This document shows, in pieces, positions 1 to 64,000 of a stretch of DNA of 64,000 bases. Source of the DNA: Sphagnum magellanicum (Eukaryota > Streptophyta > Sphagnopsida > Sphagnales > Sphagnaceae); the NCBI GenBank assembly GCA_021904315.1, contig CM038923.1:3348001-3412000 (forward strand), given 5' to 3'. A program made the position numbers and the translations under genes. How positions within the stretch are numbered: position 1 is the stretch's first letter; the number at the start of each line of letters is the position of its first letter. Below the pieces are notes generated by a model. It had not been told where the DNA came from, made no database searches, and saw nothing but the letters and a program-made list of their open reading frames with translations.

Positions 1-3000
1 GACCAAAAATATCCCCATTTGCAAAGTGGTAAATTTGTAAATGGTGATACTTTTAGTCTACTTTTAAAACTTAGTTATTTTATTACTTTTGGGATATAGA
101 TATCATTATAGTTTTGAGGTGTGGCCATAATAGAAAGTAGAAAATATATTTATTAAAACCTATTTATTACATATTTTACAAGAGTCCTTCACTACATAAA
201 ATAGAGTTTGAACCTACTTGCACTTCAAACAAATAGGCACAAAACTAACTAAAACAATTTGAAAGTTGAAAATCAATGGACAATAGATAATTATGTTTTT
301 ATATAATTTTATATAATTTTTTTTGATGTAAACCAATTTTTCCATGATTTTTGTTATTATTTTATGTCTACTTTCATCCAACCTTGACAAGGTAAAAAAT
401 ATGTACAATTTACCATTCTTACACCCAAAAGCTAAGGAAATAATGAAAATATAAATAATATAAATTGGCATATTGATTATGAAGTGAAACATAAACAATA
501 AATTTGAGTGAACAATGATTTGATGCGGAAATACATATTTCTTCCAATATTCTAGGAACAACTAAATTTTTCCCACAATTAAATTCCCTTTTTGTGTTAT
601 GATTGTTATGAAAATGCATGTTATGAATATTAAAATAGAAATTAGGATGTAAAATGGTTATTAAATATAATTTCATAGCTTTGTTTTGCATTAGTATCAA
701 ATAAAAATCCAAAATAACTTTTGCATTGTTTATTGTTTTAAAATGTTGGTGGTTCAATGATCTTTTCATGTAACAATCTTTTCCATGCCCAAATCATGTG
801 GTTAAAGGCACTTGTATAGCCACATGTGTGGTGCTAATCATAGAAGGAAACCAAGGTTGATAGACAATTTTACAAAGCTAGTTCAAAAGTCCCTTCCAAT
901 AAAAGGAGGCTAGTTAATAGCTCTTAAGGAAGTAGAATGAAAATGGTAAAACCAAGGAATTATGAAAATTACATTAGGTTTGAACTAGATTTAGTTCTTT
1001 CTTGTGGAAAATTAAGGGAGAACATGAATTTCAAGAGAATTTCAATAGGGAAAGAAATGGGTTCTTGATCAATTGAGTGGAGTTTGTGCTGCAATGCAAA
1101 ATTAACAAATTTGTATAGGTGAACTCGTGGGGCAAACAATACCTATTAAGAAGCTAACATTACTTAAAAGCAATCTAAATTTCACCTATGATTAGGGTGT
1201 CCAATTGTGAAAAGATGTTGAAAAGAAGGTTGAGTTGTTAGCTTTGAAATAGAGCTTAGAATGGCATATAGACTTTTTCACCATGAAAAGCTAAAGTTTG
1301 GAATGGCATGTGAACTTTTACAAATCAAAAGTACCATGTTTTACTTTCTTGCACACCTACACCTAATCCAAAAAAGGGCTCAAGATTTGCTATGCTAAAT
1401 AGATGTTGTGTGTTACCATGTTGGCACCTACAATGATGAGGACAAATCAACCAAATGATATTACATCACTTGGAATGACACATCACATGCAAACATTGTA
1501 CCTATATGTTTGTAATTTTGTGTGATTATGCAATTTTGTAGAGACTTTTGGCACAAGTGTTTTGTGTTGTTACATGAGTTGTGCATGTGTTTTGATTGTT
1601 GCATTGAGCTTGGATACCCTTTTTTTAATTTTATTTTCACAAGTGATTGTTGTTTTGAATATCACAAAATGGTTTGAGAACACACACACTATTTCAAATG
1701 TGAAAATAATTTGAATTTAGTTCACACTTCAATTGATTCCAATTTAAAACCTACTTAATAAACTAAACCAACTAACGATTAAGCTACTTATGACTTAACA
1801 TATGAGCCACAACTACACATTTCATTGCACATTCATATGCATAAAGGATTACTTACACTTTACACAAATTACATGCACCTAAATAAATACTTAATCACTA
1901 TTTGCACCTTCATGGGAATCTATACTTTGAAAAAGAATTCAATCACAAATCTGGTATATAGATTTAGCAAAAGATATCACTTGCAAAAAAACTCAAGTTC
2001 AAAAAATGATATTTTTTTTACAAATACCCAATTTATTTATTTTGATAAACTTCATTTATGAAATTTGCAATATACACAACCTTATTCATATTTGGGAGAT
2101 ACTCAAACATGAACTAAATTTACCTATTAACATTAAATCCATGTTCCAAGACAATACTTGATTGATGTGCCTAACAACTTGAAATTATAACTAAGCCCCT
2201 ATTTTATTGTAATTTCATGTATTGTGTAAGAACCTATGTTCTGCCATGTAAGTGGATGCACACCCATAAGTAAATTTTAAGCCAACAAAAAGGATATATT
2301 TTTTCAATTTCCATGAATGCACATGTAGGTAGAATTTAGTGTCAAAATCTTGGGGTATATTATAAGTAGGATCTCCCAGGTACTCAGTGTCAGAAGCTTA
2401 ATAAAAAAGGAAATAGTTCATGCCAAGAGCCTAGGCCAAAAATGGTTACAAACCCAATTACAAATAGAAATTCAGCACAGCTAATGAGGTGATGCAGCAA
2501 ACACCCAAGAGGCCCAGTTAAGTTCTTCTTGGGAGGGTGGGAATGGGGATTTCAAATTGTGTTGTTACCAAGAAGTTCCATACAATTCCCAGTATGTTCC
2601 CAATGTGTTCTTAGTTCTTACCAAGTTTTCAATGTGTTCCTGAAGATGTGCCCAAAATAGAACCAAACTTCATCCTTGCTACTTTGCCTGAAGTTACACT
2701 CTTTTAGTTTGTACTGTTGTGACCTCTGTTGTTGACCCAAGTGCGAATATGACTTTCTAATTGCTCGCTCCAAGAATGAATAGAAACTCAACAATAGAGT
2801 CCAATTGTGAGGGAAAAAAAAAAGTTTAGATTTCAACTCAGCATTCAAAATCTCCCTCACCTTAGTTGTAAAAATTAGCAATCAACTCCAAGAAGTCCCA
2901 TTCATCAAGGACTTTCCCATAGTATCAAGAGCTCTCCTCAATTTCCCTTTAAAAACTTAAATTTCATTTTATTGAATTTTTCTTGATTTTGTTAGAAATA

Positions 3001-4880
3001 ATGTTTTTGGCGGACACAAATGGACAAAGTCTATTGCAAAAAAAGCTTCGAATGTTGGGAGCCTTAAAAAGAGCTAAGCAACCAAAAAATTTCAATCGGC
3101 CAATTGCTTGAAAAATTATTGGTTGCTGCCCGTTTTTTTTGGTCATTCAAGGACAATGGTTCAATCTCCACCATTGATCTAGTAACTAAAAACTTATAAT
3201 TGCTGCCCAAAAAAATTCAGTCATTTTTTGAATTTTTTTCCAATTATCAATTAGAAAATTTTTTATTGTTGAAAGTTGTTTCGATCACCACAAGGTTCAA
3301 GGTGATTGAATGACACAATTTTCAATCACTCTTAATGTTCCCCTAGGCAACCCAACCTCAATTTGACCTAGGTTGACCCTACACTAACATGACACTAGGA
3401 GAAACGTTAATGTTTAAAAAGATGCTTCACATCTTGATGAACGCTAAGACATTGTGACAACCTTGCTAAAACCTTAAAGAAGAATTTGAAATTTCAGTTA
3501 CTATGGATTTTTTTTTAATGGATGGGTTGAAAACACATTATGGTGGTCAAAAATTATTGTCACAATATTACTTTTTGAAATTGCGTGTTTTTAAACTTTT
3601 ACCAAGTTAATATGAAAAGAGGTTTTGCAAGTGGTCCTCGGAATAAGATTGTCAAAAACAAATCCCATTTTGAAATTGATATTAAATTATTCAAGAATAT
3701 ATTAGTGAAAAAATTGTAATTGTTATGATATACTACAAAGTGCAAATATATTTCAAAAACCATGAACAAATGATTACCAAACTTGATGAAGTATTCAATC
3801 ATATATTACATATGAGTTCATAATTTCATTGTCCCATTTCAATTTTATACAAAGAATTTCACTCATGTGATTTCACGAAAAGCATCTAAATGATGTTTTT
3901 CATTCAAACAAACATACGTGTGTGAATACATAAAAGTTTGTTGAAAAAACAGTATCATTTGAAAGGTAACAATAATTGGGTTTGAAGTTTTGTGTCAAAA
4001 ATACATTTTATGTGTTTCTCAAAACACTAGATAAAATGAAAAAAAATTTGCCACCAAAATAATACAAAATGTACCCAAAAAATAGTACATTTTCGTGCCC
4101 AAAATGTATTATTGTAACATGCTTTCACATTTGAGGTTTTAGATGGATTTCTTTCATTTCTAAGGAAATTTGAAAAAAATAAAACCCATAATATGTTATC
4201 CATAATGCTAGACCTAAGATCAGAATCAATGGTAGAATTTAAACCTTTGATAAGTATGCAAATTGATGAAAATTTTAGTCTTGACATTTTTGGAATGTTT
4301 ACTTGACCATGAAACCAACCAAAGAATTGATGAATAGGGAATCGTAAATGTTCAAGAAATATCATGTGGATGCCAAAGACATTAAATGTCTTTTAGAATG
4401 GTTGGGAAAACATGAGCCTTTGTTTTTTATTGTTGCATTTCTTGTTCATCAAATTCTTGGCATTGTAGAATTTGGGATAGAAACTGATAAAATGTTTTCA
4501 TTGATCGGAATACTTACAAATTTGAGAAAATGTCACTTACAATTTGATAATCTGGATACGTTGATAAATTTGTTAGTAAATACTAACCCAAGTTTCCTAG
4601 TTGTTTAATTCACCTTCTAATTTGACAAAGTTGACTAAGTTTGATGCTACCCTAAAGGAAGAATTTTTTTTAAATGAGGAATTTGAAGAAATGAAAAATT
4701 GAACTTGTAACGTTATTTTGATGGATTATTGAATTGAAATTGTTGTATTTTGTTATTCCAAAGTCTTGAATATGTGACGAATATTACGTTGCAAAATATC
4801 TCTAACATTATATATTCGACATTATATATTTAATTTTTTTAGATACTAAACAATAAAAAAATCGAAATTGATGGATAATG
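1..4880. other. AT-rich region without recognisable genes
   Basis: Both strands carry only short open frames of low-complexity, Ile/Asn/Phe/Lys-rich composition, as expected by chance in AT-rich DNA. I recognise no protein family, splice-bounded exon set or RNA gene. The only structured part is a copy of a dispersed GTTCCC-rich repeat at about 2,430-2,640, listed separately. Confidence 0.6.
2430..2640 (+). repeat. GTTCCC-rich dispersed repeat, copy 1
   Basis: The segment starts near a 'gcctaggccaaaaatgg' motif and runs into several spaced GTTCCC heptads ('gttcccaatgtgttc'). Related sequence recurs at about 6,660-7,110 and 15,285-15,560 on the plus strand and at 26,960-27,370 on the minus strand. 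It is an interspersed repeat of unknown class. I found no terminal repeats or coding capacity. Confidence 0.5.
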
Positions 4881-4914
4881 ATAAAACAGATAATTGAAAA
4901 AATCTAATTTCTGC

Positions 4915-5420
4915 CAAACACTGGTTTTTACGTTTTCACCATGGTACCAATGTAGGTGCTGGTTTACCCATAGTAACAAATGGATCATATATCTAACAGG
5001 GAATAATCCCACGTGTAGTAGGCAAATTTGGATGATTGCATTTCTCACAAGAATATTGACATGTATCAACCGTCACAGTTGTAGGCTGTCTAGTGTTGAC
5101 AAACATATCCAGGTGCAAATTAACCAACCTTACTGGTGGCCATTCACCGGTACAAATTAGAAGTCCCCTTGCTAGTGGGCATTGACGGGTGCAATTAAAA
5201 ACCAACTTTGCTGACTGCCATTCCCAGGTACAAATGTAAAACCAACCTTGCTGGTGGCCATTCACAGGTACAAATTAAAAACCAACCTTGATGATTCTCC
5301 TTGCTCTTGCGTGCATTTTTTAATCCAACATTGCTGGCCTTATTGGAATATAGTTAGTTCAAGTCCTTTCCTTCCTTGCTTCCTTTTTCTTGACTTTTGC
5401 ACTCCAGGGGCATCACTATT
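4915..5420 (+). repeat. Dispersed repeat containing a 40-bp minisatellite
   Basis: From about 5,123 to 5,300 a unit resembling 'accaaccttgctggtggcc' followed by 'attcacaggtacaaatt' recurs at 40-bp spacing (near 5,123, 5,163, 5,201, 5,241, 5,281), about four and a half degenerate copies. The flanks ('accaatgtaggtgctgg' on the left, 'gatgattctccttgctct' on the right) recur at 27,560-27,880. There the internal array is contracted to about one and a half units. The class is unknown. An (AT)n tract follows at 5,435-5,457. Confidence 0.65.
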
Positions 5421-5457
5421 TCATCTCCAGCAGCATATATATATATATATATATATA

Positions 5458-6496
5458 CTAGTGGGTACCCGTGACCTTCGGACACTATGAAGTCCCCTGG
5501 TTTCGTTAAACCGTATTTATTTATTTTAAATCAGGAGCGTGCCTCTCCCGGGCAAGATGGTTCCGGTGGACGCATGGGTCCTCCAAAGGGGCCTCCTCTT
5601 CCTCTTCGATCATTGGTTTAATGAGGGTTGTTGTGTTGAAGGGGGGAGATAGGTGAAGAGGTCCATTCCGTGGGAAAGGTAACCAGGGAAACAAAAGGGA
5701 TCCCAAGTTCTAGTGTAAAGTCAACTAATTTTTCTAGTAAAAAGGGAATTTTTTTTGTTTCCCTAGTGTAAAGTCAACTAATTTTTCTAGTATTTTCAAA
5801 AATTTCACCAAATTTGCAATATCAAAAATTTATAAATATTTTTTTAAAAATTATTTAAAAAAAATTTAAAGAAAACCTAATCCCAATTCCCAACTTGGCA
5901 AAATTTAGTTTTATCGCAAGTCTTTACATGCTGTAAAAATTAAAAATTACTTAAGTATAGGGTAAAGCCCCTCCTCCTAGGCCCCTTATTTCTGAAACCC
6001 ACCCCACCCATGGGCCTTACTCCCCCCCCCAATTGTAAAGCATAAGGTAAACTATATCATAAGCCCAAAAATATTCATTATGAAGGGCATGCTAACCCTA
6101 ACCCAAAAATATTATATATAATGCAGAAATGAGATGGACTGGCACCTAAAAACATTTTCATTGCAGCTGAAGAGTCTTCTGGAGTCTAGTCTCTGGAGAG
6201 TTTTTGAAGGCCACTCCTTCCCCCTTTTGTAATTTTGTTTGGTTTGTCTTCTTGTAATTAATAACCAAATTCTCAAAACAACCCATCCATTGCCTCTATG
6301 TGGCAGCACCAGAGCACACACACCCTTATTATTATGGGCAACTTGAAACTAAGCAACAGTTAAATATAGGGCCCGCGCCATCCCCCTCTTTGCCTTGGAT
6401 GGATGGAGGGACGGATGGAGGACGGGATGAAAAGGATGACGGATGGAAAGGACGACAGCCACAAGCCGACAAAACCACCGATATTATATATAGAGA
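5458..6496 (-). mobile_element. Non-autonomous Helitron H1
   Basis: Read on the minus strand, the element begins at a TC-rich 5' end (TCTCTATATATAATATCGG near 6,496). It ends at CTAG followed by T at 5,458. Just inside the 3' end is the inverted repeat CCGAAGGTCACGGGTACCC-type motif, whose fuller form at 6,500-6,530 folds into a stem (ACCGTG/CACGGT with a GAA loop). TC...hairpin...CTRR between A and T is the Helitron signature. The interior is filler shared with the autonomous-type fragment at 9,655-9,800, plus GACGGATG-rich DNA near 6,400-6,470. No ORF of its own. Exact 5' base is uncertain by a few bases. Confidence 0.65.
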
Positions 6497-7803
6497 CTAA
6501 TGGGTACCCATGACCTTCGGACACGGTGAAGTCCCCTGTTTCTTTAAACTTGATTCATGTTTTAGTTTTTTTTAGAAACTTTTATCTTTAGCACCGGTGG
6601 CCGTCATCGGGACGGATGCACAAGTGTGTGCCACCTAGGTGCTTCAGTTACCCATTTATCTTGGGGTTACACCCCTATGTGGAGTCCAGCAAAATTTGGC
6701 ATGGGGCCTTTTGCTTCACAGAATGGACCATTTTGAAGGAGTGAAATGCCTTGTGGCCATGGAAATTGAATTAAATTGCTATTAAGTGCCCACCCAAGGC
6801 TTTGCTGGGAGCTAGAAGGATTTTTTTTTTCATTTTTCTTTCGTTCCCAATGTGTTCCCTTTAAGTTCTCAATGGGTTCCCAATATGTTGCCCAAGTTCC
6901 CAATGTATTCCCCAACATATTCTCCGTAGCATCTCACTTTAATCCCATATGCTTTGGCAAATTGTTGTCCTCCTTTCACCCATGTGGGTGGGCCAAAGGG
7001 GAAGAACTCAATACTTCAAAATAGTTGGAGAACCTTCTATCTTTGGGAGCCTCCATAGTTTCATTTTTTTGTGTGATGGGCCAATCAAATTGGTTCATTG
7101 TGAAAAAAAAAAATCACCTAGATGCATATAGTAAATGTCTTGAATAAAAAATTGGGTAGTACTAATACAACTTTTGCCGATGATTTTTGAGGTCAACTTT
7201 GATTTTTTTTCTTCCATTTGTTTCCCCCAATGGAATCAAAATCATAATAGGAGATGTAATGGTTTTATCTTTGCAATGGAGTTTTCCATTTGTTTCCCGA
7301 TAAATAAATAAATAAATATATTAATTTATAAAAAAATTTAAAAGAGAAAAAAAGAAAGAAACATGTGAAGAGATTGACGAAATGGTGATGCTTTGAACAT
7401 GGTTTCGTAATGTGTAATCTATTTAAGAAAACTTATCCAATTTTTTATGCTAGGCAAAAGGCATGAGCAAACGTACTCAAGGGTCCCATGCCACTTAGCC
7501 ATCACCGCCTCATGTTGGGCCCCTCATTTCATTGCAAGAATACCCCACTCCACCTCTCTCCTCCTCTTCGGGACCTACACAAAACTTTGCCATTGTGAAT
7601 TTCCCTTCTTTGCGGATACCACTGAAAGAGGGGATAGGGAGTGGAAGCAGGCCCAAAGACAGGGTAACTTTCTGGATAACTCCAGTACACAGAAAACAAA
7701 AGGGGGACCAAAACTGGTTTTGTCACCTAAAGCCATCACTGCACTTCGACCCCTAAAGGACGACCACCCAAGGACAAAACCACCGATATTATATATATAT
7801 ACT
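6497..7803 (-). mobile_element. Non-autonomous Helitron H2, abutting H1
   Basis: The same 3'-terminal hairpin motif lies at 6,500-6,530, and the same 5'-terminal motif (rich in TATATAATATCGGTGG, minus strand) lies at 7,780-7,803. The 3' terminus (TTAG, one change from CTAG) touches the 5' end of H1, giving a head-to-tail pair. Near the 3' end it shares 'ggccgtcatcgggacgg' with the mini-Helitron at 12.85 kb. The interior (about 6,640-7,740) is unrelated DNA that includes a GTTCCC-repeat copy, consistent with sequence capture. I see no coding ORF. Confidence 0.5.
6660..7110 (+). repeat. GTTCCC-rich dispersed repeat, copy 2 (inside Helitron H2)
   Basis: This copy carries repeated GTTCCC motifs (6,844-6,915) followed by 'cactttaatcccatat', a block also present at 15,525-15,540. 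Its position inside H2 suggests either capture by the Helitron or later insertion. Confidence 0.5.
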
Positions 7804-8208
7804 AGAGTATTCAGTAAGCACCAGTGTTTGGTGGGCACCAGAAATTGGCACCAAATCCCTTATCCAGGCGACGCTTAGTCCTCAATTATCAAAGAACCAG
7901 TTCTAACTCTGATAATAAACATGGTTCTCAAATATTGAAAAAATTTCATCACCACCCATGAAACAACCTCTCCTATTCACAACTCCTATTAATTAGATGA
8001 GGTGCCTCCGAATTTTTTTTTTTTTTAATTTTTTTTTGTAATTGGTCCATCACTACAAAAAAAAAAAAAACTATGGAGGCTCCTCAAAAAATAGTTTATA
8101 TTTTGCCTTTCCAGTGGCTCCATGAAATTTGTCTTCTCAAAAGACTTCCTCTCCATTTTTGGCCTAAGCTAATACCCCTTGCAACAATCACCCTACCTAT
8201 TCACAGTG

Positions 8209-8233
8209 CCCGAAGGTCACGGGTACCCACTAG
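8209..8233 (+). mobile_element. Helitron 3' terminus, plus strand, nested in another Helitron
   Basis: The segment reads CCGAAGGTCACGGGTACCC-ACTAG on the plus strand, the same 3' end as H1 but in the opposite orientation. Immediately to its right the minus-strand Helitron ORF starts at a broken codon position (residues QYYAY followed by vector-like residues TSGYP). So one Helitron inserted into the coding part of another. The 5' end of this inserted element was not located; it may lie within 7.8-8.2 kb. Confidence 0.55.
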
Positions 8234-9664
8234 TGTATGCATAATATTGAAGCATGGTGACACGTGCAGAACTGCGTTTACCACCTTTTGTATTCTCGTC
8301 ATCCTGGATGAACGCAGAACCATCCCATTGAAATCCATTCAATGGGATGCCATCATGCCATCCGTTGCGTCCATCTGGGAAGAGAAGGACGTAGTGCAGT
8401 GGCACATATGCACTATGCAGGGGAGAGACGCGCTGAAAATAACCATTAGTCGAACGCACTATAATGTCGCGTGCGTCTACTTCATCCACATCGCCCCCAA
8501 CCATCAATGCGCTAACTTCGTCAACAGTTGGCGCATTATAACATCGCAAATTAGTGTGGCGATCGTTCACCAAACAAAGACTTAGCTCAATAGCCCCGCC
8601 TTGGAGCCATTCCGCGGCCGTTTGGTACATGATGGCATCAGGGTTGCATGCATGTAACATTGTTTGCAACGACTGCATGGTGTCCCTATTCAAGCCACCA
8701 AAATTGCCCATCCGGCCATCAAGCTCGGCATGCGGATCGCTGATGTATAGTTGGGCAAATTTTCACGCCTCGCCAAGTTGAAGAAGTAGACTCCCCATCC
8801 TACGATAAAGCTCACCGCGAAGACGATAAGTATAATTGCCAGGTTAGGCGACACTGGTATCCAGGTTGGCCCCCACAGACGTGAAAACTAACGCACTGTT
8901 GTAAGAGCGGATGTGCTGTCGAAAGTCTTTCGCATCCGTTTCTTTACTTGTAAGGAGCCGCCTGAGTGGCTCTGGTGGGGGTGCCAACGGGGGCAGCATC
9001 ACTTTACCTTACGCGCAACATAGTGTAAATTGCGGATTGGCGCACGAACTTGATGCGGCACGCTCTTCCAAAAAGTGTAGGGCGTCGCACTTGCCACACA
9101 TAGTGGTCATTTCACCTAAAGTGTGGCGAAGACCATGATGGCTGCCATCAAATTCATGGCGCGCCAAAGGTATCATTTGATTCCCACCTTGGTTTGCGCG
9201 ATCTAGTTCACGCTGGGCACTATGTGCTTGACGGTCAATGTTTCGAATTTCTTGGTGACGTTCTTTCGACAATTGCTCACGCTGGCCCTGGTGAGCCTGA
9301 GGATCCGTGTTATGCATTTCATGTTGCCTATCAGAATGCAAAAGTGTTCGGGCGTTAACACGCCCAACATTTTCTAAAGCAATTTGTGCATCATCGCACG
9401 CAGTTTTCTGAACTACCCGCCAGCTGGCATTCATTACATTTTACGCATCGTTGTGCGTAGTTCTCTTAACTGCCCGTTGGTTAGCATTTGCCGTAATCTG
9501 GGCATTACTGCGCCAACTGGCATCTGCGCATCACTATGCACAACTCTCTGAATTTTTCGCCGGCTGGCATCCGCAGCAATTTGCGCATCACTACGCGCAG
9601 CTCTATGAGTTGCCCGCCGGTTGGCATTTGCCGCACGTTACTTCTCAAATCGAACAACGTGCCT
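8217..9664 (-). pseudogene. Helitron Rep/helicase N-terminal region, broken
   Basis: Minus-strand translation gives a protein typical of the region before and at the start of the Helitron_like_N domain. In order: an Arg/Gln-rich N-terminus with modules like DAQIALENVGRVNARTL (9,640-9,200); a CGKCDALHFLEE zinc-ligand segment; QFTLCCA followed by GKVMLPPLAPPP; YNSALVFTSVGAN; KFAQLYISDPHAEL; MGNFGGLN; RDIIV; and PLHYVLLFPDGRNGWH. In the family this protein nicks and unwinds DNA during rolling-circle transposition. The frame is nearly continuous over 1.2 kb but has in-frame stops (for example TAA between CCA and GKV near 9,015, and near 8,850 and 8,780). It ends abruptly at 8,234 where another Helitron entered. 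The Rep catalytic His and Tyr motifs and the helicase are missing. Confidence 0.85.
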
Positions 9665-9800
9665 CTCTCGAACAAGACGATTTCGACAGAGGCGCGGGTC
9701 CTCCAAAGGGGCCTCCTCTTCCTCTTTGTTCATTGGTTTAATGAGAGTTGTTGTGTTGAAGGGGGGGGAGATAGGTGAAGAGGTCTATTCAAAGCAAAAT
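9655..9800 (+). repeat. Helitron segment shared with H1
   Basis: The block including 'gggtcctccaaaggggcct' and 'gttgttgtgttgaagggg' is nearly identical to 5,530-5,690 inside H1. It sits upstream (minus-strand sense) of the Helitron coding fragment. This links H1 to the coding element as a deletion derivative. Confidence 0.6.
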
Positions 9801-10165
9801 TGGCTGCAATGAGCTCACATTGCGTCCCCTTTCCAAATGTCGGAACTCTAGAAATCATAATCTTCAGGGCCTCCATTCCTGCCGAGGCCTAAACTAATTT
9901 TGCCAGAGGAAAAAAAAAAAAAAAATCAATAAGTCGAAATATTTTGATGTTGTAGTAGCAGCAGCGCTTTGGAATTTTGCCTGGACAACAATGAATATAG
10001 AATTGTAGAAACAGTGTCAAACTAGCTAAATTTATAGCAATATTCCTTCCATCACAAGTGCTTTCCAATTTGCAATTCATGAAATTTCTTCAATGCACCT
10101 TGGTTGCAATGAACTCACATTGCATCCCCTTTCCAAAAGCTAGAACTCTAGAAATCATAATCCTC
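9795..10165. repeat. Local duplication around the hydrolase 3' region
   Basis: A block with 'tgcaatgagctcacattgc' and 'aactctagaaatcataatc' at 9,807-9,865 recurs at 10,107-10,165. A second block ('aataagtcgaaat...gatgttgtagtagcagcag') at 9,926-9,965 recurs near 10,945-11,010. These are fragments of a duplicated hydrolase gene neighbourhood. Confidence 0.55.
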
Positions 10166-10205
10166 TTAAAAGACTGATCAATATTAATCAATCCTTGGTT
10201 GAGTT

Positions 10206-10904
10206 TTGGGGGTAGGTTTTCAGGAAATTGAGGATGATGTGGTTATATTCCTTGGGATTCTCAATTTGAGGTATGTGCCCACAATTCTTCATCACAACCA
10301 ACTTTGCTCTGCTTGTACCTAAGTGTCTGCACAGTTAATGCCTAAGTTAATGCCCTGGTCGCAAGGGCATTCCTGAAATATGTGCCCTTCCTTGGCTATG
10401 TGCAGAATATCAAAAGGGCCATACTGGTACATGACTCCAACCTCAAGCCATGGGCCTGTCATTGTGGATTTTTCTTTTTCACCCAAATTCTCATATAATA
10501 GTGGTATTTTGTTTTCTTAGGATTAAAAAAATGAAAATAAGAAAATCCTGCTGTACATGATGATGATGACTTTAGGAAAGTTCAAAGTCTTGAAACAACC
10601 AATTTTGTCAATTGGATTTTTCAGGTTTGTGATAATGGATGATGATGAGTTAAACTCACTTGATAGGCAGGTAACTATCACATTGTTTTGTATGTCACAT
10701 TCGCAAGGAAGACCTTCATTCCCTCGACATGACCTCCGATATGCTGGACAGATTGCTCTTGGCAAGAAGCTCGTCCAAGCTAGTCGACATGAAACCCACC
10801 CCTGAGTTGGAAATCACCACTTTCTTCACAAAATTTGGATACATCTCTGCCATCCAAAATGCCACCATGCCACCATAATTGGTTCCCACCAATTGTATCT
10901 GGTT
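10206..10904 (-). pseudogene. Alpha/beta hydrolase remnant, nucleophile replaced
   Basis: Two minus-strand blocks are recognisable. One begins after a good acceptor (tttttcag) at 10,904 and reads NQIQLVGTNYGGMVAFWMAE, then MYPNFVKKVVISNSGV and LSSISEVMSREGLPCE. This is the nucleophile-elbow part of a plant alpha/beta-hydrolase-fold protein. The second, 10,316 to the stop at 10,206, reads AKLVVMKNCGHIPQIENP and ends FLKTYP..., the C-terminal part with the catalytic His of GHIPQIE. The elbow should be G-x-S-x-G but reads G-T-N-Y-G, so the nucleophilic Ser is Asn and the product could not be a normal hydrolase. The middle is not continuous, and the N-terminal half is absent. Function of the parent is a carboxylester-type hydrolase; substrate unknown. 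Confidence 0.75.
10625..10670 (+). pseudogene. Possible inverted hydrolase exon
   Basis: On the plus strand a short block encoding FVIMDDDELNSLDRQ is bounded by a clean acceptor (tttttcag) and donor (cag|gtaact). It resembles the segment preceding the WGE motif in plant alpha/beta hydrolases of the same kind as the minus-strand remnant around it. If so, one exon is inverted relative to the others. The match is short and the assignment is tentative. Confidence 0.3.
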
Positions 10905-11692
10905 CTGAAAAACAATTTCGCAAGAAGAAAAAAAAAGAAAAACCAATAAGTCAAAATAGAGCATGAATAATTGATGACAACATGTTATTATGATGTTGTA
11001 GCAGCAGTAATGCTTTGAAACATGTGGGGGCAATAAATCATATAAAATTCATGACCAAAAATCATAGTCTTTTAAGTTGAAGGTTTATTAGTATTGAAAA
11101 AATATATCCTACAAAGAAGCTGAATCTCACAATTTGTCCTGAAACTTCCCTATGCTTTTGGGTAATGAAGTATTATTAGGGTTTAGGGTGGTTCAGCGAG
11201 AACTAATCCTATCTTTGGTGAAGGGGAAAAAAAAAATCTCCTCATTAATATACATTAGGAAGGAAATTGTTCCCCAAAAAAGACCACTAAATACATGTTT
11301 ACAAAATATTCTAAACATTAATATACACTAGTGCAAAACAAATTCGCCCCATTTTTGCTGTTGGGAATCCAAAGAGCTCCTGGTCCTTGTAACTTTCAGC
11401 CTGCAAGAAAGAATTCCAAATCAAAGAGCACCTTCAGATAGCATCACAAAAACACTAACTCAGCACTTTAGAATATGGGATATATTTCTTACATTATATA
11501 TTCCATATATTCCCAAGTGCAAAAAAGTATTGAAACAAAAGCATAGTGTCCCCAAAAAAGCAAAAATAAAGATTTTATAACAAAATTGACAACAAACAAC
11601 AAAAAATTCTGCAAAATACATTTGTTGTGAACCAAAATGTGTAAGAAACATCACTTGGTGCATTTTGCTTGGAATTTCACACGAAGTGGGAT

Positions 11693-12016
11693 TTAATAGT
11701 CTCTGTGGTGACCACCTATCATGCTCTTCGCTCTCTGGATGAAACTGAAAGTAGTTCTAGTTCTTGTCGTGCCTCCCGTCCTTGTGCCATAGCCACCAGC
11801 TCCAGGACCTCCTCCGGCACCATAACCCCCAGCTCCAAGGCCTCCTCCAGCACCATAACCCTCGGCTCCAGTATCTCCTCCGACACCATATCCCCCAGCT
11901 CCAGGAGCCCCTCCGGCACCATATCCACCACCAGCTGTTGCTGCAGTGTTTGGACCAGCTCTAGTACCATATTCAGCTCCTATGCTGTAGGCAGCTCCTC
12001 TGTAGGTTTTAGCCAT
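11693..12016 (-). CDS. Glycine-rich ORF with GAGGYGAGG repeats
   Basis: The minus-strand frame starting MAKTYRGAAYSIGAEYG runs 107 codons. Most of it is a tandem array of about 15-residue units (GAGGYGAGGGP-like; 45-bp DNA periodicity), ending in a charged tail SFIQRAKSMIGGHHRDY. The frame stays open further upstream (to 12,223), but that part has no recognisable character, so the internal Met is preferred. It resembles small plant glycine-rich proteins in composition. No signal peptide or RNA-binding domain is visible. Repeats in a GC-rich minisatellite can keep a frame open without selection, so it may not be a gene. Confidence 0.35.
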   Translation of the reverse strand: MAKTYRGAAYSIGAEYGTRAGPNTAATAGGGYGAGGAPGAGGYGVGGDTGAEGYGAGGGLGAGGYGAGGGPGAGGYGTRTGGTTRTRTTFSFIQRAKSMIGGHHRDY

Positions 12017-12848
12017 TAACCGAGGCAACTTGTCGCCATTAGGACTACCCGAGAAAGTCCTTAAAAACTCCTGGCCACTCAACTTACGACACCCACATGG
12101 GCCTACATTTGTGTGTAGTGTGGACAGAGGACACGCGGGATGCATGGAGAGGTGCATGCCAATCAACTGTCCCAAATATAGAGGAAGAGGCATGCTCATC
12201 ATTTTCAAATCCCTTATCTGCAAGTCACAGTACCCAATGGCATCTTGTTTCTCTCACCACTCTGGCTCCATCAGGGAATTTAAAAAAAAAAAAAAAAAAC
12301 TGTTGTGAAGCAATGCTTTTTTTTTTTTCTGGCCCAGATTTTTATTGTTTAAAAACTCTGGCTACCAATGCAAAGCGGTCCTCTTTTTTTTGGCGATTTA
12401 TCGCCAAATTGCTAAGTGTGACAGTGACCTTGCGAAATTAACTAATGAGAGTACCTTTTTCACTGATCTTGCAGCCAGTACCTCATATTGGGTCATGTTG
12501 CAAATATTGTTGCAGCCATTAAGTGCTCCACATTTCTTGTTTCAATATTTCTCTTATCGCCATAAGTGCACCAAATTTTCATTAATGATCATGGCCTGTT
12601 TGATATTCTACATTTCCATTAAAAAAAACTCGGAAACAAAGGGAAAAGGAGACTGATTTCCATGTAAAGTAGCCTAAAAGGTGACTGGAAATTGTGTTTT
12701 TTTGGGGAAGGTGTCGTCACATTTATGTGTACTGGCTGCAATTTTAAGAGTTGTTTGAAAATAATGATGTCAACCTGTGAAAATGTGTATGAAGCTGCGT
12801 AGGGATGCTCTCCACCCTGCCTCCACCAGCAAACTAAAAAACAAAAAC

Positions 12849-13040
12849 GTCCGAAGGTCATACATAAATCCCCCAGTTTCTTTAAACTTGGTTACTGATA
12901 TTTATTTTTTTTAGAAAATGGCCGTCATCGGGACGGATGAGGTGAAGGATGAAGATGGATGACGACGGGACGGACGGATGGAAAGGATGACCGCCGCAAG
13001 CCGACAAAACCACCGATATTATATATATATATATAGACTA
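12849..13040 (-). mobile_element. Mini-Helitron H3
   Basis: On the minus strand the 5' end (TCTATATATATA, then AATATCGGTGGTTTTGTCGG) lies at about 13,040-13,000. The 3' side (gtccgaaggtcat) is at about 12,850. Between them are only the GACGGATGG-rich block and 'ggccgtcatcgggacgg', both shared with H1 and H2. It looks like the minimal form of the family, about 190 bp. The 3' terminal GGGTACCC-CTAG part is degraded. Confidence 0.5.
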
Positions 13041-13049
13041 GGTATGGAA

Positions 13050-14540
13050 GCTTTAAGAATTCTTGGAAGCATTTTAGCATTAATCGTGGTAAGGTGAACA
13101 TCTTCCTAGTAGAAAGAAATGAATGTTTCAAAGTCCACTTGTCTAATGTTTTGAGATTGTGTTACTTTTGTTATGGTGGGAAATTTTGCAAGTAGGTTTA
13201 AGAACCTTTTTGATGCTCTTTGGGTTCATTGTAAATTTTGCATTGCAATATCCCAAGATTACAATGTGTCCTTGAATTTTTGTTTGGATTCTTGCAAAAA
13301 ATGTAAATGCTATTTGCACTTCATAGATTGATTTTGCAAGATAGGTAGGGTTTAAGCCCTTTATGGTAATGTTGTACCCCTTTGAATGTAATAGATCACC
13401 TCCTATCCCCAAATGTTTTAGATGACATTATGGATTACAAGATGCTTTAAATATGTTTTATATCATGCCCTTAACCAAACACTCAAAGCCCATGCATACA
13501 TATTGTTGTATATCTATGTCATTGTGTGTGCATTGGCCTAGAAAACTAAAAGCCCATTACCAAACAATGAGATGACATAATGAGTTACAAAAATTGGAAA
13601 TTTGTCTTAGATGACATTCTTCACTAAACACTTCAAAATCTCATGCATTGGGATATTTTCAGATTTGCAAACATTTGTGTGCATTGGAATCTGACAATAT
13701 AAACCCTAATGCTATAATCTTTTTTTTAATGATTGAACACCTTATCTGAATGAATATTACATTCTACACCTATGACTGAACACATTTATAGCATTTTTGG
13801 TTGCAATTTTTTGAAATGCCAAAGACCATTTTTTGTCACCAAACATTTGATCAATGGTCATGATTTAACTAATGGAAGGTGCTTGGCCGATTGGTCATGA
13901 AATCTTTTGTGAACTAATCAAGCATTCATTGATGGGTGGTTGTTTGATGATAAACCTAAATACCTAGAGAATTCACCATACATAAAGCATAATATGTCCT
14001 ATCCCTAGTGCCTTACTAAGAAGCAGAATTGGGGGCACAATTCCTAGTGTAAAGGTGCATAGATGGGTAGTAAAATTAGGCATAGATTGGTCATTATGTT
14101 AAGTTAGATAGGAAATGGAGACCAATTTTGTACTTTTGTGACAACTTGAAAACTCGCTGAATTGACAGACACAAACCTCTACAATTTAGAGAACACATCT
14201 TGGGAGGCACAATTCTTCCTCCTAGTGAGGCACTAGGGTGGGGTCAATAGGGCTGCTGAGTAGCTAAGCCTAGTGACAAACTAGGAGGCAGAATGCACCC
14301 TTAGGTCCCTTACCCTAGGGAAAAGCTTTTAGCTGGATCCTTAAGTAGCATAAAGTAAGTCATAAACAAAAACAGATTGGTAGGAAATCCGTGAATCAAT
14401 CTTGAATGACCATTAGGATTCTTCTAGGCTCCGAGTTTTATTGGGTTTACCTCCCCTTTCTTTAGTTGACTAGTTTGAACCCCGTGCCTAATGCACAACT
14501 ATGTGTGTATTTGACAGTACATATTACAAAATTACAATTA
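13050..14540. other. No recognisable feature
   Basis: AT-rich sequence. I see no convincing exon, repeat boundary or RNA gene here. Confidence 0.5.
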
Positions 14541-14560
14541 CAAACTACATTTCCAAAACT

Positions 14561-14722
14561 CTTTGTTGTCCTCTCCACAAGCCGTTTTACGAAGGCCATT
14601 TCACTTTCTACTACCATGAAAATGAACATTGCATCCTGGCCAAGCAATTTGCACACTGTTGCTACCCCTTATACATCTAATCGCAGAAGCACATCTTGTC
14701 CATTGACCATGCAATCCCGAAC
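14561..14722 (-). pseudogene. Guanylate kinase fragment
   Basis: Minus-strand translation gives VRDCMVNGQDVLLRLDV, a stop, then GVATVCKLLGQDAMFIFMVV and ESEMAFVKRLVERTT. This matches the region of organellar-type plant guanylate kinases where an LDVQGA-like motif is followed by a beta strand ending in ES/AESE and an RLxxR segment contacting ATP. The enzyme phosphorylates GMP to GDP. The codon at the family's conserved Gln is TAA (14,669-14,671). No P-loop or remaining exons are visible nearby, and similarity stops at about 14,561. It is an isolated, dead exon-sized fragment. Confidence 0.7.
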
Positions 14723-15284
14723 CTATTTGGAAAAAACTTAAATAAATTTCAAATCTCTTGGTATATCTAAGAATAATAGCCCATCTAACCTCCCTTTGCA
14801 CAAAAGTTGTAAAGGTGTATAGAGTGACGACGATGGAAGTGCACTCAGAAGGATTCCAAGAATGCCCACATAGAAAAGCAAAGGAAGGCAATAAGCAATT
14901 GGAGCGAGGGTTGTTCACATGGGAAGTCCCAAACCCTAATGTCGTCTTGCCTCGCTTTCCTCATCATCATCATCGCCTGTCACCACCACCCACTAGCCAC
15001 ACAGAATCATGCGTTCCTATTGGCTAACATCCTGGGCCATGGGCTAGTACTGTTCAGACACACAACGGGTGGATCCTCCTCTTCTACTGGTCAATGTGGT
15101 TTTCAAAGTTATAACTAATAATAGGGCCATAGGTATTATTACCTATATATATGTATATTTGTTTTTTTTAATTAAAAAAAATTTTGTCTGTTGGTTTTTC
15201 TTTTTAACCTTGTCTGTATGCGGACATAGTATTAGTGTATTAAATAAATAAGTACCCCCTGTTTATAATTGGGGGTATTAGCCT

Positions 15285-15560
15285 AGGCCAAAAATGGTGA
15301 GGAACAGTTTTGGATAGAAATTTAATGCATCCAATGGGAAGGCTCAACATGCACTCAAAGTGCTTTGATTTTTTTTCTTTTAAATTTTGGGTGGGGGCGG
15401 CAAGGGGGGCTGGGGGAAGGATTTTTTTCTTTTTTCCTTTGTTCCCAACATGTTCCCTTTAAGTTCCCAACTTGTTCCCATTAGGTTTCCAATTTGTTCC
15501 CCAAGGGTGTTCCCAATAGCACTTCACTTTAATCCCATATTGAGGCTGGTAAAAGATGGA
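15285..15560 (+). repeat. GTTCCC-rich dispersed repeat, copy 3
   Basis: It begins with 'gcctaggccaaaaatgg' at about 15,281, as copy 1 does at 2,432, contains five GTTCCC motifs at 15,442-15,515, and ends in the 'cactttaatcccatat' block. Confidence 0.55.
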
Positions 15561-16420
15561 TCAAAGCTATCCCCAGGCAGATTTTGACTTAATTGATGAC
15601 ACGTTTGTTTGACACCATCAAAACAATAGCCAGCAGATATACATGTAACAACACACACACGTTTTTAAAGAAAAAGAAAAATTTGGCAACAAAGTTTTGA
15701 AAAACAAAGAAATTTTCACAAAAAAAAGGTCACTTCTTCTGGCAAGGGTGAGAGAGACTAAGGAACAATAATGCAGTTTCATCTGGTCCCACATTTTGAG
15801 GAATGGTCACCAAATGTTACTAGGAATTCTGAGTTCATTATTTGAGAGTGGCCAGGGTGAACCATCCTCTACACTAATACTTTCACCTTCTTGACTAAAA
15901 CGTTTTTATTACACACTATAGGTAGGCGAGGCCAAGGGCAAGCTAGGATCTACAACTGGCCAAAACTATTGTATAACAACTATTACAAAATTGGCAAGGT
16001 CTGCTGATTAGGTTTATAGAATTAGTACTCGTGCTGAATAGTTGATTCCGGATGAGAGGGTCAGTCCATCAAAAGGGAGAATAAGACCTAACGGCTATTG
16101 TTGACACTTCCTTCCAAAATGGGTACATGAAGAAAAAAAAGCAACTTTTGACATTATTACCTAAGACTATTCTGGAGAAAAAGCTTGTGTAGTTTGGAGA
16201 GTAGCAGTTACACACCAAAGCCTAATCTTGGTCCTTTATACCAAAACAGACCATGATGGGACGGATGGATGACTGGACGAATGGACGAATGGATGATGGG
16301 ACAAATGGATGAAATGATGCTTCACATCACGATGTCCTTTACTATATGTAATTAGTAGATGATTAGCTCTAGCTTGGTCTGAGATTGGGAGCTACCTAGC
16401 GACTTACCATAGCCAACATT
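15560..16420. other. No recognisable gene; short GACGGATGGA-like tract
   Basis: No coding unit recognised. At 16,257-16,310 there is a short tandem tract of ggatgga/gacgaatgga units similar in sequence to the GACGGATGG blocks inside the Helitrons. No Helitron ends were found next to it. Confidence 0.4.
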
Positions 16421-16898
16421 CCTTTTTTAAGGGGGGATATTATATGATGTTTGTAGGAGCTGGTAGTATGTAATTTGTGGAGTAGATGTTCAAACAAGAA
16501 ATTCATGGACATGATCCATTTGCCTTCTCCTGCACACATGTATTGATCATATTTGAAGTAAATAGGAATGGTCAGGGATCACCACTGTGGTAGTGGTGTT
16601 ATGGTTATTCATCTTGTGGCGTTAATGTTGCACTAATGTGCTTGTGATCATCAGCTAGTCTTCAAGCTGCTCCAGTGTTTCAAGATTTCATAGCTATTTT
16701 TTGGACAAACCTTGGAAATACAATGATCCTGGAGGTCTCTTTTAGATCAAGCTCTATTGGATATTTGGGTTGTAAGTAATTTAATAATCTTGAGAAGCTG
16801 CCTGAAAGAATTAGTTGAAATGGCTCTAACAACTGGAGGGGGACTAAATATTTACACTGTTGGTCACAAGAGTGGTGCAACAGTTGGTAATTTGGACT

Positions 16899-18737
16899 TA
16901 TGATGGACCCATCTCACCATGCTCACATGCCTTTAGGTGCATAAAGTCTATCTAACCTTGCCAAAACCCTAATCCCATCTCAATCAATGGATGGTTCATG
17001 ATTTGCAACTTTCTTGGTTCCGAAAGTTTTACTCATGGACCAGATCATCTCCCTTTCATCCAACGACAACTTTCCTTCAACTTGTTGACCTTCTCCAATA
17101 GTTGTAATTCGATCCTTTCCACTTCCCCTAAAATCCATCTTGGTTGCCTTCCCAATTACATACTCCTTCTCAATTCCACTAACCATAATAACATGATCTG
17201 GAGCACTTTCCTTTTGTGCTTTCCTTCTAGACATGGTGCCATCACTTTGGTGTAGTGCATCTGAGGCAATCGACATGTTGTTCATTGGGACCCAAATAGG
17301 CATGGGCCTATCTTTCCTTGGCTTTTTTTTTTAATCGTTAATGACCATGACAAAACAATTAGAGTCCTTCCCATTTTGTTTTCCTTCTTCCTGAATAGGT
17401 GAAAATTGCTTCTTTGCAAGCCAATCTTGGGATTTCCGAGCATAGGATGGTCGACCCCATCTTTGTGAATGTCTCCACCTGCCACTTTTACTCCTTCCCC
17501 TTGAATGGCAACAATTTTATTTCTTCATGAATAAGGTTTCTTGCAAGCCTCCCCCATTTTCATGGACTTTAACTTCAAACTAGCCAAGTTTAGACAATCT
17601 TTCACTGAGTGAAATGATTTTAAACAAAATTTGCACTCAATGGATAAGAAATCAAAATCAATTAACATTGTCATTGCTTCACCCATGGCTTCATTTTCCA
17701 CCACCAATGATGTTTGCCATCCATCTCTAGCCTTTAATGTAACACAAAATCGTTGTTCAACTGTTTGAACCTAACACAATGCCCAGCCTAGTGACGATTT
17801 CCCCACCTATGCTCCGAAATTCTGCCAAGAGCTTCCTTAAGGTGATCCAAGTTGGGATTCTCATACCTTTTGGGTTATCGGCATTCAAACTTGGAACCCA
17901 TTCTTGAAAAATAACCAATTCCCAACATGTCTTGAAAGGTGTTAGCATTAACAACTTTTTCATTGCGATAGGTCCATTTGATTTTAGCATGAAAAACCCT
18001 TTGCCAAGAGAACAATCAAACGACACCTTACCCCCAACTTTGTGATTAAGGAAAGCAAGTTAAACATTGAATGCATTAGGGAAAGGTTTTTCTCCAATAA
18101 AACTTACAATGACTGTGTGGTCATGCAAATATGCCATTTTTGCTTTGACAACATCTTGGTTAACTCATACCACATGCTTGCTATCTTTCAAAAGAAAGCC
18201 AACATAACTACAAGAGTAACCTTTTGGCAAAATCTCTCTAGGTGAAGCCCTTGTAATGTTGAGTGTGAGTTTTCTAGCTTGTTGAACCAAAATGTTGCAT
18301 TCGTTTTTCAACTCAATCCCCCATCCTAGTAAACATCGACACATCATTCAAGCCATCCTTGGATTGGTGCACACAATCAACAAAGGATATACTTCCCACC
18401 AAAACTTGGGCCATCTGCTATCCAACCTCATTAGCAGGCCACTCTTTGATTCCAAAGTGCAACCTCATTGCTTCACGTTACTAAACAATTGCATCCCTGT
18501 AAAAGCCACCCCTTCTTCCGTGCACCATTGGTGCCGCAACCCTAAACCAAGCATAAAGTAAATTTGCAACAGACATAACCAAAATAGAACCGAAAGACAC
18601 TAAAGTAATGCCTATCAAGCAAGATTGTGCTAAACTAAAATTTAAAGACAATGATTAGCTCCTATGCCATGCTCTGGAAATTGGAAATAGGTGCATGATT
18701 CCCTCTTCCATTGTTTCTTGAGCTCCAGTGCCCCTTC
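16899..18737 (-). mobile_element. LINE fragment (5' half) in P450 copy A
   Basis: About 1.84 kb is collinear with 60,271-62,942 apart from the solo LTR at 62,004. The minus strand carries broken ORF1 pieces such as GMRIPTWITLRKLLAEF, FDFLSIECKFCLKSFH and an acidic/basic tail. These are a DUF4283-like N-terminal region with a CxxC...H zinc-ligand segment typical of plant L1 ORF1. Its right border (18,738) is the LINE 5' end within P450 exon 5. Its left border is a deletion breakpoint joined to exon 1, with a few bases (atgatgg) shared at the junction. Confidence 0.8.
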
Positions 18738-19219
18738 AATCTATCAAAGAGTTTAAGTATGAAGGATTCAAAATTCCAAAAGGATGTAAAGTAATATTTG
18801 TGTGGGCTTCAGAAATTGAATCTAGTCCCTAGTCATAAAGCCATTAGCCATTTTTCCAACATTAGGAGGAGTATAATTTATAAAACAAAATTTCCCTTGG
18901 GGGCAAGTGGGAGTTTTGTTTCTTTGTCAAGTGTTTTGGTTGCTTATAAAACATTTTGTGAATTCATGTTAGCTTCATTAGGCATTTTGTGGATTCATCG
19001 AACAGTTCATGCCTAATCATTCATTGGGTTTTATGTGGGGTAATTCCCTAAGAGTGGGGAGTTCCTAAAATAACTACCCCTGAGGTGGAGTAACCAACGT
19101 TGGTTAATGATTCATGGGCAGTTATTTCACAAACTCCTTGCTTTGAGGTAGTTACCTAACAGAAAAATGTTTTAAGGTTTCAAAGTTTATGAATATAAGA
19201 CCTCCCTTGTAATGTAAGG

Positions 19220-19552
19220 CTAGTTTTACATTAGGAGTCTGGGGCAAACAAGCTTGGGGCCAAATTTGAGCATTTTTGGTTTCATCTTTGGCCCCAAGTT
19301 ATTAATAAATCCTAGAACATTGATGTCAATATATTAATAAATGTTGGACCATTGGCCCCAAGGTTTGCTAATTGGCTTCCCAAATTTGATGGTTTAACAT
19401 TTATTAGTAACTTGGGGTAGATTGAAAGATTTTTTCTATTTCAACCTTGATTCCTAATGTAAAACACTTGGGGCTTATTTCAACTTTTGCACCAATAGGA
19501 TATGCTTGATTGGAGTTGAACAGTCACCTTGAGTCCTTGTGTAAAATGAGCC
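19220..19552. mobile_element. MITE with TAA target site, in P450 copy A intron 5
   Basis: The left end GGCTAGTTTTACATTAGGAGTC (shown to 20: GGCTAGTTTTACATTAGGAG) is the inverted counterpart of the right end ('gactc..gtaaaatgagcc'). TAA precedes the left end (19,217-19,219). The right flank is TCA here, but TAA in the parallel sequence at about 63,465. A TAA/TTA target and short inverted repeats point to a PIF/Harbinger-type MITE. The interior includes a smaller inverted pair around 'cttggggccaaa'. No ORF. Confidence 0.6.
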
Positions 19553-20649
19553 TCATTAGAAACCCAAAATGAGGATGAAACCCTGCCAATCATAAATAAA
19601 CCAAACCACCCAAAAAAAGGGGAATACAAGGAAACCCAAAAACAAGGGGAAAATAACTTATCTCATGTGTTCTCCATATATAATCTCTTCTAATTTTATG
19701 GGTATGTTGTAAAGGTCCATTCAACAACTACTAACTATTACATTATTCCATTTCATGCACCCAATTTCAATTTTTACCACTTATCCCATGATGGTTTGTA
19801 ATTTAGGTGCCAATATCGCTTCTTTCTTTTTTAAGGCTAATGATCACCCTCCTATTCCTCTATGTGGCAAGTATTTGGGTCAATATGGCACTCTCACATG
19901 TTGCCATAAATTTTCCATAATCCCACAAAATTTGATCCATCCAAGTTTGAACAAGGACCGCCACCTTTCACCTTTGTACTATTTGGAGGTGGACCACATA
20001 TTATGTGTATTGGCAATGAGTTTGCAAAAACTAAAATCATGGTTTTCTTGCACTACCTAGTCCTCAATTACGAATGGTCAGTTGTTCACCCAAATGAGAA
20101 AATTTCCTATGATCCAATGCCTATCTTTGAAAAGGGACTACCACTCAAAGTTCATAAAAAAGCTTAGTAGTTAGGTACAAGTGTAGATGGAAATGCCAAT
20201 AAGGTTAGGTGGATGTTTACCCAATCAAGACATGGGAACTCAAGTGCAAACACAACCACATGAATGGATTCTTGTCACTATGTGCTACATGTACGTTACT
20301 AATAAGATGATTGTATTGATGAAGCTTTTTCTCTTGCACATCAACTTGAAAACTTGGAAGCTTTTTGGCTTGTCTTGATAAGGAGCTTTATGTCATATAC
20401 CAACTCTAATACCTTATAACCTTGGAAAGAAATATTAAGTGGGAATATTTAATGTCATGTATGAAATGTTTGTTTTGAGGTGCTTACATAGGTACAAATA
20501 ATTGATGGGAAGAGTTATTGATGAAACCTTAGGCACTTGGATGGTCAATGGATGATATGTGAAATTTACACCTCAAGGCTAGCTATATATTGATATATCA
20601 AAGTGACTATTGATATGTAATTAGAGTTTTAAAATATTACTATGAACCT

Positions 20650-21640
20650 AAAGCATGCCTAGCGGAAGCCCCATTTTGAGATCCTTGCCTTCTCCAATTG
20701 AATTAATTTTATTATTTTTGTCATTCTTTTGTAATTATTTCATGGTTCATTGTTCATACCTCCTTTGCTTCTTTTTCCTTTCTCTTTGACCTAAAATGTT
20801 AGTCTTTTCCCATATTTTGATTATTTTTAAAAGCTTAATACCATCTTTTGTCATGTCAATTTTAACCTTATGTGTGATGCCACAATTACACCCCAGATGA
20901 ATTGTTGTGTATCCCAAAATGATATCATCAATCTTACCCTTTTGAACTTTTTATTAAATCCTATTTATGTATATGACTATGTATTTGAGCCTTTTTGATT
21001 TTGGTTATTACATGAAAAAAGTTTATAACTAGGAGTCTAACATTTAAAAATTTTGTGAGTAAGAAATTTTCCTTACATGAGATTTCATATGAGCCATAAA
21101 TTAGTTACATAACAAAAAAATTTACAAAATAGTGACAATCCAACAATCAACCCCAAGCGGTTGTGAAGACTAACAATTTTCTAATCAATTCAACCATAGA
21201 AATGCATGAATTTACAATCATTGAATTATCACCTAGAAATAAAGTCAAAAAATAATAATAAAAATTTGAATCTTCTTTTATTGTTTTGCACATGTGTTAT
21301 TGTTCCTTTCTTTCAGTTAACATCATTGAGTTGGCACCTTTACAACTTGCCCAAAACTTCAAGTTTCATTTTTTTTTTTCAAAAATGAATTGATAACCAA
21401 TGAAACATCCTCTAGCAACCAACATGTCACCTTTTCTTGAGCCTCTTTCTAATGTAGATCTTTGGATTTCTATTGAAAAAAAAAAGAGGAAATGGGAGGA
21501 GTATGAACATATTAGGGTGTTTCACGATGTGTGGAATCCAAAACTTCCATGGGTAAAGTTGGTGGTGGATGTACATTAGAATGTGCATCAATTCAAACAC
21601 AAGATATGTACCAAAAGAAAGGGGAAAAAAAAGTTGCTAA
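20650..21640. other. No recognisable feature
   Basis: AT-rich DNA with no exon-like or repeat structure that I can define. Confidence 0.45.
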
Positions 21641-23110
21641 CACTTAAATTGTCTAGCCTTTGGATACATGGTGGTAGGAAAAAAATCTCATTGAGTTTGC
21701 AAAGTTGGTGAATACTATATGAACAAAAAATTTATCCATGCCAAGAATGAACATTCATATGCAACAACTATGAAGGATATAGTTATTAATCAAGTCTACC
21801 TTATTGTTATTGGAAAAAGGAATAATATATTGGTCAATTTTTTTGTTTATTTCTTCACGTTTTGTGACAATAAACCTATGATTGACTATGAAACTATGAA
21901 CAAGCTAATGCATTTCCTTGATCTCAAAAAATTTCCAAAAATAAATTCGTCAAACACAATTGGTTAGGAGATGACATCTTACATAGGGTACACAATAAAA
22001 TGAACCAAACCCAACTCCTTTGTTCCTTTCAAAAGGGTAAGGACTTGAAATTGGAAATTGAGATGGCATGCAACCATTACACAGAATTTATGGTTTAATC
22101 ACATATTTGACTTGTACAATATATTTTTATAGTAAAATTTAGTTTCTTTGAATTCTATAACTTATCTTTATATTTATCCAAGAGCTATTGGAAAGAAAAT
22201 TGTAGATTTTGAATTTTAAAATATATTTTAAATGATGATCCAAAACCATGTGAAGTCTAATTGCTATTCAATTTACATGAATATGAAAAAATTTCAAACA
22301 AACCTAGATTAATTTTGATAATTCTTATGTGACTTATTTAGGACCTTACAATGTGGTTACAAGTGTTTAATTAATCATTTTTCACCCTCAAATGTTGATA
22401 TAATTGATTCATATTTTTTTATGTCATTCTTGAATGTATATTACATCACATTATGTATTTTACATTAAAAACATTCAATCCTAAGTGAAGTTAAAAATTG
22501 ACAATAATGTTATTCAAGAGTGGTTACACTTATAGTGGCTCATTATATTGTAAACTTACCCCACATGGATGAGTTGGTTATCAACAAAACCCTAACTTTG
22601 GTTGAAAATGTTAGGTTCATCTCCATCTTGTGTGATCAAGGCACAACTTATGATCAACAATCATAGGTTTTCACTCATGCATGGGTTCATTTGTGTTAAA
22701 AGCAACCATAGGCACCTCCTTGATCACCATGTGACATTGCTATGATAATGTAAAAACATAATGCTTAGACACTACTTAGACAATTGTTTAAACTATTTCA
22801 TTGTGTTTTTAATGCATGACAAGAAAATGTTACAAACTTTAAAAAATGTTTAAAGATATTTTACATTTATTGAACTACTTTGAAACTTTTCTGAATGTTA
22901 GATTAATGTATTAGAAAAGTGCTCACACAAATATAACACACAATTCCAACATTATTTTAATTTATGAATCTTGTAAAAAAAGATTCATTATGGTGTAAGG
23001 TGGCTCCTTAAAGAGATAATACTTTGCCTATGTGGTGGAAGATTGGCAACAAACTCCTTTGTTGTCATCCTTGCAATAGGTGGTTGATGAGGCCACTTCT
23101 AATAAGAGAA
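21640..23110 (+). pseudogene. hAT-like transposase remnant, copy 1
   Basis: The plus strand keeps collinear similarity with 33,400-34,440. Readable pieces include KFIHAKNEHSYATTMKDIV (21,725), a MNKLMHFLDLKKFPK segment (21,895), and, after an interruption, MDELVINKTLTLVENVRFIS with LCDQGTTYDQQS and HAWVH (22,566-22,690). The last piece matches the 'CDEVTT-x-DNQS-W-x-S-x-H' region found in plant hAT-like/zinc-finger transposases. Many stops and frame changes: clearly dead. Copy 2 lacks the roughly 570 bp between 21,983 and 22,554, which interrupts this copy. Confidence 0.6.
21983..22554. mobile_element. Insertion within hAT copy 1 (unclassified)
   Basis: Copy 2 of the hAT remnant runs 'catcttgcacatgtacgag' without a break (33,850-33,870). 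Copy 1 has about 570 extra bases at the matching point. CTTAC is present on both sides (21,978-21,982 and 22,555-22,559), a possible 5-bp target duplication. No clear terminal repeats or ORF, so a class cannot be assigned and the exact ends are uncertain. Confidence 0.35.
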
Positions 23111-23336
23111 ATATGTTAAAAATTTTCTAATGCCATATTTAGCTCATAGCTTAATCTGACTAATCTTCCAACCGATGATAGCCACTTGGGCTATATCTCA
23201 AAACCGATCCATATTCCTCCTCACGTTTCCTGCTGTTGGCTGATTTCACCCACAGCATTATTGAAGCGCTCTGCCAGAGCTCATGTTGCAGGCAATGCAT
23301 GATTAATTGGGCCTTGCGCGAACCGGCTAAGATGAA

Positions 23337-23535
23337 TTGACCCCCACATTGGGATCACTGTAAAAACCCCCAAAACCCATTTAATTGCCGTATTAGGCCC
23401 CAAAATTTATAGATTGGGACTTTGGGACCCTGATTTAGTCTAGGGAAATAATATTTGTAAATAGTTAGAATATTTACGAGCAATTTAAATGAGCTTTGTG
23501 GATTTTACCATGATCCCAATGTAAGGGTCGATTTG
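23337..23535. repeat. Foldback (inverted repeat) of about 200 bp
   Basis: The left arm 'gacccccacattgggatca' (23,340) is complementary to the right arm 'tgatcccaatgtaagggtc' (23,511-23,529), and the 'tgtaaaaaccc'/'attttacc' stretches extend the arms. Probably a MITE-like element. No target duplication could be fixed. Confidence 0.5.
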
Positions 23536-23634
23536 CCTTGGTTGGGTGAACCTGGCCTACACTAGAGCCACCGTGAAAATCCCAAAGTTTTTCGGCGCAG
23601 CTTCAAAACATTATAGACACATGTAGCGTCCTTA

Positions 23635-23928
23635 GAGCATCTCCACCCCACACCTGCAAACATCCCTTTTCATTAAATCTTGCAGCAGGATAGCGTAACT
23701 CATGCTCTTCTCCAGTATTTATGTGGATTTGCAGTTGTTATTTTAACCCCTTTAAAAGGTACTATGGATTTGGATGGTGACTATTATTGGTCCAGATGTA
23801 AAGGCATAAATGGTCTTTGAGTGTTTAAAGGGACTCTTATGACGTTTCTGGGTGGGGACAGTGATCATTAAAAACTATTTTATTTTAACATAAAGCAGTT
23901 TTTTGCAGTTTTCGGGGTGGAGGTGATC
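23635..23928. mobile_element. MITE, PIF/Harbinger-like, TTA target duplication
   Basis: It is bounded by TTA on both sides (23,632-23,634 and 23,929-23,931). Terminal inverted repeats are GAGCATCTCCACCCC (left) and, read inward from the right, GATCACCTCCACCCC. Both continue into 'CTGCAAA'-type sequence. Length is 294 bp and there is no ORF. Three-base TTA duplications with short TIRs are typical of Tourist/PIF-Harbinger MITEs. Confidence 0.75.
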
Positions 23929-24362
23929 TTAGACAAAATCAGGGTCTCTAAATCGACAAAGACAGCCTCTACGAGGCCTCACTCAAGAAGGTGAGTGTAC
24001 CAGTGTAAGTGCTGGTTCGCCCTGGCCAGTGGCTATGATTGGAGCAGCCTGGGGGGAGAAGGAAAAATTACATGGACGGTCATAGCAAAGAAATCCAGAG
24101 TGGCAAAACAAAAGAAATTCTGTACAGAGGAATGATTTTTCTTGGTGGATTTTCGCACTGTGGCTACAAAGAAAATTTGAAGAAATTGGGAAAAATCGTT
24201 TTAAGAGTGTGAACTCCAGAAAAAATGCACATAAAATGGAAAAAATCGACAAAGTTTACAAACCACAAAATTGAAAAAAGAAGGAAAGGAAAAAAAACAC
24301 TGGTACAGAGGTATATATGTCTGCACCCTAAATAAATATGGAAAAACATGTTGTGAAACTAA

Positions 24363-24688
24363 GGGCGACTTTAGACGAGGGTCCAAGGTCCAGGGACCAA
24401 TGAATTCAAGCAATCTTATTGGTCAAAAGCTTTAAATTGGTCCCGATGCCTTTAGAGGAGGGTCGAAGACCAAAAGTGGCAAATTGAGGCTAATATGGCA
24501 CCTGTTTTAGAGGCAAAATCAATTGGTTCAGACCAAAAGAGAGTGCTAAAAGGAGAGCTCCTGATTTGAAGAACCGAGAGTCAGGCTAGGGACCCAGGTA
24601 CACTCCAACTCAAGGAGTCAATTTGCTTCACATGAGTCCAAATTGGTTCCTAGGAAATTGGACACTGGACCCTCGTCTAAAGTGGGCC
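24363..24688. mobile_element. MITE with long TIRs, TAA target duplication
   Basis: Left end GGGCGACTTTAGACGAGGG and right end (read inward) GGCCCACTTTAGACGAGGG pair over about 30 bp, continuing with GTCCA. TAA flanks both sides (24,360-24,362 and 24,689-24,691). Length is 326 bp. An internal 'cctttagaggagggtcgaag' looks like a degenerate third copy of the end sequence. Non-coding. Confidence 0.8.
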
Positions 24689-25038
24689 TAATGCTGTTTT
24701 AATGCAAGACCCTTTTGACTCCTTATGTGGAGAACCACAATCAGCACGATTGACATATGGTGCAAAGTTTGTGTTGGATGCAAGATCTGAGGCCTTAGCC
24801 TAGTGAAAGCGAGTAAGTTTTTGTTCATATTCGGTTTTCTGACTTGCTTTTTGTTATGGTGCCCATAACCAAGTCTGTTGTTTGTGAAGGAATTAGGGAA
24901 ACCTGTAATTATTGGCCACGCTGAACCTGCAGCTACATTAATACATTCAACTTCTTGAATGAGCCCTTTCCCCATAATAACTCCAAGACGCATCACAGAA
25001 ATGTTAAATTTGAACTCAGAGACCCTGATTTAGTCTAA

Positions 25039-25150
25039 GGCCCGGCTTTACACTAGGAACTGTCAGGGCTGAAAAAACTTGGGGCCAACTTTGAGCATTT
25101 TTGGCTTTTTGTCTGGCCCCAAGTTACTAATAAATGCCAAGAAATGTTAG
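25039..25150. mobile_element. Truncated relative of the MITE at 19,220
   Basis: After TAA (25,036-25,038) the sequence 'ggcccggctttacactagg' and the following 'cttggggccaactttgagc' block match the left half of the element at 19,220. No matching right end is seen, so it is truncated. Confidence 0.45.
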
Positions 25151-25159
25151 TGTGTAGAG

Positions 25160-26930
25160 ACAGAGAAATACATTTATAGTAGTTATTTCTTTTAGGATTG
25201 AAAATAAAATGACAACACATGTGAAGACTTACTCAAAAGTGAAATCTTTCTTTGGGCTAATTAATAATAGAGTAAGCCTGAGTGCCCATAAATATTGAAA
25301 TAATGAAGGAACAAATTAAATGACCTGGAGGAATGATAAGGGGAATAATGAGGTGACATGGGAGCCGGTGCAATTATTATTTGGCTCCTTCTCACAAATT
25401 ACAAGTTGGAATTTAAGGATTTTCAAATTTTAAAAATCTTGAAAATTTCTTTAACAAAGAAGAACTGACTAAATTAAAAATGTATATTGCTAATTGAAAA
25501 AACAATGATCCAAAGTGTTCAAACTTCAAACAAGACTAGAGGTGATTGTTCATGACATACTTGAATAATTTTGCTTTCCTTGTATGATTTTTGACGTCCG
25601 AATAAAAACAAAGTTTCAAAACCAATCTCTTAAACCATTGTTGTATTAGTGTTGAGACTATACTATTTGGGGTCAATGTTTTTTTTTTGGGGTGAAACGT
25701 TAGAAATGTGCATTAGGTGGAACTTGGAAGGAGCATAATACTTGCTCTTCCATTTAAAAAGACAATCTGTCAAAAATCAAAAGAAGGTGTGTGTTACAAG
25801 ATGGCTTAGCCATGAAATTTTTATTTATTTTAAGCAAATATCTAATGAAAAGCACATATTTATTTATTTTAAAGACATTTCAAACATTTTCTTTATGTTG
25901 ATGAGCAAGGATCACAAGTTTTGATTTTTTTTACTTTGGATCCCTAAAAGTGATGGTCAACTAAGGAAAAGACAAACTACAAAGGGATCGTAATTTACAA
26001 TGAATGTCAACACTATATCTCTGCCTACCAAGGGAGGGCCAATAAAGCAAGTTCCCAAGTTGTTTGTTACTTCTCCAGGATTTGTGATGCATGGCCACAT
26101 AAAAAAAACTCTCATTTCAAAATTGCAATAGACACATCCAAAGTGAAACCAATAATAACCAACATAGGTGCAAGTTTGCTCGTATTCAGTCATTTGCTTT
26201 TGATTAAAAAGTAACCTAGAATTGAAAGCATGAAAATTTGGCAAGACTCTAAATTATCCTTCCTGCCTCTTCCCCAACCCCCCTTCCCCGCAAGAGAATT
26301 GCTCAAAATTTATCATCTCCCTCAACTTAGGTCTAAATATTTACAAAAATACCTCCAAAACATCTCACTCATCAAGGGCTTTCCCTGAATTCCCTTGAAA
26401 ACATTTATTCTTGATTTTATTAAATTCTCAATGACAAAATTGTTCAATATTCAATAAGTCTTACATGGTAAGTGTAAACATTATCGAACCACATTAGTGC
26501 ACCCCCCTACTTACTCATTGAAGGTTTTTCAGTTGTACCAAGAGATCAAGGTGGATGCACCTTGCTTTGGGAGATCTCAACATAACAAACAAAACACCTT
26601 CTTTAATAGATAGATGTTACTGCAATTCATGCTCGGAGAGGACATTAATTATAAGAAATACAAAATATGTGAATAAAAATATCAAATGCAATATATTGAT
26701 TGTTGGGTAAAAATTATTAATTAATTAATTTAAAAAAAGATGCATTTAATTTAAATAATCAATTTAGTTATAATATAATGTATTTAATAATTTGAAACAA
26801 TGATTTATAATTAATATATGATGATTTTAATATATATAATTTTAATAATAATAAGATGATAAAGTAAATCCATTAAAATTTTATATAACATCTCTAAAAA
26901 TGGTTGTTTGACACACATAAATCCCAAACT
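25160..26930. other. No recognisable feature
   Basis: AT-rich, with only chance-like short frames on either strand. A very AT-rich patch lies at 26,640-26,890. Confidence 0.45.
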
Positions 26931-26959
26931 TTACACTAAGTGTCTCTCCAAATATTCAT

Positions 26960-27370
26960 GTTAATTAGTGGGGGGGGCCATCCAAGTTCATACTTCTTTG
27001 ATTGGCCCATCATAAAAAAGTTTTGAAACATTGGACATTTGTTAATATAAAAATATTCACAAAAGATATAAGTCTCAATATTTGCCTGCCTATGTAAGTT
27101 CCAAACTTTCAAGAATACAATGTTTTGGCAAAGCATATGGGACAAAGTGAGGTGCAACTTGGAACATGTTGGGGGTTCAGACATTGAGAACCAATTGGGA
27201 ACGTGGCAAGGGAACACATTGGGAATAACAAACTCCCACCTCCCTCCCTCTCTCTCCCCCACCCCCACCCCCCCCAAACAAAAATCTAGGCCCCTTGAGT
27301 GCATGAGCTGACTCACCTCATTGGCTGTCAAAAATTTCTATGCCTACCTATGTACTTGACGATTTTTGGT
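26960..27370 (-). repeat. GTTCCC-rich dispersed repeat, copy 4 (minus strand)
   Basis: The GGGAAC motifs at 27,165-27,225, a C-rich run at 27,240-27,275 and the 'tttttggtataggc' end at about 27,365 match the reverse complement of copies 1-3. Confidence 0.5.
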
Positions 27371-27559
27371 ATAGGCATGAATTGTGAGGACTTGGAATCA
27401 GCACTTATATCATAACATTAGCCATCTAGAGGGAGTGAGGCCTCTTATAGAAGCTATTTTTAACACTGGAACTGTTACTTGAGACTATGATTTAGTCTAA
27501 AGATGGCAAGCTTATTTATAATGTTTAAAATCAAACCCAAAACTTTGAGGTTCATAAGT

Positions 27560-27875
27560 CTTCACCACAGTTCCAATGTAGGTGCTGATGTACCCATGGC
27601 GACAAATAGATAATATATCTGACAAATAGATAATATATGTGGCTACAGTGGGACGGACGGCAATGAGACGTAACAGGGAATAATGTCACGTGAATAAATT
27701 ATTCAGGGCCAATTAAAACCGACCTTGCTGGTGGCCATACACAAGTACAAATTAAAAAGCGACCTTGATGATTCTCCTTGCTCTGTCTTGCATGCATTTT
27801 TTAATCCATCATGAGTGTAGTTAGTTCAAGTCCTTTCCTGTCTTCCCTGCTTCCTTTTTCTTGGCTTTTGCATTC
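27560..27875 (+). repeat. Second copy of the 40-bp minisatellite repeat
   Basis: Collinear with 4,915-5,420 ('ccaatgtaggtgctgatg', 'cttgctggtggccatacac', 'gatgattctccttgctct', 'gttagttcaagtcctttcc'). The 40-bp array is reduced to about one and a half units. It abuts the start of the P450 5' flanking block that is shared with copy A. Confidence 0.6.
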
Positions 27876-28281
27876 CTTTTTTCAGGGAGAGATATTATTA
27901 TATGATGTCTGCCGGATGAGCTGCTCGTATGTACTTTGTGGAGTAGATGTTCAAGCAAGAGATTCATGGACATGATCCATCTGCCTTCTCCTCCACACAT
28001 GTATTGATCATCGTGAAGTGAATAGGATTGGTCGGGGATCACACACCGTGGTATAGGTGTTATGGTTATATTCATCTTGTGACATTCATGTTGCACTAAT
28101 GTGCTTGTGATCATCACCTGCTCTTCAAGCTGCTCCAATGTTTCACGATTTCATAATTCGTTTTCCGAACAATCCCGTACATACAGTGAACCTGCAGCTG
28201 TCTTTCAGATCAAGCTCCGTTGAATATTTGGGTTGTAAGTAATTTAATAATCTTGAGAAGCTGCCTGAGGAATCAGTTGAA
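27876..28281 (+). promoter_or_regulatory. P450 5' flanking block shared with copy A
   Basis: About 400 bp upstream of the P450 start codon are similar to 16,424-16,819, for example 'gtggagtagatgttcaa' and 'aagtaatttaataatcttg'. The upstream boundary of similarity falls near 27,880. The block must hold any proximal promoter and 5' UTR of the ancestral gene. I cannot place a TATA box or transcription start with confidence. Confidence 0.45.
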
Positions 28282-31200
28282 ATGGGTCCAGTTGCTGCTG
28301 CAGGGGGACTGAATATTAATTCTGCTGATCACAAGAGTAGTGGTGCAGGATTTGGTAATTCAGACTTAGTAGTACTAGGTCATCAGACAGGAGCCAAGCT
28401 CCAGGCGGGATTCGCTGCACTAGTCGGCACTGTTATTGCAATAGCAGTAGCTACTGCGTTGTGGGCCGGCTGGTTGATTTGGCAGAGGAGGCGGAATACG
28501 ATCAGTTACAAGTCGGTTGATGCAGCAGCTGGGAATATCAAGTTGAAGACTAAAGCTCCCTTGCCTCCAGGCAGTTGTGGCCTCCCTTTCTTGGGGGAGA
28601 CTTTGGAGTATCTGAGCGCTGCAAGAGCCAACAGATTACTAGAGTTCACCAACACTCGTATTGCCAAATATGGAGAGGTTCATGACTCCTGCACCCCCTA
28701 TGACAGTATATGAGCTTTTAGTCTCTCTGTCTCGATAGTTGCTAAACTCATGGTCAAGCCGTTTCACCCGATTGAAAAGCACACTTTTTGCTGCAAGAGC
28801 TCTCTCTCTCTCTCATCATTGTTCTGGTCATTATGACTTCATCATTTGCACCCACATGACAATATATTCCCTTTTGGCAGCTCTCTTTCGAAAGTTGCTA
28901 AACCTATGCTCAAGTCGTTTCAGTAAGTTGAAACGGACGCTTTTTGTTTGACCATCTCTCTCTCCCTCTCCATTTGCATTGTTCAGTCCTGATTCAGACT
29001 TGATCATCATTTGTGTGCACATAGGTGTTGTTGAACAGCATCTTCTGCAAGTGATCACCTGATCACAACATATTTGTATGAAATCTCATTAATTTGGATG
29101 TGATCTTCTTTCTTGAGGAGTCTTACAGTGGGATTTGGTTATTGTTGTTGCTCATGCAGATATTCAAAACCCATCTTCTCTTCTGTCTGACCATTTCTTT
29201 GGGTGCACCAGAGGGTAATAAGTTTTTGTTTGCAAACGAGAACAAGCTAGTCCAAAACTCATGGCCACCATCTGTGGCCAAACTTCTTGGTCGACACGCC
29301 CTTTCAACCAAAACAGGAGAAGAACACAAGTAAGCAAACTAACCCAACACTAGTTAGAAACCTATGCACATCATATCTTAACTGGATGGTAGTACTAAAC
29401 CATGAATTTTATAAGCAAAAATTGAGAACTCGCAGCTTAGTGCATGATCTACTGTGATGAGTTGATGGATGTAATATTATAGATCTATATGCAAAAATTT
29501 CCAGCTATCAAGGTTTGTGTGCAAATCATGAAAAAATTTCCTTGGTTGAAAATGAAGGCCTTGGTTAAATTCATGGATACTGATCAGGGGTATAACTTGG
29601 GTTTATATTGGTTTTCATGGGATATTTTCATTATTATTATTCAGGAAAGCCCGTCGTATTTATGCATCCTTTTTGGGCCAGATGGGTTGCAAAGTTTTGT
29701 GCCCAGAATGGATCAAATGGTGAGATGGCATTTGGATCAATTTTGGGAAAACAAGGAGGAGGTCATGGGTGTGGAGACTCTCAAACAATTCACATTCTCT
29801 TTGGTGTCTGATCTATTTTTGAGTATCAAAGATGGGCCAGAATTCAATTCTATGGCACATGATATTGAACTGTATCTTGGAGGAATAATGCAATTACCCC
29901 TTGATTTTCCAGGCACTAAATACCACAAGGCTAGGCTCGCTCGAGAAAGCCTTTTGCAGACATTGGGCACAATCATATCTCGGAGGCACAAAGTACAAGA
30001 TCAAAACTTTTCCAATTCTTTTTTTTAATTTTAAAGTTGATTTGACACCGGTCAGAGAGAAAAATAGAAAAATTTAGGAATATTACAAATTTTTGGCTAT
30101 ACCCACTGGAACATATTGTCTAAATCTGGCGATTTCAGAAATTAATGAATTCTCAAGGAAGCCAATGCAAGACCATTTCATGAATTCTCATAGAGGTTTA
30201 TGGTTGCCTTACTGCAAAATTGTCATGCAGTTTTTTGGTTACTCATTTGTGTACTAATATGGTCGGTAGTAATTGTAGGCTATCAAAGAAGGCCAAGATT
30301 GTGGGCACCATGATCTATTATCAGTATTGCAGGACAGACCTGACAATCAAGGGGACCTGATTACAGATGAGGAAATTAAAGACAATATTGTTATGTTTTT
30401 GTTTGCTGGCCATGACACCAGCAGTATCACCCTTGCAGCTATACTGAAGTATCTGTCTCTAAATCCACATTGTTTGCATGAGGTTGTCAAAGGTATTATA
30501 ATAATTTATGACATGACCAAATTTTATCTTCCACAATTTATGCTACAAGTTTTTCCTTTTTACAAATGGCATTTAAGCTTTGAAAATCATGCTTTGAAAA
30601 TTGTAATTTCAAATGTCTAGGACAATTGTCCTTAGCAATTCTTTCAGCATCCGGACATTATTTGTGTTTTCCAAATGGCTCACATGTCTGCTTTTTTTTA
30701 ACAGAGCAAGAGGAGATAGCAAAAGTAAAGGCCGGGGCACCGTTAAATTGGGAAGACACACAAAAAATGAAATATACATGGTGGGTGATGCAAGAGACTT
30801 TACGATTACAATCCCCTGTAGTAGGGGCATTCCGCAAATCCCTCAAAGAATTTGAGTATGGAGGATTCAGGATTCCAAAAGGATGTCAGGTAATATTTGT
30901 GTGGGCTTCAGAAATTGGAGCTAGGCCCTAGTCATAAGCCCTTGGCCATTTTTCTAACCCTAGAAGAAGCAGGATTTATAAAGCAAATTTTCCCTCCCAG
31001 GAGGCAGGAGGGAGTTTTCCTTCTTTGTGAGGTGTTTTCATCAAGCATTCTACAAATTGATCCCATCTTCATTATGCATTTTGTGGATTCATTGCAGCAG
31101 CTTCATCAAGCAGTTCACAAGTAATCAATCATTCACAGGCTAACTCCCTTAGAGCCGGGAGTTCATGAAATAACTGCCCCCGAGGTGCCACAATAACCAC

Positions 31201-31841
31201 CCTTGGCTACTGCCTCGGGGGCAGTGTAATTTCATGAACTCCCCACTATGAGAGAGCTGTTTTATGGGTTCAAAGTTTACAAATATAAGACCTACCTTGC
31301 ACTGTAACTAGCAACCCAAAAACAAGGAAAGCATAACTTATTTTATGTGTTCTCTTATATATTCTCTACTACTTGTATGGATATGTTTTCAAGGTCCATT
31401 CAATGGCTGCTGATTATTACACCATTCCATTTCATGCACTCAACTTCAATGTTTTACCAGATATTCCATGATGGTGTCTAAGGTGCCAATGCATCTTCAT
31501 CTTTTGAAAAAAGCTAATGATCACCCTCCTATTTGTCTATGTGGCAGGTGTTTTGGACAGTTTGGAGATCTCACATGTCACCAATTTTTTTCCCTAATCC
31601 CACAAAATTTGATCCATCCAGGTTTGAGCAAGGACCACCACCTTTCACTTTTGTACCATTTGGAGGTGGACCACATACGTGTATTGGCAATGAGTTTGCA
31701 AAAACCGAAACCATGGTTTTCTTGCACTACCTGGTCCTCAATTATGAGTGGTCAGTTGTTCACCCAAATGAGAAAATCTCCTACAATCCAATGCCTATCT
31801 TTGAAAAGGGGCTCCCACTCAAAGTTCATAAAAAAGCTTAG
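28282..31841 (+). pseudogene. Cytochrome P450, clan 85 (CYP716/CYP725-like), six exons, one apparent frameshift
   Basis: Predicted exons: 28,282-28,677; 29,160-29,329; 29,645-29,992; 30,279-30,492; 30,705-30,889; 31,548-31,841. All introns are GT-AG. Domains in order: N-terminal anchor helix (about residues 43-65, preceded by an unusually long 40-residue Gly/Ala-rich leader), PPGSCGLPFLGETLEY hinge, helix I AGHDTSS, helix K ETLR, FDPSRF, and heme loop FGGGPHTCIG with Cys ligand. The usual Arg of FxxGxRxCxG is His here. Such enzymes hydroxylate triterpenes or diterpenoids at the ER. The six exons total 1,607 nt, not a multiple of three: exon 3 reads KKARRIYASF, then must change frame to reach PDGLQSFVPRMDQ. 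Copy B has one more base here. So this copy is a recent pseudogene, or the base is an assembly error. Intact length would be about 535 residues. Confidence 0.85.
28690..29005 (+). repeat. Tandem duplication inside P450 intron 1
   Basis: Two imperfect units of about 155-160 bp lie side by side (about 28,690-28,847 and 28,848-29,005). Each holds 'gttgctaaac..atg.tcaag.cgtttca', a 'cactttttg/cgctttttg' stretch, a CTCTCTCT run and a 'cattgttc' block. It lengthens intron 1 and does not disturb the splice sites. Confidence 0.55.
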
Positions 31842-32340
31842 TATTTAGGTACTTGTAGATGGAACTGCCAATAGGGTTAGGTGGAGGATTACCTGACGAA
31901 CACATGGGAACTCAAGGGCAAACACATCCACATAAACAGATTCTTGTCACCATGTGCTACATGTACACTACTAATAAGATGATTGTATTGATGAAGCTTT
32001 TTCTCTTGCACATCAACATGAAAAATTTGGAAGCTTTTTGGCTTGTCTTGATAAGGAGTTTTATGTCCATATCCAACTCTAATACTTTGTAACCTTGGGA
32101 AGGAACACTAATTGGGAATACTCAGTGTCGTGTATGATGTGCTTGTTTTGAGGTGCTCACATAAGTACACATAACTGATGGAAAGAGCTATTGATGTAAC
32201 CCTATGCACGTGGATGGGTAACAGATGATATGTTAAAATTACACCAGAAAGCTAGCTATATATTGATAAATCAAAGTGACTATGTAATCAGAGTTAACAT
32301 ATATTACTGTGAACTTAGAGCATGCCCAGCAACAGCCCCA
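31842..32340 (+). other. P450 3' flank shared with copy A
   Basis: The roughly 480 bp after the stop codon align with 20,167-20,650, for example 'aagatgattgtattgatgaa' and 'gctagctatatattgata'. So the duplication that made copy A and this copy included the 3' flank. Confidence 0.6.
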
Positions 32341-32350
32341 GGCTTTGAAC

Positions 32351-32463
32351 CTCTATAAATATGTAGCGAATCCAATGTGCCCCTTTATATGCCTCTATGA
32401 ATATGCAGCACATCAAAGGTGCCCCTTTGTGTCTCTATGAATATGTAGCACATCCAAGGTGCC
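32351..32463 (+). repeat. Minisatellite, about three units
   Basis: A unit resembling 'cctctatgaatatgtagca' plus 'catccaaggtgcccctttg' occurs three times in succession with small length differences, directly after the P450 3' flank. Confidence 0.6.
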
Positions 32464-33399
32464 ATGTTAATTTCTTCCACATTCCCACCCATAAACCTGA
32501 AAACCTAAACTGAACATAGTGATAGATGATTTTAAATTGCACCACTTGGCCAATCATTATGGTTGGGCAACCAAGAACAATCATTTCCTTGTAGTCACAT
32601 TATTGCAGGCATTGCTAACATGGGCAGTGTGGAGCAGGTCTTCGTTTTTTACAACAGTCGGGTTGGAGTATTTGAAAATGAAAAATTCAAAGAATTGTCT
32701 GGCCCAGTTCTTTTACTTTTAGAAGATTTAAAGAATCACCCCAAGTCCAGGTCTTAGAAATCCAAAGAGGGAGAGTTATGAGATGAGGGCGGGGTTAGGG
32801 TTACCTGATTAACCAGGTATAAGGCTCAGTTGTTTAACATAAACAACTAGACTAGTATAAAAAAGTTTTTATACTAGGGTTTCTAGAAGAGGCCCTTAAA
32901 AATACATTTCGGGTCTTTAACAATGTCCTACAAAGTCGGATCTTTGTCAAGTTTTTAAAGGTTTAATATTCAATCTTAAATCTTTTAAGCTCACAAGGCA
33001 AGCTCCTGACAATCTAAAACGACATTAATGTTTTGCAAGCTTAAACAGAGATGTGTTACTTGAATGTAGAAGCATGGATCACAACTGAGAATGATATTGA
33101 TTATTTGTAATAGCTAAAAGAACTTGAAGAGTTCTTTTTAAAGGGAGCAAAATTCGGGTATGAAATGGTTATTGATTCTAATTTTTTAGAAACATCCAAC
33201 ATTGTTATTCTCCTTGAGTAGGGTCTAGTTATGAATACTTGAAATTTTGAAATCACCAGTTATGAGGTGGGGGTGGGTGTTAATTTTTAGAAAATGCCGA
33301 GAAGGAGGGGGTTCCAGGTTTTTGAAAAAATAAGAACTGGTGGACATATATGCATATACCTGGTTTGATACCCGGTTAATACCTGGCACAAAAATAAAT

Positions 33400-34690
33400 A
33401 CCCACCTCACATTGATATTTACCGGACCAAAGTAGTTTCACAATATTTGCTTGTAAATAGGTACTTCATCCCAAATAGATTGGACAAGCCATTTCATTGT
33501 TGTTGTTCAGCATTCTCTTTGTTGTTTACATTTCTTGTACGAATATGGAAAAATGTTGGTCTAGTATCGAGTATATTGTGTACAAGTCAAGTCCTACTAA
33601 AGCATGGGAATAACCACCACATTGATAAAGAAATCATATCTTTTGAAATCAATGTTGAAAAATATAGTTATTAATTGAGTTTACTGTGTTGCTATTGGAA
33701 AGAGGAAAAATAAATTGGTCTTATTTTTTGTTTGTTTTCATATGTTGTGTGACAATAAACTAATTACAAGAGTATGGACAAGATGATGCATTTCTTTGAT
33801 TTCAAAAACTTTCCAAAAACGCATTGGTCAAACACAATTGGTTAGGAGATGGCATCTTGCACATGTACGAGTTGGTTGTCAACAAAATCAAAATTTTGGT
33901 TGAGACTATTAGGTTCATTTCCCTCTTGTGTGATGAAGTCACAACTTATGATCAACAATCCTTGGCTTCCATTCATGCATGGGTTCATTCATGCTAAAAG
34001 GAACTGTCGACACCTCCTTGGTCACCATGTGACATTGTTGTGACAAAGTAAATACACAATGCTTAGACACTACTTAAACAATTGTTTACACTTAGATTTC
34101 ATTGTGTTTTTAAAGCATGACAAGCAAATGTTATGGACTTAAAAAAGTTCTTAAAGATTTTTTATATTTATCATATTATTAAATAAAACTTATCCAAATA
34201 CTAGATTAGTATATTTAAAAAGTGCCTACACAAATATAACACACAATTTTAACATTACCTTTATTTATGAATTTTGTAAAAAGGGATTCATTATAGCATG
34301 GGTGGCTCCTTAAAGAGATATGCACTTGTATATGTGATTGAAGATTGACAATAAATTGTTTTGTTGTTATCCTTGCAATAGGTGATTGATGGGGCCACTT
34401 CTAATAATCTTGTGAGAGTTTTGATGGATGTCATTATGTTTTTTGATTATTGATTTAGGAAACAATTGCATCTAAATTGATAAATTTTGGAACTAAGGGA
34501 GTGAGTGTGTTTCAAGGTATCAAAAAAAATGTGACAATCCAATTGAAAGATCAAAATGCAACATTTGTGATTGATATGCATTGTATGAACCCTTGCACAA
34601 ATCTAATAGTCCAAACTTTTTTTAAACTAGGCATTATAAGAAAGATTAAAAATGTTTTGTAAAGCTTATATGTATACTTCTTTCACACTT
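33400..34690 (+). pseudogene. hAT-like transposase remnant, copy 2
   Basis: Collinear with copy 1. Readable pieces: ELVVNKIKILVETIRF then LLCDEVTTYDQQSLASIHAW (33,868-33,990), and further on INFGTKGVSVFQGIKKNV, TIQLKDQNATFVIDMHCMN and PCTNLIVQTFFKLGIIRKI (34,477-34,660). The last block corresponds to the 'FGSDGA-x-V-x-G...HC-x-A-H-R-x-N-L' region of hAT-like transposases, with the His/Arg positions altered. Stops and frame changes separate the pieces. Confidence 0.65.
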
Positions 34691-34699
34691 CAAAAGGAA

Positions 34700-37340
34700 C
34701 TTTAAAATTTCTTGAATTAGTTAATAATGTTGTGGAAACAAAGGGTCAAAAAATTTCGAAAAACATCAAAACACATTGAATTACAATGTTGATCATGGCT
34801 AAAAAGAGTTTTATCTAAATATCACACCTCAATTTTGAAAATACATCAAAATGCAAACACTATTGCACAAGTTGCCCATAACTTGGAATTTATTTGCAAC
34901 TTGGGGGTATTGTCAAGGCTCTTTTATCATACCCATGTTTAAAGATTTGAATGGCCTAATGAAATCCTCTTAATCCTAGCAATGCTTTGTGTGTGATTTT
35001 GGTGATACTATAAAATTGTGCCAAATTTATTTTTATTGTTGGTGCAATGATCCCTAGATTACTTACATGAATGACACATTAAATGGGTACTAAAACTTGT
35101 TGAATGGGACATATAATGTGGTGGTGCATGAATGGGCACTTGACCTAAATATAAGTTTGGAAAACTTGGGTTTTTAAACTATTGGCACCTCCATCATCAT
35201 GCATTATCATCATCTTCATACCTCATTCTATGTGTTTGTGACTTGCACTATCTTCGAACAAACCATCATTCATGTTCAAAACAGATCACACTATTGTCAA
35301 GTGGTATGCAGGTGTTGAACAACATCAAACCTACAAAGGTGTTCTAGGTGAATCTGCCCTAAAAAGGATTATACTGGTGGAGAGCTTCTTCCTAATTTGA
35401 ACCCATACTTGTCACCTTCAAAGATTACTAGGACAGACTTAACCTTTCATAAATAGGAACCTTTTTTTAAGGACTATGTTGATCAGGGTAGTTTAGATGC
35501 CTTAACTCGTAATATCCCTCCATCATCAAATGAAGTTGAATCAAATGTTCTCAAACCAAATTTGATAAGAAAGACCCCCCCCTAAACTAGCTTCTGGCTT
35601 ACCTAGGTGACAAACTAAGTTTATGGGACCCATGGCAGCACTTGTGCAAGGTCAGAAAAAGAGCAAAGTACATTAGGTCAACTTTGTACTTTTCAGTGTT
35701 TCATTTGAAGTGGCAATCTTGAACAATCTTGTTTGGCTTGAGATTATCTTGCATATCTTACATTGATTGGTTTAGGGTTTTTGCAAAATATGGCATTTGA
35801 GATATTGAAGATTGTTTAGCTAATGATTTAATAAAAACGATTAGCTCCAACATGGTGGTAGTATGGTGAGTTGTAGATGTCCCAAGTGCAGTTTGATTAC
35901 ACTGATCCAAGTCAATTTTTAATTTTGCAGCTCTTTTTGGAGGTGTTTGACACTAATTTTTCCATATAATATTGTGGCAAGAATGTATTATTTATAGGTT
36001 TTGCATGGTCCATCAACATGTGCTAGTGTGATTGAACTAAGACATCTCAAGCTCCAGAATCAAGCTATGTTAGTATGTGTTTATGTTGGCACATGGTCTC
36101 AATTATTTGAAATGACACATTTGTCAAAGATTTGTGCTTTATTTGGCTTTCTCTTTCAAACAAATCATATTGGATTTTTGGCATCAATTTGAATGCTCTA
36201 CCTAGGTGCTTGACCTTGATACCATTGTACTAATTGGGCTTCTTGTTGTTACTGTAAAAGTTGTGATGGTGGTGGGATAGATTCCTTTTGTTGAAGACCT
36301 AAATGGTGCTGCCTCTCCTACACATTTCAACAAAGAAACAGGTTGAGCTGATTTTTTTTGAATGAAGGATTCCAGCCATGCCTTGGTCATTTGCTGGAAG
36401 TCTAAATATCTAGGTTTTTGACTAGTGTAGACCTGTACTCTTCCAACTCTGTTACATGAGGTATAGGTTTTAGGAATCAACCTACTACTTAGGTCAAGAC
36501 AATTTCTAGGCAACCCTACTTGATGTTCTTCATACTGGCACATGTGTGACCTTTGTTCATGTTCTTTCTACTTATAAACCTTGTTGGGTTTTACAAATTG
36601 TCTTTCCATATTCTTTCACTTTTGTTAGTGGAGTGACAAACTATGTGTGGATCAATGACAGGAGATATGACAAGATCCTGAAATTAGGTTTAAGCGGCAG
36701 TGCTTAGGTATTAGGGGTTATTGCCTCTAACTGCATTTCATTTTGGAATTTTGAAATTTATGTATTGAAATCAATTGTGTTTTCCTTGCACTCCATGTCA
36801 AAGAAAGATGATCATTGAACTTAAAAAAGGGACCAGTCCTTAAAATAGTCTTAAGTTCTCTGAACCATTGATTTAAACCAATCTGGATTGTTCATTTTAA
36901 TTGTAAGTTATCCCCCCTCCCCCCGCCAAATCACTTTCGTACTACCACGCACGCAATTTCAAACCTATCTTCCCCCGTTCACTGGTCCTTCCTGGCTCTA
37001 CACTCTGACTTGTTGCCTATCTCAATTGATGGTGTTGTTACCATAACCAACTTGCATTGTTCCTGTGTCTTCGAGATTTGTTTTCGCACCTTTTGAACAT
37101 CCAACACATTTTCTGTCAGTCTTCCCAAGTTTGATGAGCTAACTTGCTGCTTGCCGAACATTTCTCCCAATTTTTATAGGTTAAGCTAATTTTTGGTCGT
37201 CACGTTCATTGTTGGAACCAAATTGCAACAGTTTGAGGTGCCTTTGCTCCTTGCCTGAAATTCTTGATTATTGTATTCTTGCATTGTATTTGCTATCTTG
37301 TTAAACTAACACCTTTTAAAACTATGTTTGCTTTTGTATT
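34700..37340. other. No recognisable gene
   Basis: Short frames only. A minus-strand frame of 113 codons at 36,202-36,543 has a more protein-like composition, but I recognise no family. A C-rich patch at 36,905-36,930 precedes the RING-like gene and could belong to its 5' UTR. Confidence 0.4.
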
Positions 37341-37366
37341 TTTGTGTAGGACTTGTTAATAAGAAC

Positions 37367-40316
37367 ATGGCTACAACTACTGGTTCATTTGGTTTTCGAG
37401 GTCAGCCCAACAAGAAGTCTGTTGAAGAAGTCGACTACGGTGGTCGCGAACTCATTTACTGGATAAATGTCTAGAAGATGTCATCTGATAGGATTGACCC
37501 TAAGAAGTTGATTGAGGAAGGCCACATCACTTTGGAGGAGGTTTCTGCTGTTTTTGGCGAAAAGAAGCAAAACGGATACAAAGCTCGAAACCTTGACCTT
37601 CTCCCTGAGGTGAAAAAAAGAGTTGATGACTTGTACCGGAAGTTTTATCCCTCCAATGGGAAGGTTACCAATAATGAGTACGGACGCCAACTATGTTGGG
37701 GAATTGTTGCAGAAAGAAAAGGTGTGAAGGTGTGTTGGGCAGCACTTGGGCTTAAGGTGGCCAAAAAAAAAGCTCGAAGAGATCAGAACATTGGGGTTGG
37801 TGAGGATGGAAAGTCGTCAAGCAAGAACCCGAAGTTCACAAGGCTGTGAACCCCAAAGTCAAGTTTGACTCAGGCGATGGATGTGTGTATCATAATCCTT
37901 CAAAAGGAGTTGTGGGTGCATCAAATGTGGCTGCACATGTTTCCAGGAGAAATGACAGCTTTAGTCCAGAGGAGATTTCAAAAATGGAAGACCTCTACAA
38001 GATGAAAGGCAAAGAGCTAGCTGCTATGAAAGGTCTTGCAGCAAGAATGTCAAACAAGAAGGAACTTGTTGAATCCCAAGTGAAGAAACTGAATTCTCAA
38101 ATGGAGGACAGGGAGGTGGCATGTGCAGAGGTCAAAATGGGTTTATGGGTTGCTATAGATGAATTGAATGTCCACAAGTACAATGATAACTTCTTGGAAC
38201 CCACAGCAATGTTAACAACTGAAGGTATGGGGCTTCCTCTTTGTAAACTGCGATCACAAGAAGATGCCACTAGGTTGGACGCCTTAATTCGAGAGGTAAA
38301 ATGCCACCAGAAAACCCTAGCAGCATTCAAGCAAAAAGTTGTTTCTGGAAAAATAAAATATCAATTGACTTGCAAGGAATATGAAGATGTTGAGCTTGAT
38401 AGGACCAAAGTCCTACACTCTGTTGAACCTGTTAGAGCAATTCGCACTAAATTTTGTTCTCAGTTAGAGCGCATGCGTTTTGGGTTTGGAGTGTCAACTT
38501 TTCCTTTACCCATTATTCACCCTTGTAGACAAAAGGATTCTAGAAATGTAATTTTGATCAAAGCATGTCCAATTTGCCAAGAGTGGTTTACAACCAATGA
38601 TATCATTGTTGCTTCATGTGGGCATACATATCACCCATTTTGCTTGTACACGCACTTCCAATCTTCTGACTCATGTGCTGTGGAGTTTTGCCATGAACCA
38701 TTTCTTCATCCTGACTGGTGGCTTAGTATGGGAATCAACCCCCTATTAGAAGAACAGATAGTTGCTGCTACTAATATGGGCCTGGAAGACAACAATGGAT
38801 GTAGGAGAAACTTGACATCGTCAAGCAAAAAGGTAAGGATTACCCCCTCCCACTTGCACTATTTTTTTGTCAACCTGCTGTCCTTCTTGAATATGTTGGG
38901 TCTTTAGGTTGCTCATGAGATTATAATGCTTTCAAATGTGAAATACATATACTTCCAATAGTGTAACCCATGTGACAAGGGGTTCCCACACTTTTATCAG
39001 TCCTGATGTTGTTCTGATTTAGTTTCCAAGTCCTTAGATTATGCAGGTTTGTAGTAGACAGTAGGAATTGTCACTTGCAGGAGTACTAAGTCAATGGAAT
39101 GCAATCCTTTAAAGGGGTAGGTTTTTCCAAGGGAAAGTAGTCCTTCCAAGTGAATTGAGTCCTACCAAATAAAAAATGGCATCAGTCCTTTGACATGAGT
39201 AATTTCTTTTGACAGATTAGCAAAATTAACTAAGGACCTTAAGTCCTGTTTTTAAAAAAAGGACAATAGTTCTTTGAGATGTGTCAAGTCCATTTGCAGT
39301 CCTTTTTACAAATTGTAAGTTCATGGATGTGGGAATAGACTCATTTTGTAGTACTTTTGCAGATTGTAAGAACAAATTTAGGAGTAGAGTCCTTTTTACA
39401 GATTGTAAAAATGAATTAAGGAACCAAGTAGTCCTGCCAATTTGGATTTTGTCAAAAGGATTAGCATCTCATTTCAGTTGTTCATTGGTTGTTTATGGCA
39501 GTGATTAAGGATGGGAGCTCTATGTTGCCAAAAATTGACGTTGGTTCATCCACATCATTTAGTTGGATGTCAAGAGCTTTCAATTCCAAGCTCCAGGAGC
39601 AGGAGTCACCACAGGAGGCAAATCAGCCTCCTCATTTGTTAACTTCATCACCAAATCCATCAAAGATGTTGGGAGAGTCCAGTCCCAAAAGATTGTGACC
39701 TAGCTACGATTCAGAGTTCACTTCTCCATTAAAGCCCCAAACAACAGAACATACCACTTGTCCAAAATTTCTTAGGCTTTGTGATGCACAACAAATCAAG
39801 AAACTAGTAACGGAACTTAACTCAGATGAGGAGGGAGATGTTGGCAGTGATGAATTTTTACACACTAACAAGTCAGAGAAAGAAGGTGAGTGTGGTCAGA
39901 ATCAACTCCATGCTAAACCTATTCAGGTGGATGCCAGCTCATTAGTACTCTTCAATCCTTTGAATTCTGAGCTTGCAAATCCTCTTTTTTCTTCTTCTAT
40001 GCAACATGTGTCAGCCCACAGTCCTCTTCCATTGACCTCTGAAATTTTCAATCTCGATGAATAAGATGTTCCCACTTGTAAAATGGGATCTTCAAACATT
40101 ACCCCCATCACCTCAGGCCCTGCCTTACTGCTTGTAGCTCCCCATAATGGCTCCCTTAATTTGGAGATGGCAAATGATCTTGTGCTTGAAGCTGTGAAAC
40201 TGACAGGAGTTGTTCAACCATCTGGACAATCTAAGAAATGCCCAAAACTTTGTGTTGGACACCAATTAAAACACTTGCAGCCTTCAAAAAAGTTATTACT
40301 TGAAGTGCTAAACTAG
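37367..40316 (+). pseudogene. Variant RING-H2 zinc-finger protein, interrupted
   Basis: A start codon at 37,367 follows a good acceptor (tttttgtgtag at 37,350). The first exon encodes MATTTGSFGFRGQPNKKSV, a TAG (37,472-37,474), then an Lys-rich domain (DPKKLIEEGHITLEEVSAVF ... NEYGRQLCWGIVAERKGVKV). The frame shifts near 37,810-37,845 into a coiled-coil-like stretch (about 37,960-38,350). A zinc finger follows at 38,566-38,703: CPIC, 13 residues, CGHTYHPFC, then CAVEFC. It resembles RING-H2 but the last pair is C-x4-C instead of C-x2-C. A consensus donor (aag|gtaagg) is at 38,833. A Ser/Pro-rich, acidic exon (39,502-40,316) stays open apart from TGA at 39,696 and TAA at 40,062. RING proteins are usually ubiquitin ligases; that role is only inferred. 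I do not recognise the N-terminal domain. Confidence 0.6.
39030..39480 (+). repeat. Degenerate AGTCCTT/AAGGACT array in the intron
   Basis: The intron between the zinc-finger exon and the last exon contains about ten occurrences of agtcctt or close variants (for example 39,142, 39,162, 39,187, 39,290, 39,388, 39,431) at irregular spacing. A similar cluster is at 51,480-51,830. Its nature is unknown. Confidence 0.4.
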
Positions 40317-41516
40317 GTGTGAAAACCAAAAGTAGAATTGTAAGCAAATAGGATCTATTTTAAGTCAAGTGACATGTGCATTCTGAAGTTATGTTTTACA
40401 TGATGAAATGTGTAATGGCTTTGATACATCATGCATTGGTGCATTTTTTCTTGTGCCAAAGATTTTTATTACAAAGTTGTTATGTGCACACATTTTAGTC
40501 TATTGAACAAGCTTTTGTGGGATTTGTTTTTCCTTAATATCATTGAAAGTTGGTTGTGAATCTAATTTGTATTTGTGGGTAGTAAGTAGTCTTCAGCACA
40601 TGTGCATAATGTTTAAAGCTTAGATGGTTATCTAGGATCACCTTCAATGGGATCTACCTATTTGTGATCATGTGGTCTTTTGGATTGCTTGGATTTTGGA
40701 ACTTCTGAAAGGGGGGCTAGGTGAGAAACCATGTGCTGCTTCAGTTTTCAGATGCCAAGTTGTCTAGAAGTTTTATACCATTGAAGACAATATATATGGA
40801 TCTTTATTATTAGATTGAATTCATTAGAATTTGTGCCTAATGATACAGATGCCAGTGAACAACCAATATGTGGGCTAACATTATTTCATGGCCAACGGTG
40901 CTCCGTATTGATGACCTTCATCTTGGTGCCAACACTGGGGCTAGTTCCTTCAACATGTTTCCTGTCCAAGTAAGAGAACTATACACACCTTGGTTTTATT
41001 CTATTATTGCATGTAGGTTAAAATCTGGCTGTTGGTGGACACCTTTCAGCTCTTAAGGTTTGAATAGCAAATCAAATTTGCTTTAGGGCTTTATCTTCTT
41101 GGATGTTTATTTCCATTACCAATAATCATAGGTGGAGCTTCTTCTAGCATAATGTAAGGATGCAGATATGTGTTAGTGAAAATGCGTAGCTTTTGGACTG
41201 ATTTTTTTGCATACTTTTAGTAGCAGGTTTGTAGCTTCTCATTGGACATCCTAATGCTGTAATCAATTGCTTGAATTTTATAATTGATGATTGATCACAT
41301 ACTGTCAATTGAATGTAATTATGTTTGTTTGAGGATCATAAATATTGGTGCAATTGTAGGAGGGGGAGAAGAGACTACTTTCATTCACAAAACATGGCAA
41401 ATGTGTTCACATACTTTGTTTCCCTTCTTCCTATTTTGTGAGCATTGTACCAGCAAAAGGTACATGATATTCAAATTTAGCAGTGAATGTTTCCTAAAGG
41501 AGATGGATTGTTGGCA

Positions 41517-44500
41517 GAAACTGAGAGGACTCAAATCCCAGAAGAACGTGTGGTTACAGGGACCAGTGTTGTCAATGATGTGCGCTCACGTGTGGATGAC
41601 GAGAGGAGGAGACCCTCGCCTACTGCTCTAGGGGTCCTTGTGTAGCTTTTGCAGGGCTGAACTAGCACTACTCTTGCTGTAAATATGTTCCTTACCCTCT
41701 TTAAAGTGCCATCCATTTTGATAGGCAGTTGATTCAACCTGTTATGGACTGGATTTTTATGTGGTGAATATTATAATATAGTGATTTATATTGAAGTAGC
41801 CTGTTGATTTGTATGTTTATGATTTGAAGCTGGGAAATGGAGTTTACATTTACTTGATAAATTGAATGCCTTCATACAAGATAAGGGAAGTGTGTCAGGA
41901 ATGAGAAAATGAGAGTTGGGAATTAGGTGTCCATACTTATCTTTTGGGCACATTTTGTGTCATGGAGAGGCTTGCCATGTTAGCCTTTGTTGGGATTGTT
42001 GTTCACCTTCATTGGGATTATTGCTAATTATTGTGGAAGTCTTGGATTGACTTTGGCTGACTAGGGCATCAATATCTAGAGTTTTGCTTAAGATGGACTA
42101 ATCTTGGCCTCTCTTCTTTCCTGGTGACATTTGAACAGCATCTTGCAGATTAGCTCAAGAATGAGGTAGCAATAACAGATGCAACAACTCGAGAGGAAGT
42201 TCGACTCACTGCATTTAAGGATGGCAATTTCATCCAACAAATAGGAGCATTGTTGTTGGAGCTTGGCTGCACCACTTTGTCTTTGCACATGGGGTAATCT
42301 CCAGTAAGTCATTTGAGTTTATGGGTGAGTCATGTGGAAACAGAAATCTGGAATCGCTTTTGTCAGTGGCATTGTCAGATAAAGGAGTCTGAATCATGTT
42401 AGCATGTTGGCATTGTTGTGTGCAGGGTGAGGTTGTTGTCAATGTGGGGCCTGCCATTTTCATATCACCTGCAGGACCAAACCCCATTATGGTACAGGTT
42501 AGCATGATTCATTGTTCTTTGCCTTTTTACTTCAACTCCAATGAATGTTCTCTTTAGCCCAGTTCTGTGATACCCTCTTTGTTAGATTTCTGGTGGAAAA
42601 ACATTTATTCCTTTGATGGACCACTGATGTCTTCACAGTTGTCCCCCATATCCTCGACCTTTGCAGATGTCAGGTGCATTTCCAACTAGACAATCCCAAC
42701 CAGCATCAGCCTGGGGATGTCTGTTCACACATGTCTGTTCACTTGCATCAGCCTTGCATTCTCCGTCCCTCTCATCTCCCCCACCCTAACAGTCAGCTGG
42801 AGAACTTGTTCATGGAGCATCTGGTATCCTTGGTGGTGTCGCTGTCCACCATATGCCTGAGCGTGCAGACCCAAGTGGTCCTTCACAAACATTGCCTGAT
42901 ACAAGTATCGCAATTCATCCAGTGAATGGGAGTGTTGGGGGGACCATTGGTGCTTTTATGCCCCATGCACATATAGGAGTACAAGGGGCCATCATGACAT
43001 TTGATGAGCATGGTGTTGTGCGTGTTGCACCAATGAATTTGCTTGCAGGTCCTACCTCTAGGCATCCACAGGGTTCTTTCGAGTTTCTGTTTATCCTGTT
43101 TGCTGATATGTTGTTGGATTTGAAATCTCTATGACCTTATTCCGAGGTCATCTTTCAACTCTATTCAGGTTGACTTAAATATTAGCTATGAAGAAGTTCT
43201 TAATACTTGTGAAGATAGTTAGGTCATTTGCTATTGTATTGGTCCATTAAACTAGTTGAGGTTGAGATGTGGATGCGCAAAGACATGGTGGTTGTAGGGT
43301 GGCCCAAAGCTCATAGATAGATGCATCATTGTTGTAGTTTGTTACTAGGAGGTGACATGGATTCAGCAGTAGTCAGCATATGTACACAATGTTATAATTA
43401 GCGGATACATGGCAATTAGTGTGTGACCTGTCTTTGATTGAAAAATCAACTGAAAGTCTTTGTAGCAAGAGCAGCAAGAACAAGGGACAAGGGGAGTTCA
43501 ATAAGTGGAAGTGGAGGGGTGGATGTAGCAAGCTTGGTTACATCAGTGACACCTTTACTGCACCACCTTGCTGAAGCTCTGCAGAGTGAAACACCACCAC
43601 CACCTTCACAGGTGCTTTTCAAAGTATTCAAGTTACTGTATTGTTGATAGAGAAGTCACTATCATACCTGCTACTGTTGGTCCTTGAACAGGTGTGAGAC
43701 TGACACTGTTGTTCATTCTGCTTTAGTGTTTATTTATTTATTTGTTTCTTGATCCTTTGTTTTCTATTTTGTCTTTCCTTTTTTGGAATTCTCTGTGGCT
43801 TGTTGAAGAATTGTTAACCTTGCTTTATTTTTTCTTAATTGTAAGAATGGAGATTAGTGATTCACCTAGTCAAAGCAGGAGAGCCCTGACTCCCCCTAGG
43901 CTGGGAAATATCTTAAGAGCAGCAAGGGGCAGAAGTGAGATGCAGCAAGCATGACCAGGGATCCTAGGGCAGTTCATGTGAAGTTCGGGCATGGAGACAC
44001 TTGTGCAACAAGTGATGCAAGGAGTGGGTGATGTAGAGGTGTTAAATGGAGGCTAAGATGAGCTCCAGCCGCTGGTCAAGACCTAGGAAAGATGTTGAAG
44101 CATATGATGCCCATGATGTCCCAAATGCTTGGTGTTGGATCCCTGTCTATATGGCCTCCTCCTGCAGATGCCACAAGTTCCTGATCTCAGACTGAAGGTG
44201 GAGGTTCAAGCAACCCATCTGGGACTGAAAGATGAAAGGAGGCTCTTACTCCAGTAAATAAATGTGGTGCTTTTACTTTGAATATGTGTTGAGTTACCTT
44301 GAATATGCGTCTGTTGTTGCTTGGATTATCACCAGCAAAGCATGATGTCAAATACGTGGATTCTGCATTACTTCTAGCTGATATCATGAATGAGTCTTCC
44401 AGTTTCTTTTGGAAATATGACAAAAACTTGGGACACAAATTTTTATAAATTATTTGCCCAAAGGTTTTGTGCAGATTCTTGTTTACTTGTTGTACACATT

Positions 44501-44765
44501 GAGGAGTTGATGAACTTAGTATGGAGTAATGGTAGCTAGTCATTACTGTTCATAATGGAGGTGATGGTCTACTACTTTGTGACTAAGATTCACAAGGTTG
44601 TGACCACACTCAATATTGTTATGTTTGTTTTGGTTATTATAATCCCTTTTTTTCGTCACGTTACTTTTTTTTGGGTGAATTTCCTCTCTACAATCACATT
44701 AATTCTCTGCATGAAATTGCAGGAGGAGCTAGGGAGATGGAGTGAGACAATGACAGCAGATGTCA
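41517..44765 (+). pseudogene. BAG6-like (scythe-type) protein remnant
   Basis: A set of plus-strand exon-like blocks matches the central and C-terminal parts of plant BAG6-like ubiquitin-domain proteins, in the correct order. They are: 41,517-41,643 (GTSVVNDVRSRVDDERRRP); 42,181-42,293 (IQQIGALLLELGCTTLSLHM, donor GG|GTAATC); 42,426-42,497 (EVVVNVGPAIFISPAGPNP, donor CAG|GTTAGC); 42,853-43,070 (GAIMTFDEHGVVRVAPMN); 43,440-43,610 (VDVASLVTSVTPLLHHLAEA, donor CAG|GTGCTT); 44,073-44,148 (GQDLGKMLKHMMPMMSQMLG); and 44,721-44,765 (EELGRWSETMTADV). BAG6 is a chaperone holdase routing hydrophobic proteins to the proteasome or ER. No N-terminal ubiquitin-like domain is seen. Stops (for example TAG at 41,641 and one after VLNGG near 44,054) argue that it is dead. 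Confidence 0.65.
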
Positions 44766-44849
44766 CACCAATAATCCATGTCACCATTACATTGATGGAA
44801 ACACATTGCTTGAATCCAAGCCTTCTACAGCCACTGATTTGATATGTCA

Positions 44850-45880
44850 ACCACTCCCATCCTCTGATTATTTATCACTCTCTAATTATCATTTGTTAGT
44901 TCCCTTTGCAAACAATGATATTCCTCTTAGATTTGAATTGTGCTTGTGGATCACAGAAACCAAGGAAAGAGGTGGAAATTTTGATGAGTATCATGATGAG
45001 TTTTCACTGTGAAAATCTTTTGGGGCCTAGGTATATAAGTTGCATCCATTTATTCATATGATACACCAAGCCAGTTTGGAACAATAAGTACTTCAATTTG
45101 TAGACCCTAATGTAGCATTCTTCACTTTGGGGGTCTGCCAAGTGCATGTAAACTGAAATTGCCATCTTTTTTCATTTATTATGAGAAGACCATGCTCTTC
45201 AAGTCCACTACCTTGTTTCCTTCTTTTGTCTTGGCACAATGAAATATAGGATCTCCATCTTTCAGTGGCAGAATTGTCCACAAATGAATCCTTGTCGATG
45301 TTGCAAACAGATTGAATTTCCAAGTAGTGCATATGGAGAAAGTAAAATCAGCAATGGATTCTTTCTTTGTTGTAGGTACTTGGTGGGGTTTTAGTACATG
45401 GAGTCCTATTTTCTTTTTTTCTTGTGAACTTGAGGAGTTCTCTGTCACAGATTTCTGGTTTTAGGGTTAGGATTGAAACTCTTGTATGTAAATTGTTGCT
45501 GTGGAATAGTACTTAGCAATGGGTTCTTTCAATTGTGGTTGAAAGACATCAATTAAACTAGGGACCTTTTTTCTGTCATTGTGAATCAACTTCACAAGCC
45601 ACAATCAATGTGTGTTAAGCACTTGCAAGGTGAATAAATCAAAATCTAACCAAGAATAATTTTTCCAATGACAGAAATTCAGCATGATGAAACATGTGAT
45701 GTTAAGTTTGTGTTTTCCGGGATATTTTCTGAAGTCAGGAAGGATGAAGGGTCAAGTGGGTGTAGGATGTTAAGTACAGGCCAGGTGACTAACTTTCTGA
45801 AGTTGATGGCCTTCCTCCTGCAACATTAGAGGAGTGCCATTGTGGGCAGTATGTAGGAGGTATTGTGCAACTTCTAATGA
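44850..45880. other. No recognisable gene
   Basis: Lies between the 3' end of the BAG6-like remnant and the FtsH-like remnant. Only short frames, none recognised. Confidence 0.4.
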
Positions 45881-47500
45881 ATGACACATTTGTGCACTCC
45901 TTGAATCTTTCAGTGTCCGTAGGTGTTGGGGTGTATGAAGCCCTCAGGCAACTTGATGTTGAAAAAAACCATAGTAGTCTGGACATTTCATGAAATGATT
46001 CTCTGATCAAAGCATGTTGATGTGTATGGGAAATTCTGAGTGTACAATGACAAGTCCCCTGACTTTGAAGTTGGGGGGTATTGTCATTGCAATAAAGCAT
46101 GTGAGAACAATCTCCAATGCCACACACATTTATACAATTCACCTGACAGAAGGGGTTACAATTAAAGGTATGGAATTCAAAAAGTAGCAACAAGATCAAC
46201 CTGAGCCCTCTTTGTTGGAGAACCTTCTAGTGTCAACAAGCAGAAAGAGTTGCCTAAAGAAACTACCCATTGAAATTGGCTATACTAGCTGCTGCAATCA
46301 CGTTGATCAATGTCTACATCTGTTGTTAAAGGAAGCTACTTCTTCAAGATGTGAACATTCAAAATCTCTTCTCGACGCTGCTTGTCATGAAGGCACCTAC
46401 CCACAACTCCAAAATGCAAGTAAGAAAGAACAACACTCGCCACCTTTAGCAACATGCTCAGCTAGGCTACCTCAATGTAGGATATAGTACGTTAGCACCA
46501 TTGGTGGCCTGAAGTACAATGACTGTTCAGTTGCTTTCAAATCCATCCAACTCCTACACCCACATACCAAGCAGGTCAGTACTATCATCAAACGGGCAAG
46601 ATTCCACTCTCCAGGATAGCTTTGCAGGATGTAATGGAATTTGTCCTACAGTTCTTCTTCCAGTGTCCAAGCTTGTCAACCCAAAGTACCTAACCTCAGA
46701 ATAAAATCCTCTGGTCATCAAGCATGAAGGTTGCAATAAACAGACAGTACAAACCTAAAAAGGATCAAGTTAGAAACATAGCAGCAGCTTTGCATTGAAT
46801 GGCACATATCCAAAGCACACATCAAAAGCATGAAGGACAAAAGAACCACAAATACAAACCATGAGAAGCTGATTTAGTGTCTATTCCCATTCATCATTCC
46901 CAACACTTTGAAGTCGGCAATTATGCCAATCAGGCCTTTCAGGACCATATTTTATTGCTTTGACCAGGAAAATACATGTGTCCATTCAAATAGAGACCCT
47001 TTGGGTGTACCTCATCTATGAAGACAATCAAACGTGCATCCTTTTTTGCCCGGGCAAAGAGATCATGGACTCGAGAAACACCCATCCCAACATAAAGTTC
47101 CACAAACTCATTGGCTGAGAAGCTTATAAAGGGAACATCTGCCTCCCCAGTAATTGCTTTTGCAAGTAAGGTCTTCCTAATGTCAGGTGGTCCCACCAAC
47201 CAGACCAACAAAAAGTAAGAAACCTGATTTCTTTCATTTGGTTATCAATTCTGACGAATGCTAAAAGTTGGAAAACAAACACAAACACCTTCAGAATTAA
47301 AGACTGAGGGCCTTGTTCATGCTGCATTCGAATGCCAGATGTGATACAATAGCAAGCTATGGAAAAAAACTACTCAGCAAAATCCATAGAATCTACCAGA
47401 TCAATGGTGAACAAAAAAGAGAAGATGATAAACTACCAGTAGAACCTCTTGGTGGCCTCACACCAAGCCTTGAATAGCACTCAGGGTTCTTAAGAAATTC
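45880..47500 (-). pseudogene. FtsH7/9-like AAA-metalloprotease remnant
   Basis: Minus-strand exons in order: 47,500-47,437 (EFLKNPECYSRLGVRPPRG, bounded by ag and gt); 47,214-47,011 ([40 protein letters not shown], ending VFIDE before a GT); 46,553-46,467 (ELDGFESN, stop, TVIVLQATNGANVLYPTLR); 46,385-46,305 (REEILNVHILKK, stop, LPLTTDVDIDQ); and a possible M41 piece near 45,960-45,905 (SYTPTPTDTERF). Family members are chloroplast-membrane ATP-dependent Zn proteases. The Walker A box reads GPPDIRKT instead of GPPGTGKT, removing key Gly and Thr spacing. Two in-frame stops occur in conserved blocks, and the HEAGH zinc site was not found. The N-terminal transit and membrane parts are not identified. 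Confidence 0.75.
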
Positions 47501-48790
47501 CTATACATGCACATTATGCCAGGAATAGTAGACTAGCTACACACCGAGCTATAAATACTTGGGAAAGGAAGATTTTCATAAAGAGGAAAAGGTCAGCAAA
47601 ATACACTTTGGCTAGCTAAGCTCAAGCTTTATTAGATTCATAATATATGATACTGAAAGACAACCCTGAGCCTTATAAAGCAGGAACAGTACCACTAACA
47701 TTTCCTCAACACCAGTTTCACCTGTAACCATTTCAACCATGTTCTGTTAGATGCTATTGTCAGATAGCAGCAAGGAGACCATCCAACAACCAAGAATAAC
47801 ATACATAAAGATATTAACATCTTAATGTGAAAAGAATAGAATGTCAAATCCAACCAGTAGGTGAACAAACTTCTCTTGCAAATCAAATCAAACCAGAACA
47901 ACAAATGGCAGAAAATGAAATTTCTCATGAACCTCCTAACCAATTTCATCTTCATCTTCAAATTCTCCACTTCCACCCCATTGTCCTCTTTAATCACAGC
48001 AACTATTTCATCCATGTTTCCACCATTTTGCAGACCATTGTTGGGTCCTTTTACGAAGGAAAAAACAGAAGATCATAATAAGGTTAATTGATATGTATTA
48101 CTTTGCTTAACAAGACAGAAATTAGATGAAACAACATAGGATTCCATAAGCCACTCTAGAAGTTCATAACCAATCTTAAATAAATTTTTAGTTCAAGAGG
48201 GTAGTTCAAAATGCAAGCTTGCTGTCAAGCTTTACCCTAGTTTACTTACCATGACCAGTGCTGCCAGAATGGTTAATTTTCTTCTCTTCACTTTGTAAAC
48301 ACCTGCCATGCCCAAAACCAATTCTTATGATAATCACCTTGGCCCCCCCACTAAGAAATTGATGAACACATACAGCGCATGTTGAACACTGTCCACAACA
48401 ACAAACTGAGGCACTTGTTGGATATTCAAACAGAAGCAATTTGACAAACACAAATCTAAAGACTACACTCCCACATCAAAAGCTTCCTCCAAAGTTCAAT
48501 CCTACCATTCTTAGAAGTTTAGCACAATGAATAACAATAGCCAATCAATGACATTGATGCATTTCATAAATGGGCACAATACATCTCAGGCCACACAAGC
48601 TATAAATAATCTACCTTATCTCATCCCTGATTCTAATAATTGTCTATTAGCCAATGATTGCAATATTGTTTCTTCAACATCCGCTTGAAGAATGTAAGTT
48701 GGGATTGAACCCTTACACCTATGAGCAGTCATCAACATCAGAAACTTTGCACACAATAGTAAATGAGAATAATAATATGCACTTGGAGAT

Positions 48791-49895
48791 CACTATAAGA
48801 AATCATGGTTTTTCAAAATGTTCAACTTGATTGAAGTGTTCACAGTGACTAAAAGGATGTTCAAATTGACTAAAGGCATGGGGCATGAAAGACACATGAT
48901 TCTTTTGGTTAGTTTTTCACTAAAGTGACCATTTTGACCAAGTGTTAAATTATACATTTAATCAAAAAGACAAATTTTCAAAATGGTTCATCAAGATGTC
49001 CATGGCCTAATCAAATTGGCCATATTAAATGGCCATGCTTAATCAAATTGACCATATTAATTTGCTTAGCTAGTTTATTTTCTATACTTACTAAGCTACC
49101 TACCTACCTATTTACCTACCATCTACCTACCTATGTCCTACTTGCCTATTACTATCTACCTACTATTTACCAAAATTACATATTTATTTACCTACCTACC
49201 TATATTATGTTTATCTACCTACCTACCTAATATTTACCTACATACTTACTTATAATTTACATAAGTCGGTATGAACATTTAAAAACATAAGTAGGTAGGC
49301 ATGTGTACCTACCTATCTACCTAGTTAGATACCTACTAACCTACTTATGAAAAAAATTAAAGTTCAAATGTTGTTATACACATTGACAAAAAAATTCATG
49401 AAAGTTCAAGGATACATGTTAAATCCATTTGGTATCATATTGTTTTACAAAGTGGTGGGGTGGTTTGATGGCCAAAACATTGATGTGGAACTGAGGAGAC
49501 CAAGGTTTAATTCCCTTTACCAACATATATTATGTGGAGTATGTATATTTGTATATATACTTTGTACATGTGTGTAAATGTATAATACATAGGTGGATTG
49601 TGAATAAATAAGTAGGAAGCCATGGTGGGTAAGTAATGGGTGGGTGGGTAGGTAGGTACTTATTATTTATTTATTATTTACATTTTTATATTACAAATTG
49701 AGCTATTTTTTTAATTAATTTTTTTGGATTGCCTAAACTTTTGTCTAATCTTACTAGTCAAAAAAACCATGAATCAAGTTGGATGTGTTCAAATCGACTT
49801 GTTTAGTATGACTAAATGGTCAAATTGACCAAATGTCAAAATGATTAGTTTTTTGTTTAGTTTTCCAATCAAATAAATTGTGATTTCTTGTAATG
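48791..49895. mobile_element. Non-autonomous CACTA (En/Spm) element
   Basis: Starts CACTATAAGAAATCATGG and ends (read inward) CATTACAAGAAATCACAA, close to the canonical CACTACAAGAAA terminus. GAT is duplicated on both sides (48,788-48,790 and 49,896-49,898), the 3-bp duplication expected of CACTA transposons. Subterminal DNA on both sides carries short motifs such as 'tcaaattgac' and 'gaccat' in repeated, partly inverted arrangement, as for transposase binding sites. The interior has a CTAC(C/T) array on the left and GGTA array on the right. No transposase ORF; length 1,105 bp. Confidence 0.85.
49090..49330 (+). repeat. CTAC-type tetranucleotide array inside the CACTA element
   Basis: Runs of 'ctacctacctac' with 'atttac' interruptions fill 49,095-49,245, with further short runs to 49,330. 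The complementary 'ggtaggtaggta' run at about 49,641-49,660 can pair with it, so the element's interior can fold back. Confidence 0.7.
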
Positions 49896-50124
49896 GATAT
49901 ATTTAGCAGAACATAGGTTTTGGAAATTCTATTCACCTATGATACCAAATTCCGCATAGTAACCAATCCCTTGCATCCAAATTATTGCTCCACCCATCCA
50001 TAAAGTCTTCTTGGCAAGTGACTAGAAATTTGTCACACAAAATTAGGAAAAATTATTCACCATTAGTAAGATCATTAGCCACAACAACAAAGTTGTCTCC
50101 TTGAGCAATAATATTTGCTAATGA

Positions 50125-51320
50125 CTAACCATCACCTCCCCAAATCAATTGGAAGTTGTTATCATCTAGCATAGATCTAGCTACAGATCTTTCAGTGGGT
50201 ATTAGCTTGATTGTCTTGCAAGGCTTCACATGTGACCTAAAATCACAATCATCTTCATCACTCCAATCAACACAAGTGGGATAGAAACAATTCAATTCAC
50301 AAATTAGTAGCAACTTAGGGTCAAGGTGGTCCAAAGAGGATATGGAGTACATCTTACGAAAATTGTCCATTATTGCACATCCAAAAGTTTGGCTCCTATC
50401 TACATCATATAATTCCACATTCCAAAAGATGCAAGACATAATTTGACACACATTAGATGGACCAATGTACTTCTTTGCAAATGTTGAACATAGGAATTCA
50501 ACAGCATCTGCAACATTTTGAAATGGGGCCACATTTAATCTCAACTACTCCTTCCTCAACTTTCTTTTTGCTATTGCCCCTACTCCATCATGTTCTCCTT
50601 TACCGTGTCAAGAGCCAAAGAAATCCCATAACATGCGACAACTTGTAGGGTTATTAGGATCAGTAATTTTTCTAGGGTATTGTGCAACATGGTACCAACA
50701 ACATGAAGACTTGAATTGGCCAAAACAACTATCACTCCACACCCAATGCTAAGATGGATGAACACCTAGGTCTTGCAAATGTTTCCAATGTAATTCAAAT
50801 GCATGTTGAACAAAAAAGGTATCATGTTCCTTATCGTGAAAGACATAGTAATGGTACTCCTTGATAATTCCTTTGCTTTCAAAGTCAAAAGGATCACAAT
50901 TAAGGTTGTGGTGGTAAGTGAAATCCACAAAAATTGTTATCTAAAATTTACACCAATGCATTTCTTGGATTTCATTTTGACCTTTGAATGAATAATTCTT
51001 TACAAAATCAATGACAAACATGACCACATCTTTAGGAAAAGTCAAAAGACATTATTAAACTTTTTATCCAGCCACTTTGACACAAAGTCATGAACTATAA
51101 AATGGGCTAGCTTGGGTTTCAAATAGGTAACAAAATTAAATGAAAAAGTTTCAAAACACTCAAGTCTTGTGACCTTCTTCTTTTCACCCCTAGTTAACCC
51201 TACTAACACCTTTCGAAAACACCTCCATTGCATTAATTGCCCATTCCCAGAAATCTCATGTGGACAAAGCTTTAGACTTTTGACACCATAATCTTTGCAA
51301 TTACCACGAATATAATCCAA
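50125..51320 (-). pseudogene. Remnant of an unnamed transposase-like family (SDG-QFKS / HGKG-DG)
   Basis: The minus strand reads in family order: VKSLKLCPHEISGNGQLMQW and VLVGLTRGEKKKVTRL then KLAHFIVHDFVSKWLDKKFN (51,320-51,050); QNNFCGFHLPPQP-type linker frames; WKHLQDLGVHPS (50,795); HWVWSDSCFGQFKSSCCWYH (50,740); MLWDFFGS, stop, HGKGEHDGVGAIAKRKL (50,600); then FQNVADAVEFLCSTFAKKY, RKMYSISSLDHLDPKLLLI and CFYPTC (50,530-50,260). I know this arrangement (W-SDG-x3-QFKS ... FFGS-x-HGKG-x2-DG ... Cys-rich tail) from uncharacterised proteins of plants and animals. The spacing of Asp residues and the multicopy habit suggest a transposase, but that is inference. Several stops: not functional. 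Confidence 0.6.
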
Positions 51321-51479
51321 TTTAAACCATTCCTCTAAGGGACCTTTTGGATAGAATGTTGACTACCAAAAGGATGTCACACCTTCAAAAGTTAAAGTAC
51401 ATTATCAATTCAAGAAATGGACCTTTTTACTAAGTCAACTCCTTAACACTTCTAAAAAAGAGAAAGACTACATTAGGAT

Positions 51480-51830
51480 AGGGACTAGAGTCCATGAAAG
51501 CATTTAGAAGAACTTCAATCCTTATTGTTAGTTATTGTTATATGCCACTACTCCTTAAAGGAGTACTCAAACTCCTTCAAAGGAATACTTCACCTCAAAA
51601 AAGGAATGAAAGTCCTTCAAAGGAATAGTGGGAATCCTCAAATAAGGAGTCATTACTCTTTGGGGGAGTAGTCTTATTCCTTAAAAATTAGTTGTAGTCC
51701 TTAAACTAGGAGAGACTACTATTTAGACAAGTAATCTTACTCCAAAGAAAACAATGTGATTTTCAAACAAGGATTAGATGGACTTTTACACCTCAAGGAA
51801 TGATTGATCATGTGTACTCCTCTCCAAGGG
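51480..51830. repeat. AGTCCTT/AAGGAGT cluster
   Basis: More than a dozen short direct and inverted copies of agtcctt, aaggagt and actcctt occur in 350 bp, giving many potential small hairpins ('actccttaaaggagt' at 51,551 is a perfect palindrome). Class unknown. It separates the two blocks of the transposase-like remnant. Confidence 0.45.
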
Positions 51831-52586
51831 AAAGACAAGGATACATGAAGTACTATTAGACCTAATCAAAATCTAGACACAAGTGTACACTTTTGCCAAA
51901 CAGTCTAGTGTACACTCCTTTGAACAAAACTAGATCCATAAATTACAAAAAGGATTGAATCATGTGCACAACTTAGATAGAAGATATCTAAATTTGAAAA
52001 AACCTACAATGCACTCTTGAGTTAAGAAGCTTCGATTTGAAACTTCTCTAACCTAATTCAACTTGAGAGTTGTGATCCAAAAATAATGGCAAGCTTTTGC
52101 TATGTTATGACAAGCTAATGAAACTTTGCAAAAAAAATAGGTAGACAACTTTTTGTTACTGATATCAAAAATTGGAGTTACAAATTTTACTCAAAAGAAG
52201 AAATTTATAGAGTTGCAAACTTGCAAGAAAAGTGCAGATCTACTAACTTGAGAAAAAATTCACAAAGCTACAAACTTGAAAAGAGAATTCCAAAACTACA
52301 AACTTAATTAAAAAAATTACAGAGTTGCAAATTTTTGGTTGTATCTCACTTGGGATTCTTGCAAATAGTGTTGAGAGTGTGAAATGAAGCTTTTAACCCT
52401 AGTATGAAGTCAAACAATATCCTTCTTATTGGGTGAAACTGTAGTTTGTAAAGTCCACCAAGACTCCACAATAACTCTCACATTCTTTGTCAAAGAATCA
52501 AATTTGTGCAAACATTCTTCATGACCCCAAAGTGGCATATTCAAACTTAACATTCGCACCTTCCTCTTCATGGATTTGTATAAAAA

Positions 52587-53128
52587 TCATCTATCCATTC
52601 CTAAAACCTTTGCTACCACCCTTCCATTTAAGGTATTCGTAGATGTGGCCATACTATAAACTGTTTGATACATATGCACTTCATCCCTCTTATAAGCTCC
52701 CACTCTATGACTTAAGGAATTTGACAGATTTTGTATGATGTTACTTTTTTTTGAAACTTTTGCAACACTACCAAACCCTTCTGGCATAAGAACTCACAAC
52801 TCTAATGTTTGAAAGACTTTAAACCAAGTCTTATGTTGCCAACTTAAATCTCAAACCTTGAAAACACCGATCGCATGGGATGTAATCTTCTTGGCATTGT
52901 AAAAGGTTTGGCGTTCATTACTATCACAAACATTGGAAGTGGCAACGACTTGTGATAACAAAGCTTGAGAAATAGCTTCGTGTTCATATTTCTAATGTCA
53001 ACATGTTTGTTGACAAATTTGCCAAGTTTGCCTTCTCTTTTCCATAGCTTGTTGATCACAATCAAAGCTAATGTTTGTGAGTTCTTATTATGTAAGCTCC
53101 ATACTATCTCCACACAAACAACAAACAA
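52587..53128 (-). pseudogene. Possible N-terminal part of the transposase-like remnant
   Basis: Minus-strand frames with protein-like composition: EAISQALLSQVVATSNVCD then ERQTFYNAKKITSHAIG (about 52,985-52,865) and LSNSLSHRVGAYKRDEVHMY (52,715-52,655). Their orientation and position upstream of the block at 51.3 kb would fit the N-terminal, Cys/His-containing part of the same protein, with an insertion between. I cannot confirm the match. Confidence 0.3.
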
Positions 53129-55876
53129 ATAAAGTTAGGTGATAAAAAACATATGCAAAGCTCTTGAAAACCTTAAAACCAAAGAAATCAAAATTTCTCG
53201 AGAGAATTGAAAACATGTTACTGTAACATAATTTGGTTAAAGAAATCAAACTTGCAAAGCTCCGTGTGGTGTGTAACCATGATTAAACAACAATTACAAG
53301 ATTGTTGACATAGATCTTCACACCCACAACAATTCAAAGGTCAGTAAATTATTCTTTACAAGCAATTATCAACAAGGTATAAAACAAGAATGTGGATGCA
53401 AACCTAGTTGTGTGCAACATGAATGCAACCCAAATATTAGTTTTTGGACATCCGAATGCCAGCAACAATGTAGTTTGACCAATATTCCTTGCACATTCAA
53501 GTGTTAGCAAACATGTAGTTTGGTTAATATTCCTTGCACGTTTAAGTGTTAGCAAACATCAAACCTTGTCATTGCACAAATGTGCAATAGACCCAACTAT
53601 TCTACACAACACACACTCACACAATCAAACACTTGGCATGTACAGTGAAAAAAATTTATTGCCCCACCCATGAAGTGAGTATTTGATTTTGAAAAAATGT
53701 GTTTTATATTTTTATTTGTAGATTTGTCATTTTTTTTTTCAAATGTACAATCAGATTTTCACCAATATCATAAGGATTCCTAAGAAAAAAACAAATTCCT
53801 TTATCGAAAATAGTGACAACATGACATTTATTTTGGACTCCTTATGGGTTTGGACCCAGATGGCAATAAATTTTAGTTTGCAAACAAGAACAAGCTACTG
53901 GAAACCTCATGGCCACCACCTGTGGATAGACTTCTTGGTTGTCATAGCCTTGCAAACAATACAAGAAAAGAACACAAGTAAACAAACTAACCCACTATTA
54001 CAGTAAACCCTTGCATATCAATATGTTTCAAATGTGGTACCACTACGAGGCCATGAATTTTCAAAACAATTTATTTGAAAACTAACTACAGTTTATTGCA
54101 ATTTGCATTTACAGTAGTGGAAAGTTCAAGGATATAATAATATTATAGATTTATACAAAGCTTTCCACCTATCAAGGTTTGTGCATAAATCATTAAAATT
54201 TTCCCTGATTAAAAATTAAATAAGCCTTAGTTAAATTCTTGGATATTGATTAGGGGTTTAACTTGGGTTGAAATTGGTTTTTATGGGACATTATTATTTA
54301 GGAAAGCGTGTCGTATTTTTGCATCCTTTTCTGGACTAGATGGGTTGCAAAATTTTGTGCCCAAAATGAATCAAACGATGAGATTACATTTGGATCAATT
54401 TTGGGAAAGCAAGGAGGAAGTCATGGGTGTGGAGGCCATCAAGCAATTCACATTTTCTTTAGTGTCAAATCTATTTTTGAGTATCAAAGATGGGCTAGAA
54501 TTTGATTATATGCCACATGATATTGAATTGTATCTTGAAAGATTAATGCAATTACCCTTTAATTTTCCAAGGACTAATTACCACAAGGCTAGGTTTGCTT
54601 GAAAAAGCCTTTTGCAAACATTGGGCACAAGCATATCTTGGAGCCGAAAAATAAAAGATCAAAACTTTTCCAGGTCTTGAAAAATAATTTTTTTGATGTT
54701 GAAACGGGTTGGAGAAGAAAGTAGAAAAAATTATTAATTGTACAATATTTTTGCTATAACCATTGGAACCTAATTGTCTATAGATGGCAATTTTAGAAAT
54801 TAATGAATTTTCAAGGAAGCCAATACAAGACCATTTAAAAATTCCCCTAGAGGTTTATGGTTGCCTTGATGCAAATTTGTCATGCAATTTTTTGATTACC
54901 CATTTGTGTACTAATATGGTAAATTTTGTAGGTTATCAAAGGAGGCCAAGATTGTTGGCACCATGACCTTTTATAATTATTGATAAACACATTTGACAAT
55001 CAAGGGGACCTAGTCATAGATGATGAAATTAAGGACAATATTGTTTTGTTTTTGTTTGTTGGCAATGACATTAACAATATCATCCTTGTGACTATCCTAA
55101 AATATCTATCTCTAAATCCACATTGTTTACATGAAGTTGTCAAAGGAAATATAATTTATGACATTACAAATTTTATCTTCCACAATTTATGCTACAAGTA
55201 TATATATTTTAAAATTGCATTTAAGCTTTGGAAATGATAAAATTTCAAATGTCCAAGAAATTTGTCTTTTGCAAGTCTTTTAGCATTCGAACATTATTTG
55301 TGTTTTCCAAATGGCTCACATGTTTGGTTTTTTTTTTACTAGAGCAAGAAGAGACCGCACAAGTAAAGGCCAGGGCACCATTAAATTGGGAGGACACATG
55401 AAAAAGGAAGTATACATGGTGGGTGATCCAAGAGACTTTGCAACTACAACCCCCCTTATATAACAACATTTTGTGAATCTTTCAAAGATTTATTTTTTTT
55501 TGGGCACAAATGGAAAGAATTCATTACAAAAAGAAACAAAAACAATAAACCCCCAAAACGAAAGGAATGCCATAACACATTTGGAACCTTAATTGATGAA
55601 GCCCCTTTGGGGCCCATCATAACACCGCCTAACAAAGGTATCAACCCTAACACAAATAACTTGGTGCCTACCCTAGCTCTTATCAAACTTTTCAAGAAGA
55701 TTTTCTTTTGCCCTAGGGGTTTTTTTTAATTAGCCTCATACATCTATTCCAAGCAGCCCTACCATAATCAAATAGGGCATCCCAAATAACTTTGTGGATT
55801 TTACCAACATTCCATTTTTCATTGTTGAAAACCAAATCATTATGTTTAATCCACAAAGTCTAGAATGTGATACCTC

Positions 55877-57626
55877 TTAACAAGGACCATATGTTTTCCA
55901 CATGCTGCACTTGCCTTGGACTTTTGGCAACAAAAACACATTATTTCCAATGTAGGGGGGCAACCACCCGTGATGGCTTGTTATCGTAGGCAAACTCATC
56001 CACAATGTCTTGTGTGTATTCTTAAGCCCATTATGTATGGCAACAATCCCAAAATCTATGTAGCATGAATTCTCCTTCATTATTGCACAATGGGCAAGTT
56101 TGATTAATTGAATAGTTCACCTTAGCTTTCCAAGTGTTAACTGCAATTGCCTTATTCCATGAAGCCCATATGAAGCCCACCTTTTTCCTACTTTACGTCT
56201 TGCACCAAATGTTCATCCATCTTAGTTTGAAAGTAAAAAGAAGTACCCTTGCCCACCTCTTTTCCACCACAATAATTTTTGGTATAAAATTTTTCAACAT
56301 TTTCCTCCCTAGTGCAATTGTGAAAGAGAACAAAGGTTCCCCACCTTTCCATGAAAAGGCATTAAGGTCAAGTTTTAATGTGTTTATCTTACAAGAACAT
56401 ACTAGATAATGAACCTTTTTAGGGCCTCTCGATAACTTTGATATTCTTACCCTGATACTCCACCTTCCCAATAGTGGTTGTTCACTCCTTTTGACACTTT
56501 AGGTGCAAATTCTTTAAGGTGTACCAAAATCTTGTCACAACATCACCCTTTTTTTATCTTTTTTACCTAGTCCTTTTTTACCATCTAAAAACAAATTTAT
56601 GGATTATTATGATGGAATCTAAAATTGCAATAGTTTAAAATATAGTCCTTTTAAATTTTTTGACAACTTTTGATTGATTATTTTTATAGGGATCAAAATA
56701 TAGGGTAAAAAAGGATTGCAGTAAGGACTATGCCTTTTTCATCCTGTGTGGTACACTTTAAAAGATTTTCACCTCTCCATCATTAATGAAATTCAAGGTC
56801 CTTGACTAGGAGCCCACAATATATAACTTGATGTTTTGCAAGATGTAGAGATGTTGAACATTGTTGTTGCATTCAAGTTTAAAGGTAAATGAAGCATGAC
56901 AAACCATAGACAAGAACATTTTTTTTTTTTTAGCAAACCAATCTCCTTTTTTGCAATGGTTGTCTCCTTCTCTCAATAAACCTCCCCATGCTTCTTCTAG
57001 CTTGGTGATGATTCTCTCATATCCCAACTCCTCTTCGAGGGATAACATAATTTTTTTGCCCATTTCCTCTTTGGATGCAAATATTCCTACAAAAGCCACC
57101 CACACATCAGACATTGAAACCCATCCCAACCCATGGAACTCGGTTGTTTTGCTCTTCAAGAAGCCAACATGCCAAGGGTGGATGATCATGTTCCACCAAA
57201 AGTTTGATGCTAAAATTTTGTTAACGCTTTTTGGATTATTGAATCTCAATTCTTTCACCATCTTAATCCAAGTTCTACCCACCCTATTCCATAAAATAAA
57301 CCCAATGACCCTCTTATGGTCAACCTGCATACACCATTCCAAGTTAGGGCTCCATCCCCCCCCCTATGTGGCTGATATTGTCTTAACCAAAACTGAAGAA
57401 ACTCCTACAAATTAAAGCTTCCAGGCTCTAAAGCATGCACCACCCATTTAGACAAAAATGCCTTAGTTGCTTCTATTCGATCAACCAAACTTAAACCCCC
57501 ATCTTTCTTTTTCCCACAACATTGGCCCCATGCAATTTGACACCTACAATTATGATTCGATCCTACCCAAAAATAGTTCTTGGTGGTCAATTCTAAGGAT
57601 TCCCTTTTTGGTCCCTCCCTAAACAC
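55877..57626 (-). pseudogene. LINE ORF2 C-terminal region (zf-RVT type)
   Basis: Minus-strand pieces include CGKKKDGGLSLVDRIEATKA with FLSKWVVHAL (57,540-57,440), typical of the 'KKKGGLG-x-R-D' segment after plant L1 reverse transcriptase. A Trp-rich segment follows (GLGWVSMSDVWVAFVG). Beyond it are pieces of a Cys/Trp motif region near 56,080-55,800 (for example a 'NDLVFNNEKW'-like frame). Frameshifts separate them. Confidence 0.7.
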
Positions 57627-57842
57627 TCACAAAGTACCCTAAGGAGGAAAGAAGAATGTTATTGACAATCACTTTCCTCCTAGCAAAGGACAATTTTGTT
57701 GAAGCCCAATAGTTTAACTTATGTTGAACCTTTTCTAACAAAAAATTATCTACATCTATTGAACCTAGGGAAAACCCAAAAGACATACTAAGTAGCTTAA
57801 AGATGGCCTTGGATGAAGCCCATGTCCATCTAAACTCTCTAT

Positions 57843-58811
57843 CTAGGTTGGTCTAATTTCTTTTCTACCCCCAATCCAAAAGGTTATAGAGTTAACATGG
57901 TTAATTTGGAGGCCAAATGTGATGCTAAAGAGGTCAAGTAGTTGTGCTAACCAGATCATGCCTTCTTGAGATGCTTTCAAAGTGAAACTAATATCATCCG
58001 CGTATCGGGCAATTATTTGCCTCTTATTTGACATGGGTAAACGAATGCCCTTGATTTTACCAAGTCTTTGTTCCTCATAGATTTTAACATTAAGGGCCTC
58101 TCCCATTACTAAGAATAGGTAGGGAGCAAGTGGGCATCCTTGCTACATGCCCCTCTTAGTCACCAAAGCCTTGGAAGCTTTTCCATTCACTACTATGTTT
58201 GCAATTAGCCCCCTAGGAAAGCACTTTTGTCATCTTGAGAAACTCAGATGGAATCCCAAGCTTGTTTGTATAGTCAAATAAAAAACTCCAATTTATTTTG
58301 TCATAAGCCTTGGAGAAATCCAATTTAAGGAAATCTAAAGGTTGTTTAGATTTTTCAGCCGATGCAATGGTCTCATGAGTTAACAAAATGTTGTTCAAGA
58401 TAAATCTAAAGGGAAAGAATGTTGATTGATCCTGATCGATGGCTTCCATTAGCATTGGTTGCATCTACATTTGGAGTGCCTTCGCAAAAATCTTGTTTGT
58501 AACATAACATTGAACAGTGTGATGGGCCTCCAATTAAAGAGTTGTTTTTTCTCTCCCCCTTTATGCAAGAGTGTTATCAACCCTCTCATAACCTTAGGAG
58601 GGAAAGCACCGTTCATGATAAAGTTTTTGATCATCTTTGTATATTTTTTATTTATGACTGGCCACATAAAAAGGAAAAATTCCATTATTACCCCATCAGG
58701 CCTAAGGGCTTTGCCTTTACCATAGCCTCCAGAGTGGACCATAACCGCTCCTCTGTTATGGGTGCAGCCAGCTTCCTTTTCATCAACACTGGAATTTGGT
58801 CTTTCATGCAA
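57843..58811 (-). pseudogene. LINE reverse transcriptase
   Basis: Recognisable RT blocks on the minus strand: KALRPDGVIMEFFLFMWPVI (58,720), NWRPITLFNVMLQ (58,530), DQDQSTFFPFRFILNNIL (58,440), LDFLKLDFSKAYDKINWSFL (58,340) and IARYADDISFTLKASQEG (58,015). The catalytic YADD box is intact and LDFSKAYD carries the first catalytic Asp. At least two frame changes (near 58,455 and 58,150) break the ORF. It copies LINE RNA at the nicked target in active relatives. Confidence 0.88.
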
Positions 58812-59309
58812 CTCAAAAAAACTTCCATGGCTTCTTTGTTGTTATCTTTAAGAGTTCGCCTTATATATAGTCTAGCATAAAATTCTCTGCACTGTTCACC
58901 TATTTCAATAGTTGAATAGATGTTCTAGCCTTGGTCATCTTCCAATTCTATGATTCGTGAACGAAGCCCACATTTTTCAAATGTAGCAAATAATTCTTTA
59001 GTGGCTTCATGGCCTTTTTCTAGCATTTTCCCCTTGACCTCCTATTGAGGTCATAAATTTTCTTTTCCTCAAACTCCTTTAATTGATCTAATGTTTTATC
59101 CATTGTTACTTTATTTTCCTCACTGTTTGGGTCTGCCTACAATTCTCCTTATGCAACATCAAGCTAAGATTTCACTAAATTCTCCAACATCCTCACTTCG
59201 AACACCACTTCCTCTTATAGAACATTTTATAGTACCCCATTGTTTTGCATATTTTGGAAAGGAAAGGCAAAATTTCCTTCAGCCCATTCCAAAGTTTAGT
59301 CATTTTGGC

Positions 59310-60129
59310 TGACGCGCTCCCAAGTCCCTACTTAGTCCCAAGTTGGGACTAAGTTACTCAAGTTGTGGAATTGTGGAGGACTCAGGGCACGCTTCCAGCT
59401 CTTAGCACTAAAAGGGGTAGAGGGGCATGCTAAAGCTCCGAGATTAGACTAAGAAGAGGGACAAGCTATTCACTTACTCGAACTTGCATCAAACCAACCA
59501 ACAAGTTGGTTAGTTCACATTCTAGAGCACCCTTGGTGCTAGGACAAGCCATGGGCAACTCTGGACTCACTTGACTCACCACGGCCCAGACTCAGGGGAA
59601 GCCACCACCTTCCCTCATATAGTATTCTCTGTGACACTCCGCCACATTTGCATCCGAATGGCACTTTTTCCCGGGACTCCCAAAGTGGAGTCCTGAAACT
59701 GTCCCGGTTTGGACTCTCGGGACTTTGGGCGTTCATAACTTCTCGCTCCAACCTCTGATTGGGACAAGGTCTGAAGCAAATTTGTAGCTCTCTTTGATGA
59801 CTTTTCAATGGTGCATTGCAATCCACCTGCACACACCGGGATCAGGTCGATTCCCGACTTTTAGTGGTCGGGAGTCAAACTACCAGTTTGATTCTTGGCC
59901 CTTCTTTCGACCATAACTTGTGCTTTAGATGTCCAAATGGCTCATGTGAGGACATTTTGGACATCTACACTTCAAGAACTTTCCAACGATATAAAGAAAG
60001 CCTTTATGCGAGGTGTTTTGACCCCTACAATCACGTTCTGAGTTTCCAGGAGTCCCGGAGGACTCCCAAGTCCCATTTTCGGGAGTGTGAATGGCGACCT
60101 CACATTTCCCTCAAAGTGGGGTTGCGACA
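59310..60129. mobile_element. Solo LTR 1 inside the LINE
   Basis: 820 bp starting TGACGC and ending GCGACA, i.e. TG...CA, flanked by TTGGC on both sides (59,305-59,309 and 60,130-60,134). A near-identical element lies at 62,004-62,806. Inside are many 'gggactccc'/'gggagtc' motifs. No internal retrotransposon domain or second LTR is adjacent, so it is a solo LTR left by recombination. Confidence 0.85.
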
Positions 60130-60399
60130 TTGGCAATGGCCACTAGATTATTCAAATGCTTCTTGTTCATATGAAAAATGTTTCTTCTAACACTGTTTGG
60201 TTCCCCCATCCTACAACAAAAGAAAATTAGGGAATGATTTAACACCCCATAATCCGCCTTGATTTCATAACTCATGATGGACCCATCTCGCCATGCTCCC
60301 ATGCCTTTAGGTGCATAGAGTCTATCTAACCTTGCCAAACCCTAATCCCGTCTCAATCAATGGATGGTTTCTAATTTGCAACTTTCTTGGTTTTAAAAG

Positions 60400-61430
60400 T
60401 TTTGCTCAAGGACTAATCATCTCCCCTTCATCCAACAACAACTTTCCTTCAACTTGTTGACCTTTTCTAGTGGTAGCAATTTGATCCTTTCCACTTCCCC
60501 TAGAATCCATCTTGGCTACCTTGCTAGCTACATATTTCTTCTCAATTCCACTAACCATAATAACATGATCTTGAGCACTTTCCTTTTGTGCTTTCCTTCC
60601 AAGCATGGTGCCATCACTTTGGTGTAATGCATCTAAGGTAATCAACATGTTGTTCACTGGGACCTAGATAGGCATGGGCCTATCTTTCCTTGGCTTATTT
60701 TTTTTACAACTAATGACCATGACAAAATAGTTAAAGTCCTTCCCATTTTGTTTTCCTTCCTCCTGAATAGGTGAAAATTGCTTCTTTGATGAACTAATCT
60801 TGGGATCTCCGAGCATAAGATGGTCGACCCCATCTTTGTGAATGTCTCCACCTGCCACTCTTGCTCCTTCCCCTTGAATGGTAACATTTTTATTTCTTCA
60901 TGAATAAGGTTTTCTCATAAGCCTCCCCCAATTTCATGGACTTCACCTTCAAACTAACCAAGTTTAGATAATCCTTCACTTGGTGAAATGATTTTAAACA
61001 AAATTTACACCGAATGGGTAAGAAATCAAAATCAATCAGCATTGTCATTGTTTCGCCCATGGCTTCATTTTCCACCACCAATGATGTCTCCCATCCATCT
61101 CTAGCCTCTAATGTAACACAAAATTGTTGTTTAGTTGTTTGAATGGTTACCTTATCAAACCTTAACATAGTGCCCAGCCTAGCCGTGATTTCCCCACCTA
61201 TGCTCCAAAATTCCACCAAGAGCTTCCTTAAGGTGATCCAAGTTGGGATTCTCATACCTTTTGAGTTATCGACATTGAAACTTGGAACCCATTCTTGAAA
61301 AATAGCCAATTCCCAACTTGTCTTGAAAGGTGTTAGCATTAACAATTTTTTCACTATGACAAGTCCATCTAATTTTAGCATGAAAAACCCTTTGCCAAAA
61401 GAACAATCAAACAACACCTTACCCCTAACT
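60400..61430 (-). pseudogene. LINE ORF1 (DUF4283/zinc-knuckle type)
   Basis: The largest open part (61,417-60,890) reads GKGFFMLKLDGLVIVKKLLM, WELAIFQEWVPSFNVDNSKG and MRIPTWITLRKLLVEFWSIG, ending in FLPIRCKFCLKSFHQVKDYL. This is the DUF4283-like plus CxxC-x4-H pattern of plant L1 ORF1 proteins that bind LINE RNA. The final Cys of a CCHC knuckle is Tyr here, and Cys (KDCLNL) in the copy at 17.6 kb. Stops and a frame change follow. The copy in 17.0-18.0 kb is about equally degraded. Confidence 0.75.
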
Positions 61431-62003
61431 TTTTGATTAAGGAAAACAAGCTAAACATTAAATGCATTAGGGGAAGGGGAAGGTTTATCTCCAATAAAGT
61501 TTACAATGACTGTGTGGTCATGCAAATATGCCATTTTTGCTTTGACAACATCTTAGTTAATTCATACCACATGCTTGCTATCCTTCAAAAGGAAGCCAAT
61601 GTAATTATGAAAATAGCCTTGTGGCAAAATCTTTCTCGGTGAAGCCCTTGTAGTGTTAAATGTGAATTTTCTAGTTCATTGAACCAAAATGTCACATTCA
61701 TTCTTCAATTAAATCCCCCATCACAGTAAACATCAACACATCATTGAGGCCATCCTTGGATTGATGCACACAATCAACAAAAAATATACCTCCCACCAAA
61801 ACTTGGGCCATCTATTATCCAACCTCATTAGCATGCCACTCTTGGACTCCAAAGTGTAACCTCGTTGCTTCAGGCTACCACACAATTGTGTCCTTGCAAA
61901 AACCACCCCTTCCTCCATGCACCATTGGTGCCACAACCCTAAACCAATCACAAAGTAAATTTGCAGCAAACACAACCAAAGCAAAACTAAAGGGCACTAA
62001 AGC

Positions 62004-62806
62004 TGACGCACTCCCAAGTCCCTTGTTAGACCCAAAAGGGGTCCAACTATATATGTCAAAATGCGGAAATAGTTTGGGACTTGGAGCTACTCCCAGCTTC
62101 CAGCACTAAAGGGGGTGAGAGGGGCGTGCTGAAAGCTTCGGGATAGATTAGGAAGAGGGACAAGCTTACTTAGTTATCGGTCCTGCATCCAAATCCAACC
62201 CACAAATGGGTTAGAACTCATTCTGCACCTTTTTAGTGTTGGGACAAGCCACGGGCAACTTGGACTCACTTGACTCACCACGGCCCGGACTCAAGGGAAG
62301 CCACCACCTTCCCCCATATAGTATTATTTGCAGCTCTCCACGGGACTTGCATCCAAATGGCTCTTTTTCCCGGGACTCCCAAAGTGGAGTCCCGAAACTG
62401 TCTCGGTTTGGACTCTCGGGACTTTGGACGCTCATAACTCCTCGACCCAAACTCGGATCGAGACGAGGTCTGAACCAAAGTTGTAGCTCTTGTTAGGATC
62501 TTTCCAATGATGTGTCGCACCTCACCTACACGCACCGGAATCGGGTCGATTCCCGACTTTTAGTGGTCGGGAGTCAAATTGCCAGTTTGACTCCCAGCCT
62601 TTCTTTTGACCATAACTTGTGCTGCAGATGTCCAAATGGCTCATGCGAGGCCATTTTGGACATCTACACTTCAAGACCTTTTCAACGGTATCAAGAACGC
62701 CCCAATGAGAGGTGTTTTGACCCCTGCAATGACGCTCTGAGTTTTTGGGAGTCCTTTAGGAGTGTGAATGGCAACCTCACAACTCCCTCAAAGTGAGGTT
62801 GCGAAA
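62004..62806. mobile_element. Solo LTR 2 inside the LINE
   Basis: 803 bp, same family and orientation as solo LTR 1. It starts TGACGC and ends GCGAAA (the expected CA has become AA), and is flanked by AAAGC (61,999-62,003 and 62,807-62,811). The copy-A LINE fragment at about 18,600 shows the empty site ('actaaagtaatgcctat'). Confidence 0.85.
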
Positions 62807-64000
62807 AAAGCAATGCCTATTAAGCAAGATTGTGTTAAACTAAAACTTAGAAATAATGATTAGCTCCTATGCCATGTTCTAGAAATTGGAAACATGTGCA
62901 TGAATCCCTCTTCCATTGTTTCCTGAGCTCCAGTGCCCCCTCAATCTGTTAAAGAATTTGAGTATGAAGGATTCAAGATTCCAAAAGGATGTAAGGTAAT
63001 ATTTGTGCGGGCTTCAGAAATTGGATCTAGTGCTTAGTCATAAATCCATTGACCATTTTTCCAACACTAAGAAAAGTATGATTTATAAAATGAAATTTCC
63101 CTTGGGGGTGGGGTGGGAGTTCTGTTTCTTCTTCAAGTATTTTGGTTGTTTATAAAACATTCTATGAATTCATGTTAGCTTCATTAGGCATTTGTGGATT
63201 CATTGAGCAATTCATGCCCAATCATTCGTTGGGCTTTATGTGGGGTAATTCCCTAAAAGTGGGGAGTTCCTAAAGAACTGCCCCAGTTTGGCTTCCCAAA
63301 TTTGATGGTTTAGCATTTATTAGTAACTTGGGGTAGATTGAAAAGGTTTTTTCTATTTTAACCTTGATTCCTAGTGTAAAACACTTAGGGCTGATTTCAA
63401 CTTTTACACCAATAGGATATGCTTGATTGGAGTTGAACATTCACCTTGAGTCCTTGTGTAAAGTGAGCCTAATTAGAAACCCAAAATGAAGATGAAACCC
63501 TGCTAATCATAAATAAACCAAAGCACCCAAAAAAGGGGGAATACAAGGAAACCCCAAAACAAGGGAAAAATAACTTATCTCATGTGTTCTCCATATATAA
63601 TCTCTTCTAATTCTATGGGTATGTTTTAAAGGTCCATTCAACAACTACTAACTATTACACTATTCCATTTCATGCACTCAATTTCAATCTTTACCACTTA
63701 TCCCATGATGGTTTGTAATTCAAATGCCAATACCACTTCTTTCTTTTTTAAGGCTAATGATCACCCTCCTATTCCTCTATGTGGCAAGTATTTGGGTCAA
63801 TATGGCACTCTCACATGTTGCCATAAATTTTCCATAATCCCACAAAATTTGATCCATCCAAGTTTGAACAAGGACCGCCACCTTTCACCTTTGTACTATT
63901 TGGAGGTGGACCACATATTATGTGTATTGGCAATGAGTTTGCAAAAACTAAAATCATGGTTTTCTTGCACCACCTAGTCCTCAATTACGAATGGTTAGTT

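Follow-up and report, generated by a model that had tools for sequence, protein, structure and literature searches.

A decayed gene in Sphagnum magellanicum that reads best as a DDD-type transposase

Introduction

The described systems closest to the locus reported here are the DDD/E transposases of eukaryotic DNA transposons, which have an RNase H-like fold. Sola stands among the DDD/E superfamilies of Repbase in one paper, which also gives a C/DxxH motif between the second D and the last catalytic residue as common to some DDD/E superfamilies (PMC9587614). A second source places Sola in plants, with Sola1 in Physcomitrella and also an occurrence in Capsicum (PMC9033089). The KDZ set (Kyakuja-Dileera-Zisupton) comprises eukaryotic transposase groups; Zisupton is given as the only one of them to have been characterised well, its terminal inverted repeats and target duplications included (PMC12730594).

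We analysed a window of 64 kb (64,000 nucleotides) of Sphagnum magellanicum DNA, in which an initial annotation had placed the remnant of a transposase-like family. The gene may resemble DDD/E transposases in having three acidic residues in order with plausible spacing, here in a decayed copy, but it differs from them in that its sequence matches none of the Pfam families of this class. With Sola it would share the DDD/E class, and Sola is likewise reported in land plants. With the group of hAT, P, MuDR, Kolobok and Dada it would again share the class, and its tetrapeptide CWYH would be a candidate for that group's C/DxxH motif; it has no Pfam match to the group, and its third residue would be D where the motif has E. 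It also differs from KDZ in the lack of a match in Pfam, a collection that contains a KDZ model.

Results

A dead protein-coding gene on the minus strand

The gene is made up of the following parts, numbered by position in the window.

49936..51051, minus strand: main decayed coding frame, 372 codons with 6 in-frame stops, a putative catalytic core, from stop depletion and translation
50587..51009, minus strand: span of the proposed DDD triad, from translation, with a putative catalytic role
51042..51362, minus strand: upstream coding piece in another frame (STFYPKG...CFRKV...KPKLAHFIVHDFVSKW...), a 106-codon open frame
51363..52349, minus strand: probable intron of 987 bases, phase 0, with donor-like and acceptor-like ends
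52350..52793, minus strand: N-terminal coding-like piece (...TVSPNKKDIV...SHSQHYLQESQ), from stop depletion and translation
52844..53134, minus strand: less clear coding-like piece, perhaps the N-terminus, in a frame different from the others, from stop depletion

The frame 51051-49936 (-) is what remains of a genuine protein-coding gene, now dead. Its 1116 bases hold 6 stops against 25.5 expected; none of 2000 dinucleotide shuffles had so few, and this frame had been named beforehand. Across the whole window, frames of 1116 bases with 6 or fewer stops begin at 297 of 125,774 overlapping positions, and clusters with 8 or fewer stops over that length number nine, the present frame among them. 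The blocks quoted in the initial annotation are real and lie without exception on the minus strand: WVWSDSCFGQFKS and FFGS-stop-HGKGEHDGVGAIAKR share one frame (codons starting 51051, 51048 and so on), which carries VIDF, WSDS-QFKS and HGKGEHDG blocks, a Cys-containing stretch and a C-terminal tail. The block that had been titled SDG-QFKS is present, but its residues here are SDS, not SDG. The Cys-containing tail CELNCFYPTCVDW... reaches down to 50125 (-), past which the frame runs 189 bases more, to 49936, with one further stop; this extension reads IAQGDNFVVVANDLTNGE-stop-FFLILCDKFLVTCQEDFMDGW...GIWYHR (also read from the translation as IAQGDNFVVVANDLTNGE-stop-FFLILCDKFLVTCQEDFMDGWSNNLDARDWLLCGIWYHR), and the C-terminal tail reads IAQGDNFVVV...DGWSNN...GIWYHR. 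The earlier claim that the copy is dead holds.

The KLAHFIVHDFVSKW block sits in the piece 51362-51042 (-), in a different frame from the main blocks of 51051-49936, and the gene therefore carries at least one frameshift. Stops are depleted in 51365-51042 (-) (2, both at the ends, against 7.5 expected; P 0.009 for its own frame and 0.0345 for any of three), in 52793-52410 (-) (2 against 9.3; P 0.0015, any of three frames 0.007) and, weakly, in 53134-52844 (-) (1 against 6.4; P 0.0085, any frame 0.019); the P values of the latter two intervals are flattering because these were picked for being open. The sequence 52330-51366 (-) is open in no frame, with 31, 24 and 22 stops against about 22.5 expected. 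Since the interval 52349-51363 starts with GTGAGA, finishes with TTTTGGTAG and leaves the frames on its two sides in phase with each other, we read these 987 bases as probably an intron; a nested insertion would also fit.

Layout of the proposed Asp triad

The three Asp codons lie at 51009-51007, 50733-50731 and 50589-50587 (-), giving by translation of this single sequence the layout D-x91-D-x47-D, which is DDD-like in order and spacing. Spacings of x91 and x47 fall within the range of DDD/E transposases. Judged by eye, the segments around the Asp residues run strand, strand, strand, helix, strand and HGKG block, which is the RNase H order. A single-sequence AlphaFold2 model of the main frame came out at low confidence (mean pLDDT 35.6, pTM 0.24, with 367 of 372 residues below 50) and puts the first Asp in a helix instead of a strand. 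A CxxH, CWYH (codons 50700-50689 (-)), stands between the second Asp and the third, where in one sequence it may have arisen by chance; as a four-residue match it would be a weak DDD/E signal.

Searches for relatives

Searched to an E of 10, Pfam matched no transposase or RNase H family and gave only unrelated sub-threshold rows (Cytochrom_C550 0.034-0.053, CAMSAP_CKK 0.075, DUF7725 0.12, Capsid-VNN 0.11, Pmev_kin_ERG8 0.25). PHROGs gave nothing at E up to 1 and NCBIfam, also at E up to 1, only unrelated rows (NF033171 at 0.043), while PDB sequences gave no match for one query translation and only a lectin at E 0.51 for the other. All these weak rows were dropped, because the profile rows fall below the cut-offs and the rows are mutually unrelated. 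The Pfam result is a soft negative, because two P450 pieces of the same window also escaped Pfam at E 0.01 despite being matched by phmmer, both of them to P450 structures. No entry in Pfam, NCBIfam or PHROGs names the gene, in keeping with its earlier description as one without an established name. Rfam at gathering scores had 0 matches in the window.

In the literature, searched without the family's own name being known, no title or abstract start among the matches listed named such a family; HGKG combined with transposase or DNA transposon returned no paper, and DUF7869 likewise none. Unnamed animal and plant proteins appear to carry NEIQ..HW, SDG/TDG and HGKGxxDGxG blocks in the same order, and the initial annotation had described this kind of order for algae, land plants and animals; such proteins are not known to have an established name.

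A protein query of viral contigs gave no pattern match, and a later scan gave 12 pattern-matching stretches, among which tblastn at E 1e-3 found no relative. Four motif patterns matched 0, 0, 61 and 4 loci in viral contigs; HGKG..DG.G is carried by the 61 viral loci and by 1 bacterial locus. Against these 66 motif loci, tblastn of the decayed protein found nothing better than E 1.9, and we therefore take the 61 and 4 viral loci as chance. The only prokaryotic pattern locus, in a Niastella MAG, was rejected as a chance frame antisense to an ORF that we take, on our own reading, to be cysteine-desulfurase-like. In phages and plasmids, tblastn with an E limit of 1 returned no relative. That these searches reached no relative among viruses, phages, plasmids and prokaryotes would fit a family confined to eukaryotes; this is weak evidence, since the collections hold only such non-eukaryotic sequence and a pattern scan picks up little but close copies of its motif.

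Neighbouring sequence

One neighbour is a separate gene copy.

53841..55454, plus strand: truncated P450 copy, a neighbour and not part of the gene, homologous from 53841 onwards to another copy (29.2-30.8 kb)

Aligned with itself, the window shows 53856-55454 matching 29208-30816 at 80%, and the P450 piece at 29483-30028 has taxadiene 5-alpha hydroxylase as its best phmmer match (E 8.7e-14). The related P450 copies span 27714-32340 and 53841-55454, the second being truncated at 53841. Further long repeats at 16417-20673, 27871-32340 and 59308-64000 have 71-96% DNA identity between pieces and common parts of the P450 flanks, and their sequence suggests a segmentally duplicated region. A fragment of a DUF4283 protein lies at 60890-61450 (-) (E 5.8e-09), presumably of the kind found in plant retroelement-derived proteins. 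Among the window's long frames, 37516-39252 (+) is the most open, with a minimum of 1 stop per 1116 bases, and the ORF 37804-38907 gives a RING-type zinc finger just under the Pfam cut-off. Another rather open frame, 7989-9602 (-), has a minimum of 3 stops per 1116 bases and no Pfam match; we take it to read like a Helitron helicase-like protein.

Copies and ends

The gene had been described as a decayed copy in repeat DNA, and the self-comparison of the 64-kb window gave no second copy of it, so its repeat nature was not borne out within that span. Terminal inverted repeats fared no better: an ungapped search of 48500-49960 against 52800-54200, which could miss decayed, gapped or more distant ends, returned a single pair at the reporting score of 13, one arm of which falls within the P450 copy; a score of 13 also came up in 2 of 10 mononucleotide shuffles. 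On visual inspection we discounted other inverted pairs with arms on either side of the gene, for example 48960-48984 / 53686-53710 (80% of 25), as chance pairings of A-T-rich sequence. Because the P450 homology stops at 53841, within P450-like coding sequence, there is a break about 0.7 kb upstream of the first coding-like piece of the gene; nothing we found ties this break to an end of the element. At 53461-53559, about 0.3 kb upstream of the same piece, there are about two tandem copies of 45 bases with 87% matches.

Discussion

The best explanation of the locus, and in our judgement a probable one, is a dead gene, in a plant, for a DDD-type transposase (RNase H fold) of a eukaryotic DNA transposon. 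The sequence itself shows a decayed, fragmented coding frame whose three Asp residues are suitably placed; the fold, catalytic activity, intron and mobility are inferred. The transposase reading draws on the strong stop depletion in 51051-49936, on coding-like pieces ordered upstream and split by a non-coding GT/AG interval, on strand-like and helix-like stretches that, judged by eye, alternate around the Asp residues, on CWYH as a weak sign, and on surroundings with a repeat-type protein (DUF4283) and truncated gene copies. Against it stand the lack of a transposase or RNase H match in Pfam, PHROGs, NCBIfam and PDB sequences, the inverted repeats no better than shuffles, the single copy in the window and a fold prediction that is uninformative and has a helix at the first Asp. 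The earlier transposase reading is thus supported in part, by the dead gene, the DDD-like Asp layout and the lack of a name in the family libraries; our analysis gave no support for a repeat nature within the 64 kb, for terminal inverted repeats or for an RNase H fold, and nothing was found that contradicts a transposase outright. A functional relative would have its first Asp closing a strand (VIDF), its second (WSD) following the fourth strand and its third within the HGKGxxDG block. Together these residues would coordinate the two metal ions with which the enzyme cuts and joins DNA, while binding of the element ends would fall to the N-terminal part.

Next in rank comes a pseudogene of an ordinary, immobile host gene of unassigned function, which we consider unlikely. 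The single copy in the window, the intron-like interval, the lack of terminal repeats beyond chance and the position next to another truncated gene copy would all suit such a pseudogene, but the three-Asp layout speaks against it, as would the similar, unnamed and apparently multi-copy proteins of animals. More doubtful still, in our view, is a role as passenger or accessory gene of some larger mobile element whose transposase would lie elsewhere. In its favour, inverted repeats tightly flanking the gene are lacking, and other repeat-type remains, those of the DUF4283 protein, do occur in the window; however, the self-comparison (E up to 1e-5) shows no larger element with paired ends, and there are no paired ends among the 20 of 39 direct and 25 of 53 inverted repeat families listed for 46-58 kb. 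That the protein was a retroelement's nuclease or integrase domain is very improbable, given that Pfam matched neither an integrase nor a reverse transcriptase nor an RNase H and that long direct repeats do not flank the gene; in its favour are the DUF4283 remains in the window, presumably of retroelement type. A chance open stretch with no gene is scarcely credible, for all that the region is A-T rich and HGKG..DG.G arises at the viral and bacterial loci above, in view of a stop depletion that no shuffle reached.

Returning to the transposase reading, we tentatively raise the possibility that the gene belongs to an undescribed eukaryotic DDD superfamily of land plants and animals, with the layout D-x(about 90)-D-x(about 47)-D, a HGKGxxDGxG block around the third residue and no Pfam model. 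The dead copy would add an occurrence of the family but no function. If the family is as it looks, it would be a transposase group fairly common among unnamed plant and animal proteins and yet without a curated model, and its copies would, for lack of such a model, be annotated as 'uncharacterised protein' and be missed in repeat annotation.
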